Under the pieces are notes generated by a model. That model saw only the letters and a program-made list of their open reading frames with translations, made no database searches and had not been told where the DNA came from. The position numbers were made by a program, and so were the translations under genes. Positions 1 to 64,000 of a stretch of 64,000 nt of DNA are shown piece by piece. The DNA is from Diacronema lutheri (taxonomy: Eukaryota; Haptophyta; Pavlovophyceae; Pavlovales; Pavlovaceae): contig JAGTXO010000058.1 of assembly GCA_019448385.1 (NCBI GenBank), forward strand, positions 124,001-188,000, given 5' to 3'. Within the stretch, counting starts at the first letter, position 1; every line of letters starts with the position of its first letter.

Positions 1-3000
1 CGCGCGTCGCGTGCACGCCGAGCTCCACGCCGCGGTAGAAGGCGCGCGCGTTGGCCGCGCGCGCGTGCGCCGGCCGTCCGTCCGCGTTGCGCCTCGCGCG
101 CGCCTGCTTGCTCGTGCGCGCGAGGCCGTCGCGTGGCGGTGGCGGCAGCGTGGCGAGGAAGCGCGCGGCGGGCGGCGGCGCGCGCACGCCGCGCTGCCGC
201 CGTGCGATGGCCGCGAGCCGCCGGCCCGCCGCGCTGCCGCCCGCGCCGACGTGCTGCCGGCGGCCGAGCGCCGCCGGTGGCGGCGGCGGCGGCGGCGCGG
301 CGGCGGGCGGCGGCGCGACGGCGGGCGGCGGCGCGGCGGCGGGCGGCGGCGCGGCGGTGGGCGGCGGCGCGGCGGCGGGCGGCGGCGCGGCGGCGGGCGG
401 CAGCGGCGGCGGCGCGGCGGCGACGGCAGCACCAGTCGGCTTGTCCGCCCACGCACCCGAGACTCTGTCCCAGACCTTGCCCCATGGCGCGCGCCCACCG
501 CGGCCGCGCGAACTGCCCCGGCTCGAGCGCCTGGCCGCGCTTGGCGGCGGCGGCGGCGGCAGGGGGCGGGCGGCCGGCGCGCCAGTCGAAGACAGGTGCA
601 ACCGTGGCGGCAGGCGCCGAGTGCCGCGCGTCGGTCACAGAGCGCGTGGTGCGCGCGGCGACCGTGGCACGCCTGGCGGGCGGGCGGTGAGCAGCGCCCG
701 CCGGCGCGCCGGCGGGCGCGGCCGCCTCGAGCCCGGCGGAGGCGCCGCGCTTGCGCTTGCGCGTGCCGCCGCGCGTGCGCCTGCGCGCGCGCCCGCCGCG
801 CGCCCGTTCGGCCTGCGCGTCGCCAGCCGCGTCGCCGGCCGCGTCGCCGCGCCGCACGTAGACGACCGCGAACGCCTCCTCGCCGGTCCCGTCGACGCCG
901 CCGCGCGCGCGGCGCAGGACCGACCGCCACTGCAGCCGCCGCGCGCGGCCGGGCTCGCACGCAAACCAGCGCCCACCGCGCCTGACGACGGCCACAAAGT
1001 CGTCGTCGCGCCGCCCGCGCCGGCGCGTGCGCAGCAGCACGCACTGCACGTCGAGCCAGCCCTCGTGCCAGTCGGCCGTGCTGGGGGCGACGCGAATCGA
1101 CTGCGGGAGCTCGACGCCAAAGCCGGCGAGGCGCACGATGTGCGCGACGATGACGCTCGAAATGGCGGGGGCGCTCGACGGGTCGCCCGCTGCAGCGAGC
1201 ACCGCCCCGCCCCAGTGCTCACGCGTGACGCAATCCGCGTCCTCGACGTGCACGTGCGCCACGCTCGCGCCGAGCTGGTGCAGCAACGCGCAGATGTCGG
1301 CGTCGACCGTCCTCTCCTCCTCGGCCGCCTCGGCCGTGCCGCGGGCGGCGGCGTCGCCTGCCGGCTGCCCGAGGTACGCGATCGCCCGCTCGACGGCCGC
1401 GCGCTCCGCACGCGCTGCGATGTCGATCGCCGCATTGCCGACGGGCGCGCGCAGCGCCGCGATCGCGTCTTGCAACGCCGTCGCGTCGCCCGTCGCCGCC
1501 GCCGCCGTCACCGCCGCCGCGCTCGCGGTGCCGTGCGCGACGGCGTGCAGCGCGGCGGCGCGCGCGGCGGGGATGCGCCCGTCCAGCGCGAGCACGAGCG
1601 GCGGCCCGGCCGGCGTCTGCTGCCGCCGGTGCCGCCGGCTCGCAGCCGGGTGGTCGGCGCGCGCGCGCTCGAGCCGCGCGCGCCGCTCGACGACGCGCGC
1701 CCAGAAGGCCTGCACCCTCGGCTGCGCGAATGCAAGCCAGCCGGCGCCGCGCGTCACGACGTGCACGACGATCCGGTCCTCGTGCCTGAGGTACTGCACG
1801 TAGAGCGCTTTGCTCACGCCGAGGACGTGCATGCCGAGCTGCAGCTGATCGCGGTGCGGCTGCGGCGGCCCGTCCTCGTGCGCCGTGGCGCCCGCCTTGG
1901 TGAGCGTCTTCACCTCGACGAGGACCTGCTCGTTGTTTTCGGGGAGGATGGCGAGCCCGTCCGGCGAGAAGGCGAACGGCGCGCTCTTGTCGTGCGGGTC
2001 CGCACGCACCATCGGCAGGTTGCACACGACGGTGATGCCGTACGCGGCCGCCAGCTTGCGCAGCGCGACGGCCTCGCCGAGGATGCCCGCGGTCGTCGCC
2101 TTGGTCCGCACCTCGCGCCGCCGCCGGTGCACGTACTCGTCGGTGAGCGTCTCGTGCGCGACGCCGGCGTTGTCGTTCACGACGTCGCCAACCTTGCTGC
2201 CCGTGACCTCCTCCCATCGCTCGTCGTGCCAGCGCGGGCTGCGCTGCGCGGGCGCGCCCGCGCCGACGGCGTCGAGCACGCGGCGCAGCGCTGTGCCGTC
2301 GGGCGCAGCAGGCACGCGCGCGCGGTCCTGGGCCTCGCGAGCGTCGAGGACGCGGCCCGTAGTGGAATCTTGGGGTAGGTCGAGCTTGCTCGCCTCGCCG
2401 TAGCGGCTCTCCAGCTGGCGCGGTGCGTCGGCAGGGCCGCCGTCCGTGCGCGCACCCGACGCGCCCGCCAGTGCACGCGGCGCAGCGTCCGAGGCGCCCG
2501 CCGCGCCCGCACCGCCGCCAATCGCGCCAGCGCACGCGCGCGCCGCGACCTGCGGACGGCCAGCCGCAGGGACCTCGTCCGCTCGGCCGGCCGCTGCGTC
2601 GGCCGTCCGCTTGGCCACCTCGCGCACGTCTCCGAGCGCGAGCGTGGCTGGCGCCGTCGAGCTCCCGTGGTCTTTGTCCCAAAATTTGAGCAGCCCGCCA
2701 AGGAAGGGCGTGCCCGTCGGGCGGTCCTCGGGCACCTCCGCCAGGATCGCGTCGACGCGCAGCGCGGCCGCCACATCGCAAAACGCGCGCGCGGCGCGCG
2801 CCATCCGCTCGGCGCGCGCGCCGCCGTCGTCCGCCGCGCGGCGGATGGCGTGGCTCACGTGCGCGACGCGGAGCGAGACGACGGCGTGCGCCGGCGCGTC
2901 GGCGCCCGTGCCGAGCGTGTGCCGCCGGATGGCCAGCTGCCCATCGCCCATGCGCGGCGGCAGCGACGCGCACGCCGCGACGGTCGTCGTGCCGGCCGCG

Positions 3001-5945
3001 CTGTCGCACAGCCAGCTCGCCTCGCCGCCGCCCGCAAACTCAAAGGTCGCGAAGCCCTCGCGGCCGAAAAGCGCGACGAAGTGGTCGAGCACCGCCTTGT
3101 TGATCGCGCGCGCCGCCGGCCGCGTCGATGCGCCGCGGGCAGCGCCACCCGCCGCGCCGCGCGCATCGCTGCACGTCGCAGGGCAGGTGCAGCCGGACGC
3201 GCGCACGCCGTCCGACCGCGTCCGCGGCAGCTCGAGCTCGCGCACCTTGGGGCAGAACCAGAGCGGGTTGGACGCCTCGAGGCACAGCACGACGAGCCGC
3301 CCGTCCGTGCCGGCCAGCGCGCGCGCGTCGCGCAGCAGCTCGACGGCGAGCTCGGACGTCGCCGCGTGCACCGCCGGCTCGCCCGTCGCGCGGTCGGGCG
3401 GGAAGAGGCCGCCGCCGACGAGCGGGCTGGGGCAGCGGCCGAGCATCACGAGCAGCGGCGGCGGCGGCGTCTGCGGCGCCTGCTGCCCGACCGCAGCCGC
3501 CGTCAGCCCGGCCAGGTCGGAGCTCGTGCGGAGGGCCTTGAGCGCGACGCGCGAGCCGGTGCCCGCCTGCTCGGAAAACGTGGCGAGCATGGCGCACGTG
3601 CTCGCCCTCGCGCCGCACTGCCAGCTGACGCGCGCGAGGAGGCCTTCCAGCGTGTCGTTTTCGCGCGGCCGCGTGACCGCGTCGAGCGCCGCCGGGCCGA
3701 GCTGGAGGCTGCCGGGCGTGACGCACAGCACCGCCTCGTGGTAGGCGCGCAGCAGCTCCCTCGGCAGCTGCTCGGCGGGCGTCGCCGCCTGCCCGCCCAC
3801 CCACCGTGCACCGTGGCCGCCGTCGCCCGCGCCCGCGAGCCGCACCGCCGGCCCGCCCGTGATCGCCGAGGTCGGCGGCGTGCCGAGCGCGTCGACGAGC
3901 GCGCGCACGGGCGCGACACGCCTGCGCGCAGCGTCCGCGCCGACGGCGAGCGCGGCGATCTGAGCGCCCTCCCATGCGCGCTCCCTCGCGTCGTCCCGCG
4001 CGGCCGCCGGCGCGGCGCCCGGCCGCGCGCCGGGCGGCACCGCGCACGCCGCCGCGACGACCTCCGCGCGCGCGCCGGCGGCGTCGGGCGCGTGCAGCTG
4101 CGCGAGCGCGCCAAAGAGCGCGGCGGCCGAGCGGTAGCGGCCGTGCGCCGCGACGAGCGCGTAGAGCACGCGCAGCGCGGCCACGCCCGCCTGGTCGGGC
4201 GCGTCGTCAGCGATTTGCTCGACCTCCCACGTGCGCGTGGGCGGCGGGCTGCCGTCGGCCGGGTCCGGACGCAGCGCCCACGCGCGCTCGACGATCGCGT
4301 TGAACACGTCGCGCGCGGCGCCCTCGTCAAACTCGGCGGCGCCCGCCGCGTGCGCGCACCACCCGTGCACGCGCGACGTGGGCGCGTCCACGGCGCGCTG
4401 CACGACGAGCACCGCCGGCCGGTCGACGCAGCCGAGGCTCACCGCCGCGTGCTTGCCCTCGAGCAGCGCCGCCGCCGCAGCCTCGACCAAGGCGTCACCA
4501 GGCGCGTCGCCGACGACGACGGCACAGCCGTCGCCGTACTCGGCCTGCATCGCGGCGACGCACGACGCGACAAAGTCGCCGCCCGCGGCCGCCGCGTGTC
4601 GCGCCGCCAGCATCCGGCGCGCGATGGCAAGCCAGACGTACTCGGCCGGCGCGCGCGCGGCGCGCGCGCGAGGCGCGCCGGCCGCGCCGCGTGCGCCCGC
4701 GCGTGCGCCTCCAGCGGCCGCAACGGCCGAGGCGGCTGGAGCGGCGGTGAGCGTGCGCCGCGCGCGCTTCGCCGGCCGCGCGATGGGCGATGCACCCGCC
4801 ATCGCACCGCCCGCAGCAGCCGGTGCGGCCGCCACAGCGCCCGCCGCAACGCCACTCGTCACGACGCCCGTGGCGGGCGGCGCGGCGTCGGACGCGGCCG
4901 CCTCGACGGGCGTCGCGCAACTACCGCCAGCGGTCGCGGACGCGCCCGGCGACGCGTCGGCGAGGAGGTGGTGCAGCACGCCGCGCGCGAGCGCGACTCG
5001 CACGGCGAGCGTCAGCGCGCGCAGGCGGTCGTAAGGCGAGGCGTCGCGCTCGGCGTCGGCGGACGTGGCGGCAGCAGGCGGGGCGGCGGGCGGCACGGCG
5101 GCGGACTGGGCGGCCGCCGGCGCAACCTCGTCGGCCTTGGCCAGCCAGACGAGCCCGGCGACTGCGAGCACGACGCTGTACGCGCCGACATCGTCACCCG
5201 CAACGCGCGCCAGCCGGGCGTGGGCGTCGGCCTCGGACACGGCGACGTGGAAGAGCACGTCGTCGCGGGCAGCTTGCTCGGCAAACTGACGCAGCTGCTT
5301 GGCCATCGTCACGCCGGCGACGCACGCCTCGCCCGCCTCTGCCTCGACCTGCTCGTCCTGGCCGATGGCGGACGCGCCGGCCTCGGCGCCAGCGTCGAGT
5401 GTCCGGCGGCGCTCGAGGGCAAAGCCACGCACACAGACGCTCTGGAGGCCGCCGAGCGCGCCCGCCTTCTCGTGCAGCGCGCACGACAGCTCGACCACCG
5501 AGTCCACGCGCCTCGCGGCGGCGCCCCCCCGCTCGCCGCGCGTGGCCGCGCGCACGACGAATACCGTGAATTGCGCGCGCTTCGCCGCGCGCGCCGACGC
5601 GCACGCGTGCTTCAGGAGCCGGCAAAGCGCGGGCCTTTGCGCCGCTGCGCCCCGCGTGCACAGCAGCAGTTGGCCGCGCTCGTCGCCCAGCTCCTGCTCG
5701 ACGGCGGCCTCGAGCGCGTCGTCCGTCAAATCGCCGTGCTCCGTCGAGGCGAGCGCGCGCGCAGCCGCGAGCGCCAGCTCGCCTGCGCCCGCGCGCCGCC
5801 GGCGGCGCGCACCGGCGGGCGCGTGCGGCGCCGACGCGTGTGACGACGCCGCCGCGTCCGCGCGCGCACACGCGGCGCGCAACGCCTCACGCGCCGAGGC
5901 GGCCGCGCGCGCCCTGGGCGCGAGCTTCAAGAACGTGCGCGCGGC

Positions 5946-6018
<73 letters not shown>

Positions 6019-9000
6019 TCGCCCGCGTCGCCGGCCGGCGGCGGCGGTGGCGGCGGTGGCGGCGCGGCCACGGCGGCGGCAGCAGCGGCGGCGGCGGCGG
6101 TGGCGGCGGCGGCGGCGCCCAGCGCGGGCGGCGGCGGCGTGGCGGCGGCGGTGGCGGCGGCGGTGACGCCAGCGGCGGCCTTGGCGCCGCGCGTCTGCGG
6201 CGGCGTTTCGGCGCCATCGGGGCTGCCCCCGCCGCGCACCGCGCTCGTGACCGCGCAGACACCGCCCGGCGCACGATCGCTGGCCGCGCCGGTCAGCGCG
6301 ACGCGGAGGCGCTCGCCGACAGCGTACATGTCCGCCACGCTGAACGTGCGCGGCGCGGACGAGCAGCCCGCCGCGGCGAGCGCGTCGTTGAGCGCGCCCA
6401 CTATCGCGAGGCCGCACGTCGCGCCACGCTGCGCCGCCTCGTTGAGCAGCAGCGCGCGGCGCACGCGCGAAATGTCGAGACCCGCCGCGTGCAGCGTGGC
6501 AGTTATCGCCTTGGCGAGCATGAGCGCCTGCCTGCAGGGCGACGCGAGCGTGTCGACGAGCACCGCGTCGTAGCGATGCTCGCCCGCGCGCGCGACGCGC
6601 ACAAGGCGCAACGCGGTGAAATGGCCGGAGGCGAGCTGCGCGCCGTCGTCACCGCCCGCGCCGCCGCGCTCGTCCGACGGGCTCCACACGCCGATGACAG
6701 CCTGCGTTGTCGCCTCGCTGCGCAGGCGGTGCAGCAGCGCGGCGCGCTCGGCGTCGTCCTGAAACACCGCGGGTTGCGCGGCGAGCGGCACGTGGCAGAC
6801 ATGCCCGCCGCCGGCCTGCCCGTGCACGCGCAGCACGACCTCGCAGCACGCGTCGACGGTTGAGGCGAGCATGTCGCCGCTGGCGATGCGCTCCACCTCT
6901 GCCTGCGGGAGGCCGGCGCTCGCGGCGGCGGCGGCCAGCCGGCGCGCAGCCGCGTCGCCCGCCCACGCAAGCAGCGCCGAGTTGGCGGGTTGGAGGGGAA
7001 GCTCAAGGGCGGCTGGTTCGGTGGCGGTAGCCTCGTTGGCAACGGGCACGTTGGCGGTGCGCGCGTTGGCGGCGGGCGCGGCGGCGATGGCTGGTGGGGC
7101 GGAAGACGCGCCCGCGGCGGCAGGCGCGGACGCGGCAGCGGCAGCGGCTAGTGGGGCGGGGAAAACGCCGTCGGTGGCAGGCGCGGAGGCGAATGCAGGA
7201 GCAACTAGTGGGGCGGGAAAATCGGCGGCAGGCGCGAAGGCGGATGCAGCAGCGGCTAGTGCGGCGGGGAAAACACCGTCGGCGGCAGGCGCGAAGGCGG
7301 ATGCAGGAGCGCCCAGCGGGGCGCAGAAAACACCGTCGGCGGCAGGCGCGAAGGCGACAGCAGCAGCGGCCAGTGGAGCGGAGGCGCAGGGCCACGCGCG
7401 CGCCAGCCGTGCAAGCCCAAGCCGCGCGCGAGCGACGCACGCGCCGATGGCCGAGGCGGCGGCGCAGGCCACGACGTGGCCTGGCACCGGTGTGGCCAGC
7501 CGCTCGCGGGTGTGCACGTCGAGCCGCGCCCCACGCCAAGAGCGGCGGCGCGCTGAACGGAGGCGCGCGACCCCGATCGATCCGCCCGCGCACGCGCGCG
7601 CCGGCTCAGTGTGGCCAACGCGCGCCGCTATGCAAGGCGCGCGCGCGATAACGGCGGCTGTCGGCCGTGGCGTGCGCGTGGCGGCGCCGCGGCGACGGGC
7701 GCGGCACACGAGCCGCTCGGGCGCGCCGCCGCCGCGCGGCACGATGTCGAGCAGCACGGTCACGCCGCGCGCGCGCGCGACCGCCGTGCACGCGAGCCGC
7801 ACGGGCAGCGGCGGCCCGTCCGGGCGCGCGAGCGCCGCCACCTCGGCGTCGGTGAGGCTGTGCAGCTCGCGGCGCGCGCGCGCGAACGCGGCGATGTCCG
7901 CGCGCAGCTCCGCGTCCGTGCCGAGCGCGGCACGCGCGTGCACGGGGAGCGACGCGCGCAGCGCGTGGAGCACGCCGCCGCGCGCGCCGCGCGGCGCCGG
8001 CGCGCGCTCGCGCTCAGCGCGCGCGGCGCGCGTGAGCTCGCGCACCGCGCGCGCGAGATTGCGCCGCGCGGCCGCGACGGGAGGGCTAGGTGCGCGCGCG
8101 CGCCCGTTGTAGCGCGGCCGCGCCGAGTCGAGGGGCGGCGGACGCGGTGCGTACGCCGCGGCGCGGCCCGCGCGCCAAAAGGCCGGCGGCGGGCGCAGCT
8201 CCGTCGCGTCGACCGCGGCCGCGAGCGCGCCGAGCGCGGCGTCGCTGTCGCCCGCCGCGTCGGCCGCGTCGACGAGCACGAAGAGCGCGCCGAGCGCGCG
8301 CGACGCGGCCGCCTGCGCGGCGGTGGGGCGGGCGCAGGCAGCGACGCATGCGGCCGCCATGCCGCGCGCCGCGGCGAACGCCGGTGACGTGACGGCCGCG
8401 CCGATGGCAACGGCGGCGGCGGCGACGGTGGAGGCGGCAGCGCCGGCGATGGAGGTGGCAGCGGCGGCGGCGCTTGCCATCGCGCGGCGCGCGAGACGCG
8501 AGGCGCCACCGACCGCCGCCGCCGCAGCGCGCGCTGCGCGCGCGCCGGTGGCGCGCATCGTCGCCGCGCCAGGCGCCGCCGCGCCGACGCCGCCGGCGCC
8601 CGCGCCGTCGCCGCTCTCGGCCGTGCAGGGCTCCGATGGCGAACCCGGCGTGCGCTGGCGCGTGATGCGCGCGCCGAGGCGCGCGCTCCGCGCCGCGCGG
8701 CCGGCGACGTCGAGGAAGCGCCGTGCGCGCGCCGCGCGCAGGCCACGCGCGCGCGGCGGCGCACCGACAGGCGCCGAGCGCCGCGGCGCGCACGCCGGCG
8801 CGTCGCTGTCGGGTTGCGCAGCGCGCGCGCGGGAACTCGGCGCGGCGTGTGCGGGCGGCGGGCGCGCGCCCGCGCGGCGCAGAGGCGCGAGGCGCCGGCC
8901 GCAGACGAGGCGTGTGCGCAACCAGGACGGCGAGGGCCGCAGGGCGCCGTCGACGTCGCGCATCGGCGGGCCGCGAGCCCGCCGCGCAGCCGTGCGGCGC

Positions 9001-12000
9001 GCGCGAGGCGCTCGGCGGCGCGCGCGCCGCACGGCGCGCGCGGCGGCGCGCACGCCAGCGACGGCTGCGGCCACGCCGCGCGCCAACACGGCCGCGGCGT
9101 GCGCCATCGCACCGAGCACGGCGCGTGGCGCGCCGAGCAAGCGCAGCAAGCGCGACGCCGTCGCGCGCGCCGGCGCACCGTGTGCAGGGGCCTCGCCAGC
9201 GCCAGCACCGACGCCGCCATCGCCGCAGCCGCAGGTGGCGTCGCCGCCGCCGCAGGCGTCGCGACGGACGCCGCCGCCGCCGAAACAACCGCCGCACACG
9301 TCGCCGCCGACGTTGCCACCCCAGCCGCCGTTGCGTGCGCAGGTGGCTGCGGCGCGTGCGTGCGGGAGGCGTGCCGTGCGGCGCGCATCACACGGGCTGC
9401 GCGACGCGAGCGACGCCGCCGGGGTCCCCGCTGCGCCAGGCGCGCCGTGCGCGCCAGCCTCGCCGGCCTCGCCGGCGCGCGGTCGCGCGCTCGCCTCGAC
9501 GTGGCCGCCTCCGCCGCCATCGCCGCCGTCGAACCGGGCGGCGGAGGGCTGCCGCTCGAACCGCTCGTCGGCGTCGGCCGCCACCGCCGCCTCGCGCTCC
9601 GCCGCCGCGGCGGCCGCACGGCGCGCGTGGCGGAGCGCGCGGCCGCCGTCCGCTGCGCGGCGTGGCGGCGCGGGCGCGGGCTTCGGCGCGCGCGGCCCCT
9701 CGGCGCGCTCGCGGAGCACGGCGAGCGGCGTGCCCGTGGCGACGCTCGTGCAGACGCGCCGCAAGGCGGCGCTTACGCACGCGTGGACGACGCGCGCCGT
9801 CCGCTTGTCGGCGGCGCGCGCGGCGCGGCGCGCGGCCTTGGCGGCGGCCTTTTTGGCGCGCCTCTGCTCCGCCTGCTCCGACAGCGCGCGCGCCTGGCGC
9901 TCGGCTGCGAGCGCGTCCTCGGGCGAAACGGTCGGCCTCGGCGGCCGCGCGCGCGCGCTGCGACGCTGCGCGCTGCGGCGGTCGGACGGCGGCTGCCGCG
10001 GCGGCGAGGACGGCGAGCGCGAGCTCGGCGTGGGCGACCAATCGCCGCTGACGGTTGCGAGCGGCGCAAACGGGTTGTCGTCCCCGCGACCCGCGGCGTG
10101 CGACAGTGCACGCGGCGTCGGGCGCCGGCCGACCGCTGGCGGGCCCCACTCGGACGGCGGCTCCGAGGGCGAGCGCGCCGTCGGCGCCGCGCGTTGCGCG
10201 GCCGGCGGCGCCTCCCGGTCCAGCGCCGCCTGCTCTCTCGCCGCGGCCTGCTCGTCACCCTCCGGCACGCCACGCGGCGCGAGCACCGCGGTGGCGCAGC
10301 GCGTCGCGTTGAGCAACGCCGCCTCCATCTGCCGCACGCTGGCCTTGGCGCACGCCACACCCTGTCTCGCCCGGCGCAGCGCCTCGTGCGCGCGGCGCAC
10401 ATCCGCGTCGGCATCTTCGCGCATGCCAAAGTGCGCCTGTTGCAGCCGCAGGTCCGCAGGGCGCCCCTGCGCGCGAGGGGCACGGGCGCGGCGGCGCGCA
10501 GGTGACGGAGCTGGCGCGCCGTTCTGCGCTGCGCGCACGCCAATCGACGGGCGCGCGCGCGGCGGGGCGCGCGCGCGCGCGCGCGCGCGCGCTGCCTACC
10601 CAGCCGCCGGCCGGCTCGCGCGAGCGCGCCAGCTGCTCCGCCGCCTCGGCGTCGAGCACGCGCTGCTGCGCCTCCTCCTCGCCCAGTGCAGCGAGGTGCA
10701 GCCGGCGGGCTGCCTTGCGGCAGTTGCCCTCCGCCTTGCCCACGGCCTTGCGCGCCGCGTCGACGGGGTCGTCGTTGGCTCTGGCGCGCCTGCGCTTGCC
10801 CTTGTCGGCGGGCGGCGGCTTGGCGCGCTGCAGCGTGCCGAGCGCGTCGTCGGCTCCGCGCGCGGCCGCCCGCGGGCGGCGGGCCCCAAAAAGCGCACCG
10901 GTCGCCGTGCGCGCCGCGCAAGCAACGACCAGCGCTGACATGCCGGCGAAGACCGCACCGCCCAGCGCCACGGTTGCCACGATGCGCAGCGTCCCGTGCG
11001 CAAGCTGCGCTGCCTCCGCCGCTTTGGCGGCCTCGCGCGCGCGCGCATCGGCGGCTCTCATCTCGTGCAGCAGCCCGGCCGCGCCGCTCGCGCCGTCGCG
11101 GCCGCGCGCGAGCTCGCACAGCACCGCCGCCGCGCGCCGCGTGGGCTCGCGCGCGAGCAGCTGCGCGCCGCCGTCGGGGCGCAGCTTCTCAACGAACTCG
11201 ACAAACGTCGCGTCGCGCCAGAGGGACATGCGGAAGGCCCTGTGCACCGCCCCCTCGTGCTCGCGCATCCGCCGTGCCGCCCGCCTGCCGTCGCGCGCGT
11301 GCGCGTGCGCGGCCGCGTCGAATCCCGCGACGCCGCGCTGCGCGTCGCGCGCGGCCGACGACGGCGCCGCCGCGCTGCCCGCCAAGGGCGCCGCAGCGGC
11401 GACGCGCGCGTGCGGAGCGACGGGATCGCCGGCGGCCGGCGGCTCGGCGCGCTGCGGCGTGCCGTTTGCTCCGCGCGCGGCCGTCCCGGGGGAGATGGCC
11501 GCGATGGCGCCGCCAGCCGCGCCGCGCGCCAGCCACGCGCATAGGCTGCCGACGAGCTCGCCGAGACCCCCGACGGTCGCCGCGGCGGCGAGTGCGCCGG
11601 GCTTGCCGGCCGACAGCGGCTCGCGAGCGTCGTCGTCGCAGCCGCCGGCACCCGTCTTGGCGAGTGCGTCGCGCTCGCCCTCGACGCCCGCCACGACCGC
11701 CGCCCCTCCGTCGTCCGCCGCGCCGGCCGCGCGCGCGGCCGGGCGCAGAGGAGGCGTGCCGGTGCAGCCGTCGCCGCTCGTCTTCGCCGTTTCCTCCACT
11801 TTGGTCACTTCGTCGCCACCTGCGCCATCTCCGACGCCGGGGCCCTTGGTCACGCTTGCCGCCATGCGCGCCGTGCCCGCCGGCCAGCCCGCCGACTGCT
11901 CGAGCGCGGCGGCGAGCGGCGCGACGCGCGTCGACTCGGGCGCGCTCTCGTCATCGGGCTCGAGCGCGTTGTGCAGGCGCGCGAGCGCGCGCTCGACGGC

Positions 12001-14274
12001 CGCGGCGCCACTGCCGGGGGCGCGGCTCGCCGCGCGCACCGCGCGCCGCCAGGCCGGCGCGAACATGAGCGCCGGCTCGAGCGCCGCGAGCGCGCGCGCC
12101 TCGCGCGCGTCGCTCGCGCCGAGGCGCGGCGGCACGCGCGCGGCTCCGCGCGGCGCGGTGCCTCGGAAGCGTGGGCTCAGCGTGTAGGCGAGGTGCTGCG
12201 GCACGCCGCGCGCCTCCGCGCGCGCGCGTCCGTCCTCGACCTCGCGCCGCGCCTTCGCGATCGCCGGCGTGGCGCGCGCGAGCCAGTCGGCGTCGGCGGG
12301 CAGGTGGATCACGACGAGAATCGGCGCCCAGTCCAGCCGCGGGTTCTTGTGACGGTCGGGCACGACCCACACGAGCAGCACCGTGCCCTCCGCGCCGCAC
12401 GCCGCCTCGTAGATCCTGGGCTGCGAGCGCCAATCGGGCCTGACGCGCAGCGCCCGCGCGTGGTCGATGGCGGCGGCGCGGTCGCCATTGAAGTGAACCG
12501 TCGTCACCTCGCCGATGACGGACCGGCCGGACCGCCAGCAGAACACCGCGTCCGCCGACCCGCCGGCGATGGCCGCGAGCGATTCGGGCGCGGCGAGCCG
12601 CGGCAAGCCCTCGAAGGCGGCAAAGTCCTCGTGCGCATTGTACACGCCGCCCCAGCCGTCGTGCGCGTACGCGCGCGCGGCCGCTTGTACCGCGCGCGGC
12701 TGGTTCTCCACGCCCGACGTCATGTGCCATGTCGTCCCCGCGAAGCCGGGCTCGCCCAGCTCGGCCCGCACGACGGTACCGTACCCCGCGCCCTGCGTCG
12801 GGGCGGCGAGGTGGTGCATGCCCGCGCCGGTCACGCCCTCCGTGCGCTGCCGCGTGACGATCGTGCCCGTCGCGTGCGCGAAAAGCGTGTCGACCACGGC
12901 GGGCGCGCGCCCGCTGTTCGCCCGTAGCCGCGCCCTGCCCGCTTTTAGCTGCTCGGGGTCCTTGGCGTCGTACACGCGCGCGTCCGCGTCGCCTTCATCA
13001 GGCGCAGTGTAGACGCAGCGGCGTTCGAGCGGCGCCGAGCCACCGCCGTCCGCCGCCGCCGGCGAGGTTGGCGCCGCGCCCGCCGCCACCGCGCTCGTCG
13101 CCGCCGTGCCCGTCGCCACCGCCGCAGCCGCCGCGCCCGCGGGGTCGTCGTCCCCGTCCTCCGCGCCCTCCCCGTCGTCAGCGGTGGTGGCGTCGCCATC
13201 GTCCCCGTCGCCCTCGCCCCCGCCGAGGCTGCTGAATGGTCGGGGCCCCCACGCCGAGGCGGCGCGCCGCTGCGGCGCACGCGGCGGTGGCGCTCGCGAC
13301 GGCGGCCTTGGCGCCGCCGCGCCGCGCGGCCTGGCCGCCGTCGACAGCGCGCGGCCTGCAGCGCCCGTGAGCGCGTCGAGCGCGGCCGTGCGTGCGATGC
13401 GGTCGTCGGGCGCGCGCAGCGCCGCCTCGACGGCCTGCAGCAGCCCGTCGGGCGCGGATCCGCCGACACTGGCATCGCACGCCTCGGCGAGCCGCGCGGC
13501 CTCGGCGAGCCGCGCGGCCTCGCGGGTGAACGGGCCGAAGCGCCTGGCGCGGTCGCCGAGCAGAGCGCCGATGGCGGCGCGGAGCGTGCGCGCGCGGGTC
13601 TCCTCGTACGCGGCCGTCGTGAGGCGCGCGAGGCGCGCGTCCAAAGCCTTCTTGATGTCGACAAGGACACTCGCGCGGCGGCCGTAGAGCGTCGATGCGC
13701 TCGCCACGACCTCGGCCGCGACTGTTGCCGCGGCGAAGCAACACGCGGCCCCACTCTGCGGGGGCGCCTTGAAGGCATCGATGGGCGGCGCTGTTCTGCC
13801 GATGCGCTGCGCAAGCTTCTTGATGAGCACGCCGGCCGCCGTGGCGTACGCCGATTCGCCGTTGCCCAAGGTGCGCGAATCGGCGAGCAGGGCGAGCGCG
13901 GCGCCGGGCGGCGCGCCGCGCTGCGCGGGCGGCGCGAGGAGCAGGTACGCCGCCGTCCAGTGCACGAGGCCGCGGGACGCGCGGAGGCAGAGCGGTAGCA
14001 CGACCACGAGCACCTGCCCAAACCGGTCCGCATCCGCGCATGCTTTGCGCAGGTTGCGCAGCGCCACCTTGAGCGCATGCTGCGAGCACCCCGTGTCGCC
14101 CACCCTAACCCTGCTCGTGCCGAAATCCGCGTAACGCAGCAGGGCGATGAGGCAAGTGGATGGGACCACGTGGGGGTGGGTATCTCCCGGCGACAGAATG
14201 GTGCTGAGGGCCAGCGAGAAACTGTCCGAGCCGCCCCGCCCGCCGGGCAAAGCGTCCTTCACGGAGTCCTCCAT
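1..14274 (-). CDS. Giant multidomain protein with two Ulp1-like proteases and a YqaJ-type nuclease (runs off left edge)
   Basis: The gene starts with ATG at 14274. The first exon runs to 10600 (1,225 codons); a 133-bp GT-AG intron (10467-10599) containing a GC-dinucleotide run follows, and phase is kept into a second exon that stays open to the left edge, giving at least about 4,700 residues. Domains in order: (1) a C48/Ulp1-like signature with HW at 105-106, D132, Q173 and C178-C179; (2) a hydrophobic stretch, then a charged coiled coil spanning the intron; (3) Ala/Pro-rich low complexity; (4) a second C48-like signature, GHF with H2507 (6623), D2530 in LVDTL (6554), Q2571 and C2576 in ATCGLAIV (6416), followed by about 25 Ala codons; (5) a YqaJ-like PD-(D/E)XK nuclease with E4023, SPDGL (D4061), VEVK (E4076, K4078) and Q4099; (6) a late segment resembling the end of a ubiquitin-protease fold. 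The assignments come from motifs only. Codon third positions are strongly GC throughout. The coding frame in the last 0.5 kb at the left edge is uncertain. It could be a host gene or the core protein of a large mobile element. Confidence 0.75.
285..425 (-). repeat. GC-rich tandem repeat near the left edge
   Basis: Units of about 15-18 bp made of GGC and GCG triplets repeat roughly eight times. In different frames they give Arg/Ala or Pro/Ala repeats. They lie in the far C-terminal part of the giant gene, where the correct reading frame is unclear. Confidence 0.6.
5944..6019 (-). repeat. GCC trinucleotide run coding for polyalanine
   Basis: About 25 uninterrupted GCC codons on the minus strand, in frame with the giant protein, directly C-terminal to its second Ulp1-like domain. 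GCG/GCC-rich variants continue to about 6160. It probably acts as a linker and is a likely length polymorphism. Confidence 0.75.
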
Positions 14275-16182
14275 CTGCAGACTGTGGGCACGTCAGTGTC
14301 CGGATGGCGGCCCGGATGATACTTGGGAGAATTTACATGATGCCCTGGAGAATGCCCCGCTCTCCCACAACCAGGACCCGCCAGCGCGCCGAGCCTACTC
14401 GTTTGCCCGCGCCGCCTCTCTTTGCGCGCCCGAGCGCGGCCTCCGAGCGCGGCCAACGTCCTCCGGGGGCGTGCATCGTGGCTGCTCGGAGGGGCTGCGA
14501 CGCGGCGAAAGCTCGCTGCGCGGCCGCAACGTGAGCGCGCGCGCGCGGCCGCGCGCCGGCCTGCGCTGCTCTGCACGGCCGCGCGCCGGCCTGCGCAGCC
14601 TCGTCGCGCAGCGTGAGCGCGAGCGCGCGCGAGGTGAGCTCGGCGGATGGGTGCGCGGCGGCGTTGGCGGCGGGTGCGGCGGCAGGCTGGGCGGCGGGTT
14701 TGGACGGAGAGTGTCGGGGAAGAACGGGGCGCATCCTGGCTGGGAGTTGGACGGCGCCCACCACGCGCTGGCGGATCCTGGTTGCCACCACCACCCCCCC
14801 CCCCCCCCCCCCCCGGAGACGAGGACCAGGGGCATGGCCGACTCGCTGCGCCGCACAGCGCGCGGCGCGCGGCATGCTGCGCGACCTCAAGCACATCCAG
14901 CCGCGCTCCGCCCACGCAACGCGCGCAATGCCGCGTTGCACTGCAGGTGTGCACGTGCGGCTCTCACGCGCACTGTGTTGCACGAACGGCATCACGCCAC
15001 CGAGCTGCGTCCGGACCACGCGCCGCGCGCAGGCGACCACACAGGGGCGCGCCGCGCCGCGCGTGCGCGCCCTCGCAACCGTTGCAGCACGCTCTGCCTT
15101 GCACTGCGCCGAGCCGCCGCGCGCTGTGCGCGTGCATGCAGGGCGCACGCGTGCGACGAAGCGCGCGCGCGGCGAGGCGCGCGGGCGGCTCGCTGCGCGG
15201 GCGGCAACGCGCCCAGCTGCGCCCAGGCCAGGCGCGCGCCCGCGAGTGCCACCGGGACGCACTGCCCCCACCGGGGTCGCCGCGCGCTCTGTGTGTGCGC
15301 TCGCGCGCTGCGAGCGCGGCGGAACGTTCGTGCATGGCGCGAAGAGCGCGGCACCCGAAGACGGCTGCCCCGAGCCCGCGCCGGGTGGCAGCGAGCGGCG
15401 GCACCTCCTCGGCGAGCCCGCCCCGCGCCTTCCCCTCCACGTGGCGTTTTGAGGCAGACGGACACGCGCCCACACTGCGACTGGGCACGCTGCTCGAGGC
15501 AGACACGCACCCAACGCGCGCGCACCACGCGCCCGCGTCGGCGGGCCGGTGTGAACGAGCGAGAGCTCGGTGTCGCCAACGGGGGCACGGGCGCGACTTC
15601 GGTCCGCCTCTCGACGGACGCAGGCGACGCTGCCGGGAACTTCCCCGACGCCTGCACATCCAGGGCTTCGAGGTACAGAGCTGGGCAACAGTGCCGCTCG
15701 TCACCGATGAGGCGGCCAAGCTCGCTATCCTTGCTGCCCTCGGCTCCACCAAACAGCCGGGCGACCCAACGGTTCGTGATCGCCTGGCCGCCAGGTGCGA
15801 ACCGCGCCCGTGCAAGCGCGTCACCCGCATTCTCCGCCCCGCTGCGGACGTCCGCCTGCCGGCCGCGAACACGGCCGGTGCGCGTTGCCGCCTGGCCCAA
15901 CACGAAAACCCGCCCGCCCCCGAGGCCGCAGGTCCTACCTGCCCAAGCGCAGCCCAACGGCACGCAGACAGCCCGCCTTGGCAACCGACTCGTGCGCGAG
16001 CGCTCCGCCCTCCACAAGAGCCTGCCCCACGCCACCGCCGACGCGGAGCCAGCGCAGCCGACGCCCCTCCGCGACGCTCGCGCCGCAAGGCGCAAGGGCC
16101 CCGGCGAGACGGCGTCAACCAAGCCCGCCGCTGGCACAGCGCCGGCACCCGGAGCCCACCCCAAGCCCCCGCGCACGCCTCG

Positions 16183-16218
<36 letters not shown>

Positions 16219-17001
16219 ATCGGCGGACCGATTGCGTTTTGGTGCGCCAGGCTCAATGCGCCATCGCAGTGGCGGGCCCGCAGACGCAGACGCTGACATG
16301 CCCAACGCTGGGCACTGAGGCCGCAGGCCGGCCCTCCTGGACCTGGCGGGCGAGCTGCCCGCGCAGCGGCCACGCGAGCCTCGCACTGACCGTGGCGGTC
16401 GCTGCCACCGTGATAGCTGCGGGTGCGGCGGCCTTGGCCCCAACCCCATCATCCGTCTTCATCCCCGCCCTGCTCGCGCTCGCGGCCTACGTCGGCAATC
16501 CCTGCACCGGGATCCGCCCCGCGAAGTCCACACAAGACTTATCCGTGCTGCACGCCAGCCGCGCGCGCCGACGCGCGCCGCTCCCACACGCTCACCTCCG
16601 TTTCCGCGGGCGGCCCAACGCCCCCCCCCCCCCCCCCCCCCCCTCCCCCCCCCCCCCCCCCCCGGCAGGCGGCCATCGAGCCGCATTAGCACACCCGCCC
16701 GGGGCCTCCCGCTGCACCCGCAGCGGCTCGGCGCCTTGAATCCTCCCGTCCCCCGGGGTGAGGCCTTCAACCCGGGCCCAGCGCGCTCCGACTGCCTCAC
16801 GCGCGCCAGCGCCAACCTCGGCGGCATGGTAGACCCCGAGCGAAAAGCCGCACTTCTCGCCGTCCTCCTTAGGCGCAAGTACGTTATCCTGCTCCTACTG
16901 CCGACGCGGCTCCCGCGCGCGCGGACTACTACGCCGGGCAGATCGCCGCAGACGCACGTGAGTGCACACGTGCGGACAAGGCGCACACGCTCGACGTCCA
17001 G
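14275..17001. other. 2.7-kb stretch without a firm gene; exon-like segments and poly-C tracts
   Basis: No continuous gene is supported. Poly-C runs lie at 14794-14814, 16183-16217 and 16621-16663 (one T interrupts the last). Some pieces look coding. The stretch around 15640-15800 reads well on both strands. On the plus strand 16390-16500 gives a hydrophobic, membrane-like segment. A plus-strand piece from about 16875 to a stop at 17040 contains ADYYAGQIAADAREC and overlaps the 3' end of the ubiquitin-protease gene. These may be exons of one plus-strand gene; no family was recognised. Confidence 0.35.
16183..16217. repeat. Poly-C tract, 35 bp
   Basis: An uninterrupted run of C. Similar runs recur in introns and gaps across the window, so it is likely a general feature of this genome and prone to length error in assembly. 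Confidence 0.9.
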
Positions 17002-17218
17002 TTAGCGCACGTGCACGTGCGCGCCACTGGTCACATTTGAGCGTCCGTGCTCGCCCACAGCGTCGCCATCCACAAGATGCGCGCTGGAGCCATCCAAGCA
17101 GGGCTCTGCCTGCTCGGCTTCCGCAAGGCAATTTGGGCCGCGGACAGCGGACAGCGGACGGCGTGCGCGTGCGAGGTGCGAAAGGAGGAAGAAGGTAGGG
17201 AGAGTTGTGTGTGTGTGT

Positions 17219-17254
<36 letters not shown>

Positions 17255-18678
17255 CGGCCGCCGGAGACGAGGACGCACTCACCGCTGTTGGCAATGCGCG
17301 CGTCACGGAGACAACTTGGCGGGCCTCGCACGCAGCTGGGCCGATCGCCGCCGTAGAGATGTCTGCAGCCGTCTCCGCGATGCCGATCGTCGCATCTGTT
17401 GGCACCGCTGCCATCTGCCGCACCCGCGGCCAGGCTGCCGGCAAGGTCGGCGCGTCGGGCTCCGAGCTCGGCCACGCAGGCGATGCGGCCGACGGCGGTG
17501 ACGCTGAGCCCAGCGCCGGGTCCAACGGCTCCACGTCGAGCCGGCTGTGAACGAGCATGCTCGCACCACTTGCCCACGCCAGCGCGTCGGACTCAGGCAC
17601 GTTGTAGATCTGCGCGGGCAACGCGCGTGCGTGCGGCAGGCGCGCGCGCGAGCTTTCAGGCCACGCGCGCGTGCCGCGCGGGAGGACGGGGCGGTCGCGG
17701 CTGCGCTCGACCGCCGGTCGCGGCACCGAGCGACCGTGCGCGCCGCCGCACGTTGTAGTCGTCGCACGGAAACCAAGCCTCGTTGCGGAGCACGATGGCG
17801 ACAAGGTGCCCGCTCATCGGCCCCTCGCCCACGTGCACCACGCCGGCGACGGGGAGGTGGTCGCGCCCGCCGAGCAGCAGCCGCGGCGCGCACACGAGCG
17901 CGCGGTTGTTCTTGCACTGCGAGCCATTGCCGCGCGTCGTGCGCGGCGCCTCGACAGCAATGCTGGCTGGCGTGAGCACGCCCGAGTGGCCCGCGTTCGT
18001 GTGGCGATCCCGCGGCGGCCCAGCGGCGCCCCCCAGAGCGTGTGCAAGCGCGCGCGCCGCATCGCCGCCGACGCTGACGAGTACGGCGATGCCCTCGCCG
18101 GCCTCTGAAGGCACGGCGATCTGCTCGAGCACTGGCCCGACGCGTGTGTCGGCTTCAAAGGCCGCAGCGAGCCCGGGCACTCGGCCGAGCAGCAACCGGA
18201 AGAACTCAGCGGCATCCTGCGGCGTCCTTCGCGCGCCACGGCCCGAGATGACGTCGATGACGGACACAAGACACAGCCGTGTCGGCGCCCTGGTGTCCTC
18301 GATCAGCGTGCCAAAGTCCCGAAAACGCGCCCTCTCGACGCTGTTGGCACGGCGCGAAGCGGAGCGAAGCATCGCACGGAGCATGTTCAGGGCGAAGAGC
18401 GATTGCATAAGGACGGTCGTGTAGCACGCGCTGCCCTCGTTTTTCGCGCCTGCGCCGCGCCGCGCAGCGCCGGGTGTGCGGGGTGCGCACGCACGGTTTG
18501 CGGCGGGATGGAGGGAGGCTGGCTGGGCGCGCGCCGAGCCCGGCAAGCCGTGCAGGCGCTCACCACGCGGCACGCCGGGCACTCTCACCGGCCACATCGG
18601 GCCGTCAAACGCGTCTTCCACAGGCTGCCGACCGACGACGTAAAACTTGCTCAAGGCGCCGCGCCGTGCACGCGCCAT
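17002..18678 (-). CDS. Ubiquitin carboxyl-terminal hydrolase (USP, peptidase C19)
   Basis: Predicted to remove ubiquitin from protein substrates. Four exons are proposed: 18678-18564, 18449-17752, 17609-17283 and 17109-17002, giving 415 residues; each junction has GT-AG ends and keeps phase. The Cys box is NEGSACYTTVLMQSLF, matching the USP pattern GNxCYxNSxLQ with the catalytic Cys kept; TPQDAAEFFRLLL matches the QDAxEF helix; the His box is GPMSGHLVAIV, with the following Trp and CDDYN supplying the acidic residue; ASMLVHSRL matches the closing AYxLxYxR strand. At 415 residues it is a catalytic domain with little else; the C-terminal tail is unique. The last intron holds a 31-bp poly-C run on the coding strand. 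The start at 18678 is the first ATG before the conserved exon, but extra upstream exons are possible. It sits between the helicase and the giant protease gene on the same strand. Confidence 0.8.
17219..17249. repeat. Poly-G tract inside the last intron of the ubiquitin-protease gene
   Basis: About 31 G on the plus strand, which is C on the coding strand, placed just after a GTGAGTG splice donor. A GT dinucleotide run precedes it. Confidence 0.85.
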
Positions 18679-19577
18679 GCGCGCGCTGTTGCGGGCTGCG
18701 CAGCAGGGACGACGGGGGAATTGGCGAGCGAGGGTTGGGCGCAGATCAGCGTGGTGGCGCGGCAAGACGAGCGCGCGCCGGGCGCCTGGCGCGGAGGCGC
18801 CCCGCGCGAGGACGCGAGCCGCTTCTCGCACCGGACGGGCGCCCACGCGCAAGCCGGCTTTCGAGGGCTGGTGGATGGTGGCAGATGCCGAAACGGACAC
18901 ATGGAATGATGCGTCGGCGGCGCGAGCGCGGGACGATCTTGCCCGGGCAATTTTGCGCACGCTGCCAGCGCGCGTATGCGTGCGCATGCAGCGGGCGGCG
19001 CGCACGTTGCGCGTGACGGGGCGCCGAGCGGCACACCGGCGGGGACGCGCTCGCCGCTGCCGTGGCATCGTACGCTGCCTGCGTGCTGGCCCGCACGCAC
19101 GTTGCCGGCGCGAGGGGACGGCGAGTGCGCCTCGGCCGAACAGGCGCGAACGTTACGCCCGAGCGCGTGGCCGGGCCCCGCCGACTGCACGCAGCGCCGG
19201 CCCAGGCGCGCATCCGCCCGACGCGGATTTGGACGACGCATCGACCGGCACGCCGAGCGTCTGCGCCCGCCTCGCGGCCGGTCGCGCCGGCCCCTCTTCG
19301 GCCCGAGGCCGCACGTCCGCCGCGCGCCGCTTTGGCGCGCGGCGCGGCGCTCCCGGAACGCGCATGGCACACGCGCGGTGCGCGGGCACGCCCGCAACGC
19401 GCCATTCCAGCGCGAGCAGTTCGGCAAGCTTGCAGCGCGCGAGCAGCCGGGCATGTGCCGCGGAAACACAGTTCGCTGTGTGCGCCGGCCGCGACGACAC
19501 GGCGTAGCGGCGCGAGGCTGGCCGCCGGGGCCACGGGCGTACTGCCGTGGCGCGACGCCATGGTATGAGCATTAAAT
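18679..19577. other. Gap between ubiquitin protease and helicase genes
   Basis: I see no convincing gene in these 0.9 kb. They could hold a 5' exon or promoter of the ubiquitin protease and the 3' untranslated part of the helicase. A G-rich run (19583-19612) lies at the right edge, at the end of the helicase reading frame. Confidence 0.4.
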
Positions 19578-22500
19578 TCATCGGGGGGTGGGGTGGGGGG
19601 GGGGGGGGGGGGGCGCGTTGTGCGCGCTCGGCGCGCGAGTGGTGCCAGTGGCGGGCGAGCCTCGTCGCCCACGGAGCCCGCCCCCGGCTCGGCGGCGCGC
19701 CGCCTGCTCGCCGGATCGCGCACCGCCGTCGCCGCCGCTGCGCGCTTGCCCAGCTTGCCGGCAGGCGGCAGGCGGCGGCGACGGCGGCGGCGGCGGCTGC
19801 GGCGCGAGCGCGACGCCGGGCGGCGGCAGCGCCGACGGCACGCGCGTGGCGGCGACCCACGCGGCGGCGGGCGGCGCGCCGGCTTGAGGCCCCTGCACGC
19901 CGGCCGCATTGGCGCCGCCCTGCGCGCCCGCGAAGGGCGCGCAGGTACGCGGGCCGGTCGCGCGGCGCGCGGTGCTGGCGAGCATCCGCCGGCTGCGCGT
20001 CGGCGCGAGCGGCGCGGCGGGCGTCGCGCCGGCGGGTGCTGGCCAGCACCGCGCGCCGGCGGCGCGCCCGCCGCCAGCGCGCCGCCCGCCGCCGGCGCCG
20101 CGCGCGCCGTCCGCGCCGCGCCCGCCGCGCTCGCCGCCACCGCGCGCCGCCGCCGCGCATTCGCGCGCGGCGGCGACGGCGGCCGCGGCGAGCGCCGCCG
20201 CCGCCGCCTCGCCACCGCTGACCGCGCGGAGCACCTCTTTGAAGACGACGCTGCGCGTCACGAGGTCCGCGCCGAGCGCAAAGCGGACGCGCGACGTGTG
20301 CCCGACGCGCGAAGCGGCCACGTGGAGCTGGCCGTGCGTGAAGCACGGCTCGGCGAGCCACACGCCCGCGCACCCGAGCGCTTGCCCCTGCGCCTCGTTA
20401 CGCCGGCCGCACCGGGGAACTGGCGGCGCATCCGCACAAGCGCGAACGTGCCGTCGTCGGGCGAGTGGTGGTCGACACGCGCGACGAGCACGGTGCTGTC
20501 GCGCCCGGCGGCCGCGCCGGGGCGTGCGCACTCGAGCAGCCGGCCGCCGGCGCGCACGCCGCGCACGATCAGCCGCGTGCCGCCGCACAGCCCCTCGCCG
20601 GGCGAGAGGTTGCGCGGCAGCATCACCACCATCCCGGGCTTCAGGTCGAGGACGCGGTGCGGCATCTGCGCGTGCTCGAGCGAGTCGAGGAATTCGACCG
20701 ACGCCCGCGCAATCTGCTTGCCCGCCCCGTCGTCGCGCCAGCTCGTCCGCCGACGCGCACCTCGCCGCCGCGCCCGGGAAGCGGCCGATCACCAGCCAGT
20801 TGATCCGCGCCACGTCCGTCTGCTTGGCGCAGAGCACCGCGCGGTCGCACAGCGAGCCGTCGTCGGTCCAACACGTCGCGCCGTGGACAAAGTCGTCACG
20901 AGCTCCGTCGGGTAGGCCGAGCCCACGCGGATGGGGACGCCGCCGACGGCCTCGGGCAGCTGCACGGGATCGAGCGGGAATGCGCCGGGCATGGCCCCGG
21001 CCGCCGGCACCGCCGCGGGAACGGCGCCGTCGCCGGGGCTGCGCAGCAGCTCCGCCCACTCGCCCGCGCCGAGCGCGTCGCCCGTGTCGCGCGCCGCGCT
21101 CGAGGCGCGAACGTTCTCGACCAAGGCGTGCTGCCGATCGTGCTGCCACGGCGCCGAGTACTTGAGGCAGGAGCGCACGATCTGCGCGCGCGAGCCGCGC
21201 CGCACCACCGGCAAGCACTGGCGAAAGTCGCCGGCGAGCAGCAGCGTCTCGCCGCCGAAGCGCTCGTCGACGCCCGTCACGTCGCGCAAACACCGATCAG
21301 GCGAGTCGAGGTGGCACCGCGTCTGCATCGGCGCCTCGTCCCACACGACCAGCCGCCGCGGCGGCCAGGGAGCGCCCGCGCTCGGAGCGCGGCACGCCAT
21401 TGAACGGCTTGCCCGTCGGAGTCGGCACCGCCGGGCACCTTGAAGGTCAAGTGGAAGGTGCGGCCGTCGGGCAGCAGCGTGGCGGCGACGCCCGAGGACG
21501 CGCCCACGACGACCGCGTGCCCATCCGCGCGCACGGCGGCGATAATGGCGCGCTCGACGAACGTCTTGCCCGTTCCGCCCGGCGCGTCGCAAAGATGCAG
21601 CCGGTTGCCCACGCCGCGCAGCGCCGATTTGACGACCGCGCCGTGGAGCGCGCACTGCTGGCCGCCCTCGGCCATCGCCGCGCGCGCCGCCGCCGCGCTC
21701 GCAGCCCGCTCGGCGCGATGGTAGCCCTGCGCGCGCGCGAGCTCGCGCCCGCCCGGCCCGGCCGGCGCGCGCGCCGTGCGCAGACCGGCCACCGCCGCGA
21801 GCGCCGCCGCGCGCTCGCGCTCGTCGGGCACGTACAGCCCCGTGGAGTCGAACGTGTCGGCCCAGGCGGGCACGCCGTACGAGGCGAAGGCGTCCGAGCC
21901 GGGCTGCGGCCGCTGCTCGGCGCGCTTCAGGAGCATGACCCCGCACACGTTCCACTTGGTGCCAAACATCGAGCCCGTGAGCCCCGTGTAGACGCGGTCG
22001 AGCTGCGTGGCGATGGCGCAGACGTCCTCGTGCCGGATCTCGTCGACCGGTTCGCGCCGCGCGTCGACGAGCGGCACGACGCGCTCGGAGCCCGCCCACG
22101 TGAACGTGCGCGTCGACATGTTCAGCCGCGTGTGCGCGAGCGTGTCGTCCTCGTACTTGGGCTTGACGGCGGGCGAGAGCTTGCCGCGCACCTCCTCCTT
22201 CGAGAGGCCGCGCGTGTTGAGCAGCTCCTTCTGGCGCGCGTGCACCGTCTCGACGCGCTGATCGTCGATGGCGCGCAGGGCGCCAAAGTAGGCGTCCATC
22301 TGCGCGAGCGGCGCGCCTTCAATCGGCAGCTCCTTGTCGGTCACGCCGGCCGTGTACGCCGCCTTGTCGACGTCCGTCGGCCCGTACATGGTGCCAAAGT
22401 TGCCGTCGCCCGTGAGCTCGGGCCAGTCGACGACGCAGGGCGGCGAGACGAAGGCGAGCGCGCGGCGCGACGGCCCGTAGCTCAGCTTGTCGACCGTGCG

Positions 22501-22590
22501 CGCCTGCTCGCTCGGCTTGACCGGCCGCGTGCTCACGATCTCGCAGTTGACGAGCGCCGCGTCGAAGGCGCGCAGGTCGATGGCGGCCAT
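19578..22590 (-). CDS. PIF1/Helitron-type superfamily 1 DNA helicase, reading frame interrupted
   Basis: Encodes an ATP-dependent 5'-3' DNA helicase of the PIF1 kind found in Helitrons, DNA viruses and host genomes. Motifs in order: Walker A in DAPGGTGKTF near 21575; ASSGVAATLLPDGRT near 21500; motif II VVWDEAPM near 21335; GGETLLLAGDFRQCLPVV near 21220; INWLVIGRFPG near 20790; LKPGMVVMLPRNL near 20620; and motif VI AQGQALGCAG with HGQLHVAASRV near 20380. The start at 22590 opens a roughly 270-residue N-terminal region I do not recognise; no HUH replication initiator was seen, so a full Helitron protein is not supported. The tail is Ala/Pro-rich. The conserved motifs lie in more than one frame, with about three frame changes that could be introns, sequence errors or decay. 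It is the first gene of the minus-strand block that ends in the giant protease/nuclease gene. Confidence 0.75.
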
Positions 22591-22801
22591 GGTCGTTGTG
22601 CGCGGGAGATCACGCTGCAGGCGGCTCCACAGTAGGTTCGAGAAAAAAAAAAGCTGGGCCAACGGTCAGTCGAGCGCCACAAGCAATCCTCGGGAGCCGG
22701 TGGCCCAACCCAACCCAACGATCTTCGTCGCCACCCTTCGCGCGTTTTCCGTTCGCGCCCAAGCAGACAATGAGACCACAATCTCGGTGCTGCTCGGCGC
22801 G

Positions 22802-23065
22802 ATGATGGGCCTCAGCGGCTCGGTGGCGATCGTGCTCTACGTGCGCGCGCGACGTCGCGAGGTGCAGCACGGGCGCGTGGCGACGCCGCGCATCATCCAG
22901 CGCCAGCTCGAGCTGCAGCTGCCGTGGGGCCGGCCGGACGAGGCATCCGTCGCCTCGCGTGCCGAAACGCCGGGCGTCGAGGCCGCGTCGCGCTCGGTGC
23001 GCGACGCGGCGCCCGAGCCGGACCCGGACGAGGGCTACGTGCGCGTGGCGAGCGCGGCGTTCTGA
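22802..23065 (+). CDS. Small single-pass membrane protein, N-terminus uncertain
   Basis: An open frame ending at 23065 with a convincing hydrophobic segment (LLGAMMGLSGSVAIVLYV) followed by RARRR and an acidic tail (PDPDEGYVRV). The coding feel begins around 22770, just after a possible splice acceptor (CAAGCAG), so a short upstream exon is likely; 22802 is only the first in-frame ATG of the hydrophobic part. It is divergent from the helicase gene. No family was recognised. The stop lies about 110 bp left of the first inverted-repeat element. Confidence 0.45.
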   Translation: MMGLSGSVAIVLYVRARRREVQHGRVATPRIIQRQLELQLPWGRPDEASVASRAETPGVEAASRSVRDAAPEPDPDEGYVRVASAAF

Positions 23066-23175
23066 GGCGCGCACGACGTCGCCCAGCCAGAGCAGCCCGG
23101 GGCGGGGCGAGTCCGGCTGCGCGGAGGTCCGGCTCGAGCGGGCGGGCGCCATGCTCTGAGGCGCCGCCGCTTTCT

Positions 23176-23467
23176 AAAAGGGTGTAGGGTGTAGGGTGTA
23201 GGATGCAAAACAAGCCCTCCCCACATTTGGGCCCGACGTCATTCCTTCTTCGAAGCCGTGACGTTACTCACATACGAGTACCTTTACTTAGTGTAGGATG
23301 TATCTATTCTCTAAGTATTTGCATAGTGTAGGGTGTAGGATAAGTACGGTTACGAAAGTCCTACAGGGAGTGAAGGAATGACGCTGTGACGAAAGAAGGA
23401 ATGACGTCGGGCCCAGATGTGGGGAGGGCTTGTTTTGCATCCTACACCCTACACCCTACACCCTTTT
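23176..23467. mobile_element. MITE-like element, copy 1 (292 bp)
   Basis: Terminal inverted repeats of about 77 bp start with AAAAGGGTGTAGGGTGTAGG and end with its complement; the interior is AT-richer than the surroundings and codes for nothing. Three GTGTAGG heptamers stand at each end and two more in the middle. No transposase was seen nearby, so it would be non-autonomous. Target duplications cannot be separated from the larger palindrome. Confidence 0.75.
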
Positions 23468-23726
23468 GAAAAGCGGCGGCGCCTCAGAGCATGGCGGCTC
23501 GACAGCATGGCGCCTATACAGCATGGCGTCGTCCAGCGTCACGCCGCGTCGTGGTCCTGCCGCTCCTCCGTGGCGCACGGATGGCGCTCCTCCGTGACGC
23601 AGCCGAACGACGTCGCGGCGTCACGGCCCGGGCGCAGTCGCCATCCTGGACGCCACGCTGGACGACGCCATGCTGTCGAGGCGCCATGCTGTCGAGCCGC
23701 CATGCTCTGAGGCGCCGCCGCTTTTC

Positions 23727-24018
23727 AAAAGGGTGTAGGGTGTAGGGTGTAGGATGCAAAACAAGCCCTCCCCACATCTGGGCCCGACGTCATTCCTTCT
23801 TTCGTCACAGCGTCATTCCTTCACTCCCTGTAGGACTTTCGTAACCGTACTTATCCTACACCCTACACTATGCAAATACCTAGAGAATAGATATATCCTA
23901 CACTAAGTAAAGGTACTCGTATGTGAGTAACGTCACGGCTTCGAAGAAGGAATGACGTCGGGCCCAAATGTGGGGAGGGCTTGTTTTGCATCCTACACCC
24001 TACATCCTACACCCTTTT
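23727..24018. mobile_element. MITE-like element, copy 2 (292 bp, inverted)
   Basis: Same length as copy 1 and nearly identical to its reverse complement, with the same roughly 77-bp terminal inverted repeats. A handful of substitutions are visible, for example in the central AT-rich part and in one terminal heptamer. Confidence 0.75.
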
Positions 24019-24446
24019 AGAAAGCGGCGCCGAAGGTGGGAGGATGCCACCCGTATGCGCGCGTTTGAACGTGCGCGGACGGCCGTTGGCTTCGCGCCCT
24101 TTCGCCCACGGTTTGCGCGCCAACGGACCAGTCCTCCGCGGGCGCCGCGCATCGTCTCAGGGGCGGTCGGTGTGGTACGCCGCGCGCATCGTCAGCGCCG
24201 CGGCGTCGAGCTCGGCGAGCGAGGGCGCGTACGTGACGCCGCTCAGCACCTCGTCCGCGCCCGCCCTCGTCGCGCTCGCCGCCTCCGCAGTGCGCGCAGG
24301 CGGCTTCGTGACGGCACGCGAGGCCACGCCGCGCGCCGCAGGTGCCTTCGCGCGCTGCATCGTCTGTCTGCCGGTCCGACGCGCTCTGCTCTGAACGAAC
24401 GGACGGCACGCCCGACGAGATCTCGTCGCGTGCACGCTCGCACAGC

Positions 24447-25279
24447 ATGTACCCCCAGAACGTCTCCGAGCTGCTGCCCGACGAGATCTTCGGCGACGAG
24501 CTGCTCGTCGACCGGCACTACCGCGTGCGCATCCTTCAGCGCGTCGCCCGCCGCCGCGATGCGGCCGAGGCCAACTTTTGGCTCGACGGCGGGCCCGCCG
24601 ACTCGGTCGTCGGCGCGTGCATGTGCGGCCGAATCTACGCGCTCAAGTGCATGGGCCGGCTCGTCCGCGGCGCCCGGATCCTCGCGCTGCTGCGCAAAAA
24701 TGTGGCGCTCGCCACGTGCCGCGCACACCTCATGGGCCACATGCTCCAGCGCATCGTCGGCGACAGCGGCGTCGCGCGGCTGCTGCAGCTGGTTGCCGCT
24801 CGTTCGCGAGGATCACGACACGCTCAACGCCGAGCACCAGGCCTTGGAAGCACAGCATGACACCGGCCAAGTCATGCGACGGCATGTGCGCGCGCGCCGA
24901 CGCGCTCTCCAAGGACCTCGCACGGGCGCACGAGCACGCTCACAAGCTCGATGGCTATCTGGTGTGGTGCAGCGAGCGCCTCGGTGAGAGTGACTCTTTC
25001 AACGGAGCGCTCGAGAACCTGAACACGCGGTGCAGCATGAGATGTGCTGGCTCCACGCCGAGATGTCGTCGCTCGTTGCGAGTTCGCCCGAGGCTTACGC
25101 GAACGACAGCGAGGCCACCGACTTCAAGGACCACGGCGTGTGCGTCGAGTTCGATGTCTTCAACCGCGACGGGGTCGAGGGCGCGCCCGTGCCCGCGACC
25201 GCGCCCACGAAGGCAGAGCCGGGCATCGAGTCCGAGTGCATCGCGCCCGCACAGGCAGAGCCGGGCAGCGAGTCCGAAG

Positions 25280-25312
<33 letters not shown>

Positions 25313-25400
25313 GGCAGAGCCGCGCACCGAGCCCAAGTGAGCCAACGTGCCGCCGAACTCGCCCAAGCTCTCGTCGGTCGACAGTCAGGCCACCGAGTAC
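24447..25400 (+). pseudogene. Unknown gene, coding stretches in shifting frames
   Basis: An ATG at 24447 opens a good coding stretch (MYPQNVSELLPDEIFGDELL) of about 115 residues to near 24795. The coding impression then continues in a second frame (REDHDTLNAEHQALEAQHD), a third (RADALSKDLARAHEHAHKLD, coiled-coil-like) and finally an acidic, Pro-rich part with repeated KAEPG/QAEPG and PRPRPRP. No GT-AG introns of suitable size explain all the changes, so this is probably a decaying gene, or the sequence has indel errors. No family was recognised. It begins about 430 bp right of the palindrome. Confidence 0.45.
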
Positions 25401-26157
25401 AAGACCTCCTACGCGAACTCACGTGCTCGCCACCTGCAACGCCTCGAGTTTACGCACGCGTTCGAGTCTGTGCAGGCCGAGGTCGCTTAGCCAAAGCGCG
25501 CCAAGGTTCCGGCCACCGGCGCATCCAGCCGCTGGCTGCGCAACACGGCGGTGCGCAACACCCGCAGCTCGGCCAACGGCAAGTAGCGCGCCGGCGCAGC
25601 GCACGGTATGCCGCGGCGAGCTCAGTCGCGAAGAGTGTCCGACTGGCCGCGCCCTCCACGGGGTGCACGCGCACTCGGCGCGGTCCGGTCAGTCAGGGGG
25701 CCTCAGCTTGCGCGATGCCAGTTGCGAGCCCCCCCGGAATCCGCCATTCTATTCTACTAGGCGTAAATCACCCAAGCCCTTCCGGTCGCCCGCATTCCGG
25801 GGTCGGACCCTCCGTCGGCCCGGCTCGGGCCCTCCGTCCGCCGCGCCCGCTCGACCCCGAATTCTACTCAAAATCGGCCGGTCAGGAGGGTGTCTCGGTC
25901 CTAGGCTCGTCATAAGCCTCGCCCCGACCCCTCGAGCGCTCATTGGCTGGCTTTTAACCCTTGATTGTACGACCCGGGTCGTACTCTCAGCCTTACACTG
26001 GCCGGACCAGCCCGGACCGCGCCTTATATAGGTTTGTTTGAAAAAAAATCCAAGCGCGTTCGCTCACCGAGGCTGCATCACGACACGTCAACAACGTCAT
26101 CGCGTGCGGTCTGCGCGCGCCCGGCGCGTGCGCGTCTGAACGGCCTCCGCCTCACTC
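25401..26157. other. Gap with an AT-richer patch and a short perfect palindrome
   Basis: No gene is supported. The stretch 25720-26060 is clearly less GC-rich than its surroundings. It contains a perfect 18-bp palindrome, GTACGACCCGGGTCGTAC (25967-25984), a TATATAGG at about 26024, and an A8 run at 26042. It may be a repeat remnant or the shared 3' region of the flanking genes. Confidence 0.4.
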
Positions 26158-29100
26158 TCACCCCACTCTCTTCGCCGCCACGTCGGCGCCGCCGTTGGCG
26201 CTCGCCGCGTTCGCCTCCGCAACGCACAGGCCCTGCGAGTGCATGAAGAGGAAAGTTCCGGAGGCGGTTGAGAGCACGCGCTCCTCGGCGGCCATGTTTG
26301 CCCGGTGCAGCTTGGAGAGGGCGGGAAGGCCTGCGGCGCGCGCGAAGGAGGGCGCACGGTCGGCCATCGGGCGTCGGCCATTGGGCGCGTCGGCCATTGG
26401 GCGTCGGGCGCTTAAGTGACGGATGAGCGCCGGGCCCGCCACGCGCCGTACACAGCGCACCGCTCGCACACAGGGCGGGCCATGGGCACGGCATGCCCGG
26501 GCGACGCGCGTGTGCCCAGCGAGATGAGGGGTCCACGGCAGCCAGAGCGATGAGAAGAACTCACGGAAAAGCGCGGGAAGGCAGCGTGCGCGCTCGGCTC
26601 TTCACACCTTGGAAGCTGACCCCATCCAAAAACTTGAGCTCGCTGCCAGGCAGCCGCTGCGCGATCCGAGCGTCGACCTCTGCAACGCTCATCATCATGC
26701 CGCCCTCGCGCGGCGTGTTGAACGCGATGTTCCAACCCCACTCGTCGCAGAACGAGTAGACGGCTTGCGTGTACCCGACCACCTGGCAAGCGCGCCGGCG
26801 CGAAGCGCGCGCAGCACGTGTCGGCGGTTCGGGTCGTTGGCCACGCGCGTGCGTGCGCGAGCGCCTTGGCGCGGGCATCGTGCATGGCGCGGCGCTGCTT
26901 TTGAATTTGCATGGCGCGGCGCTGCTTCTGAATTCGCATGGCGCGGCGCTGCTTTTGAATTCGCATGGCGCGGCGCTGCTTTTGAATTCGCATGGCGCGG
27001 CGCTGCGCCGTGTGCCTGCGGGAAGACGGTGCAGAGCGTGCGGTAGATGGGCGTGAAGACGCTCTTGTGCTGCTTGATCCCCGCCTGACCGGACTGCGTG
27101 ACGAGGATGCCATCGGGCGCCAATTTGGCCTTTGCGGTCGCGTAGAATTCTTTCGTGTACAGCTGGTAGCACGGGCCGCCCTCAAGCGGGTCATCGAGGT
27201 CCATGATGATCAGATCAAAGCTGAGACGCGCGCAGCATGCAGTGCACACCATACATGTCAGCATGTCAGCATGCAGCGCAAACCACGCACACAAAGCATG
27301 CGGCGCGCAGCATGCAGTGCACACCATACATGTCAGCATGTCAGCATGCAGCGCAAACCACGCACACAAAGCATGCGGCGCGCAGCATGCAGTGCACACC
27401 ATACATGTCAGCATGTCAGCATGCAGCGCAAACCACGCACACAAAGCATGCGGCGCGCAGCATGCAGTGCACACCATACATGTCAGCATGTCAGCATGCA
27501 GCGCAAACCACGCACACAAAGCATGCGGCGCGCAGCATGCAGTGCACACCATACATGTCAGCATGTCAGCGTGCAGCACAAACCACGCACACAAAGCATG
27601 CGGCGCGCAGCACACGCAGCCCCACGCGCAGCCCACAATGCACAGGCGCGCAGCCCACAATGCACAGGCGCGCAGCCCACAATGCACAGGCGCGCAGCCC
27701 ACAATGCACAGGCGCGCAGCCCACAATGCACAGGCGCGCAGCCCACAATGCACAGGCGCGCAGCCCACAATGCACAGGCGCGCAGCCCACAATGCACAGG
27801 CGCGCAGCCCACAATGCACAGGCGCGCAGCCCACAATGCACAGGCGCGCAGCCCACAATGCACAGGCGCGCAGCCCACAATGCACAGGAGGGGGGCCGAG
27901 GAGCGCTCTACTGCGTGCATGCACAGAAAACGAGGGGAAAAGAAGGGGAAGGGAGAAAATCGACAAAAAGCAAGGAAACACGAACAGAAAAGAGCCGGAC
28001 CAGGCTAAGGCGCGGCCGCCCGCTGCGCGCAGCGCGGCCTGGGCCGCGTCGCTGCCCACCTGCCGTCGGGCGCGGCCTCGAGTTGGCCCTTGGCGTCGGC
28101 GATGACGAGGTCAAGGCGCGGATCGGCGAAGGCGTGCGCGTTCTCCGGCAGGTGCATCTTGCAGAAGGATACGACGTCCGCGTCGATGTCCACCATCACG
28201 CACTTCGTCACGGACGGGTGGCGTAGCACCTGCGGCGGCAGAACGGGCGGTTGGGGCGGTTGAACGGTCGGACGGGCGGTTGGGTTGCGAGTGACTAGGT
28301 CAGCGCAGCCATGGGCGCAGCGCCGCTCAGCGCTGGCCACGCACTGCACGCCATGGCTGCTGCCAAGATCAAAGCCCCCCCCCCCCCCCCCCCCACCCCG
28401 CTCCACCCCCCCCCCCCCCCCCCCCCCCCCCACACCCCGCTCCACCCACTCTCCACCTGGGGCTGGGAGCGCAAGCGCAGGCGACAACGCCGGACTCCAA
28501 ACACGCGCAGCCGGACTCCAATCACGCGCAGCCGGACTCCAAACACGCGCAGCCGGACTCCAAACACGCGCAGCCGGACTCCAAACACGCGCAGCCGGAC
28601 CCCAAACACGCGCAGCCGGACGCGTGCGGGAGGGCGAGGCCGCAACACCGCCGCGCTCGCGCGCTCGCGCGCACGCGGGCGGGCGGGCGGGCGCCGCGCC
28701 GGCGTCGACGGCGCGCACCTCGCGTGCCGTCGAGCCCTCGCCCCCGCCCCCGATGTACACGGTCTTGACGCCCGTCGGGTGGAGGAGCATGGCCGGGTGC
28801 ACGAGGCTCTCGTGGTACACGAACTCGTCCACCTGCACGGCGCAGGCCCGCCGGCGGACGGCGGTGCGCGTTCGCGACAAGCCGGCGGCGCGAAATGTTT
28901 TGAAATGTGAGACCAGCCGAGCCATGCCATGCGGGGCCGCGGCGCGCGCGAGGCCGCGAACGGCGCGTCGATGAGCGCACGGGCGCGGAAGGCCTGCCGC
29001 GCGCGGAGCCGCGAGGGCGATGCCGCCCCCTCCCGCGCCCGCTGCGGCGCCCGCGCCGGCTCGCGCTGCACGCCGTCCGCCGCGCGACGGCGGTGAACCA

Positions 29101-29578
29101 TTATGGCTGGCAGTTGACAACATGAATGGCAAGCGCGTGCGCAAGCCGCAGCGCCGCAGCACCGCACGCTCGCCGTGAGGCCGTGCCGGCAGCTAACACG
29201 TACCGAGCAGACGGCGCCACGGGGCGCCGCGCGCGCCCACCCCTCGGCCCGGCCCGCCGAATCCCGCGCCGCGCGCGCGGAGTGCCCGGTGTGCGCATCC
29301 GGCCGGCGCGCACGCGCGCGTTGCGCGGGTGGGCGAGCGGCGCGGGAAAACGGCAGCGGGCAACTCCTGTCGCTGCGCGCGCCGCGCGAAGCCCGCGCGC
29401 CGCATGCGCGCACCTGCGACGATTGGATCATGCCGTCGATGAGGAGCGTGCGGCCAAACGGGGCGAGGTCGACAATGTCGACGGTCTGGAAGGGTGAGGA
29501 GCCCGAATGGAGGATCTTGTCGATGCGGTAGACGGCGCGGAAGCCCACCTCCAGCTCCTCCTCAATCTGTTTGGACAT
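26158..29578 (-). CDS. ACL5: Thermospermine/spermidine synthase (ACL5-type aminopropyltransferase)
   Basis: Transfers an aminopropyl group from decarboxylated S-adenosylmethionine to a polyamine in the cytosol. Six exons are proposed: 29578-29414, 28832-28719, 28229-28060, 27220-27016, 26782-26608 and 26330-26158 (333 residues); phase is kept at every junction. Conserved parts: [29 protein letters not shown], the cofactor loop [50 protein letters not shown] and [22 protein letters not shown] rather than GGGDGG is the ACL5 (thermospermine) form; product specificity remains inference. Intron 4 starts with GC (GC-AG). Introns 2 to 5 each carry a different tandem repeat. The gene is divergent from the one starting at 29724. 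Confidence 0.9.
26882..27006. repeat. 27-bp minisatellite in intron 4 of the ACL5-type gene
   Basis: About four and a half copies of a 27-bp unit, GCATGGCGCGGCGCTGCTTT followed by TGAATTC, with single-base variants. It lies wholly within the intron. Confidence 0.85.
27226..27612. repeat. 75-bp minisatellite in intron 3 of the ACL5-type gene
   Basis: Five nearly identical copies of a 75-bp unit that begins CGCGCAGCATGCAGTGCACA and contains CATGTCAGCATGTCAGCATG. Because 75 is a multiple of three, several frames stay open, but no protein is implied. Confidence 0.9.
27620..27893. repeat. 22-bp minisatellite in intron 3 of the ACL5-type gene
   Basis: About twelve head-to-tail copies of a 22-bp unit containing CGCGCAGCCCACAATGCACA, immediately after the 75-bp array in the same intron. 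The copies are almost identical, so the expansion is recent. Confidence 0.9.
28376..28622. repeat. Poly-C runs and 21-bp minisatellite in intron 2 of the ACL5-type gene
   Basis: Two long C runs (about 28376-28394 and 28407-28431) are followed by six copies of a 21-bp unit containing CGGACTCCAAACACGCGCAG (about 28490-28622). Confidence 0.85.
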
Positions 29579-29723
29579 GGCGCGCCCGGTGGCGGTGGTG
29601 TACGGGCGGCGGCCGCGCGATGTCGGGAGGCGACTTGCCGACTTGGAAGGGGGCCACGCGGCTCGACTTCACCCTCACGAGTTCTTTTGGCGCCGCTTCA
29701 TTTCAAACGCGCGTTTGAAAACA
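29579..29723. promoter_or_regulatory. Shared 145-bp divergent promoter region
   Basis: Only 145 bp separate the start codons of the ACL5-type gene (minus) and the next gene (plus). The inverted pair TTTCAAACGC / GCGTTTGAAA at 29701-29720 lies just before the plus-strand start. A bidirectional promoter is inferred from the spacing. Confidence 0.4.
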
Positions 29724-32432
29724 ATGTCGATGTCGTTCTTCGGCAGGAGGCCGAAGGCCGAGGGGAAGGTGCCGGCGCCAACGCCGGCGGCAAGGCCGTC
29801 GGCCGAGCGCGCGGGCATGGCGCAGCAGCGCAGCTCGACGCTCTCCGGCGCCGCGTCCACGACTGGAGGCGCCTCCACCCGCTCCGACCGCTCCGACGCG
29901 ACGGCGGACGCGCTCACGCCGACGTCGTCGCGCCCACAGACGGGCGTGCGAGAGGCAAGCGCGAGCGCAGAGGCGCGCCAGCCGCGCGATGCCGCGCCAC
30001 TCAACAGCACCGCCGCGCCCGCGCGCCGCGTGCCGGTCGAGCGCGTGCCCGTGGCGGGCGCGCGGCGCGTTGCGTCGAGCGCGACGGGCATGCCGGCCGC
30101 AACCGACCACGCGCGCTCGTCCGCCAGCACCGCCGCGGCGCACGTGTCGCCGGCGGGCACGAGCGCAGATGCGGGTGCGGGCGGCGTGGCCGAGGTGCGC
30201 GGGCTGCGCGAGGCGCTCGCGCGCGCCGAGGCGGACGCGGCGGCCGCTCGCGCGGAGCTGGCCACGCGCGACGCGTCGCTCCGCGCGCTGCGCGACGCGG
30301 CCGACGCGGATGCGGCGCGCGTGGACGGCGCACGCGCGCGCATGGCGGCCATGCTGAAGGAGCAGCAGGAGCAGATCAGGATGGCGGACTTTTCAACGGC
30401 GGTAGCGCGCACGCGCGCGGCGCTGCACCGGCGCTCGTCGGAGGAACTCGGCGGCGCGATTCGCCGGTGGGCCGGCGCGGCGCGCGCGGCGGCGCTCGTC
30501 GCGGAGCTCGCGGAGAGGACGGCGCCCGCGGTGACGTACGCGCTGCCCGTGCACGCCGCCGCCCGTGGTGCGGCGGGAGGGTGGGGAGCGGGGAAAGACG
30601 ATGGTGGCGGATGGGGGGCGGGGAATGAGGATGGCGGCGGGTGGGGAGCGGGGAAAGACGATGGCGGCGGATGGGGGGCGGGGAAAGAGGATGGTGGCGG
30701 ATGGGGGGCGGGGAATGAGGATGGCGGCGGCGGAGCGAGCGGCACTGCGTTGAGCGCGGCGCTGAGCTTCGGCGTCGCCTTCGGCTCGGCGCTCGAGATC
30801 GTCTCCGTCCGGCTGGGCGGCGCGCGTCTGCTCATGCGCGCGCGCGACGGCCGCGGCCGCGCAGCGTCCGACTGGAGCGTCGCCTTTGACCCGGCGCTCT
30901 TTTTTAATGTGGCGCACGGCGCGGCGCTGCCCGCGACCGCGCCGCTCCTCCCCGGCGCCGGCCCGCCCGGCGCCGAGCAGCGGTACGAGTTCGCCGCCGT
31001 CGCCGCGCATGGCAAGGCCGCGCCGGGCGAAGCGGCGCTCACCGCCCATGCCGCGCCGGCGGCCCGGGGGCGGCGGGCGAGCGGCGGTCGGCCGGCCTCG
31101 GCGAGCGCGGGGCGGGCCAAGGGCGCGAACGGCCGCGCGCTGGCCACCGCCGCCGCGTCGCCCGACCTCGTCGTCACCTTTCGCGTGTGGCACGGCGTCG
31201 AGCCACCGCCCGGCGCGCGCCGTCCGGCGGGCGCGTCGGTCGCCATTGCTCCGGTTGCACCGGACACTTTTTGGAGCGCGGCGAGCGATGGCGGTGGCGG
31301 TGGCGATGGTGGTGGTGGTGGTGCAGGCGTGAGTGGCGCGAGCTCGCGTGCGCCCATCCTCGCCTCGCCGCGCGCGTCGCGGCCGCGCGCGCCGGCGAGC
31401 GGAGGCGCGGCAGGCGGCGTGCGCACGGGGAGTCCGGCGCGAAGTCCGGCGCGAAGGCGCTCGCCCGCGCGCGCGGCCGGCGGCGGCGGTTCGGCCACGG
31501 CGAGCAGGGCGCGCGCCGTGACGCCGCCACCGCCGCCCGCCTCCGCGAGCGCCGCGGCGCAGCCGCCGACGGCCCGCCCGCCCGTCGTGGCGGGCGCGGC
31601 GGTTGGCTCAACTGGCTCAACCGTCGGCGAGCGAAACTTCGCATGGTCGGGCGGCCGGGGTGCGTGCGCTCAGCCACGCGCGCGCACGCCGCCGCGCGAG
31701 CGCGGCGGCGTGGCGCGCACGCACGCGGCTCGGGTGCGCGCGCTTGTCACCGCCCGCGCGAACGCCCGTCTCTGCCCATCGCTCGGTAGGAGGCGTTGTG
31801 CTCGCGCCGCAGCCGTTACGAGCAAAACCTGCCGCCGCCCTGCCCGGCTCGAGCGCGCGCGTTGGGCCCGCGAGCGGCGGCGGCGTCGGCGTCGGCCTCG
31901 CTGGCGGCGAGGACGGCGCGGGGGGCGCAATGTCGCCGGACGACGCAGCGCTCGCCGCTGCGTTCGTCACGTACGCGTCGAGCTCGGCCGTTCGCGGGCG
32001 GATCGGCGCGCGCGCGCTGCGCGGAGCGCTGCATGCGGCAGGGCTGCAGCTGCACGCGCCGGGCGCGCAGCGGCTCATCGCCGAGGTGCGCGCCGCCGCG
32101 CGCGAGCGCGCGCGCACGCGCGCGGAGAAAGGCTGCCGCACGGCCGCTGCGCGATGGCGAGCGCGCGCGTTGTGCGCGCATTGCGGCAAAGTGCCAGGCC
32201 AGCACGGCCTGCGCTGGAGAGCACAGCGCCGCGCGCGCGCGCGTCCTGTGCGCGGGAGAGGCTTGAGGGCGGGCGCAGGGCGGACGTGGGAGAGGCGATG
32301 ACCTGAATACGAAAATCCCCCTGGTTGCGACGCGCGCGCGTATAGGAGGAGTCGGGGCTGGGGCTTGGCGCGACCCTCGACTTTGCCGCCTTCTCGCGCA
32401 TCGCGCGCCGCCTACGCGCGGCAAATGCTTGA
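29724..32432 (+). CDS. Unknown low-complexity protein with coiled coil and EF-hand-like tail
   Basis: Three exons fit: 29724-31659, 31790-32085 and 32346-32432, all GT-AG and in phase, giving 772 residues. The N-terminus (MSMSFFGRRPKAEGK) is basic. An Ala/Arg coiled coil (about 165-225) contains EVRGLREALARAEADAA and MLKEQQEQIRM. Five 10-residue GGGWGAGKDD-like repeats follow at about 290-340, coded by 30-bp units. A more ordered segment (FGVAFGSALEIVSVRLGG) precedes a Pro/Arg-rich region. Exons 2-3 contain AAFVTYASSSAVRGRIGARA and ATLDFAAFSRIARRL, which looks like the end of a calmodulin-type pair of helix-loop-helix motifs, although calcium ligands are poorly kept. Function unknown; a structural or cytoskeletal role is only a guess. 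Confidence 0.6.
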
Positions 32433-32823
32433 CCTCGCGACGGCGCAGCAGTGCCGATCCGCCGGATCCGGCACCCAGGCTCCAGCGACCAGCATGGCGG
32501 GCCCTTAACGGGGGCATGAAACTCGGAAAGTGCAACGACAATAATAATTCGAAATCGGCAGGCGGATTTTCGTATTCAGGTCATCCGGCAAGTGCAACGA
32601 GAATCTTTGAAGCGGTTCGTAGCGATTCGCGGGGTACGGTCACAGCCCGTCGCGCCCGGCGCCAACCTCGGAGCGACGCGCGTGGAGAACCCCGCGCCCG
32701 CTCAAGCAACGCGCTCTACGTCCAGCCTGCGCTGCTCGCGGCAATCCAGCAGGCCGGCTCGTACTCGCACCGCGAGCCACAGCAGCCACACGCCGCGCGC
32801 GCACACTCGGACGCGTCTACGCG
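32433..32823. other. Intergenic stretch
   Basis: No firm gene. The part 32680-32810 has a coding-like frame (NALYVQPALLAAIQQAGSYS) not in phase with the gene starting at 32824; it could be an upstream exon of that gene. A lower-GC patch with AATAATAATTC lies at 32540. Confidence 0.35.
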
Positions 32824-33783
32824 ATGTCGACGCTCGATTCGCCGGGCGCATGCACGCCGTACTGCGCGCTCGCGACCACTGGCGAGACGATCACACTAGC
32901 GTCGACGCCTGTTGAGCAGAGCGTGGGCGCTCGCGCCGAGCACGGCGCCCTCACCGGCGGCGACGGCGATGGCGGCGCGGCACAGGCCGGCGCGACGGCC
33001 GCGCACGCGTCCGCGCACAGCTTTGAGCGCCCGCTCGAGCGCGAGGAGCTCAACGCTTTCTGGGCGGCGGCGAGCGTCTGCTTGCCCGGCGGTCCCGCCG
33101 GCTATGGCGGCGCGCTGATGCACACGCCCCTGTGGGAGGTGCCGACGGGCGCGCTCGTGTCGATGCCGGCGGTCGGGGGCGGCGCGTTCGCGCTTCCGCC
33201 CGTCTTCGGCGCGGCACCGCCGTACGCGCCCGTCGGCGGTGGCGCGCAGCCGCCGTATGCGCATCCGTCGCCTCGGGCTGCGCCCGCGGGTCGCGTCCGC
33301 CGCTCGCATGGCATTCGCAAGAGCCGGCCGGAGGACCGGAGGCCGCCCGCCGTGCCCGCCGCTGGCGGCAACGCCTACGATGGCGGCGGCCGCTGGGTGG
33401 ACGGCGCGGACGGTGGCGCTGGTGGCGGTGTCAAGGGTTGCGACGGGACGCCACCGCACGCGTACGCGCCGCCATGGGGCGCGCACGTGGCGCACGGCGG
33501 CTTCGACGCGCGGCCGTGCAAGCCGGACCACGCGAAGCCGGACCATGCGAAGCCGGACCACGCGAAGCCGGACCACGCGAAGCCGGACCACGCGCACGCA
33601 CTGCACTCGCCGCACGCGCCGCCGCTGCCGCACTTCCACTCGTCCGAGACGATCGCGCCCGAGGACGCGCTGGACGACCTGTTCGCCGACGCGGACTCGC
33701 TCGCTGACGGCCTGCTCGACGCCGCCGGCCTCACCGACCTGGAGATGCGACAGTTGCTTGCGGACGGTGTGCTCTACGGTTGA
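32824..33783 (+). CDS. Unknown protein with KPDHA pentapeptide repeats
   Basis: A single open frame of 319 residues. It is Ala/Gly/Pro-rich with a basic patch (RVRRSHGIRKSRPEDRR, about 157-173). Five exact copies of the pentapeptide KPDHA follow at about 236-262, coded by 15-bp repeats. The C-terminus is acidic and helical, EDALDDLFADADSLADGLLD. A basic patch plus an acidic tail could fit a nuclear regulator, but no domain was recognised. Confidence 0.6.
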   Translation: MSTLDSPGACTPYCALATTGETITLASTPVEQSVGARAEHGALTGGDGDGGAAQAGATAAHASAHSFERPLEREELNAFWAAASVCLPGGPAGYGGALMHTPLWEVPTGALVSMPAVGGGAFALPPVFGAAPPYAPVGGGAQPPYAHPSPRAAPAGRVRRSHGIRKSRPEDRRPPAVPAAGGNAYDGGGRWVDGADGGAGGGVKGCDGTPPHAYAPPWGAHVAHGGFDARPCKPDHAKPDHAKPDHAKPDHAKPDHAHALHSPHAPPLPHFHSSETIAPEDALDDLFADADSLADGLLDAAGLTDLEMRQLLADGVLYG

Positions 33784-33983
33784 TCCGCGGCGGGCGCGGC
33801 GGGCGGTTGCTCGTCGGACAGGGACGAGCCTGTTGGCTGTTTGCTGTTCACTGTGGCAACTCGCGGTGCTTGACGACGAATGAAAAGAATGCAAGGCTTT
33901 TTCTCCAGCCTCGCCGCGCGAGCGGCAGGTGCACGACCTGCACAGCGCTCGCCGATTGATAAGAGTCATCGCCCCCGGGGGGG

Positions 33984-34766
33984 TCAAAGGAGCGGCAAAA
34001 AGGCGTTGGACCAGAACGTCACGTGCCGGCGCGCGTGGTCGACCGAAACGTAGGCAAAGTTGTGCGGCGACGCGCGCGGCCAGAGGTCACCGCCCGCGGC
34101 GGCCTCGAGTGCGTCGACACGGTAAGTCCACGAGCTCACCTCGAGCTGCCCCTGCGCGCTCTTGTGCACGCGCACCAGGTCGCGGTACGCCGACTTGACC
34201 GAGTCGAGCACAGCGTTGATCGAGTCGTCGTACTGGCACAGCCCGCCGCCGACCGCGAGGTGGCGCAAAATGCGGAAAAGGAGCTCGTCGCGCTCGGCGA
34301 CCGAGAATAGGGCGTACTCGTCGCTCCCCTCATCGAGCAGCGCGAGCCGCAGCCGATCCGACGCGAGCACACCGTCGGCGAGCGGCGTGTCAAAGCACTT
34401 CGCGACGTCGCCCGTCTCGCGCCGCGCGACGCCCGCCTCGAAGAGGCGATCGAAGAGGTCCATGCGAACGCGCGTGGCGGGAACCTGCGCCATGCGCACC
34501 GCTGTGACAGGCGCGGGCAGCGTGCCCCACCGCCCGCGCCCGGTGCAGACAGGCAGCGCCGCGCGCACGCGCGCGTCGTTGAAGAAGTCCGTGACAAAAT
34601 GCTCCACGTCCGCGCGGCCGAGCTGCCGGTCGTAGCGGAAGGTGGCGAGCACCATCGAGTCAATCAGGTCCCACTTCTTGAGCCGCTCCGCGCGCTCGCC
34701 CGGCGCGCGCAGCCCGTACGCCACGCCGTCGACCGGGTGGAAGGCGAACGGCTCACGATGCGCCAT
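33984..34766 (-). CDS. CFAP300: Cilia- and flagella-associated protein 300
   Basis: CFAP300 (C11orf70 in humans) is a cytoplasmic factor for assembly and transport of outer and inner dynein arms to motile cilia. The intronless 260-residue frame matches the family along its whole length: an N-terminal LKKWDLIDSMVLATFRYDR (human SMLGRIKAQAFGFDQ region), VTDFFNDARV, MDLFDRLFEAGVARRETGDV with KCFD, LRLALLDEGSDEYALFS, the hallmark GGGLCQYDDSINAVLDSVKS, YRDLVRVHKSAQG and the end region FAYVSVDHARRHVTFWSNA. Length matches the usual roughly 265 residues. The gene implies that the organism builds motile flagella with dynein arms. It lies in tandem with the SPX gene. Confidence 0.93.
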   Translation of the reverse strand: MAHREPFAFHPVDGVAYGLRAPGERAERLKKWDLIDSMVLATFRYDRQLGRADVEHFVTDFFNDARVRAALPVCTGRGRWGTLPAPVTAVRMAQVPATRVRMDLFDRLFEAGVARRETGDVAKCFDTPLADGVLASDRLRLALLDEGSDEYALFSVAERDELLFRILRHLAVGGGLCQYDDSINAVLDSVKSAYRDLVRVHKSAQGQLEVSSWTYRVDALEAAAGGDLWPRASPHNFAYVSVDHARRHVTFWSNAFLPLL

Positions 34767-35028
34767 CGTGCGACGGAACGGTCAACCGCCGAGAAGGAAT
34801 TCCGGACGGACGCACGGGAGCGACGCGCAGCACGTGGACGAGGGCTGAGCGCTGTGCATCTCGAACAGATGGTTGGAGGAGCTGGTCGAAGTGTCGTCCC
34901 TTCGATCAGCGCTTTGTGGGTCTGCCGTCCGAAATACGGCGGCGTGCGACCATCAATCTGTCACTAGCTCATTGCCAGTGCCACACTGACTGGCGGTGCG
35001 CGCGCGCGCCGCTTCCCGGCCACTCCAG

Positions 35029-38000
35029 TCAGCGCACGGCGATGCGCTGCGCAGAGGCCACCGCTGCACCCGCCGGCAAGCCCGCGCCAATGGCAGCTGC
35101 GCCAATTTCCACGCGCATCGCGTCGTGCGCGCGGCGCGCGCCGTCGACAGCGCCGGCGTGGCGCGCAGAGAAGCCGTCACTGGCGCCGGCGGGCGCCGTT
35201 GACTGGCGCTCGTCCGAGCACTGGCAGCTGAAGGCGAGGCCTGCCTCCGCGCCTCGCGCGCCGCTGTCGTCGCCATCGTCCACAACGCACGGCGTGAACG
35301 CGCGCACCGCCGCCCGCGCCGCCGCGCGCGCGCGCGCGCCGATCTTCGCGCCGGCGGAGCCGCCCGTCGGCACGCCCAGCCCACCAGCCGTTATGGCGCG
35401 AAACGAACCGCTCGGCGAGGAGCAATGGCTGCCGGACCTGCCGTACGCGCGCGCGCCCAGGACGGCGCGCGCACCTACGTCACGCGCGCGCGCGCCACAT
35501 CGCGGCACGTCGTCGTCGCCGATGGCCGCGTCCCACTCGCGCGGGTGCGAGGCGGCGAGGGCGCGCGCCTCGGCGAAGATGGCGGCGGGTTGGTATTTGT
35601 CCGCGCCTTGCGCTGCGTGGGGCACGCGCGCCGGCGCGCGGCGCGCGGCGCGTGGGCGCGTGGGCGCGACGCGCGGTGCGCCGCGCGTGCGTTGCGAAGA
35701 GGGCGCGCGCCGCGTGGTGCGCACCGCCCAGCCCGGTCAGCGCGCGCGCCGCGTGCACGCGCTGCGTGCACACACCGTTGAGCAGCTGGTGGAGCTCGGC
35801 GCCGATCGACTCGGAGAGCGCTTCGTCGGCGAAGCCGAGCAACAGGCCAGCGCCGCCTTTGCCCGACCAGCCGTCGCCTTCCAGGCTTCTCGCGCACCCG
35901 CCCGCGTCCGCGCCGTCGGCCTCGCAGGCGCCATCTTCGCCGCCATCCTCGCCGCCATCGTGACCGCCATCGTGGCTGTCCCAGTCCTCCGGATGCAGCG
36001 AGAGCGATGGCGCCCGGCTGCCCCGCCCCACCCAGAAGACTGGGTCGGCGCAGCCGTCGCGACTGGGTGGCGAGCCGCCGCCGTCGGCGGCTGCTGCGCA
36101 GTGCGAAAGCGCGCGCGCGTTACCGCTCGTGCGCTCGGCCGCGGGCAGCGATGGCGCCACGGGAGACGGCACGCGCGCACACGGCGGCGCGGACGGCGGT
36201 GACGACGGGCGCGTGTTGGCCGCGCTGTCCGTCGACGCGAGCGCGGCGGCGAGCGCGCCGAGTCCGCTGCCATGCTTCGCGCCAGACTTGCCGCCGCCAC
36301 CGACGCCGGCGCCGCCAAACGCCGCGTCCGCGTGCGGCACGGACACCGCGCAGACGGCGGGGAGCTGGTGCGCGTGCGCCCACGCGCTCGCGTTCGCGCG
36401 CGCACCGCGCTCGCCGTCTGCATCCCAGCCGATGCGCGCGCCGTCGCGCTGCGCACCCGCGCCCGCGCCCGGATCCGGACCCGGACCCGTGCCCGCGCCC
36501 GGACCCGCGATCATGTTCAGCGCAAGGCTCTCAGCACGCGCGCAGCGCGCGACGGCGGCGAACAGGCGCGAGCGGAGCAACGCGTGCACGAAGCGCGAAG
36601 ACGTGAGCAGCCGCAGCGCGATCAAGCGTAACGGCAAGCGTAACGGCTGCGGCGACGGCTCGGCGGCCGGCGCGTCGTTCGGCTGCGGCGACGGCTCGGC
36701 GGCCGGCGCGAGCGCGGCGCGCGCCGCGCTGGGCTCGTCGACGCCGCCGTCGCCGTCGTCGGCCTCGTCGCCGTCGTCGCCGGCGAGAAGCTCGCTAACG
36801 CCGCGCAGCGCCTTGTCGTGCTTCTTGACGATCTTGAGCACGGCGACGAACTGCACGAGGCAGTAGGCGCGCAACGTGAGCGCCGACCGGTGCAGCGTCG
36901 CGCGCGCGCGCGCGTCCGCCGCCGCAGAGCCGGGCGGCGCGGGCGCGCGCGGCGAGCGGAGCGCGGGCGCGCGCACGGCGTGCGGCGACGTGTTCGCGCT
37001 CGTCGCGCGCGCGCCGCCGCTGCCGCGCCACACCGTCGCGTCGACGACGGGCGGCGGGCGCGCGTAACGCGCGCACGCCGGCGGCGTCGGCGCCGCGAGC
37101 GCCGCGCGCAGCGGCGGCGCGCGCGAGGTGGCGGCGGGCACGGCGTCGCGCGGGCGTGACGCGACGACGAACGACGCTGCCCGTGGCGGGCAGCCCAGCG
37201 GCACAGCCGCGCCCGCGCTCGGCCGCGGGCCGCCCGGCGCGCACTCGGCCGCCACCGCCGCGCCCGCGCCATCGCCGGCGGCCGCCGGGACGAAGCTCTC
37301 AAAGCAGAGACCACCGAGCGCGCGCGCGCGCGCGCTGATGCGCGCGCGCCCCTCCGCCGCGCCGAGCGACGTGCCGAAGGCCGAGTCCGACGCGCGCCGC
37401 GCGTCGAGGAGGCGCCCGCCGGCATGCGCGTCGTCGAGCGCGCGCGCGCCGTCTGCCGGCCGGGGCAGCGAGAAGCCAACGGTCGCGTCAGCGAAGGCGG
37501 CGGCGGACACGTCAGTATCCCACGCGTCGGTGTACCCGCCGTCCGACGCGCGCGCGCGCGCGCCGAGCGCCGGCGGTGGCGGGGCCGACGGGCCGGGCGG
37601 GTGCGGCGAAGTGAGCGCGCGCGCGCGTCGCTGGTGCGTGCCGCCTGCCGCCCCAGCGAGGGCCGAGGCGGCGGGCGGCGGGGCCGCGTAGTAGAAGGCG
37701 AGGGGAGGCGGGCTGCCGACCAGGCATGCCACGTCCACGCCGCACGCGCTGCGGTCGTCGCCGCCGGCGCCATCGTCGCCGCGCGCGGGCGTCGTGCACG
37801 TGTGCTCGGCGCTCGGCGCGGGGGCCGGGGCGCGCGCATCGAACGCGCTGCCGTTCTCGTCGGCGGAGGTGCCGGGCGTGGAGTCGGCGTCGCCGAGCGC
37901 GAGGAGAGCGTCGACGATCGCTGCCTCCTGCTCGGCGAACGTCTCGTCGATCTCGGCGAGCATTGCCTGCAGCTCGTGGACGAACGCGGCGGACGTGGCG

Positions 38001-38502
38001 GGTTCGAGGTGCGGCGCGTGCGAGAGAAAGCGCTTGAAGCCCTTGTAGTCGACTGCGGGGCGCGGGCGAGGCGCGCGCGGGCAGACAAGTGGTCAGACGG
38101 CGAGGACGCGCGCGCCGCGCCAGACCGCGCGCGATCGTGACGGGCGGCGGCGGCGGCGGCGCGCGCGCGCGCGCGCACGCGCCGGCTGCTCACACGAGCG
38201 GCATGCGCGCCAGGGCGCGGCGCGGCGTTTGAATGACGGCGCAAAAGCCACGCGTGTGCACGCGCACGTGCGTGCAAGGCGCGCGCGATCGCGCTCATCG
38301 CGCGCGCGCGTCCCGCGCGCCGCGCGCGCCGCACGCGCCGCGCGCCTCCGCGCGCCTCCGCGGGCGCCGCATGCGAGCGCCGTCAATGGCGCAATCGGGT
38401 CGGCGCGGTCGAGCGCGCGCGCGCGCGCGCGCGCGCCGCGAGGCAGCACACACCGGTCGGCCATTCGCCAAACGTCATCGCGGCGAGCTTGCCAAACTTC
38501 AT
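35029..38502 (-). CDS. SPX-domain protein with a split SPX domain
   Basis: SPX domains bind inositol pyrophosphates and report phosphate status. Three exons are proposed: 38502-38454, 38052-35725 and 35612-35029 (986 residues, phases kept). The short first exon gives MKFGKLAAMTFGEWPT; the second opens with VDYKGFKRFL and continues FVHELQAMLAEIDETFAEQE, the first SPX helices. The closing SPX helix, FVAVLKIVKKHDKAL, comes only at residues 407-432, after about 330 low-complexity residues. The remainder (LRLIALRLLTSSRFVHALL, acidic and Gly-rich parts, then AGADKYQPAAIFAEARALA) shows no EXS, RING, VTC or major facilitator domain. The lysine cluster that grips phosphate is partly visible (KFGK, YKGFK, KIVKKHDK). 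It may act as a phosphate-sensing regulator; partners unknown. Confidence 0.75.
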
Positions 38503-38683
38503 GCCACCCGCTCGAGCGCGCGCGTTTGATTGTCTGCAGGGCGCGTGCCCGATCCTCACACCGGGTGCCCACGGATTTTCGCCGCCGGCGTTTCTCGACG
38601 GTCGCATAGCTACGTACGGTGGGTGTGACAGCGAGTACACATTGCTTTGAATGGATTCGGCGGGAAATCAAGTCCGGGTCTCT

Positions 38684-40732
38684 TCAGAGCAACGGCTCGG
38701 CGGCCGACGGCGGCGCGAGTGGTGAGGCGTCGCGCGCGCGTCGGCCGTGCCGGAGCGCGCACGAGGCCTCGGCGCACACGCGCCGCATCGCCACTTTGAG
38801 CGCGCCCTGCTTGCCGCCCGCGGCAACCGCCGCGCACGCTGAGACGGCCACGCCCGCCGCGGCGAGCACGAGGCACACGAGCGCGCCGAGCAGCGGCGCC
38901 GACGAGGGCGTGGCGGTGCCCTCGTCGGCGCGCGCGCTCGCGCGCCCAGCCGGTGGCGCGCGCGCCGCCGCGCCTTTCGCGAGCTTTGCGCCGTAGGGCG
39001 CCGCGCGTGGCGCGGTCGGTATGGCGGCGTGCGATGGCATGGCCGGCGAATGCGCGTGCAGCTGCGCGAAGAGCGTCGACGCGGGGGGCGAGAGGGCGTT
39101 CGATGCGCCGTTGGGCGCAGGCTGGCCATTGGCCGTGCGTCGCTCGCCACGCGTGCGCGCCCCGCTACCGCCGGCCTGCGCGACGACTGTGGCGGCGACG
39201 CCGGCACTGGCCGCGCCGTGCGCACGCTCGTCGACCAAGGCGGCCTCCTCCTCCTCCGTCGCCTGCGCCTCCTGCTCATCGGCCTCGTCCTTGTCCTTGT
39301 CCTCGTCTTCCTCCGCCGCCTCCGCCTCCGCCTCCGCCGCCTCCGCAGCCGCCACCGCCGCCATGGCGCTGCTGCCGCCGCCGTCCGAGCTCGAGTCGGC
39401 CGCAACACCCGCGCCCCCAACTGCCACCGGACCGCCGGTCGCTTCGTCCGTGCCGGTCGCGTCCGCCTCGTCCGCCGCGCCGTTGTCCGGGCCGTCGCCG
39501 CCTGGTGGGAGCGGCAGCGGCAGCGGCGCCGGCTCGGGCACCAGTGGTGGACCAAGTCCGCCCGTCCCGCCCGACGGCACGTCGGACGGGACGGACGGCG
39601 GCGGCGGCGGGTGCGCGGGCGGCGCGACGCAGCCGACGTACGTGAGCCACGCATCCTGCTCGGCGATCGCCTCGAGCTGCGCGATCTGCAGCTCGGTGCT
39701 CGCGTCGCGCGCGTCGCCCTTGCCCGCCCCTCCGCCTCCGCTCGTCGCGCGGCTGCCGTCGGGCGCGACGTGGCGCTCGGTGTTGGCGCCGCCGTCATCG
39801 CCGCTGCCGTCGCACGGCCCGGCGCGCCGCAGCAGCAGGAGCATTTCAAAATCGAGCACGAGGTACGTGCCGTCGGCGCAGAGCGTGTGCACCGTCAGCG
39901 ACGCCCACGCCGACTCCGGATTGAACAGCGCGTTGCGCTGCCGCACGAATGAGCTGCTGGCTCGGAACGGCGCGAGCGCGCGCGCGAGCCCGTCCGCACC
40001 GCGCGCGCACGAGTCGAGGCCCCACCACGAGAAGCACGAGTGCGCGTCGTCGGCGAAGAGGGGCGGCGCGCCCGCAAACGCGTCGCTTCCGCTCGTCGCG
40101 CTGCTGTTGCCGCCGTCGCCGCCGTCGCCAGGGGCGGCGCGCTCGTTCCACGCGCGCACGAGCCGCTCGACCGCGCGCAGCTCGGCGGCAAAGTCCGCCT
40201 GCGCGCGCCGCGGCGAAGGGCTGCTTGCGCCCTTGCACGCCTCGAGGGCGTGCGCGGCGGCGCTCGCGTCGTAGTAATCAAAGTAGTGCGTCGCCCGGAG
40301 CGACTGCGGGTCAAGGCGCATGAAGACGAGGTGGAGGTCGGCGTAGAGCGGCGTGGCGCCCCGCTCGCACTCGTACACGCCCGAGCGCGTGAAGCCGACA
40401 GAGTTGTTGCCGAAGAAGATGGTGCGCGGGAAGAGGGCAACATGACTGAGGCGAAGCCCCGCGAGAAGCACTTCGAGCGCGGCGTGCGCCTGCTCGTACG
40501 AGATGGGCGTCGACGCGCCGCCCGGCGCGTAGATGAGCGCGTCGCGCGCCTTGTTCTCGACGCACGACGTGACGAAGAAGGTGTCGGTCCCCTCGAGGCA
40601 ATGTTTCCAGACGGTAAGGTCGACCTCGACCGCCTCGAAGAGCGCTGGCGCTGAGAGGAACGCCTGGGACGAGATTCCTGCCGCGGCCGCGGCAGGGAGC
40701 GCGAGCGCCGCGAGGACGACGACGGCGCGCAT
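38684..40732 (-). CDS. Predicted type I membrane protein with large ectodomain
   Basis: An open frame of 682 residues from the ATG at 40732, chosen because a clear signal peptide follows (MRAVVVLAALALPAAAAAG). The ectodomain has several cysteines (HCLEG, TSCVEN, YECERG, SCFSWWGLDSC, TLCADG) and NNS/NSS glycosylation sites, with ordered segments FFVTSCVENKARDALIYAP and LYADLHLVFMRLDPQSL. A Pro-rich and a very acidic Glu/Asp/Lys stretch (about 500-560) lead to a transmembrane helix near 612-640 (LLGALVCLVLAAAGVAVSA) and a short basic tail. The 5' half resembles secreted receptor-like proteins of algae, but no named domain was recognised. It is divergent from the gene at 41071. Confidence 0.6.
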   Translation of the reverse strand: MRAVVVLAALALPAAAAAGISSQAFLSAPALFEAVEVDLTVWKHCLEGTDTFFVTSCVENKARDALIYAPGGASTPISYEQAHAALEVLLAGLRLSHVALFPRTIFFGNNSVGFTRSGVYECERGATPLYADLHLVFMRLDPQSLRATHYFDYYDASAAAHALEACKGASSPSPRRAQADFAAELRAVERLVRAWNERAAPGDGGDGGNSSATSGSDAFAGAPPLFADDAHSCFSWWGLDSCARGADGLARALAPFRASSSFVRQRNALFNPESAWASLTVHTLCADGTYLVLDFEMLLLLRRAGPCDGSGDDGGANTERHVAPDGSRATSGGGGAGKGDARDASTELQIAQLEAIAEQDAWLTYVGCVAPPAHPPPPPSVPSDVPSGGTGGLGPPLVPEPAPLPLPLPPGGDGPDNGAADEADATGTDEATGGPVAVGGAGVAADSSSDGGGSSAMAAVAAAEAAEAEAEAAEEDEDKDKDEADEQEAQATEEEEAALVDERAHGAASAGVAATVVAQAGGSGARTRGERRTANGQPAPNGASNALSPPASTLFAQLHAHSPAMPSHAAIPTAPRAAPYGAKLAKGAAARAPPAGRASARADEGTATPSSAPLLGALVCLVLAAAGVAVSACAAVAAGGKQGALKVAMRRVCAEASCALRHGRRARDASPLAPPSAAEPLL

Positions 40733-41070
40733 TCGCCAAAGGACGGATTTGGCGATGCGTCTTGAGTGGAAAAGGGGATGGGGGCGGGAGAGTTCCTCAA
40801 CGTAATTTAATCGCGGCGAGTGTGCACGCGGGCGTCGGCGTCGCTCGGCGACGGACGGCGCTTGCACAGGCGGAGAGACCCGCCGCTCGCTCGGCCTCGG
40901 CGGCCTCGGCTCAACGAGCATGGCACGTGGAGTCGCTCGCGCACGTGCGCGCACACACACCCCTGGCTCGCCCGAGCGGCCGGGCTGGGATGCCAAATTC
41001 TCGGCCCGCCTGTCAGTCGACAGTTATCCGCGCGCCATATTTGTTACGCGCAGGGATCCGGCCGCGCGCC
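40733..41070. promoter_or_regulatory. Divergent intergenic region
   Basis: 338 bp between the starts of two divergent membrane-protein genes. No specific element is recognised; the open frames that extend into it on both strands lack conserved features. Promoters for both genes are inferred. Confidence 0.35.
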
Positions 41071-43036
41071 ATGGAGACCGCGGCGCCTCCCGGCACGTAC
41101 GGCCGCGGCGCGAGCCTGCTCGGTCGGCGCGCGCCGACGCGCCTTCGCCCGGCCGTCGCTTGCTGCTACCTCACCGTCCCCGCCGTCGCCTACGCGGCGT
41201 ACGTGCTGGCGTCCGTGCTGCGGATGCTGCTGTGCACGTCCTTCGAGGTGGTGGAGGCGGACGTGGGTGGGCTCTGCTCGGAGCTCGTGCGCGTGCGCGC
41301 GCTTCTCCGCGTCCATTCGCCCAGCCGCGTCGCCGTTCGCCTCTCGCCGCTCGTGCTCGACGTGTCCGACGGTGTGTCCCCTTCTGCAACGATCGCGCGG
41401 CTTCGGCTGCCGGCGCAGACGCTGCGACACGGCGCGCAGCTGTGGGAGGTGGGCGCGCTGATCGAGCTGGTCGACCCCGAGTCGTTTGGCGCCCTCGTCG
41501 CCAGTCTCGATGGCACGCCGCAGCGTGCGCTGACGCCGCCCGGCGCGCGCGCGGTCGCGGACGGCGCGGACGGCGGCGCGGACGGCGGCGCGGACGGCGG
41601 CGCGGACGGCGGCGCGGACGGCGCGGACGCGCCGCGCGCGCGCTTCGAGACGATCGGTCTGGCACTGCACGGCTCGGTAAGCACGGACGCGCTGTTCGGG
41701 CTCCCGATCTCCGTGCCCGTTGCCTTCGCCTTCCATCTCAACCCCGCGCGCATGCGCGACCCATCGAAACCGCGCATGAGCGCCAAGGAATCGGCAGAAT
41801 GGCGGGCGCTGCGCGCCAAACGGTGTGGGTGCGCAGAGCGGATGCGCGCGGCGGTGGCGGCGGAGGACGCGTCGCACCGCATCGCCGTGCGCTGGGCGAG
41901 CGCCGACCGGCTCCACGTGAGCGTCACGCTGCGCGTGTCGATGCGCGCGGGCGGCGCGCGCCTTTCTGCCGCGTTCCCGCCAATTTCCGCAGAGCTCTTC
42001 ACACCGCGCGCGGGCGCGGGCGCGGGCGTGGGCGCGGGCAACGGGACGGTGGCAGGCGTGGGCGGCGTGCACGCGTCAAGCTGGCTCACTGGCGGTTTCG
42101 GTGGCGGTGTCGGTGGCGGTTTCGGCGGCCTGTTGCCCCTCGCGCAATTCTCCGTGCGGCGCTGGCGCATCGCGCCGCCGGCGCTCGGCGCGGCCGCGCG
42201 GCGCGGCGCGGCGGGCGCGGCGGTGGCGGCGCGCGCGGACATGCTGGGTGGCGCTGGCAAGGGCGGCAAGTCGCCGGCGCCCGCCGCACCCGCCAGCGAC
42301 GCGCCGCCGCCTGGCGTCGAGACGCGCGCGCGCCGCGCGCGATCCACGCCAGTGGCCGGCCGCGTCCGCGGAGGCAGTCCGGCGGGCGGCGGCGTGCGCG
42401 GCGTGGACAACGCAGTCGTGGTTGAGATGGACGTTGTGATGGTGCGCGTGCCGCGCCGCCCGCGTGCCGCGCCTCCGCAGCGCGCGGTCGGCGCCAACGC
42501 CCAAGGGCGCGGCGGGCGCACAGAGCCTCCCCCCTCCCCCCCTTTGCGCGCACACGCGTCCTCAGGAGCGGGCTGTGCACGGACGCGCGCTGGACGCGTG
42601 GGCGTCGCTCGTGCTCGACAACGGCGTGCTCCCGCCGCTCTTCGCGACGGGCTCTTCCGACGGGGAGATTGCGGCGCTCCGTCCGACCTCGGTGCTTGAG
42701 GGCGACCCGCTGTACAACAACGCGAGCGAGGCGTGCGCGCTGCAGCGCGCGCTGCGCGGCGCGCTCGCACGCGCGTACGCCGGCTCGCCGCTTGCGGACG
42801 CGCCCAAGTCGCTGCGCGATGGCGCGCGCTTCTTCGCATGCGCGTGGCGGACGGCGGGCGACGGGCCGCACGGCGCGACGTCGCTCGTCGGCGGCGTCGC
42901 GCAGCTCGCGCAGTGCTCGCACGCCGCCGACGCGGACGCGGCCGCCAGCGGCGGCAGGAGTAGCGGCGAGGCAGCCGCGGTGCAGTTTGCGCGCGGCATG
43001 TTCGACCGCCTCGTCGGCTCGGAGCGCGTCGGTTGA
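41071..43036 (+). CDS. Unknown protein with N-terminal membrane helix
   Basis: Two exons: 41071-42441 and 42566-43036, GT-AG and in phase, 613 residues. After a basic start, residues about 32-53 (CCYLTVPAVAYAAYVLASVL) form a membrane helix. The following part alternates beta-like stretches (SRVAVRLSPLVLDVS, IGLALHGSVSTDALFGLPIS, VSVTLRVSM), reminiscent of lipid- or membrane-associated beta domains, and holds GGAD tetrapeptide repeats coded by 12-bp units near 41575-41625. Exon 2 (ALDAWASLVLDNGVLPPLF, FFACAWRTAGDG) is conserved-looking. No family was recognised. The start is the ATG before the basic-then-hydrophobic segment. Confidence 0.6.
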
Positions 43037-43201
43037 CCGCACCGATTGCCTCGTCGGCACGGTCACACCGACGCAGCTGGCATCCCGCCATTTTTCCTTG
43101 ACCGTTCTTATGGGAATGATACCCGTGAATGGAGGCGAAATAAATAATAATGAACGGTTGAAGGTCTAAGGGCTAAAAAGGGCGGCGCGAGAGGCTGCAC
43201 C

Positions 43202-45150
43202 ATGACGCGCGGCGCGGCCTTGCTGGTGCCCGAGTCCTTCACGCGGCTCGTGTTTGACGACCTGAAGCCCGCTGTGTACAAGGGTGGCGAGGGCAACCAG
43301 ATCATGCTCGACAGCTCAACGTGAGCAGCGTGCGCGCGGACGCTCGCCGCGCCAACCTGTTGCGCGCCGCGGTGTTCGCGCGCGCCTCGTGCACGGTCGA
43401 TCCCACGCTCGCCGTGCCCTGTCGGGCGCGCCTCGCGCACGGCCACCGTGATCGGCCGCGCCGCACACATGCGCGGCGGTGCGCGCGCCGCGCGGTAGAT
43501 ACGGCTACTGGCCCGAGTCTCTCTTCGCGCTACACGGCCGGCCGTTGCCGCTCGGGCCGCTTCTCATCTACACGCTGTGGGCCATCGGCGCGACCACGCT
43601 CGCCATGCTCGTCCGCGTCGGCGACGATGGCGAGCCGACGATCACGCTGCATGTGAACGTTCTCGGCGTTTCCGGGACCGCCCTCTTTTTCCTTCTCGTC
43701 TTCCGCACGAACGCCTCGTGCGCGCGCGCCGCGCGCCGGGCCGCGCCGCGCCGCGCCGTGCGCGCGGCCGAGCGCGGATGGCGGCGTGGGGCGAAGGCAG
43801 GGGCGTCGCGGCGTGCCTCGCGCGCGCCGCGCGCGTGTGCGCAGGCGCGGCCGAAGAGGCGGCGTCCGAATGGGCTGCCAGGTGGATGGGTGGGGATGGG
43901 GGACGGGGGGAGGGTGGGGGGGCGACGGCAGGCGGCGGAGCGCAACATGCCGCGCGCGAGCTGCGCCAGCGCGTGCGCTCTGCGCCGGCGCGTCAGCCTG
44001 TGGCGCTCGCTTCCTTTTCGCCTAGCCTGTGGCGCACGCACCCTTTTTGCCTCTCGCGCGCAGCTACTAGCCCCCGACCCCCCCCCCCCCCCCCCCCGCC
44101 CCCGGGTTCGCTTCCGTCCCCGCCCCCGCCCCTGCCCCCGCCCACCCGGGCCCCGCCGCCCACACCGCGGCGCGCAGCTACGACCGTTGGTGGGAGGGTC
44201 GTAAGATGTGGGGTGACGTAACGGCGTGCTGCCGAAATTTTACGCGCCAGGTGATCGCGCACATCGGCCCCGAGCCGCGCGGCGCGCTGTTCGCGCCGGC
44301 GAGCGAACCGTCCGCGGCCGAGCGCGTCGACACGCTCGTGCGCTGGGCGGTTGCCTTCGCCATCGTCGCCAAGCAGCACCTGCGCGACGAGCGCGAGCTG
44401 TCGACGACGCTGCGCGGGATCATCCGCACGACGCACGCGCGAGAGGTGCAAGCCGCGAAGCACCGGCCCCTCTTCGTCGCCGAGCGGATCACGATGGAGC
44501 TCGCGGCGGCGCAGCGCGCGGGCTTGCTCGACTCGGTGGAGAAGATGGCGCTCGACGCGAACCTGAGCGCGATGGTGCGCGCGGTCACGTCGATGGAGCG
44601 GATCGTGCGCACGCGCATGCCGTTTGCGTACATTGTGCACCTGCGGTCGTTTTTGGTTTTATGGCTTCTCGCGCTGCCCTTCACGATGGTGGTCTATTTA
44701 AATTGGGGCGGCGTGCTCGCGTGCACGCTGATCGCGTATTCGCTGCTTGGGCTCGAGACGATTGGCGTCGAGGTCGAGCAGCCGTTTGGCCGCGACTACT
44801 GCGACCTGCCGCTCGACCAGCTCGTCGATGTGCTCAAGTCCAACTTGCTCGAGGCGCTGAAGCGGCACGAGGTACGAACCGACGGCGGTGCGGCCTGGAG
44901 CGGAGGCGACGGCGGCGTGGCAGCTCGCGGCGACGACGGCGCGGACGGCGGCGGCGGCCGTGGCAGAGGCGCGGCGCACGCCAACGGCGCGGCGAACGGC
45001 GGCGCGTGCGGCGGCGGTGCACAGTACCACGGGCTGCCGTCGCGCGGCGGCCGCGTGGTGCGCGACGTGCTGCTCGGCCGCGGGCCGGGCAGCGGCTCGG
45101 CGCGCAGATTGTACGGCGGGCGGCAAAACTCGCTGATCGTGCTCCAGTGA
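43202..45150 (+). CDS. Bestrophin-like anion channel (UPF0187 type)
   Basis: Three exons: 43202-43320, 43499-43717 and 44178-45150 (436 residues, GT-AG, phases kept). Splicing restores the family core FRTNASYDRWWEGRKMWGD across the second junction. Further marks are LIYTLWAIGATTLAMLV (first membrane helix), LVRWAVAFAIVAKQHLRDE, MERIVRTRMPFAYIVHLR, the membrane pair LLALPFTMVVYLNWGG and LIAYSLLGLETIGVEVEQPF, and GRDYCDLPLDQL. In plants this family includes the thylakoid voltage-dependent chloride channel; related algal proteins carry bicarbonate or chloride in the thylakoid. Location here is inferred, since no clear transit peptide is visible. The tail after 370 is Gly/Ala-rich. Intron 2 contains a poly-C run (44080-44098). 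Confidence 0.88.
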
Positions 45151-45922
45151 TATATTGGCTGGTGGAAAGGGGGAGGGGGTAGGGGCCTTCGGGGGTGGAA
45201 GAATTGTCCGCTCCGTCACGTGACGGAGGGTCCAGGCCGGACCGTCGGAGGGCCCGAGGCCATGGAATTCGGGGCCAAATGACTGGGCTTTGCGCCCGCC
45301 ACCGCCACGGCTGCCGGCCAGGCGTGGGCCAGGCGTGCCATGCGCACCATCGCATGGTCGAGCCTCGCGCTCCAGCGCTCGCGCCAGCGCCTGGCGGGCG
45401 GTGGTCGACGTGCGGTCATCGCCGGGCGAGGCGCAGCCCCCCCCCCCCCCCCCCTTTTTTTTTGGGTTTTTGGTTTTTGTTTTGCGGCAGCAGCCCGTCG
45501 CCGAGCGCGCACGCCGAGCGGCGCTGCTAGCAAAGCCGCCGGAGCGAGAGCGGTCGGCACACGTCGCGGCAGACGATGAGTGGCTGGTCAGAGCGCAGCC
45601 CAACGTCCATCGCATGCGCCTTGACGCGCCGCGGCTCTGCCGCCGCCGCCGCCGCAACCCGCCGCCGCTGCCGCGACCGCCACCACCCGCCGCCGCTGCC
45701 GCGTCAACGTCAGCGTTGGATGACCTCTCCACTTTCCCGGGCAGAAAGAGGCGCGATTTGACCCCGCCCGTCAGCATCAGCCGCCCAGGTCGTCCGCAGA
45801 CGCGGGCAGACGCGCTCGGTGCACATGTGGCTGCGCCCTCTCCGCGTACAGCGAAGGCGCACTTCGCGGTCTTCCGCACCGAGGAGCTGCTCCGGCTGAT
45901 TGCGCGCTTCTGCCTGCGCGCA
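45151..45922. other. Convergent gap with poly-C tract and gene-family fragment
   Basis: Lies between the ends of two convergent genes. A C run at 45439-45454 runs straight into a T-rich run. A CACGTG-centred palindrome (CGTCACGTGACG) lies at about 45216. The right part carries a fragment of the Cys-tailed gene family, listed separately. Confidence 0.5.
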
Positions 45923-45930
45923 CTACAAGC
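45850..45930 (+). pseudogene. Fragment of the Cys-tailed gene family
   Basis: The plus strand reads AVFRTEELLRLIARFCLRAL, against AVFRNEELLRMIARFCLRSH in the intact copy at 57453-58961; the DNA is about 90 percent alike over some 60 bp. Similarity stops just after this point, where the convergent gene ends. Only this N-terminal block remains, so it is a partial duplicate. Confidence 0.65.
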
Positions 45931-48305
45931 ACCATTCGACAATCACGCTTGCGGGCGGCACGCTCACGCGGCAGAGCACGCTGTTGACGACGACCAAGCC
46001 GGTCGGCGGCTGCTGTGACGAGGGGGTGCCGCCTGGCCCCGCCACGAAGGCATCGCCCTCGAGCAGCGCGCAGCAGCCGTCGAGCTCGGCGTGCCCCGTG
46101 CCGGCGAGCACCACGCGCGCGCCCGCGCGAAGCCGGGGAGCGTGCGGTGTGGCGCGCACCCATCCATCGGCGTCTCGGAGCGGCACGGCGGATCCAGGCG
46201 GCAAGGGCTCGCGCTTGCGCAGGGCCAGGCCGAGTTCGGCGTCCAGACACCGCACGCGCTGCGCGTCCGCCTCGGAAAGGTTTGGCAGGAGCACGCAGCG
46301 GCGCCCGCGCGCGCTCGCGCGCGTTTGCTCGCCGCCTGCGTCCATCTCCTCGCCGAGGTATGGCGGCAGCACACCGTAGCGCACAAGCTCGCGCGCCGCT
46401 CGCCCGACAAGCGCCTCGGGGCAGTCAAGTGAAAGGGTGGGCGGCTCGACGCCGTCCGCCATGTGCGCGCCATCCGCAAAGCCGTCGGCCGAGCGGACAA
46501 AGAAGGAGGAGCAACGTTGCGCGATGCTGAAGCGGTCTGCGCGGATCTTCGCGCGGTCGCTCGAGGCCCAACTGATCGTGTGGCCTGACGGGATCGCGGT
46601 GTTTGGCACGCGCGGCTCGTCGTCGTTCACGGCTTCGTCGCCGCCTCCGACCGCTTCAAAGTGATGCGCGGTCAGCGTGCCTCGGGTCTCGCGCAGGTAC
46701 TGCAGGATGGATTCGTCGTCCGGGAAGTTTGGCTCCCACGGCACGGGGCCCGACGTGTACAGCACTTGGGGCCGGCGCAACGTGTGCACGTGCAGGACGG
46801 TCGTCATGTTCCCCTGCGCGGCGGCGTGAGGGCAGCGCCGCAGTGGGCACAGCAGCCTCGGCGCACGGCCAAAGGCGAGCATTCGGGGCGGGCCGCGCGC
46901 GCACTGCCAGCTCGACCACGCCCGAGAGCGCGTCGGTGCGCACGGAGAGCTGGCTGCGCAGCTTGCCAAGTCGCTTGAAGGCGAGCGAGGCGTGCAGCCG
47001 CTCGTCGCCCGGTTTGGCGCCGCCGCTGCCGGCCGCGCGGAACGCGCGGTCGGCGATGCACAGCCGCCTCAGGCCATCAATCGGCGGCCTGCCCTCTTGG
47101 GGACGGAGCAAGTGCCGGTCGAAGGAGTCTTCGTCGAGCCGATCGGGGCGCATGAGCTCGGGCATCACACCGATCGCAAACTGGCGCCGCGCGTACTTGA
47201 GCAGCCGCGACTCGTACGTCTGCGAGCGCCTCGACGTGTCCACGACGTTCACGCGCGTGGCCAGCGCGCGCAGCGCGCGAGGGAGGCACACGAGGCGTTC
47301 CCCGTCAAAGCCGAAGGCGCAACAGTCCACGTCGAACGACGTGAGCACGTCCGCGGGCGAGTCAAACAGCTTGAGGACGACCTGCACGTGGCGCCTTGGG
47401 AAGCCGACGGCAAACGTTACGGCCGAGCCCGAAGAAATCACCGCGGCAGCCGCGTCCGCGTTCCGCTGCACGACCTCGAGCACGTGCTCGGCAATGCTCA
47501 CCGCCTCATCCGCCGTGGGCGCGACGCCGTCGTCCCCGCCGACGATGAAAAGGTCGATGTCGGTCGAGAAGCGGAATGGCGAGCGCTCCGGGTCCTCAGA
47601 CGTGCGCTTCTTGGGGCCGGGGCCCGGCGTCGGGTCAAAGTAAGCCGCACGCTTCGCTCCATCAGGCGTACGCCCCGCGCACGCGACGACGCTGCCACCA
47701 GCCGCGAGCAGGTTGGTCCAGTCGAGGCCGTCGAGCAGCCCGCCCGAGAACTCGTCCCAGTTCTTCTTGAAGCCGGCAGCGTCCTCGAGCGCGTTGCGCC
47801 AGCCGGGCTCGTGCGCCGCGAAATGGCGAGCGCGCGTCGAAGCAAAGAGCACGCAGCTCGGCGGGAGCGGCAGGTCGAGCTCGCAGCCGTGCGCGAGGTA
47901 TTGCGTGTACCGATCGACGGCGAACGGATTGATGAGCGGCGACTCGATGCTGTCCGCCGCGAGGCCCCCGGCGCGCGCATCGCGGTAGGCGCTCTCGTCG
48001 CGGCGGATCGCGTCCTCTAACAGCCCTGCGCGCGAGGCGAGGCGCCGGAGCTCGGCCGCGCCGCGCGGCTCGGGCAAGGTGGCCACGCGATCCAGCGCGC
48101 CGTCAGCGCCGGCGGCGAGCGTGACGCCGGCGAGGCGGCAGAAGGCGAGCGCGCGCGCGGGGAGCTCGGCCAGCAGCTCGAGCAAGATCTGAACGGGCAG
48201 CCTTGCGAGACGCTCGGCGAGCTGCATCAGCTCGGCGTCCGTCAAGTCGCCGGCGGCCCAGCGGGTGAGCGCGCGCGCCGCGCGTTTGCTGAGCGAGTCG
48301 GCCAT
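45923..48305 (-). CDS. Conserved protein with nucleotidyltransferase-like fold
   Basis: Two exons: 48305-46905 and 46813-45923 (763 residues, GT-AG, phase 0). The middle matches a conserved eukaryotic family, often found with ankyrin repeats in fungi and protists: FKKNWDEFSGGLLDGLDWTN, then GGSVVAC (about 200), FSTDIDLFIVG (about 245), AVISSGSAVTFAV, RRHVQVVLKLFDSPADVLTS, FDVDCCAFGFDG and SRRSQTYESRLLKYARR (about 360). GGS plus DxD of DIDLF resemble the active site of a polymerase-beta-type nucleotidyltransferase; activity is inference. The N-terminal 100 residues are helical (LTDAELMQLAERLARLP). Exon 2 holds a less familiar C-terminal domain. Its start is 104 bp from that of the FHA gene. 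Confidence 0.75.
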
Positions 48306-48409
48306 CTTCGCAGACCGCTCAGATGGACGGAAGGAGGTATGGCGGCGCACGCGTCGGATTGGCTAATCGACCTTTGCTACTGATTATCTCGTTATAAATC
48401 GAAGCCGCC

Positions 48410-50590
48410 ATGCTCCACCGGTTCACCTCTGAGCACGAGAATGGCGGCATGGCGGGAACTGAAGCTGTGACGGGATCGGACTCGGATGCGACATGGGTAC
48501 GCGAGCTTCGCGCTGCACTCGCCGCAGGCGCTGAGCGCATCACCATCGGACGTGCGCCCGGCGCCGGCGCCATTGTCATCGACTCGCCGCTCGTGTCGCG
48601 CGCGCACGCTGAGCTCGTGCGCGCGCCTGGAGCGCCCAAGCCGCGCGGCACCGCGCCCGTCGGCCATGGCGGCGAGCCCTCGATGGGCGCGCGCGCATGC
48701 TTGGCCGTGCCAACCGTGCGCGCTCGCGTGGCCTATCGCCTGACCGACCTCGGCTCGGCGAACGGCACCTTTGTGCAGGGCGGCACGGGCGCCGCGCGCG
48801 TGCGGCCGGGCGAGGGTCGCGAGCTGCATGGCGGTGAGCGCGTCACGCTGGGGCCGCGCCAGCTCGAGCAGCCGTTCTGCTTTCGCTTCGAATTGCGCGC
48901 CGTGCAGCAGCCGCCACAGGTGCGCGTGACCGTCGATCGCACGCCCACCGCCGCCGCACCGCCCGGTGCACCGCCCGGTGCGCAGCGTGTGCCCTCGCCG
49001 CCGCGCCGCGCCGAGCCGCCTCCGCCGCCGCCGCCGTCGCCGCCGAAGGCCGGCGGCCGGGCGCGGCGCAAGCGCCGGTGGGCGCTGATGTCGAGCGACG
49101 GCGAGGACGAGGAGGAGGAGGAGGAGGGGGAGGCAGCTTTGTGGACGGAGGCGGACATGCAGGCGGACGCCCAGCCGCGCGCGCGCGCGCTCGCGCCGCC
49201 GGGTGGCGCAGCGGGCGGCGACGCGCGCGGCGTCGGCGGTGAGCGCCACGCCGCGTGCGCGGCCGTGCCCGCGGTGGACGCCGACGTCGGGCGCGCGCGC
49301 GCCGACGGTACGATGGCCGCCATGGCTACGATGGCCGCCGATGGTACGATGGCCGCCATGGCTACGATGGCCGCCGATGGTACGATGGCCGCCATGGCTA
49401 CGATGGCCGCCGATGGTACGATGGCCGCCATGGCGGCTCTGTCGACTGGCGGCCGCGCACGGCGCGCACGTAGGCACATCAGCGCGAGCAGCAGCGATCA
49501 GGATGGCGGCTCGGGCGACGATGGCGATGGCGGCGCGGCACGCGCCCCGTCCGCGCGCGCGGGCGCCGCGCCGGCCGCGCCGGCGTGCGCGCACGCCGCG
49601 GCTGCGCGCGGCGCTCGCCGCGCGCGCGGCTCAGGCGACGGCGCGGCCGACGGAGCGGCCGACGATGGCGGGCCGCCCGCGCTCTCCGAATATGAGCAGC
49701 AGCGGCTGGCCAACATGGCGGCGAACCGCGCGAAGCTCATCGCACTTGGCCTTGCGAGCGGCGGTCGGCGCGCCGCGCTGCACGCCAGCGGCGGCAATGC
49801 GCACGACGACGACGACGACGACGACGATGCCGGCGGCAGCGACGGCGCAGCTGCTGGCCGGCGGCGCGCGCGCAAGAAGGCAGCGCGCGCGCGCGCCACG
49901 ACATACGCTGGCGCTGCCGCGCAGCCGCGGCGCGCGCCCAGCCGACGGTTGGCCAGCGCGCGGCTGGCGAGGGGCGAGCGCACGCGGCGAGCGGCGGCTG
50001 GGCTGGCGCTGCAAGGTGTGGCGGTGACGGAGGATTTTGGCGGGGAGGGCGGCGGGGATGGGGATGGCGTTGCCGTGTGCGCTGCTGCGTGCAGCAACGA
50101 TGGCTGCTCCCGCAGCGATGGCTGCTCCCGCAGCGATGGCTGCTCCCGCAGCGATGGCTGCTCCCGCAGCGATGGCTGCTCCCGCAGCGATGGCTGCTCC
50201 CGCAGCGATGGCTGCTCCCGCAGCGATGGCTGCTCCCGCAGCGAGCGCGGCGAGGCGACGGGCGGCAGCAGCGACGGGAGCAGCAGCAGCAGCAGCGGGG
50301 GCAGTGACGAAACCGACGGCGAAACCGACAGCGAAACCGACGGCGAAATTGACGGCGGGAGCAGTTGCAGTACGGACGGCGGCGTCAGCTCGTCCCCGGG
50401 CTCGCACGGGCCGAGGGGCTGGACAACGCGGGGAGGCGCGCGTGGCGCGCGCGGCGGTGGACGCGGTCGTGGGCGCGGACAGGTGGCGTGGCGGGCGGGT
50501 GATGCGCGCGCTCGTGGGGCCGGCGGCCGCGGCGCGGTCGAGCTCAACGTGTGGCATGCGCGCTCGCGCCCAAGGGATCTGAACGAATGA
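48410..50590 (+). CDS. FHA-domain protein with coding minisatellites
   Basis: FHA domains bind phosphothreonine peptides, usually in nuclear signalling or DNA-damage responses. The 726-residue open frame has an N-terminal FHA domain (about 40-150): ITIGRAPGAGAIVIDSPLVS, SRAHAEL (the phosphopeptide loop), YRLTDLGSANGTFV and GGERVTLG. Then come a Pro-rich segment, an acidic stretch (SSDGEDEEEEEEGEAA), a 12-residue repeat rich in ATMAADGTMAAM (49308-49437), YEQQRLANMAANRAKLIALG, an Asp run, eight DGCSRS repeats (50098-50240), a Ser/Asp/Glu part and an RGG-like end (GGARGARGGGRGRGRGQ). Two starts are possible, 48410 and 48449. The second half is largely disordered; partners are unknown. Confidence 0.75.
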   Translation: MLHRFTSEHENGGMAGTEAVTGSDSDATWVRELRAALAAGAERITIGRAPGAGAIVIDSPLVSRAHAELVRAPGAPKPRGTAPVGHGGEPSMGARACLAVPTVRARVAYRLTDLGSANGTFVQGGTGAARVRPGEGRELHGGERVTLGPRQLEQPFCFRFELRAVQQPPQVRVTVDRTPTAAAPPGAPPGAQRVPSPPRRAEPPPPPPPSPPKAGGRARRKRRWALMSSDGEDEEEEEEGEAALWTEADMQADAQPRARALAPPGGAAGGDARGVGGERHAACAAVPAVDADVGRARADGTMAAMATMAADGTMAAMATMAADGTMAAMATMAADGTMAAMAALSTGGRARRARRHISASSSDQDGGSGDDGDGGAARAPSARAGAAPAAPACAHAAAARGARRARGSGDGAADGAADDGGPPALSEYEQQRLANMAANRAKLIALGLASGGRRAALHASGGNAHDDDDDDDDAGGSDGAAAGRRRARKKAARARATTYAGAAAQPRRAPSRRLASARLARGERTRRAAAGLALQGVAVTEDFGGEGGGDGDGVAVCAAACSNDGCSRSDGCSRSDGCSRSDGCSRSDGCSRSDGCSRSDGCSRSDGCSRSERGEATGGSSDGSSSSSSGGSDETDGETDSETDGEIDGGSSCSTDGGVSSSPGSHGPRGWTTRGGARGARGGGRGRGRGQVAWRAGDARARGAGGRGAVELNVWHARSRPRDLNE
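49308..49437. repeat. 36-bp coding minisatellite in the FHA gene
   Basis: Three to four copies of a 36-bp unit built from ACGATGGCCGCCATGGCT and a close 18-bp sister, in frame with the gene. Confidence 0.85.
50098..50240. repeat. 18-bp coding minisatellite in the FHA gene
   Basis: Eight identical copies of GATGGCTGCTCCCGCAGC, coding DGCSRS. Near-perfect DNA identity points to recent expansion or homogenisation. Confidence 0.9.
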
Positions 50591-50607
50591 ACAACAAGGA
50601 GATGCTA

Positions 50608-50640
50608 GCCCCCCCCCCCCCCCCCCCACCCCCCCCCCCA
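50608..50640. repeat. Poly-C tract between convergent genes
   Basis: A C run interrupted by a single A, lying between the stop of the FHA gene and the stop of the formyltransferase gene. Confidence 0.9.
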
Positions 50641-50655
50641 CTGACATGTGGGTAC

Positions 50656-51843
50656 TCAGCGCAGCCAGCTCAGCTCGTCCTTGCCCTGCAGCCCATTCCA
50701 GAACGCGCGCGCGTCGACGCGCCTCCTGCCCGCCACCTGCAGCTCCTCGATGTGCAGCACGCTCCCGTCCGCGCAGACGGCGACGAGCGCGGCGCCGTCG
50801 AGCGTGAGCGCGCGCGTGCGCGCCGCGCCGGCGGCCGCGTCGGACGCGGGCAGCCGCGTGCGGCACAGCTTGACGTCGGTCGGCTCGCCGCCGACGCTGA
50901 GCGAGACAAGCGTGCCTGGCCACTCTGCGAACGCGCGCACGGCGTTGTGCAGCTGTGTGGCGCTCTGCGCCGCGAAGGAGCCGAGAGCCTCGTCCTTGCT
51001 CAGCTTGGGCGCCGTTGTCGCCGCGCCCTCGTCCTGCGCGCGCGCGCGCGCCGCCGCCTCGCCACTCCACACGTCGGGCAGGCAGTCGAGCAGCTCGTGG
51101 CACCCAATTTCAAAGAGGTTGCGCAGGAGCTCCGGGCACTGCTCGTCACCGCGGAGCGGGAGGGTGCGCTGGCGGACGATGGGGCCAGCGTCCATCTTGA
51201 GCACAGTGAAGAGCACCGTCACGCCCGTTACCGCGTCGCCCGCCTCGAGCGTGCGCTGGACGGGCGCGGCGCCGCGCCAGCGCGGCAGGAGCGACGGGTG
51301 AATGTTCAGCGTGCCGCAGCTCGGGATGGCGAGAAAGCGGGCGGGGAGGAAGCAGCCGTACGCGGCGGTAACGCACAGGTCGATGCCCATCGCCTCCAGC
51401 TCGTCGAGGAAGGCGCCGTCGCGCGCCGACTTTGGCGTGAGCACGCGCACGCCACGCGCGTCGGCGAGGGCGTGCACCGGCGAGTTGGTCAGCACCTTCT
51501 TGCGGCCGGCGGGCGCGGGGGGCTGCGAGACGACGGCGACGACCTCAAAGGTAGAGTCTGGTGCGTGCGGCCGGGCCGCGTCGAGGAGCATCTCGAGCGA
51601 ATGCGCCGCCACAGCCGGCGTGCCCAAGAAGACGACGCGTCGCGCGGGCGTGGCCGCAAGCGCCGACGCGCGCGGCGCGGCACGTGGCGCTGCGGCGCTG
51701 GCGGCGGCGGCGAGCGGCCGCCGAGCGAGCGCGCGCAATGCGAGCGGCGCGCGCGCGGGCGGGAGCGCCGCCACTGCCGCCGCCGCCGCCGCCGCACCAC
51801 CCCCGAGACCGGCGATGAGCAGCATCGCCTTCGCCGGCGCCAT
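50656..51843 (-). CDS. FMT: Methionyl-tRNA formyltransferase (organellar)
   Basis: Formylates initiator Met-tRNA with 10-formyltetrahydrofolate so that bacterial-type translation can start in mitochondria or plastids. The single-exon frame from the ATG at 51843 gives 395 residues. Residues 1-65 are Ala/Arg-rich without acidic residues, as expected of a transit peptide. The formyltransferase domain follows: [47 protein letters not shown], the catalytic block [20 protein letters not shown], then [17 protein letters not shown] and MDAGPIVRQ. The C-terminal tRNA-binding domain includes [14 protein letters not shown] and ends KDELSWLR. Length fits the family. It is divergent from RPS23 with 93 bp between starts. 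The N-terminus does not tell whether the target is mitochondrion, plastid or both. Confidence 0.92.
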
Positions 51844-51936
51844 CGTGGGCCCGTGGCTCCCGTTTAGAAATGAAAACGGGCCCCGGACTTTTTTCTGCCG
51901 GCCCTCACGACCTCGTGCCTCTGAGCAGCCGCAAGC
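51844..51936. promoter_or_regulatory. Short bidirectional promoter region of FMT and RPS23
   Basis: 93 bp between the start codons of two divergent housekeeping genes. It contains a T6 run within ACTTTTTTCTG. Regulatory function is inferred from position only. Confidence 0.4.
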
Positions 51937-52856
<920 letters not shown>

Positions 52857-53164
52857 GACCTGAGCGTGCGGCGGAAACAGTCTCGCATGGCACGCAGCCG
52901 CAGCGAAGGCACGGCGCGATGACGTGGAGTAACTTGTCACTCGTGGGGCACCATGAAAATCTGTAGGGGCGCAAGGTCTCGGGCCTCGGGGCAGTCGGAC
53001 AGCCCGCGGATGCCGCGGAGCGAGGGGCGACCGGGCGAGGCCAAAGCGCCAGCCGCCAGTCGTTTCCCGCCACCGGCGACAAGCGCTGCACCGCACAAGG
53101 CGCACCGCCGCGGCGCAGAGCCCGCACGCGCGCTCCGCGCGCGGTGCAGCCCGCGCCGCTAATA
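52857..53164. other. Convergent gap between RPS23 and the ATPase gene
   Basis: 308 bp holding the 3' ends of both genes. No additional gene or repeat was seen. Confidence 0.4.
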
Positions 53165-55096
53165 TCACCAGCGCGGAATCGTCGTGAAGGTGAGCGCGCC
53201 CGCCGCCGCCGCCGCCATCGTCTTGTGCAGGCGGCGGCGCGCGGCGCGCTCGTGCGCGAGGCCATTGAATCGATAGCCGCGTGCGCCAATGTCGTAGAGG
53301 AGCGCATCGTGCTCGGGCCGGCAGAGCAGCGGGAGAACGTCGCATGGCGGCGGCAGGTAGCTCGCCGCCTCGCACCGCACGAGCGCGCGCACGGGCGCCG
53401 CCACGTCCGCGCCATTGGGCCCCGTGGCCGAGCCCGCGTCGTCGGCCGTTGCGATCAGCTGACGCATCAACCGGCCAAAGTCGGCGGCGCGCGGCGCGAA
53501 GGCGCGCGCCGAGCTGAGGTCCGGGAGCAAGACCGTTGAGCCGACGGGCGCGAGCAGATAATCGACAGCGAGGCTCGCCATGCGCGCGTGCCGCTCGGCG
53601 AGCGCGCGGAGCGCGCGCTCCTGCTCGCGCGCGCTGTTGCAGGTGGCGAGGAGGCGCGCGCAGTGCTCGAGGGTTGCGGGGCGCGTGCCGAGCGCGTCGA
53701 TCACCTGCGCGCGCAGCTTGGCCGACGCCGCGTCCGCCTGCCGCGCCGCGTCGTCGCCGCCGCCGTCCGCGCCGCCGTCCGCGCGCCCGTCCGCCCCGTC
53801 CGCCCCGTTCGCCCCGCCCTCGCGCGTCGCGGGGCGGCAGGCGCGGACGGGCGTGCCGGCGTGCGCTGACTTGAGGAGCGCGTCGGCCTCGTCGCGCTCC
53901 ATGTCGCCGATCCACAGCGCCGCGCCGCGGTCCGTGCCGAGCGCCCACGCCGGCAACGCGAAGGCGTCGGCCGCGCGCGCGAGCACGCCGATCGCGCGAC
54001 ACGCTCGCTGCTCGACGGCGGCGCGCTTGAGGATGTTGAACGCGGCGGCGATGTGCTGCGCGGGCGTGCCCGGCTCGATCTCGACGAGCAGGCACGGCAA
54101 CCACTCGCCCTCAACGCGCGGCGCGGCGGCGTCGGCGTCGGCGTGGCCGGACGCCGGCCGCGCGGCCGCGACGGCAAAGTCGAGGGCGTGCGCGGCGCGG
54201 TGGATGGTCGCACTCGCCTTGAGGAAGGGGACGAGCTGGTCGGCGACGCTCTCGTGTGACGAATCCTGCTTCAGACCCGCCGTCTGCATGAGCGTGCCGT
54301 ACAGCGCGCCGACGCCGACGGTCTGGCCGAGGGAGACGGGAAGGACGCCGGCGCGGCTCGCGAGGGCCTGGCGCACGGCCGTCGTCTTGCCGGAGCCCTC
54401 GGGGCCGGTGACGATGAGGACCTGGCCGGCCGGGCCGCAGAGGTACGCCTCGAGCGCTCGCGCCACCGCCGGCCGCGCGACCAGCCCGTCCGCGCCTTCC
54501 GGCCGCTCGGCCGCAAGGGAAGCTTCCGAGAAAGCGCGCGCCGCGCGCCGCGCGAGCCGCGGGTTGCGCGCCCAGTGGAAGGCGTCGCGCGCGGCGGCGT
54601 GCGCGCTGGCGCGGCGGCCATTGTGTGCCGTCGCCGTGTGGTGCTGCGGCATCGACGGGTCGCGTCCGCCGAGGAAGAAGCCGACTGCGCGCGCGAGCGC
54701 GCCGGCGGCGGTCGACGCGGCAGCGACGAGGCCGAGGCGTGCGCGCACGGCGCCGAGCGCGAGCGCGACGAGGCCGGCGATGCTGCGCCAGTGGGCGCGC
54801 GCGGCGGACACGCGCGCGCCCAGCCCGCCGCGCACGTCGGCGCTCCCGGCGTCGCGCCGCTCGCAGCTCGGCGGCGGCGCGCCGTCGGCGCGCTCGCGCG
54901 CGCGGCCGCGCGTCGCCCTCCAGCGCGGCGCGGCGGCGGGCGCGGGCGGTAGCGCGGCGGCGGGCGGCGGCGGCGTCGCACGCGTCGACCACGCGAGCGC
55001 GATGCCCACCGACGCGGCTATTGCCACGCACGCGAGCGTGCGCGCGCGCGCGCCGCCGCGCTCGCCGCTGCGCTCGCCCTCCGACGATCGCGCCAT
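53165..55096 (-). CDS. Membrane-anchored AAA-type ATPase
   Basis: A single-exon frame of 643 residues from the ATG at 55096. A hydrophobic segment at 20-36 (TLACVAIAASVGIALAW) suggests a membrane anchor; a second hydrophobic patch lies at 105-145. The nucleotide-binding part starts with VLIVTGPEGSGKTTAV (Walker A, 231-239), and CLLVEIEPG is the best Walker B candidate; GALYGTLMQTAG, AIGVLARAADAF and ALWIGDMERDEADALL follow, similar to the P-loop ATPases related to archaeal ATPase-fold proteins found in protists. A Gly/Asp-rich loop (GGANGADGADG) is coded by short repeats. No known partner domain is visible. The gene is divergent from the F-box gene, with only 48 bp between starts. Confidence 0.7.
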   Translation of the reverse strand: MARSSEGERSGERGGARARTLACVAIAASVGIALAWSTRATPPPPAAALPPAPAAAPRWRATRGRARERADGAPPPSCERRDAGSADVRGGLGARVSAARAHWRSIAGLVALALGAVRARLGLVAAASTAAGALARAVGFFLGGRDPSMPQHHTATAHNGRRASAHAAARDAFHWARNPRLARRAARAFSEASLAAERPEGADGLVARPAVARALEAYLCGPAGQVLIVTGPEGSGKTTAVRQALASRAGVLPVSLGQTVGVGALYGTLMQTAGLKQDSSHESVADQLVPFLKASATIHRAAHALDFAVAAARPASGHADADAAAPRVEGEWLPCLLVEIEPGTPAQHIAAAFNILKRAAVEQRACRAIGVLARAADAFALPAWALGTDRGAALWIGDMERDEADALLKSAHAGTPVRACRPATREGGANGADGADGRADGGADGGGDDAARQADAASAKLRAQVIDALGTRPATLEHCARLLATCNSAREQERALRALAERHARMASLAVDYLLAPVGSTVLLPDLSSARAFAPRAADFGRLMRQLIATADDAGSATGPNGADVAAPVRALVRCEAASYLPPPCDVLPLLCRPEHDALLYDIGARGYRFNGLAHERAARRRLHKTMAAAAAGALTFTTIPRW

Positions 55097-55144
55097 CCGT
55101 GTCGGTCGGGTCCGGTCAAGGGTCGAGCGGCGGACGGTGCAGCA
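55097..55144. promoter_or_regulatory. 48-bp divergent gap between the ATPase and F-box/ankyrin genes
   Basis: An extremely short shared upstream region. Transcription start sites may lie inside the opposite gene. Inferred from spacing alone. Confidence 0.35.
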
Positions 55145-55801
55145 ATGGCCGCGATGGCCCGGTCGCGCGGCGGGCGGCCGACGTCGCCCTTCTCGCGGCT
55201 GCCTGCCGAGGTCATGCGGCACATCGGCGACCTCGTCGGCCCGGCGGACGCGCTCTGTTGGCGCGCGACGTGCCGCGCCTTCCGAGACGCGCGGCGCGCG
55301 CCGCCGCGCACGCCGCGCTCGGCAATGCTGCGCTCGGCCGCGCTCGCCGCGTGGGCGTGGGAGCAGCGCGGCTTCCGCACGCGCGCGTTCCCGCCGGCCG
55401 AGCAGCGCCTCTTCTGCAAGCTCGCCGCGCGCACGGGCAGCGTCGGCGCGCTCGCCTGGCTGCGTGAGCGCCGCTGCGAGTGGGACCGCGACACGTGCTC
55501 GCAGGCCGCCGCGGGCGGGCACCTCGCCGTGCTCCAGTGGGCGCGCGAGCACGGCTGCGCGTGGGACGGCGTCGTGTGCGAGGCGGCGGCGGGCGGCGGG
55601 CATCTCGCGGTGCTGCAGTGGGCGCGCGCGCACGGCTGCGCGTGGGGGCAGGGCACGTGCCTCACCGCCGCCGCGTACGGGCGCCTCGCCGTCCTGCAGT
55701 GGGCCGTTTCGCACGGCTGCCCGTGGGAACGTTCCGAGTGCGTGTCGATGGCGGCTTTCCGGTGCAACGGCGAGATGGCGGCGTGGCTGCGTCACGCATG
55801 A
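55145..55801 (+). CDS. F-box protein with ankyrin-type repeats
   Basis: 218 residues in one exon. An F-box lies at about 16-45 (FSRLPAEVMRHIGDLVGPAD, then CRAFRDA). Four repeats follow: VGALAWLRERRCEWDRDTC, GHLAVLQWAREHGCAWD, GHLAVLQWARAHGCAWG and GRLAVLQWAVSHGCPWE. This GHLxVLQWAxxHGCxW form is the divergent ankyrin repeat common in protists, algae and large DNA viruses. F-box proteins bring targets to SCF ubiquitin ligases; the target is unknown. With its divergent neighbour it forms a tight pair. The second ATG (residue 4) is an alternative start. Confidence 0.8.
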   Translation: MAAMARSRGGRPTSPFSRLPAEVMRHIGDLVGPADALCWRATCRAFRDARRAPPRTPRSAMLRSAALAAWAWEQRGFRTRAFPPAEQRLFCKLAARTGSVGALAWLRERRCEWDRDTCSQAAAGGHLAVLQWAREHGCAWDGVVCEAAAGGGHLAVLQWARAHGCAWGQGTCLTAAAYGRLAVLQWAVSHGCPWERSECVSMAAFRCNGEMAAWLRHA

Positions 55802-55882
55802 GCGTGGACAGCCACAGGCAAAATCGGTCACTGGCACAGTGGCACTGGCACTGGTGACTCAAAAGTCACCAGCCTGCGCAGC

Positions 55883-56884
55883 TCACAGCCGCGCGGCGGG
55901 CGGAAGGACGGCGGCGTCGCCGTACACGGGGAAGGCGCTGTGCTCGCCGGTGTCGGCGAGCGGAAACGGGTATCCGACGAGCGACAGGCCGCCGTCGACG
56001 GAGAGCTCCTGCCCGGTCACGTACGCGGCGCCCTCGCTGAGCAGCCACACGACCGCGCTCGCCACCTCCTCCGCCGTGCCGAGCCGCTTGCACGGCACGG
56101 CGGGCGTGACCGCGTTTAAAAACGGCTCGCCCATCGCGCCGTAATTTTCAAAGCCGGACGGTGTGTACACGATGCCAGGCGCGACGCAGTTGATGCGCAC
56201 GCCCGACGAAGCCCACTCGGTGGCGAGCGAGCGCGCGAGGTTGAGCACGCCCGCGCGCGCCGCGCCCGAGTGCGCCATCCGCGGGAAGCCGTTGCGGTTG
56301 ACCTGCGCGGCGCGGGGGGGGGGGGGGGGGGGGGGGGGGACGGTGAGCATGCGTCCGCGTGGCCTTGGAGGGGCGAGGGCACGCGGCGGCGCGCGCGGAG
56401 GCCCACGGCGGACCATCGTGATGTTGACGATCGCGCCGCCATGCTCTCGCATGTACTGCGTGAACGCCTCGCGGCATGCGAGGAACGTGCCGAGCAGGTT
56501 GGTCTCGACCACGGCTCGGAAGCCGTTGGCCGACAGGTCAGCCGCGGGCGAGATGAACTGGCCGCCGCCATTGTTGACGAGGAAGTCGAGGCGGCCAAAG
56601 GCCTCGAGCGCGCCCGCGACGGCGCCGCGCACGTCCGCCTCCGAGCGCACGTTGCACGGCTGCGCGCGCGCGCGGCCGACGCACGCGCCGTCGCGCCGCA
56701 GCGCGTCGAGCGCGGCGTCGAGCTTCACGGCGGAGCGCGAAACGATGCTCACGTCGCAGCCAAGCGTGAGGAGCTCGCGCGCGATTGCCAGCCCGATCCC
56801 CGTCCCACCGCCCGTCACGAGCGCCGCCTTGCCCGCGAGTAGGCCTGGGCGGAAGGCCGAGCTGCGGCCGTAATCACGCGCCAT
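55883..56884 (-). CDS. PECR: Peroxisomal trans-2-enoyl-CoA reductase (SDR family)
   Basis: An NADPH-dependent reductase that saturates trans-2-enoyl-CoA in fatty-acid chain elongation. Two exons: 56884-56414 and 56302-55883 (296 residues). The cofactor loop is VTGGGTGIGLAIA; then NNGGGQFISPA, VVETNLLGTFLACREAF and, across the intron, ITMVNRNGFPRMAHSGAARA, the family signature; LARSLATEWASSGVRINCVA and VTGQELSVDGGLSL complete the fold. As in the PECR/DECR group, the classical YxxxK tyrosine is not in its usual place. The C-terminal ARL is a plausible type 1 peroxisomal signal (human ends AKL). The 111-bp intron contains a C run on the coding strand and is a multiple of three, so unspliced RNA would stay open. 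Convergent with the F-box gene, 81 bp apart. Confidence 0.9.
   Translation of the reverse strand: MARDYGRSSAFRPGLLAGKAALVTGGGTGIGLAIARELLTLGCDVSIVSRSAVKLDAALDALRRDGACVGRARAQPCNVRSEADVRGAVAGALEAFGRLDFLVNNGGGQFISPAADLSANGFRAVVETNLLGTFLACREAFTQYMREHGGAIVNITMVRRGPPRAPPRALAPPRPRGRMLTVPPPPPPPPRAAQVNRNGFPRMAHSGAARAGVLNLARSLATEWASSGVRINCVAPGIVYTPSGFENYGAMGEPFLNAVTPAVPCKRLGTAEEVASAVVWLLSEGAAYVTGQELSVDGGLSLVGYPFPLADTGEHSAFPVYGDAAVLPPAARL
56313..56339. repeat. Poly-G tract inside the PECR intron
   Basis: A run of about 27 G (C on the coding strand), between the donor ATG/GTCCGC and the acceptor GCGCAG/GTCAAC. Confidence 0.85.
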
Positions 56885-57452
56885 TTTGCGTTCGTGCGAC
56901 TGACGATGACGTTGACTGAGGAACCTCACTCTCTCGCTCAGTTTGACGGCCCATCGCTCAGTTTGATCGGCAAGGCGCGGAAGGTCGAGGCGGCTCGCGG
57001 CTTGCCGCGTCGGCGCAGGCATTCGTCTCAAACGTGATGTACGTCCTGGTGATTCACATGTCTCTCACACTGACTCGACTGCCATTGAGTGAGCTGCGAT
57101 GACGCTCTGGCGTGAGCAGAGCAGCGAGCGATCGGCATGCAGACATTGCACGGTGGAGTGGCCGTCACTGGCCGAGTGGGGCACGCACACACAGGAATCC
57201 GGATGCGCTCCTCACTCGCAATGGAGCGCGAACGGATGCGCCGGAGGGCGCGCCCATTTGGGCGCACCCACCACCTGCGCGATTCGCGAAACGATGGCGG
57301 ACCATCGAGGGGCGTGGCGAGCGTGCGCACGTCAATCCCCTCCTCCGCGCGCTCGCCGCGCGCGGACTCGCCGCGTTCTCGCGCGCGCGCGCGCGCGCAG
57401 CCGAAAGCGGCGCACCTTGGAACTCGAGATGGGGGAGGAGGGGAGTGCTCAC
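56885..57452. other. Intergenic region upstream of PECR
   Basis: 568 bp with no gene supported. It should hold the PECR promoter and the 3' region of the next minus-strand gene. A (CG)n run lies near 57385. Confidence 0.4.
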
Positions 57453-58961
57453 TCATGTACGAGGGTGTCGTGAGCAGCCGGGGCAGCACCGGCCACACCT
57501 GCCGTGCGCGCAGTCTTTCGCGGGGCTGTTCGAGCAGCGCCCGCCGCCCTGGCAGATGGTGTGAACGGACGAGCCACGCCGCGCGTGCAGCGCCTGCAAT
57601 GCAGCCCCGTGCTCCTGGAGCTCGCGCGCCTTGCGCGCCTCGAGCGCGGCCCTGCGCTCGTGGGCCTCCGCCTGCATCGTGCCGAGCTCGGCGCGCACGG
57701 CGGCGAGCAGCGCGGCCGCGACCGCGTCGTCGTCGTCGTCCTCCTCGCGCGGCACCGACGCACCGACGCGCTCGACGAGCTCGCTGAGCTGCCACGCGTT
57801 GTGCAAGGCGTGCACGAGCGGGAAGTCGTGCTGCGCGCTCGGGTCGGTGCGCAGCTCGCGCGCGACGCGCGCCGTGCGCTGCTGCCGGCGCAGCTCGGCG
57901 ATGGTGGCGGCGCGCAGCGCGGCGGCCAGCGCGTCGGGCGCGTCGGGCGCGTCGGGCGCGTCGCCGGCCACGCCCGACGCGGGTGTCGCGGCGGCGAAGC
58001 GCGCGACGAGCTTGCGCAGGTCACGCGCCGACCGGGCGGCGGGCACGTCGGGGAACTGGTCGAGCGGGGCGCTGTGCGCGCGCAGCTCGCGCGTGACCTG
58101 CGCGATCGGCGCGCGCTCGGCGAGCGCGGCGGCCACGCGCTTCACGCCCACTTTCGAGGTGACCATGCGCGCGAAAAATGGCGCGAGTTCGTCCATGAGG
58201 CCAACGTCCTCGACGAAGGCACGCGCGTCTTCTGCCGAGTCGAAGGGCAGGTCCTTGGCGGTGATGGCATGCGCGAGCGAGGCGAGCCGCGCCGCGAGCG
58301 CGTCGTTGCGCGCGTCCGCGACGCGCGCGCGCTTCGCATTCGCCTCGTCGGCCTGCGCGAGCATGTCGGCGTCCGTCATGTTCGCGCGCGCGCGCTTGGT
58401 CGCCTCGACCTTGTCGCGCCGATCTTGCTTCTTGCGCACGCGCGCCTCGAGCGCGTCGAGGCCGCCGTGATCGGCGACGATGCGCGGGATCAGCGCGCCG
58501 TAGAAGGAGTGGTACTCGTAGCCCGTGGACCGCGACTTGCCGCGGTGGAACGGGTAGCGCTTGAGCTGCTCCGGCTTGAGTAGGAGCATGTGCTCGAGCT
58601 CGCTCTGCACGAAGCCGGACGGGTGGTATTTGTGGGACTTGTTCGAGCGCTTGATGCCGGCGAGCTGCGCGATCGGGTCGGGCAGGTCGCGCGCGGCCGT
58701 GGCGGCGAGGCGGCACACGCGTTGCAGGTTGATTGGCCGCTCGCCGTGCGAGCGCAGGCAGAAGCGCGCGATCATCCGGAGCAGCTCCTCGTTGCGGAAG
58801 ACCGCGTCCGCCGCCGAAATGGGTGGCGAGGGCAGCGCGCCGGCCGCGCCGCCGGACTTGGTAGCGCGGGCCTTGGATCGCGAGCGTGCGGGCAGCGCGC
58901 CGGCCGCGCCGCCAGACTTGGCAGTGTGGGCCTTGGGCCGCGAGCGCGCGCGCGGCGGCAT
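57453..58961 (-). CDS. Cys-tailed lineage-specific protein, intact copy
   Basis: A 502-residue open frame. Two nearly identical N-terminal units (SKARATKSGGAAGALP style) show a short internal duplication at the DNA level (58835-58930). Conserved parts: AVFRNEELLRMIARFCLRSH, INLQRVCRLAATAARDLPDP, IAQLAGIKR, SELEHMLLLKPEQLKRYPFH and YGALIPRIVADHGGLDALEA, followed by a Lys/Arg-rich coiled coil, DAPDAPDAPDA repeats, an Asp run, and a tail with regularly spaced Cys and His (CSNSPAKDCAHGRCGRCC, then PGCSRH) that looks zinc-binding. No database family was recognised. Two partial copies (45850 and 59183) mark it as a duplicating family. The opening helix and 'lpdpiaqLagi' layout recall F-box-like proteins, but that is only a guess. 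Confidence 0.65.
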   Translation of the reverse strand: MPPRARSRPKAHTAKSGGAAGALPARSRSKARATKSGGAAGALPSPPISAADAVFRNEELLRMIARFCLRSHGERPINLQRVCRLAATAARDLPDPIAQLAGIKRSNKSHKYHPSGFVQSELEHMLLLKPEQLKRYPFHRGKSRSTGYEYHSFYGALIPRIVADHGGLDALEARVRKKQDRRDKVEATKRARANMTDADMLAQADEANAKRARVADARNDALAARLASLAHAITAKDLPFDSAEDARAFVEDVGLMDELAPFFARMVTSKVGVKRVAAALAERAPIAQVTRELRAHSAPLDQFPDVPAARSARDLRKLVARFAAATPASGVAGDAPDAPDAPDALAAALRAATIAELRRQQRTARVARELRTDPSAQHDFPLVHALHNAWQLSELVERVGASVPREEDDDDDAVAAALLAAVRAELGTMQAEAHERRAALEARKARELQEHGAALQALHARRGSSVHTICQGGGRCSNSPAKDCAHGRCGRCCPGCSRHPRT

Positions 58962-59182
58962 CGAACTGGGCTGGCGAGAGATGGAGGGGGAGGGGAGGGG
59001 GAAGTGGCCGGCCCACGAACTTTCTTTTTAAAATTAATGTAAAATAAAAATCATTCTGGACGCCTCATCAGCCGGAGTCCGGCGCCGGACCGGCTGGTCT
59101 CCGCGCTTCACGCCCCTGCCGCGTCCTCGCCGTCGCTGTCGTCATCCCCTGCCGACGTGCACATGATTATCGCCCAGACTAC
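58962..59182. other. Upstream region of the intact family copy
   Basis: A short, locally AT-rich stretch (TTTTTAAAATTAATGTAAAATAAAAA near 59025-59052) that stands out from its GC-rich surroundings; probably promoter or separator sequence. Confidence 0.4.
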
Positions 59183-59675
59183 TTACGCCAGACACGCTCT
59201 TTCGCTCGCTGCGTACGTCGCGCGCCTCGGCCCGGTGTACGTGACACTCCCCGACTGGTCATCGGTGGCGCCTGCAGCCGATGCGAGAGCAGCATCGGCC
59301 GCACATCTTGAAGGCGCATTTGCGGGCTGGCTTGGCGAGGCAGTGGTACGAACAGACGCTCGCCGCCCACCTCGTGTCAATCGCATCGAGCCCGCCATAA
59401 TCGGCGACAATCCGCGGGACGAGCGCGCCGCGAACGGAGTGTGAGAGCCACGCGTCGTTCCACGGGTGCGCGTCGAGTGCGCGGGGCTTGAGCACGAGCA
59501 TGTCCTCGAGGTCGCTCTGCGCAAAGCGCGGCGGGACGTAGCGCTTGCGCTTGCGGCGCTTGACGCCGGCGAGCTGCGCGATTGGGTCGGGCAGGCCGCG
59601 CGCGGCCGTGGCGGCGAGGCGGCACACGCGTTGCAGGTTGATTGGCCGCTCGCCGTGCGAGCGCAGGCAGAAGCG
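59183..59675 (-). pseudogene. Cys-tailed family, truncated copy
   Basis: Reads VCRLAATAARGLPDPIAQLA, KRRKRKRYVPPRFAQSDLED, GALVPRIVADYGGLDAID and then jumps to a Cys tail (KPARKCAFKMCGRCCSRIGC). About 80 bp at its 5' end (59597-59675) is identical to 58690-58768 of the intact copy, then similarity stops abruptly within FCLRS. It lacks the N-terminal block and the whole coiled-coil middle. Although the frame is open to its stop, the missing start makes it a truncated duplicate. Confidence 0.65.
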
Positions 59676-60044
59676 TTGTCGTCGCGTTCGCTCAGCGCGT
59701 CGGCGAGCACGGCCCGTGCAAGCGACCGGAACACGCGGTCACGAAGACGCTCGTAATCGCCAGGGCGGATGCACCGCATGCGCTGCACAAGGCGGCGTGC
59801 CACATCGCCGACGGTGCCGTCGGCCTCGCGCCGCGCAGCCGCCAGCTCGGTCGGGAGAGTGTCTCGCTCGCCACATACTGCTGCAACGCGGCCGAGCCCG
59901 TGGCGAGCGACCGCAGCGTCTGCAGCTCAAAAGCGCGGTCGGCGGTGTTCGGCCCCTTGAGCACGGTGAAGCCGAGGGGTCGCGTTGCTCTTCGTCCAGC
60001 CCGAAGCCGCGCGCGTTGCAATGGGCGCGCGATATGATTTCCTG
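59676..60044 (-). pseudogene. Remnant of an unrecognised gene beside the truncated family copy
   Basis: The minus strand gives two strong coding stretches in adjacent frames, TADRAFELQTLRSLATGSAA with LQQYVASETL, then LAAARREADGTVGDVARRLV with RPGDYERLRDRVFRSLARAV and LADALSERDD. They are separated by what looks like a single-base change, and the second ends exactly where the family copy begins. This suggests the duplicate was inserted into, and truncated, an older gene. The family is unknown. Confidence 0.45.
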
Positions 60045-60464
60045 AGGTGACCGTCGACAACCCGGCGGCCAACGGACACGTGCACGGCGCCATGGCGTCG
60101 CGCATGCAGCGGCAGGTGGACGTGCGCGGCAAGCTCGCGCCGCTCACGCGTGCGTTGGTGCACGGCGACGCGAGCCGCGCGGCGAATGGGCCGCTCGACT
60201 TCAACCACATGCCTACGCAGTCGCGGCGCTCGGCCAGTACGAGCGCGACAGCGCGGCGAAGGAGAGGCTGCGCACGACACTTTTGCGTAGGTGCAGGAGG
60301 CCAGCGGCACGACACAAGCGGGCCAGGTGCAGCGCGTCGCGCCAATGAGGACTCCGCCCAGCCCACGACGGGCAACGGCGACTCGATGCCCAAGAAGGTG
60401 CGGCAGGGCGGCAGGGTGCATGCAGTTTCTTGCAAAGACCCGCGCAGGCACGGAACGATTTAAT
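60045..60464 (+). other. Possible plus-strand exon, unassigned
   Basis: Around 60185-60270 the plus strand reads HAYAVAALGQYERDSAAKER and LRTTLLR, with GC-rich third positions and a GTGCAG-like donor after it. Upstream, another frame also reads plausibly. No start, stop or family can be fixed, so only the presence of coding-like sequence is noted. Confidence 0.3.
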
Positions 60465-63400
60465 TCAAGTCATTACGAGAGCGCGCCCCGCCTCGCGGGC
60501 GCGCGGCTCGCGCGGCGGCGCTCGCCACGTGCGCCCCCGGCGCGCGGCGCGCCACGCCCAGAGCGCGGCACCGGCGGCAGCAAGTGCAGCGCCCGCGAGC
60601 GGCAGCGGCGCGCGCGCACCGCGCGCGCCGCCGATGGCGCGCGCGGCCACGTCGGCCGTGAGGTCGCCGCGCGCGAGCCGCGCGAGCTCGGCGGCGGAAG
60701 ACGGCCAGTGATCGGGCGCGTGCGGGTCGGGCGCGCACGACGGCGCGGGCTCGCCGATGTCGCAGCAGTCCCACGCGCGCTTGGCCGACTTGACGTAGCA
60801 CCATGCGCAGAAGGACCAGCGGCTGCGGCCCGCGCGCGCGCGCAGGCGGCGCGCGCGGCGCGCGCGCGCGGCGGCGGCTGAGCGCAGCGACGCGCGCACG
60901 GCGGCGGCCGGGTCCGTCGGCCGGCCGCGCGCGCGGCGCGCGCGCGCAGCCGGCGCGCGGGCGCGCGGCGCGTGGCGCACCCGGCGGAGCGGCAGTAATT
61001 GTGCGCGCCGAGTCCGGCGTACGCGTAGCGGCCGGACTTTGCGGAGTATTCCTGTCCGGTGGCGAACGGGTCGTCCCAGCGCACGCACGGCTTGCCCGAG
61101 ACCGTGCTGCGCGCGCGCGCGGCGCAGCGGCGGCGGCGGCGGCGAATTGGAAGAGCGCGTGAGCGGCCGCGGCGCGTGCGGCGGCGCGCGGCGCGTGCGG
61201 GCGCGCCTATTTTGAAAGCCGCGGTAGTCACGCGCGATGTGTGACGTGTAACACTCGCGCCGCACGTAGAGGTGGACGAACGGCGGCGGCGGGGACGGCG
61301 GCTGCGACGGCGGCGGCGGCGGCTTGGGCGAGGGCGGCGGGCTCGGCGCGGGCGCCCAGCCGTCGCCCGCCTCGGCGCAGCCGCCGCGCTCGCGCGGCGG
61401 GCCGACGTCGCAGCAGTCCCAGCCCTTGCGCGTCGCAATATAGCACCACGCGCAATAGTAATCAAGCGAGCGGCACAGGTTGTGCGCGCCCACGCCGGCG
61501 GCGCCGCGCCGCTCGGGTGTGTACGGGTGCGCGTTGGGGAGCTGAACGTCCCAGCGCTGGCACGGCTCGCCCGTAACGGTGACGGCGACGTGGCCGCGGT
61601 AGTCACTTGCCGCGTGCGAGGTGTAACATTCTCCGTCCACACGCTGGTGCCGCGGCGGCGGCGCGGGCGACGGCGGCGGGCTCGGCGGCGCGGGCGGCGC
61701 GCGCGGCGGGCTCGGTGGGCTCGGCGGCGGGCTCGGCGCGGGCGGTGGGCGCGGCGGCAGCGGCGGCGGGCTCGGCGGCTCGAGCATCTCGCAACGGCCC
61801 ATCCGCGGGCCCACGTCGCAGTAGTCCCATTCCGGCCGCTTCGGCGCGAGCGTGAAGCACCACGGGCCGGTCGCGCCGCGCTTTCCCACCGCGCGGCAAA
61901 ACGGATGCGCGCCCAGACCGCCATCGTCGTCGTCAATCGCCGCGGCGGCGGCCGCGCGCGCGCCAGCGGCGCTCGCCGCGCCGCCGCGCGGGCGCCGGCC
62001 GTGCGCGCCGCCCGCCGCGGCCGCGATCGCGGCCGCGAGCTCGGCGGGCGGGTCGTCCGACCGCGCGCCGAGGCCGCCCAGCTTGCGCGGCGTGTACGCG
62101 TGCGCGTGCGGCAGCTGCGACGACCAGCGCTGGCACGGCCAGCCCGAGATGGTCTGCGAGACGAAGCCGCGGTAGTCCGCGCCGTTCTCCGCCGTGTAGC
62201 ACTCGGCGTCGACGCGCCCGCTCGCGCTGGCGGGCGGCGAGGGCGGGATCGGCGGCGGCGAGAGCACGCGCGCGGCGAGCGAGAAGGCGTCGGGCGCGGG
62301 CGAGCCGTCGGGCCGCTTGCACGCGCGCTGCCGGTCGGCGTTTGCAAGCTCGAGCTCGACGCCGACGGTGCGATGACGGTGGGGGCCGGGCGCGCCGGCG
62401 CACTCGCCGTGCGAGTGGAGGCGCGAGAGCTGCGCGCCGCACTGCGCCGAGCAGCGGCTTTGGCGCGCGCAGTGCAGGTCGAGAAGCTCGGAGAGTTGGA
62501 GCGAGCACTCGTCGGGCTGGAGGACGCGCGGCGGCGACGGCGGCGGCGGAGGCGCGGCGGGCGGCGACGGCGGCGGCGAGGAGAGGGGCGGCGACGGTGG
62601 CTGTGGCGAGGGCGGTGGGCTCGGGCTCGGCGGCGGCGGCCGGTTGGGCGGGCGCGGGCTCGGCGGCGGCGTGTGCGGCGCGCCAATATACGCGGCGAGG
62701 TTGTAATAGACCGACCAATCAGCGTCGACCGGCCGCGCGCCCGCGGGCGCGCACGCCGCGCACGCGCGCAGCGCCGCCGAATAGGCAAAGTAGCGCGGCG
62801 GACGCGCCGGTCGGCCCGCGAGTGCGGCGCAAGCGCCCGCGGAAGGCACGGCGCCGCGCACGCCGAGCGGCGCGGCGCTCGGCCCGCAGGAGCGGCGCGA
62901 GAAGGCAATGGCGAGGGGCGTGTCGTCGGCCGGGGGCGCGGCGCCGCCGCGAGCGCCGCCGCTTGGCACAGCGGGCGCGAACGCGGGCGCGGAAGTGGGC
63001 GCGGCGGGCGTGGGCGCAGCCGCGGCGGTGGCGCCGCCGCGCGCCGCGTCGAGCGCAGCCGCGGCGACCGTGCCGCCGTCGCGCCACGCGCCGCCGTCCG
63101 GCGCGCCGGCCGGCCGGCCGGCCGGCCCGGCGGCGCTCGCGGGCAGCCGCGCCGCCGCCGAGCCCGCGCCACGGCTCGCGTGCGCGAGCGGCGCGGCTGC
63201 GAGCGCGCGCAGCAGCCGCTCGAAGAAGCGGGTCGCTTCGGCGCCACGCAAAGCGCAGCCGGCGCGCAGGTCGACAGGGTCGGGCGCGTGCGCGCCGGCG
63301 GCGGCGGTGGCGGCGGCGGCGGCGGTGGCGGCGGATGCGCCCGACGCGTCGAGCGGCAGCGCGAGTACGCCGCACTCGCGCAGGTGGCGCAGCAGCGCGG

Positions 63401-63812
63401 CGAACGTGTCGGCGCACTCGGTCGACGCGCACAGCGCGCCACGCGCGCCATCCGCGCCGAGCGGCGCGCCGGCAGTGATGGCGGGGTGAAGCGGCGCGGC
63501 GCACGGGTGGCAGAGCACGGCAAGCGTTGCGCCACCCAGCTCCGCGTCCGTGCACGTCGCCTCCGCCGCCGCGCGTTCGCGCAGCACGTCGTACCACGAG
63601 CGGCAGCGGTGCTCGCACAGCAGCGCGCCCGCGCCGAGCGCCGCGCCGGCGGGCGCGCCGCCCGAAGGGTCGTCGTGCGGCGCGACGCACGCGGCGTCGG
63701 CTGCAAGCCGCCGGCCGTGCGCGAGCACCGCGGCGAGCGGGCCGTCCGCCACCGGCCCTGCGAGCGCGAGGAGCGCGACCGCGCCGACGGCGACCGGGAA
63801 ATGTGGCGCCAT
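60465..63812 (-). CDS. Secreted/membrane protein with three kringle domains
   Basis: Three exons: 63812-61207, 61106-60981 and 60822-60465 (1,029 residues). A signal peptide (MAPHFPVAVGAVALLALAGP) leads to a Cys-containing N-terminal region (EHRCRSWYDVLRERAAA, CRSTEC-like spacing) of unknown type. Pro-Ser linkers (PPPSPRPPNRPPPPSPSPPP) separate three kringles. Kringle 1: ECYTAENGADYRGFVSQTIS, with a long Ala-rich insertion before PFCRAVGKRG and GPWCFTLAPKRPEWDYCDVG. Kringle 2: ECYTSHAASDYRGHVAVTVT to GWDCCDVG. Kringle 3 is split by both introns; joining gives DYRGFQNSTVSGKPCVRW and NYCRSAGRWSFCAWCYVKSA. A terminal helix (LPLAGAALAAAGAALWAW) plus basic tail suggests a type I membrane protein. 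The first intron starts with GC. Kringles bind ligands or partner proteins; the partner is unknown. Pro-Ser linkers are typical of algal cell-surface proteins. Confidence 0.82.
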   Translation of the reverse strand: MAPHFPVAVGAVALLALAGPVADGPLAAVLAHGRRLAADAACVAPHDDPSGGAPAGAALGAGALLCEHRCRSWYDVLRERAAAEATCTDAELGGATLAVLCHPCAAPLHPAITAGAPLGADGARGALCASTECADTFAALLRHLRECGVLALPLDASGASAATAAAAATAAAGAHAPDPVDLRAGCALRGAEATRFFERLLRALAAAPLAHASRGAGSAAARLPASAAGPAGRPAGAPDGGAWRDGGTVAAAALDAARGGATAAAAPTPAAPTSAPAFAPAVPSGGARGGAAPPADDTPLAIAFSRRSCGPSAAPLGVRGAVPSAGACAALAGRPARPPRYFAYSAALRACAACAPAGARPVDADWSVYYNLAAYIGAPHTPPPSPRPPNRPPPPSPSPPPSPQPPSPPLSSPPPSPPAAPPPPPSPPRVLQPDECSLQLSELLDLHCARQSRCSAQCGAQLSRLHSHGECAGAPGPHRHRTVGVELELANADRQRACKRPDGSPAPDAFSLAARVLSPPPIPPSPPASASGRVDAECYTAENGADYRGFVSQTISGWPCQRWSSQLPHAHAYTPRKLGGLGARSDDPPAELAAAIAAAAGGAHGRRPRGGAASAAGARAAAAAAIDDDDGGLGAHPFCRAVGKRGATGPWCFTLAPKRPEWDYCDVGPRMGRCEMLEPPSPPPLPPRPPPAPSPPPSPPSPPRAPPAPPSPPPSPAPPPRHQRVDGECYTSHAASDYRGHVAVTVTGEPCQRWDVQLPNAHPYTPERRGAAGVGAHNLCRSLDYYCAWCYIATRKGWDCCDVGPPRERGGCAEAGDGWAPAPSPPPSPKPPPPPSQPPSPPPPFVHLYVRRECYTSHIARDYRGFQNRRARTRRAPPHAPRPLTRSSNSPPPPPLRRARAQHGLGQAVRALGRPVRHRTGILRKVRPLRVRRTRRAQLLPLRRVRHAPRARAPAARARRARGRPTDPAAAVRASLRSAAAARARRARRLRARAGRSRWSFCAWCYVKSAKRAWDCCDIGEPAPSCAPDPHAPDHWPSSAAELARLARGDLTADVAARAIGGARGARAPLPLAGAALAAAGAALWAWRAARRGRTWRAPPREPRAREAGRALVMT

Positions 63813-64000
63813 CGTTTTGGCGCGCCTTTTGTGGGCGGATTCGGCCCAGTCACGCGTTTTGCTGACCGCGGATCGGATTTCGGGGTCTAGCCGCCGGGGG
63901 CGCCCGGGGCCCCGGGCAGATCCGATCGGACCTGGCGCCATCGGGGGCGCCGTCGGGGGCGCCCGAGTGCCGCGCGGGCCGTGCACGCGTGAACCGCGCG
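63813..64000. other. Upstream region of the kringle gene
   Basis: 188 bp to the right edge; nothing beyond short G/C inverted motifs (CGGGGCCCCGG near 63912). Probably promoter sequence. Confidence 0.35.

Follow-up and report, generated by a model that had tools for sequence, protein, structure and literature searches.

A giant Fanzor-bearing element, probably a DNA transposon of new domain architecture, in the alga Diacronema lutheri

A giant gene of the haptophyte alga Diacronema lutheri lies within a 31.07-kb repeat, which we take, with a probability of roughly 0.6, to be a giant Fanzor-bearing DNA transposon containing that gene. The element is apparently undescribed, and its domain architecture is new. 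The gene was encountered in a 64,000-nucleotide stretch of the genome assembly (hereafter the window), for which a preliminary description had offered two readings: the polyprotein-like core of an undescribed mobile element, or a domesticated DNA-processing or SUMO-related factor. High copy number, sharp ends and unrelated flanks support the former, and the copy number contradicts the latter.

Extent, copies and ends of the element

By pairwise alignment the element measures 31,068 bp (C49:118965-150032), or 31,066 bp if one chance-matching base is dropped at each end. Its part in the window occupies positions 1..26032 on the minus strand, and about 5 kb more lies to the left of window base 1. 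When aligned to an unrelated locus on contig C71, it was 99.6% identical over 21.7 kb and 99.2% over 9.4 kb, the likeness breaking off abruptly at the ends, and the end sequences were found again at other places in the genome amid unrelated flanks. The repeat is present at at least 192 places of the assembly, on 88 of 103 contigs (the union of up to 150 places listed for the first H-D-Q-C motif, described below, and up to 150 for the nuclease), some of which are possibly one genomic copy assembled twice at assembly forks. At 108 of the 150 first-motif places listed, the nuclease lies on the same strand at a distance of 11.8-13.2 kb downstream. From 40 listed places for each end (251 and 254 at first look), 15 pairs of ends were obtained; eight of these span 31.0-31.1 kb and seven span 12.7-29.4 kb, the shorter ones including two near 21.58 kb and three at 26.2-26.5 kb.

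The 5' end, CTATATA-N-GGCGCG... (26017..26031, minus strand), is common to all 14 of the 5' junctions read, whose flanks differ. At the 3' end, 15 of 16 junctions read finish in CTATACG and one in CTATACT. CTATA is found at both ends in the junctions read, which leaves room for a fixed-sequence target duplication or a recombination core. A target-site duplication of 4 nt or more was absent from all 11 copies with both flanks read; among mismatched flank pairs used as a control, 4 of 110 carried a direct repeat of that size. Terminal inverted repeats together with a target-site duplication, as is typical of DDE elements, were not found at the element ends. An 18-nt perfect palindrome, GTACGACCCGGGTCGTAC, lies near the 5' end (25967..25984), and at the other extremity, some 30 nt short of the 3' end and outside the window, is the near-palindrome GGGGCACGATCGCGCCCC (L002:4995-5012). 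Some 5' junctions sit in or beside TATATA-containing sequence, the sequences preceding the 5' end in the junctions read do not share any one clean target motif, and a hunt for empty insertion sites yielded no clean case. RNA folding of the 3' end was not unusual (z from -1.35 to +0.48 at five lengths), and neither the window nor any of three loci searched matched an Rfam family.

Many contigs start at or near the element's 3' end: among the places listed, 16 minus-strand nuclease places are no more than 7.4 kb from the start of a contig. Other contigs, seen at four first-motif places, start near the 5' end, and the idea of a telomeric element was rejected. We read these starts as assembly forks, because they occur at both ends and because the read N50 of the assembly, 23.5 kb according to PMC8379373, is shorter than the element. 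Contig C49 itself ends in GGGTGA repeats that resemble a real telomere.

The giant gene and its domains

On the minus strand an ATG-initiated open reading frame starts at 14274; a second one uses a different frame and extends from 10538 past the left edge of the window. A predicted GT-AG intron of phase 0 (10467..10599, minus strand, 133 bp, with a GC dinucleotide tract inside) would join them as exon 1 (10600..14274, 1,225 aa) and exon 2 (1..10466), which in the C71 copy codes for 4,414 aa. With the frames joined across this intron, all thirteen residues named in the preliminary description were found at their numbers. The exon 2 frame of the window's copy is broken 513 bp to the left of the window. 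For the C71 copy, which is intact, a product of 6,213 aa is predicted from three exons, which we infer are spliced into one polyprotein, the introns being predicted. The gene continues to the left of the window, beyond what the preliminary description could see, into a chromodomain and then, at the 3' end of the gene, a TnpB/Fanzor nuclease.

Several observations bear on the reading frame. In the C71 copy, third-position GC tracks the frames of the giant gene for about 18 kb, if weakly at 15.0-18.3 kb, and reaches about 0.9 in the exon 1 frame of that copy. Among the 150 copies listed, the nuclease frame is open for at least 4,470 aa in 88 and for less than 3,000 aa in 24. A third copy, 98.3% identical, has no stop-making substitution in the exons, where only 2-4 would be expected by chance. 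Insertions and deletions in its exons come in multiples of 3, apart from two that lie 39 bp apart and add up to such a multiple. Substitutions between copies, 57 synonymous versus 152 non-synonymous, look near neutral, and the other comparison of selection between copies met with too few differences. No homologue of the giant region appeared among the 2,313 scored candidates, which were those sharing most words with it.

The nuclease domain (1668..2258, minus strand) is of the YqaJ/RecE/lambda-exonuclease type. PHROG 434 matched it with an E-value of 5.9e-17 over residues 4-192 of 197, followed by TIGR03033 (E 2.4e-5; 24.5 bits, under the curated cut-off of 68) and Pfam YqaJ (E 2.4e-4; 21.8 bits, cut-off 22). 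The Pfam profile is weak alone: in a whole-genome search at E<=0.001 a single copy, that on C71, rose above its cut-off. The PD-(D/E)XK residues E4023, D4061, E4076, K4078 and Q4099 occur in order. The YqaJ-type nuclease of the preliminary description thus stands, confirmed by independent profiles. A tblastn search returned 27 phage records, the best at E 5e-6 and 27.7% identity; most of the matched records are annotated as tail or virion proteins. Both the whole-domain profile and the catalytic residues liken the domain to phage RecE/lambda exonucleases. The genes for these sit in a two-gene recombination operon, whereas the element's nuclease is embedded in the giant protein of a probable eukaryotic transposon.

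The two proposed Ulp1-like proteases fared differently. Both H-D-Q-C sets, H105, D132, Q173 and C178 (13738..13962, minus strand) and H2507, D2530, Q2571 and C2576 (6411..6623, minus strand), are candidate Ulp1-like sites by motif, and the identical spacing reported earlier, 41 residues from D to Q and 5 from Q to C, was reproduced. In yeast Ulp1 the Q-C distance is one longer. In block-shuffled sequences a loose H-D-Q-C pattern is expected about once by chance, and 271 of 1000 shuffles reached two; with exact spacing 5 of 1000 shuffles reached two, and with hydrophobic context none of 1000, the latter two patterns having been written after the sites were seen. A genome-wide search with the C48 profile PF02902 at E<=1 gave nine matches (eight candidates passed a first look), none of them in the element, and when the two segments were scanned against Pfam at E<=5 the profile was again unmatched. 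Sequence searches of the PDB with the segments found no protease, hhalign detected no likeness between the two, and an AlphaFold model of the second site from one sequence was unusable (mean pLDDT 42). Profile searches thus bore out the nuclease and left the proteases unconfirmed. Of the single giant protein first proposed, the nuclease region holds, the Ulp1-like domains stay candidates, and the status as one polyprotein rests on predicted introns.

The chromodomain of the C71 copy matched PF00385 with an E-value of 2e-14 (53.6 bits, cut-off 25.1), and the C71 locus itself scored 46.4 bits. For the Fanzor of the window's own copy, PF07282 (TNB) gave E 1.7e-6 (28.5 bits, cut-off 26.3), and NF040570 only E 0.023. 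Aligned with another Fanzor family of the same genome (pairwise E 8e-7), the exon matched in register at each of the three RuvC motifs. The signature described for TnpB and Fanzor in PMC3627910 is a D-E-D triad with D-x(125-275)-[TS][TS] and RD; the predicted C71 product has D5814, E5996, TS5999-6000 and RD6055-6056 as catalytic residues. The 'alternative E' rule given in PMC10711439, ExxxxxxC, is also represented, by a glutamate ahead of the first zinc-finger cysteine (E-PYTSMH-C). The order D...TSxxC...CxxC...RD and the alternative glutamate are accordingly common to Fanzor1, as described in these two papers, and the element's Fanzor. Unlike the known Fanzor1 described there, the element's RuvC-I lacks the DPG fingerprint and reads DPN (a diverged relative beside the window has DQN in its place), and the zinc finger has its second pair, CPAC, with the first CxxC pair incomplete. 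The dN/dS of the element's Fanzor against an older relative was 0.61. Among the candidates sharing most words with the exon, one homologue was found, P0003 (ENA), which is 100% identical.

Helicase, ubiquitin hydrolase and the search for a transposase

Upstream of the giant gene, on the same strand, lies a PIF1 helicase gene (20298..22590, minus strand), whose open frame changes several times through introns or frame breaks. Motifs read on the minus strand include Walker A (21562-21591), WDEAPM (21326-21349), GDFRQ (21206-21241), the 2B domain (near 20609-20638) and motif VI (near 20298-20342). PF05970 matched the window's open reading frame with E 3.6e-14 and the translated pieces of the C71 copy with E 1e-24, the latter also matching PF21530 (Pif1_2B) with E 4.1e-14; the length of the region differs between the two copies. 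Among candidates sharing most words, the homologues were two, the window's own and P0005, from an ENA contig. Fused to the helicase is a conserved N-terminal module of about 250 aa, 54% identical to P0005. The module has no Pfam match and no H-x-H; a PDB profile search with it gave weak, unrelated matches only, and its AlphaFold model, with one relative, was unusable (pLDDT 34). Between helicase and giant gene lies an open reading frame resembling USP-type ubiquitin hydrolases (17656..19068, minus strand; PF00443 UCH, E 3.6e-8, 33.8 bits, cut-off 23.9). Its translation contains the Cys box NEGSACY (18397-18441, minus strand), WFPCDDYNV (17749-17775, minus strand) and, in the window's copy, a His-box-like GVVHVGEGPMSGHLVA.

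Among the open reading frames scanned, none was recognised as a transposase, Rep/HUH protein, reverse transcriptase or capsid. The Pfam scans covered 24 frames of the window's copy and three stretches of the C71 copy, with E cut-offs of 0.5-1, and were the sole search for reverse transcriptase, capsid and DDE transposase. The KDZ (Kyakuja-Dileera-Zisupton) transposase had no match in the genome; the control genomes also had none, so the power of that search is doubtful. With no transposase recognised, the element can be called autonomous only putatively, and any mechanism for it is a proposal.

Origin and movement of the element

What kind of element this is can be weighed against four other readings. 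An endogenous virus related to Polinton-like viruses or virophages would account for the protease and nuclease genes. Eukaryotic viruses of such size can hold helicase, Ulp1-like protease and YqaJ genes, so size, helicase, candidate proteases and YqaJ would all fit; yet in the frames tested neither capsid, packaging ATPase nor DNA polymerase was recognised, and four scans of viral contigs, in which close relatives alone are detectable, found none, which makes this origin extremely improbable. More deserving of attention, if still on the unlikely side, is a non-autonomous giant DNA transposon that carries cargo genes only and depends on a transposase from another locus acting in trans. The Pfam result for transposases and the pairs of ends with shorter spans agree with it, and PMC12477816 reports giant families in Ectocarpus with only non-transposase genes. 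The long nuclease exon, open for at least 4,470 aa in 88 of the 150 copies listed, would be odd for dead cargo, although the copies are young, and the inverted repeats and target duplications typical of DDE elements are lacking. The same paper describes KDZ giant algal DNA transposons of about 30 kb with accessory genes, like the element, and some giant families without transposase genes. Unlike the KDZ elements described there, ours shows no recognised KDZ transposase, target-site duplication or inverted repeats, and it would make up about 14% of the genome (an estimate that holds if most copies are full length), versus 1.8% for KDZ in Ectocarpus.

Two further modes of transposition have to be considered. 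In a rolling-circle element of the Helitron or Helitron2 type, the PIF1-like gene would be the helicase half of RepHel, with Fanzor, USP and giant gene as captured cargo, mobilised by its own Rep or that of another element. The PIF1-family helicase, the lack of a target duplication of 4 nt or more in all 11 copies and the palindromes near both ends are Helitron-like, and Fanzor1 is known in Helitrons according to PMC3627910. Against this, Helitron_like_N (Rep) matched one place in the genome, on C63, and none in the element; inspection of six frames by eye showed no HUH context, the PIF1-fused module has no H-x-H, and the ends are not TC...CTRR, so that we hold this reading to be unlikely. An IS200/605-like 'peel and paste' element with Fanzor in the role of TnpB seems more improbable. 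It would suit the absence of duplications and of clear inverted repeats, the subterminal palindromes, a TnpB homologue at the 3' end and the 5' junctions near TATATA, but no Y1/HUH TnpA was recognised, no single clean target motif precedes the 5' end, and a 31-kb single-strand intermediate would be large.

The DNA transposon that we favour shares a TnpB-family nuclease with the Fanzor1-bearing eukaryotic transposons presented in PMC3627910 (2013) and PMC10711439 (2023). Unlike the known elements described there, its Fanzor is the predicted C-terminus of a 6,213-aa protein with no accompanying transposase recognised. We propose that a yet-unrecognised enzyme, which the giant protein or the PIF1-fused module may contain, moves the element as DNA, probably via a replicative or single-strand step assisted by the helicase. 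RNA from the element's 3' end, reading into flanking DNA, would guide Fanzor to cut allelic or vacated target sites; YqaJ might then resect the cut ends and PIF1 drive repair synthesis through the whole element, by which its copies would be kept and multiplied. The chromodomain may steer the complex to chromatin, while USP, and the Ulp1-like domains if real, could strip ubiquitin or SUMO marks or process the polyprotein. That the element founds a new kind of eukaryotic transposon lacking a classical transposase, and relying on Fanzor cutting, YqaJ resection and PIF1 copying, with nuclease, chromatin-targeting domain and guide-dependent cutter in one self-contained polyprotein, is a bolder proposal that we consider doubtful.

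The RNA-guided nucleases of eukaryotes known as Fanzors hold promise for genome editing, and their use to the transposons that carry them is unsettled. By uniting a Fanzor, an exonuclease of the resecting type and a chromodomain in one giant gene, along with PIF1, in a recently multiplied element present at no fewer than 192 places, D. lutheri, a culturable alga used in aquaculture, makes the cut-and-copy idea testable. Our data further suggest that a good part of the repeats of this genome, and many of the breaks in its assembly, may come from one element.

Extent, ends and abundance of the element

Pairwise alignment of the copy that enters the window at its left edge with an intact copy on another contig, C71, delimited a minus-strand element of 31,068 bp (C49:118965-150032), one base shorter at each end when more junctions were compared. 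The two copies are 99.6% identical over 21.7 kb and 99.2% identical over 9.4 kb, and their similarity ends abruptly in unrelated flanks. The 5' end reads CTATATA-N-GGCGCG at all 14 junctions, and the 3' end CTATACG at 15 of 16 and CTATACT at one; the CTATA common to both may belong to the ends themselves or represent a fixed target. About 30-65 nt inward from each end lies an 18-nt palindrome or near-palindrome. None of the 11 copies with both flanks read has a direct repeat of at least 4 nt at its ends, compared with 4 of 110 mismatched flank pairs serving as a control, and a search for a clean empty site found none. Among the 40 + 40 end places listed, 15 end pairs could be formed, eight spanning 31.0-31.1 kb and seven shorter (29.4, 26.5, 26.3, 26.2, 21.6, 21.6 and 12.7 kb). 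Judging by span, we read the short pairs as internally deleted copies; since their sizes recur, they suggest that derivatives with an internal deletion have moved.

At least three 5' junctions (L095, C4b and C3) lie inside or adjoining TTAGTATATA, with which a short dispersed repeat ends; a fourth (C8) is placed at the end of a different dispersed repeat. The short repeat (loci L091-L095, near base 1541) occurs at no fewer than 40 places. At L092 it faces a second repeat end, reading TTAGTATATACTAA, and several 5' junctions of the element fall in this repeat.

The genome searched, in which the window occupies C49:124001-188000, comprised 43.49 Mb in 103 contigs (43.503 Mb, 103 contigs and 73.25% GC in the accessible text of the genome paper, PMC8379373); the window DNA is itself GC-rich. 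The segment encoding the nuclease domain of the element's main, giant gene matched at least 150 places at 98-100% identity, and that encoding the first H-D-Q-C set at least 150 places at 93-100%; in 108 of the 150 first-motif places listed, the nuclease follows 11.8-13.2 kb downstream on the same strand. Combined, the two lists cover at least 192 places on 88 contigs. Some of these could be a single copy assembled twice at contig ends, and the 188-254 first-look candidates suggest a number above 192. Provided that most copies are full length, we estimate a total of about 6 Mb, or about 14% of the genome. The genome paper attributes 22.9% of the genome to repeats, and its accessible text names no family like the element (PMC8379373).

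Beyond the element's 5' end by about 1.2 kb lie near-perfect tandem arrays (27228-27888; a 75-bp unit x5.1, 99%, and a 22-bp unit x12, 100%). Also outside it, 81-bp repeats at 55462-55728 have the look of protein repeats of ankyrin type; the plus-strand ORF 53580-56144, which overlaps them, gave no Pfam match at E<=0.01. A minus-strand ORF of 1,177 aa (60465-63998), likewise outside the element, has two kringle-domain matches (PF00051, E 1.6e-23). Only one place in the genome, C63:35738-36019 (plus strand, E 8.3e-23), was found to match the Helitron Rep domain.

Coding content

A PIF1 helicase gene (22590-20298, minus strand) carries its Walker A, WDEAPM, GDFRQ, 2B and motif-VI segments in changing frames, which either introns or decay may explain; the C49 and C71 copies of this region are unequal in length and differ in one would-be stop. 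No Pfam family matches the N-terminal 250 residues of the helicase, which share 54% identity with P0005, a protein encoded on another ENA contig, so this module is conserved and present elsewhere; our guess is a single-strand-binding role. A USP/UCH-type ORF (19068-17656, minus strand) is the second gene from 5' to 3', and the giant gene, beginning at 14274 on the same strand, is the third.

The minus-strand ORFs from 14274 and from 10538, the predicted 133-bp GT-AG intron joining them (10599-10467) and all thirteen residue numbers of the preliminary description were reproduced. The two ORFs as they stand in the window do not make up the whole gene, the second leaving the window at its left edge. 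In the C71 copy the exons comprise 1,225 + 4,414 + 575 codons, the last count including the stop. Two predicted GT-AG introns, both in phase 0 and 133 and 130 bp long, separate them, and the predicted product has 6,213 aa. Third-position GC tracks these frames over about 18 kb, weakly at 15.0-18.3 kb of the element. Copies diverge most around the second intron, where 13 substitutions fall within 250 bp and a 2-bp length change leaves the flanking frames intact, as would be expected of an intron. A single frame of at least 5,200 aa runs through the nuclease in 7 of the 150 copies listed.

The proposed YqaJ-type nuclease was borne out by profile matches of RecE/YqaJ type, the Pfam profile being just at its cut-off and above it in one copy only. 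Two Ulp1-like H-D-Q-C sets had also been proposed; their residues stand as numbered, but the C48 profile matches nowhere in either set, its nine matches across the genome, all above cut-off, lying elsewhere. The D-to-Q and Q-to-C spacing shared by the two sets, a pattern tested after the sites were seen, is unlikely by chance, and we put their being proteases at slightly below even odds. A possible additional PD-(D/E)XK-like stretch (DAVF...GEVT) was noticed by eye in exon 1 (13026-12220, about residues 417-685), where a profile search gave no support.

A chromodomain lies at residue 5204, and the final 600 or so residues are a TnpB/Fanzor: the TNB domain scores above cut-off in the window's own copy, the RuvC D-E-D residues occur in order, and the part aligns with a second family of Fanzors in this genome (pairwise E 8e-7). 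Of the published Fanzor features it has the alternative glutamate, but DPG reads DPN and the first CxxC is incomplete. The TNB family matched in 148 of 150 places scored (thus at least 148). Of these, 21 score at least 39.5 bits, against 31.3 for most copies of the element, and are therefore taken as other Fanzor families; one was read. The genome looks rich in Fanzors. The second family, with a better TNB score than the element's, lies at L105:4637-9679 (minus strand) and some 20 further places; at L105 it has an open frame of 1,681 aa with a canonical DPG and a CxxC finger.

State of the copies

Among the 150 copies listed, the nuclease frame is open for at least 4,470 aa in 88 and for less than 3,000 aa in 24. 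The window's own copy has a break in this frame 513 bp to the left of where the window begins, and its Fanzor frame measures 555 aa, compared with 1,015 aa in many of the copies listed. Relative to a third copy (98.3% identity over 19.5 kb), the exons contain no stop-creating substitutions, their length changes are in frame save for one pair, 39 bp apart, whose sum is divisible by three, and the ratio of replacement to silent changes is near-neutral. The Fanzor exon has an older relative, 86% identical in DNA sequence, that begins at 63980 on the right window edge and extends to about C49:190406 (locus L106); dN/dS between the two is 0.61, and no giant-gene parts adjoin this fragment in the 6 kb examined. 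The multiplication of the element thus appears to be recent, and its copies give no reading of selection on single domains.

Relation to known elements and possible mechanism

Transposons bearing Fanzor (PMC3627910, PMC10711439) and algal KDZ elements of about 30 kb (PMC12477816) are already known. As far as the accessible text of these papers describes them, our element matches the former in neither transposase, ends nor protein architecture and the latter in neither ends nor architecture; a search for the KDZ transposase gave no match in this genome, nor in the control genomes. Ulp1, Fanzor, PIF1, YqaJ and chromodomain go without mention in a review of giant transposons (PMC6431247). We found no published description of the element in the open-licence literature; descriptions outside it are possible.

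The repeat, its ends, the lack of a duplication of 4 nt or more, the end pairs of shorter span and the coding content are established. The element would move at the DNA level by an enzyme not yet recognised. Its Fanzor may make RNA-guided cuts, at which the YqaJ nuclease would resect and PIF1 assist copying, while the chromodomain might target chromatin and the peptidases strip ubiquitin/SUMO marks or self-process the protein. According to a proposal in the accessible text of a 2023 Fanzor paper (PMC10432273), single-strand DNA transposons could be helped to spread when Fanzor cuts at the sister chromosome, and this fits the mechanism suggested here.
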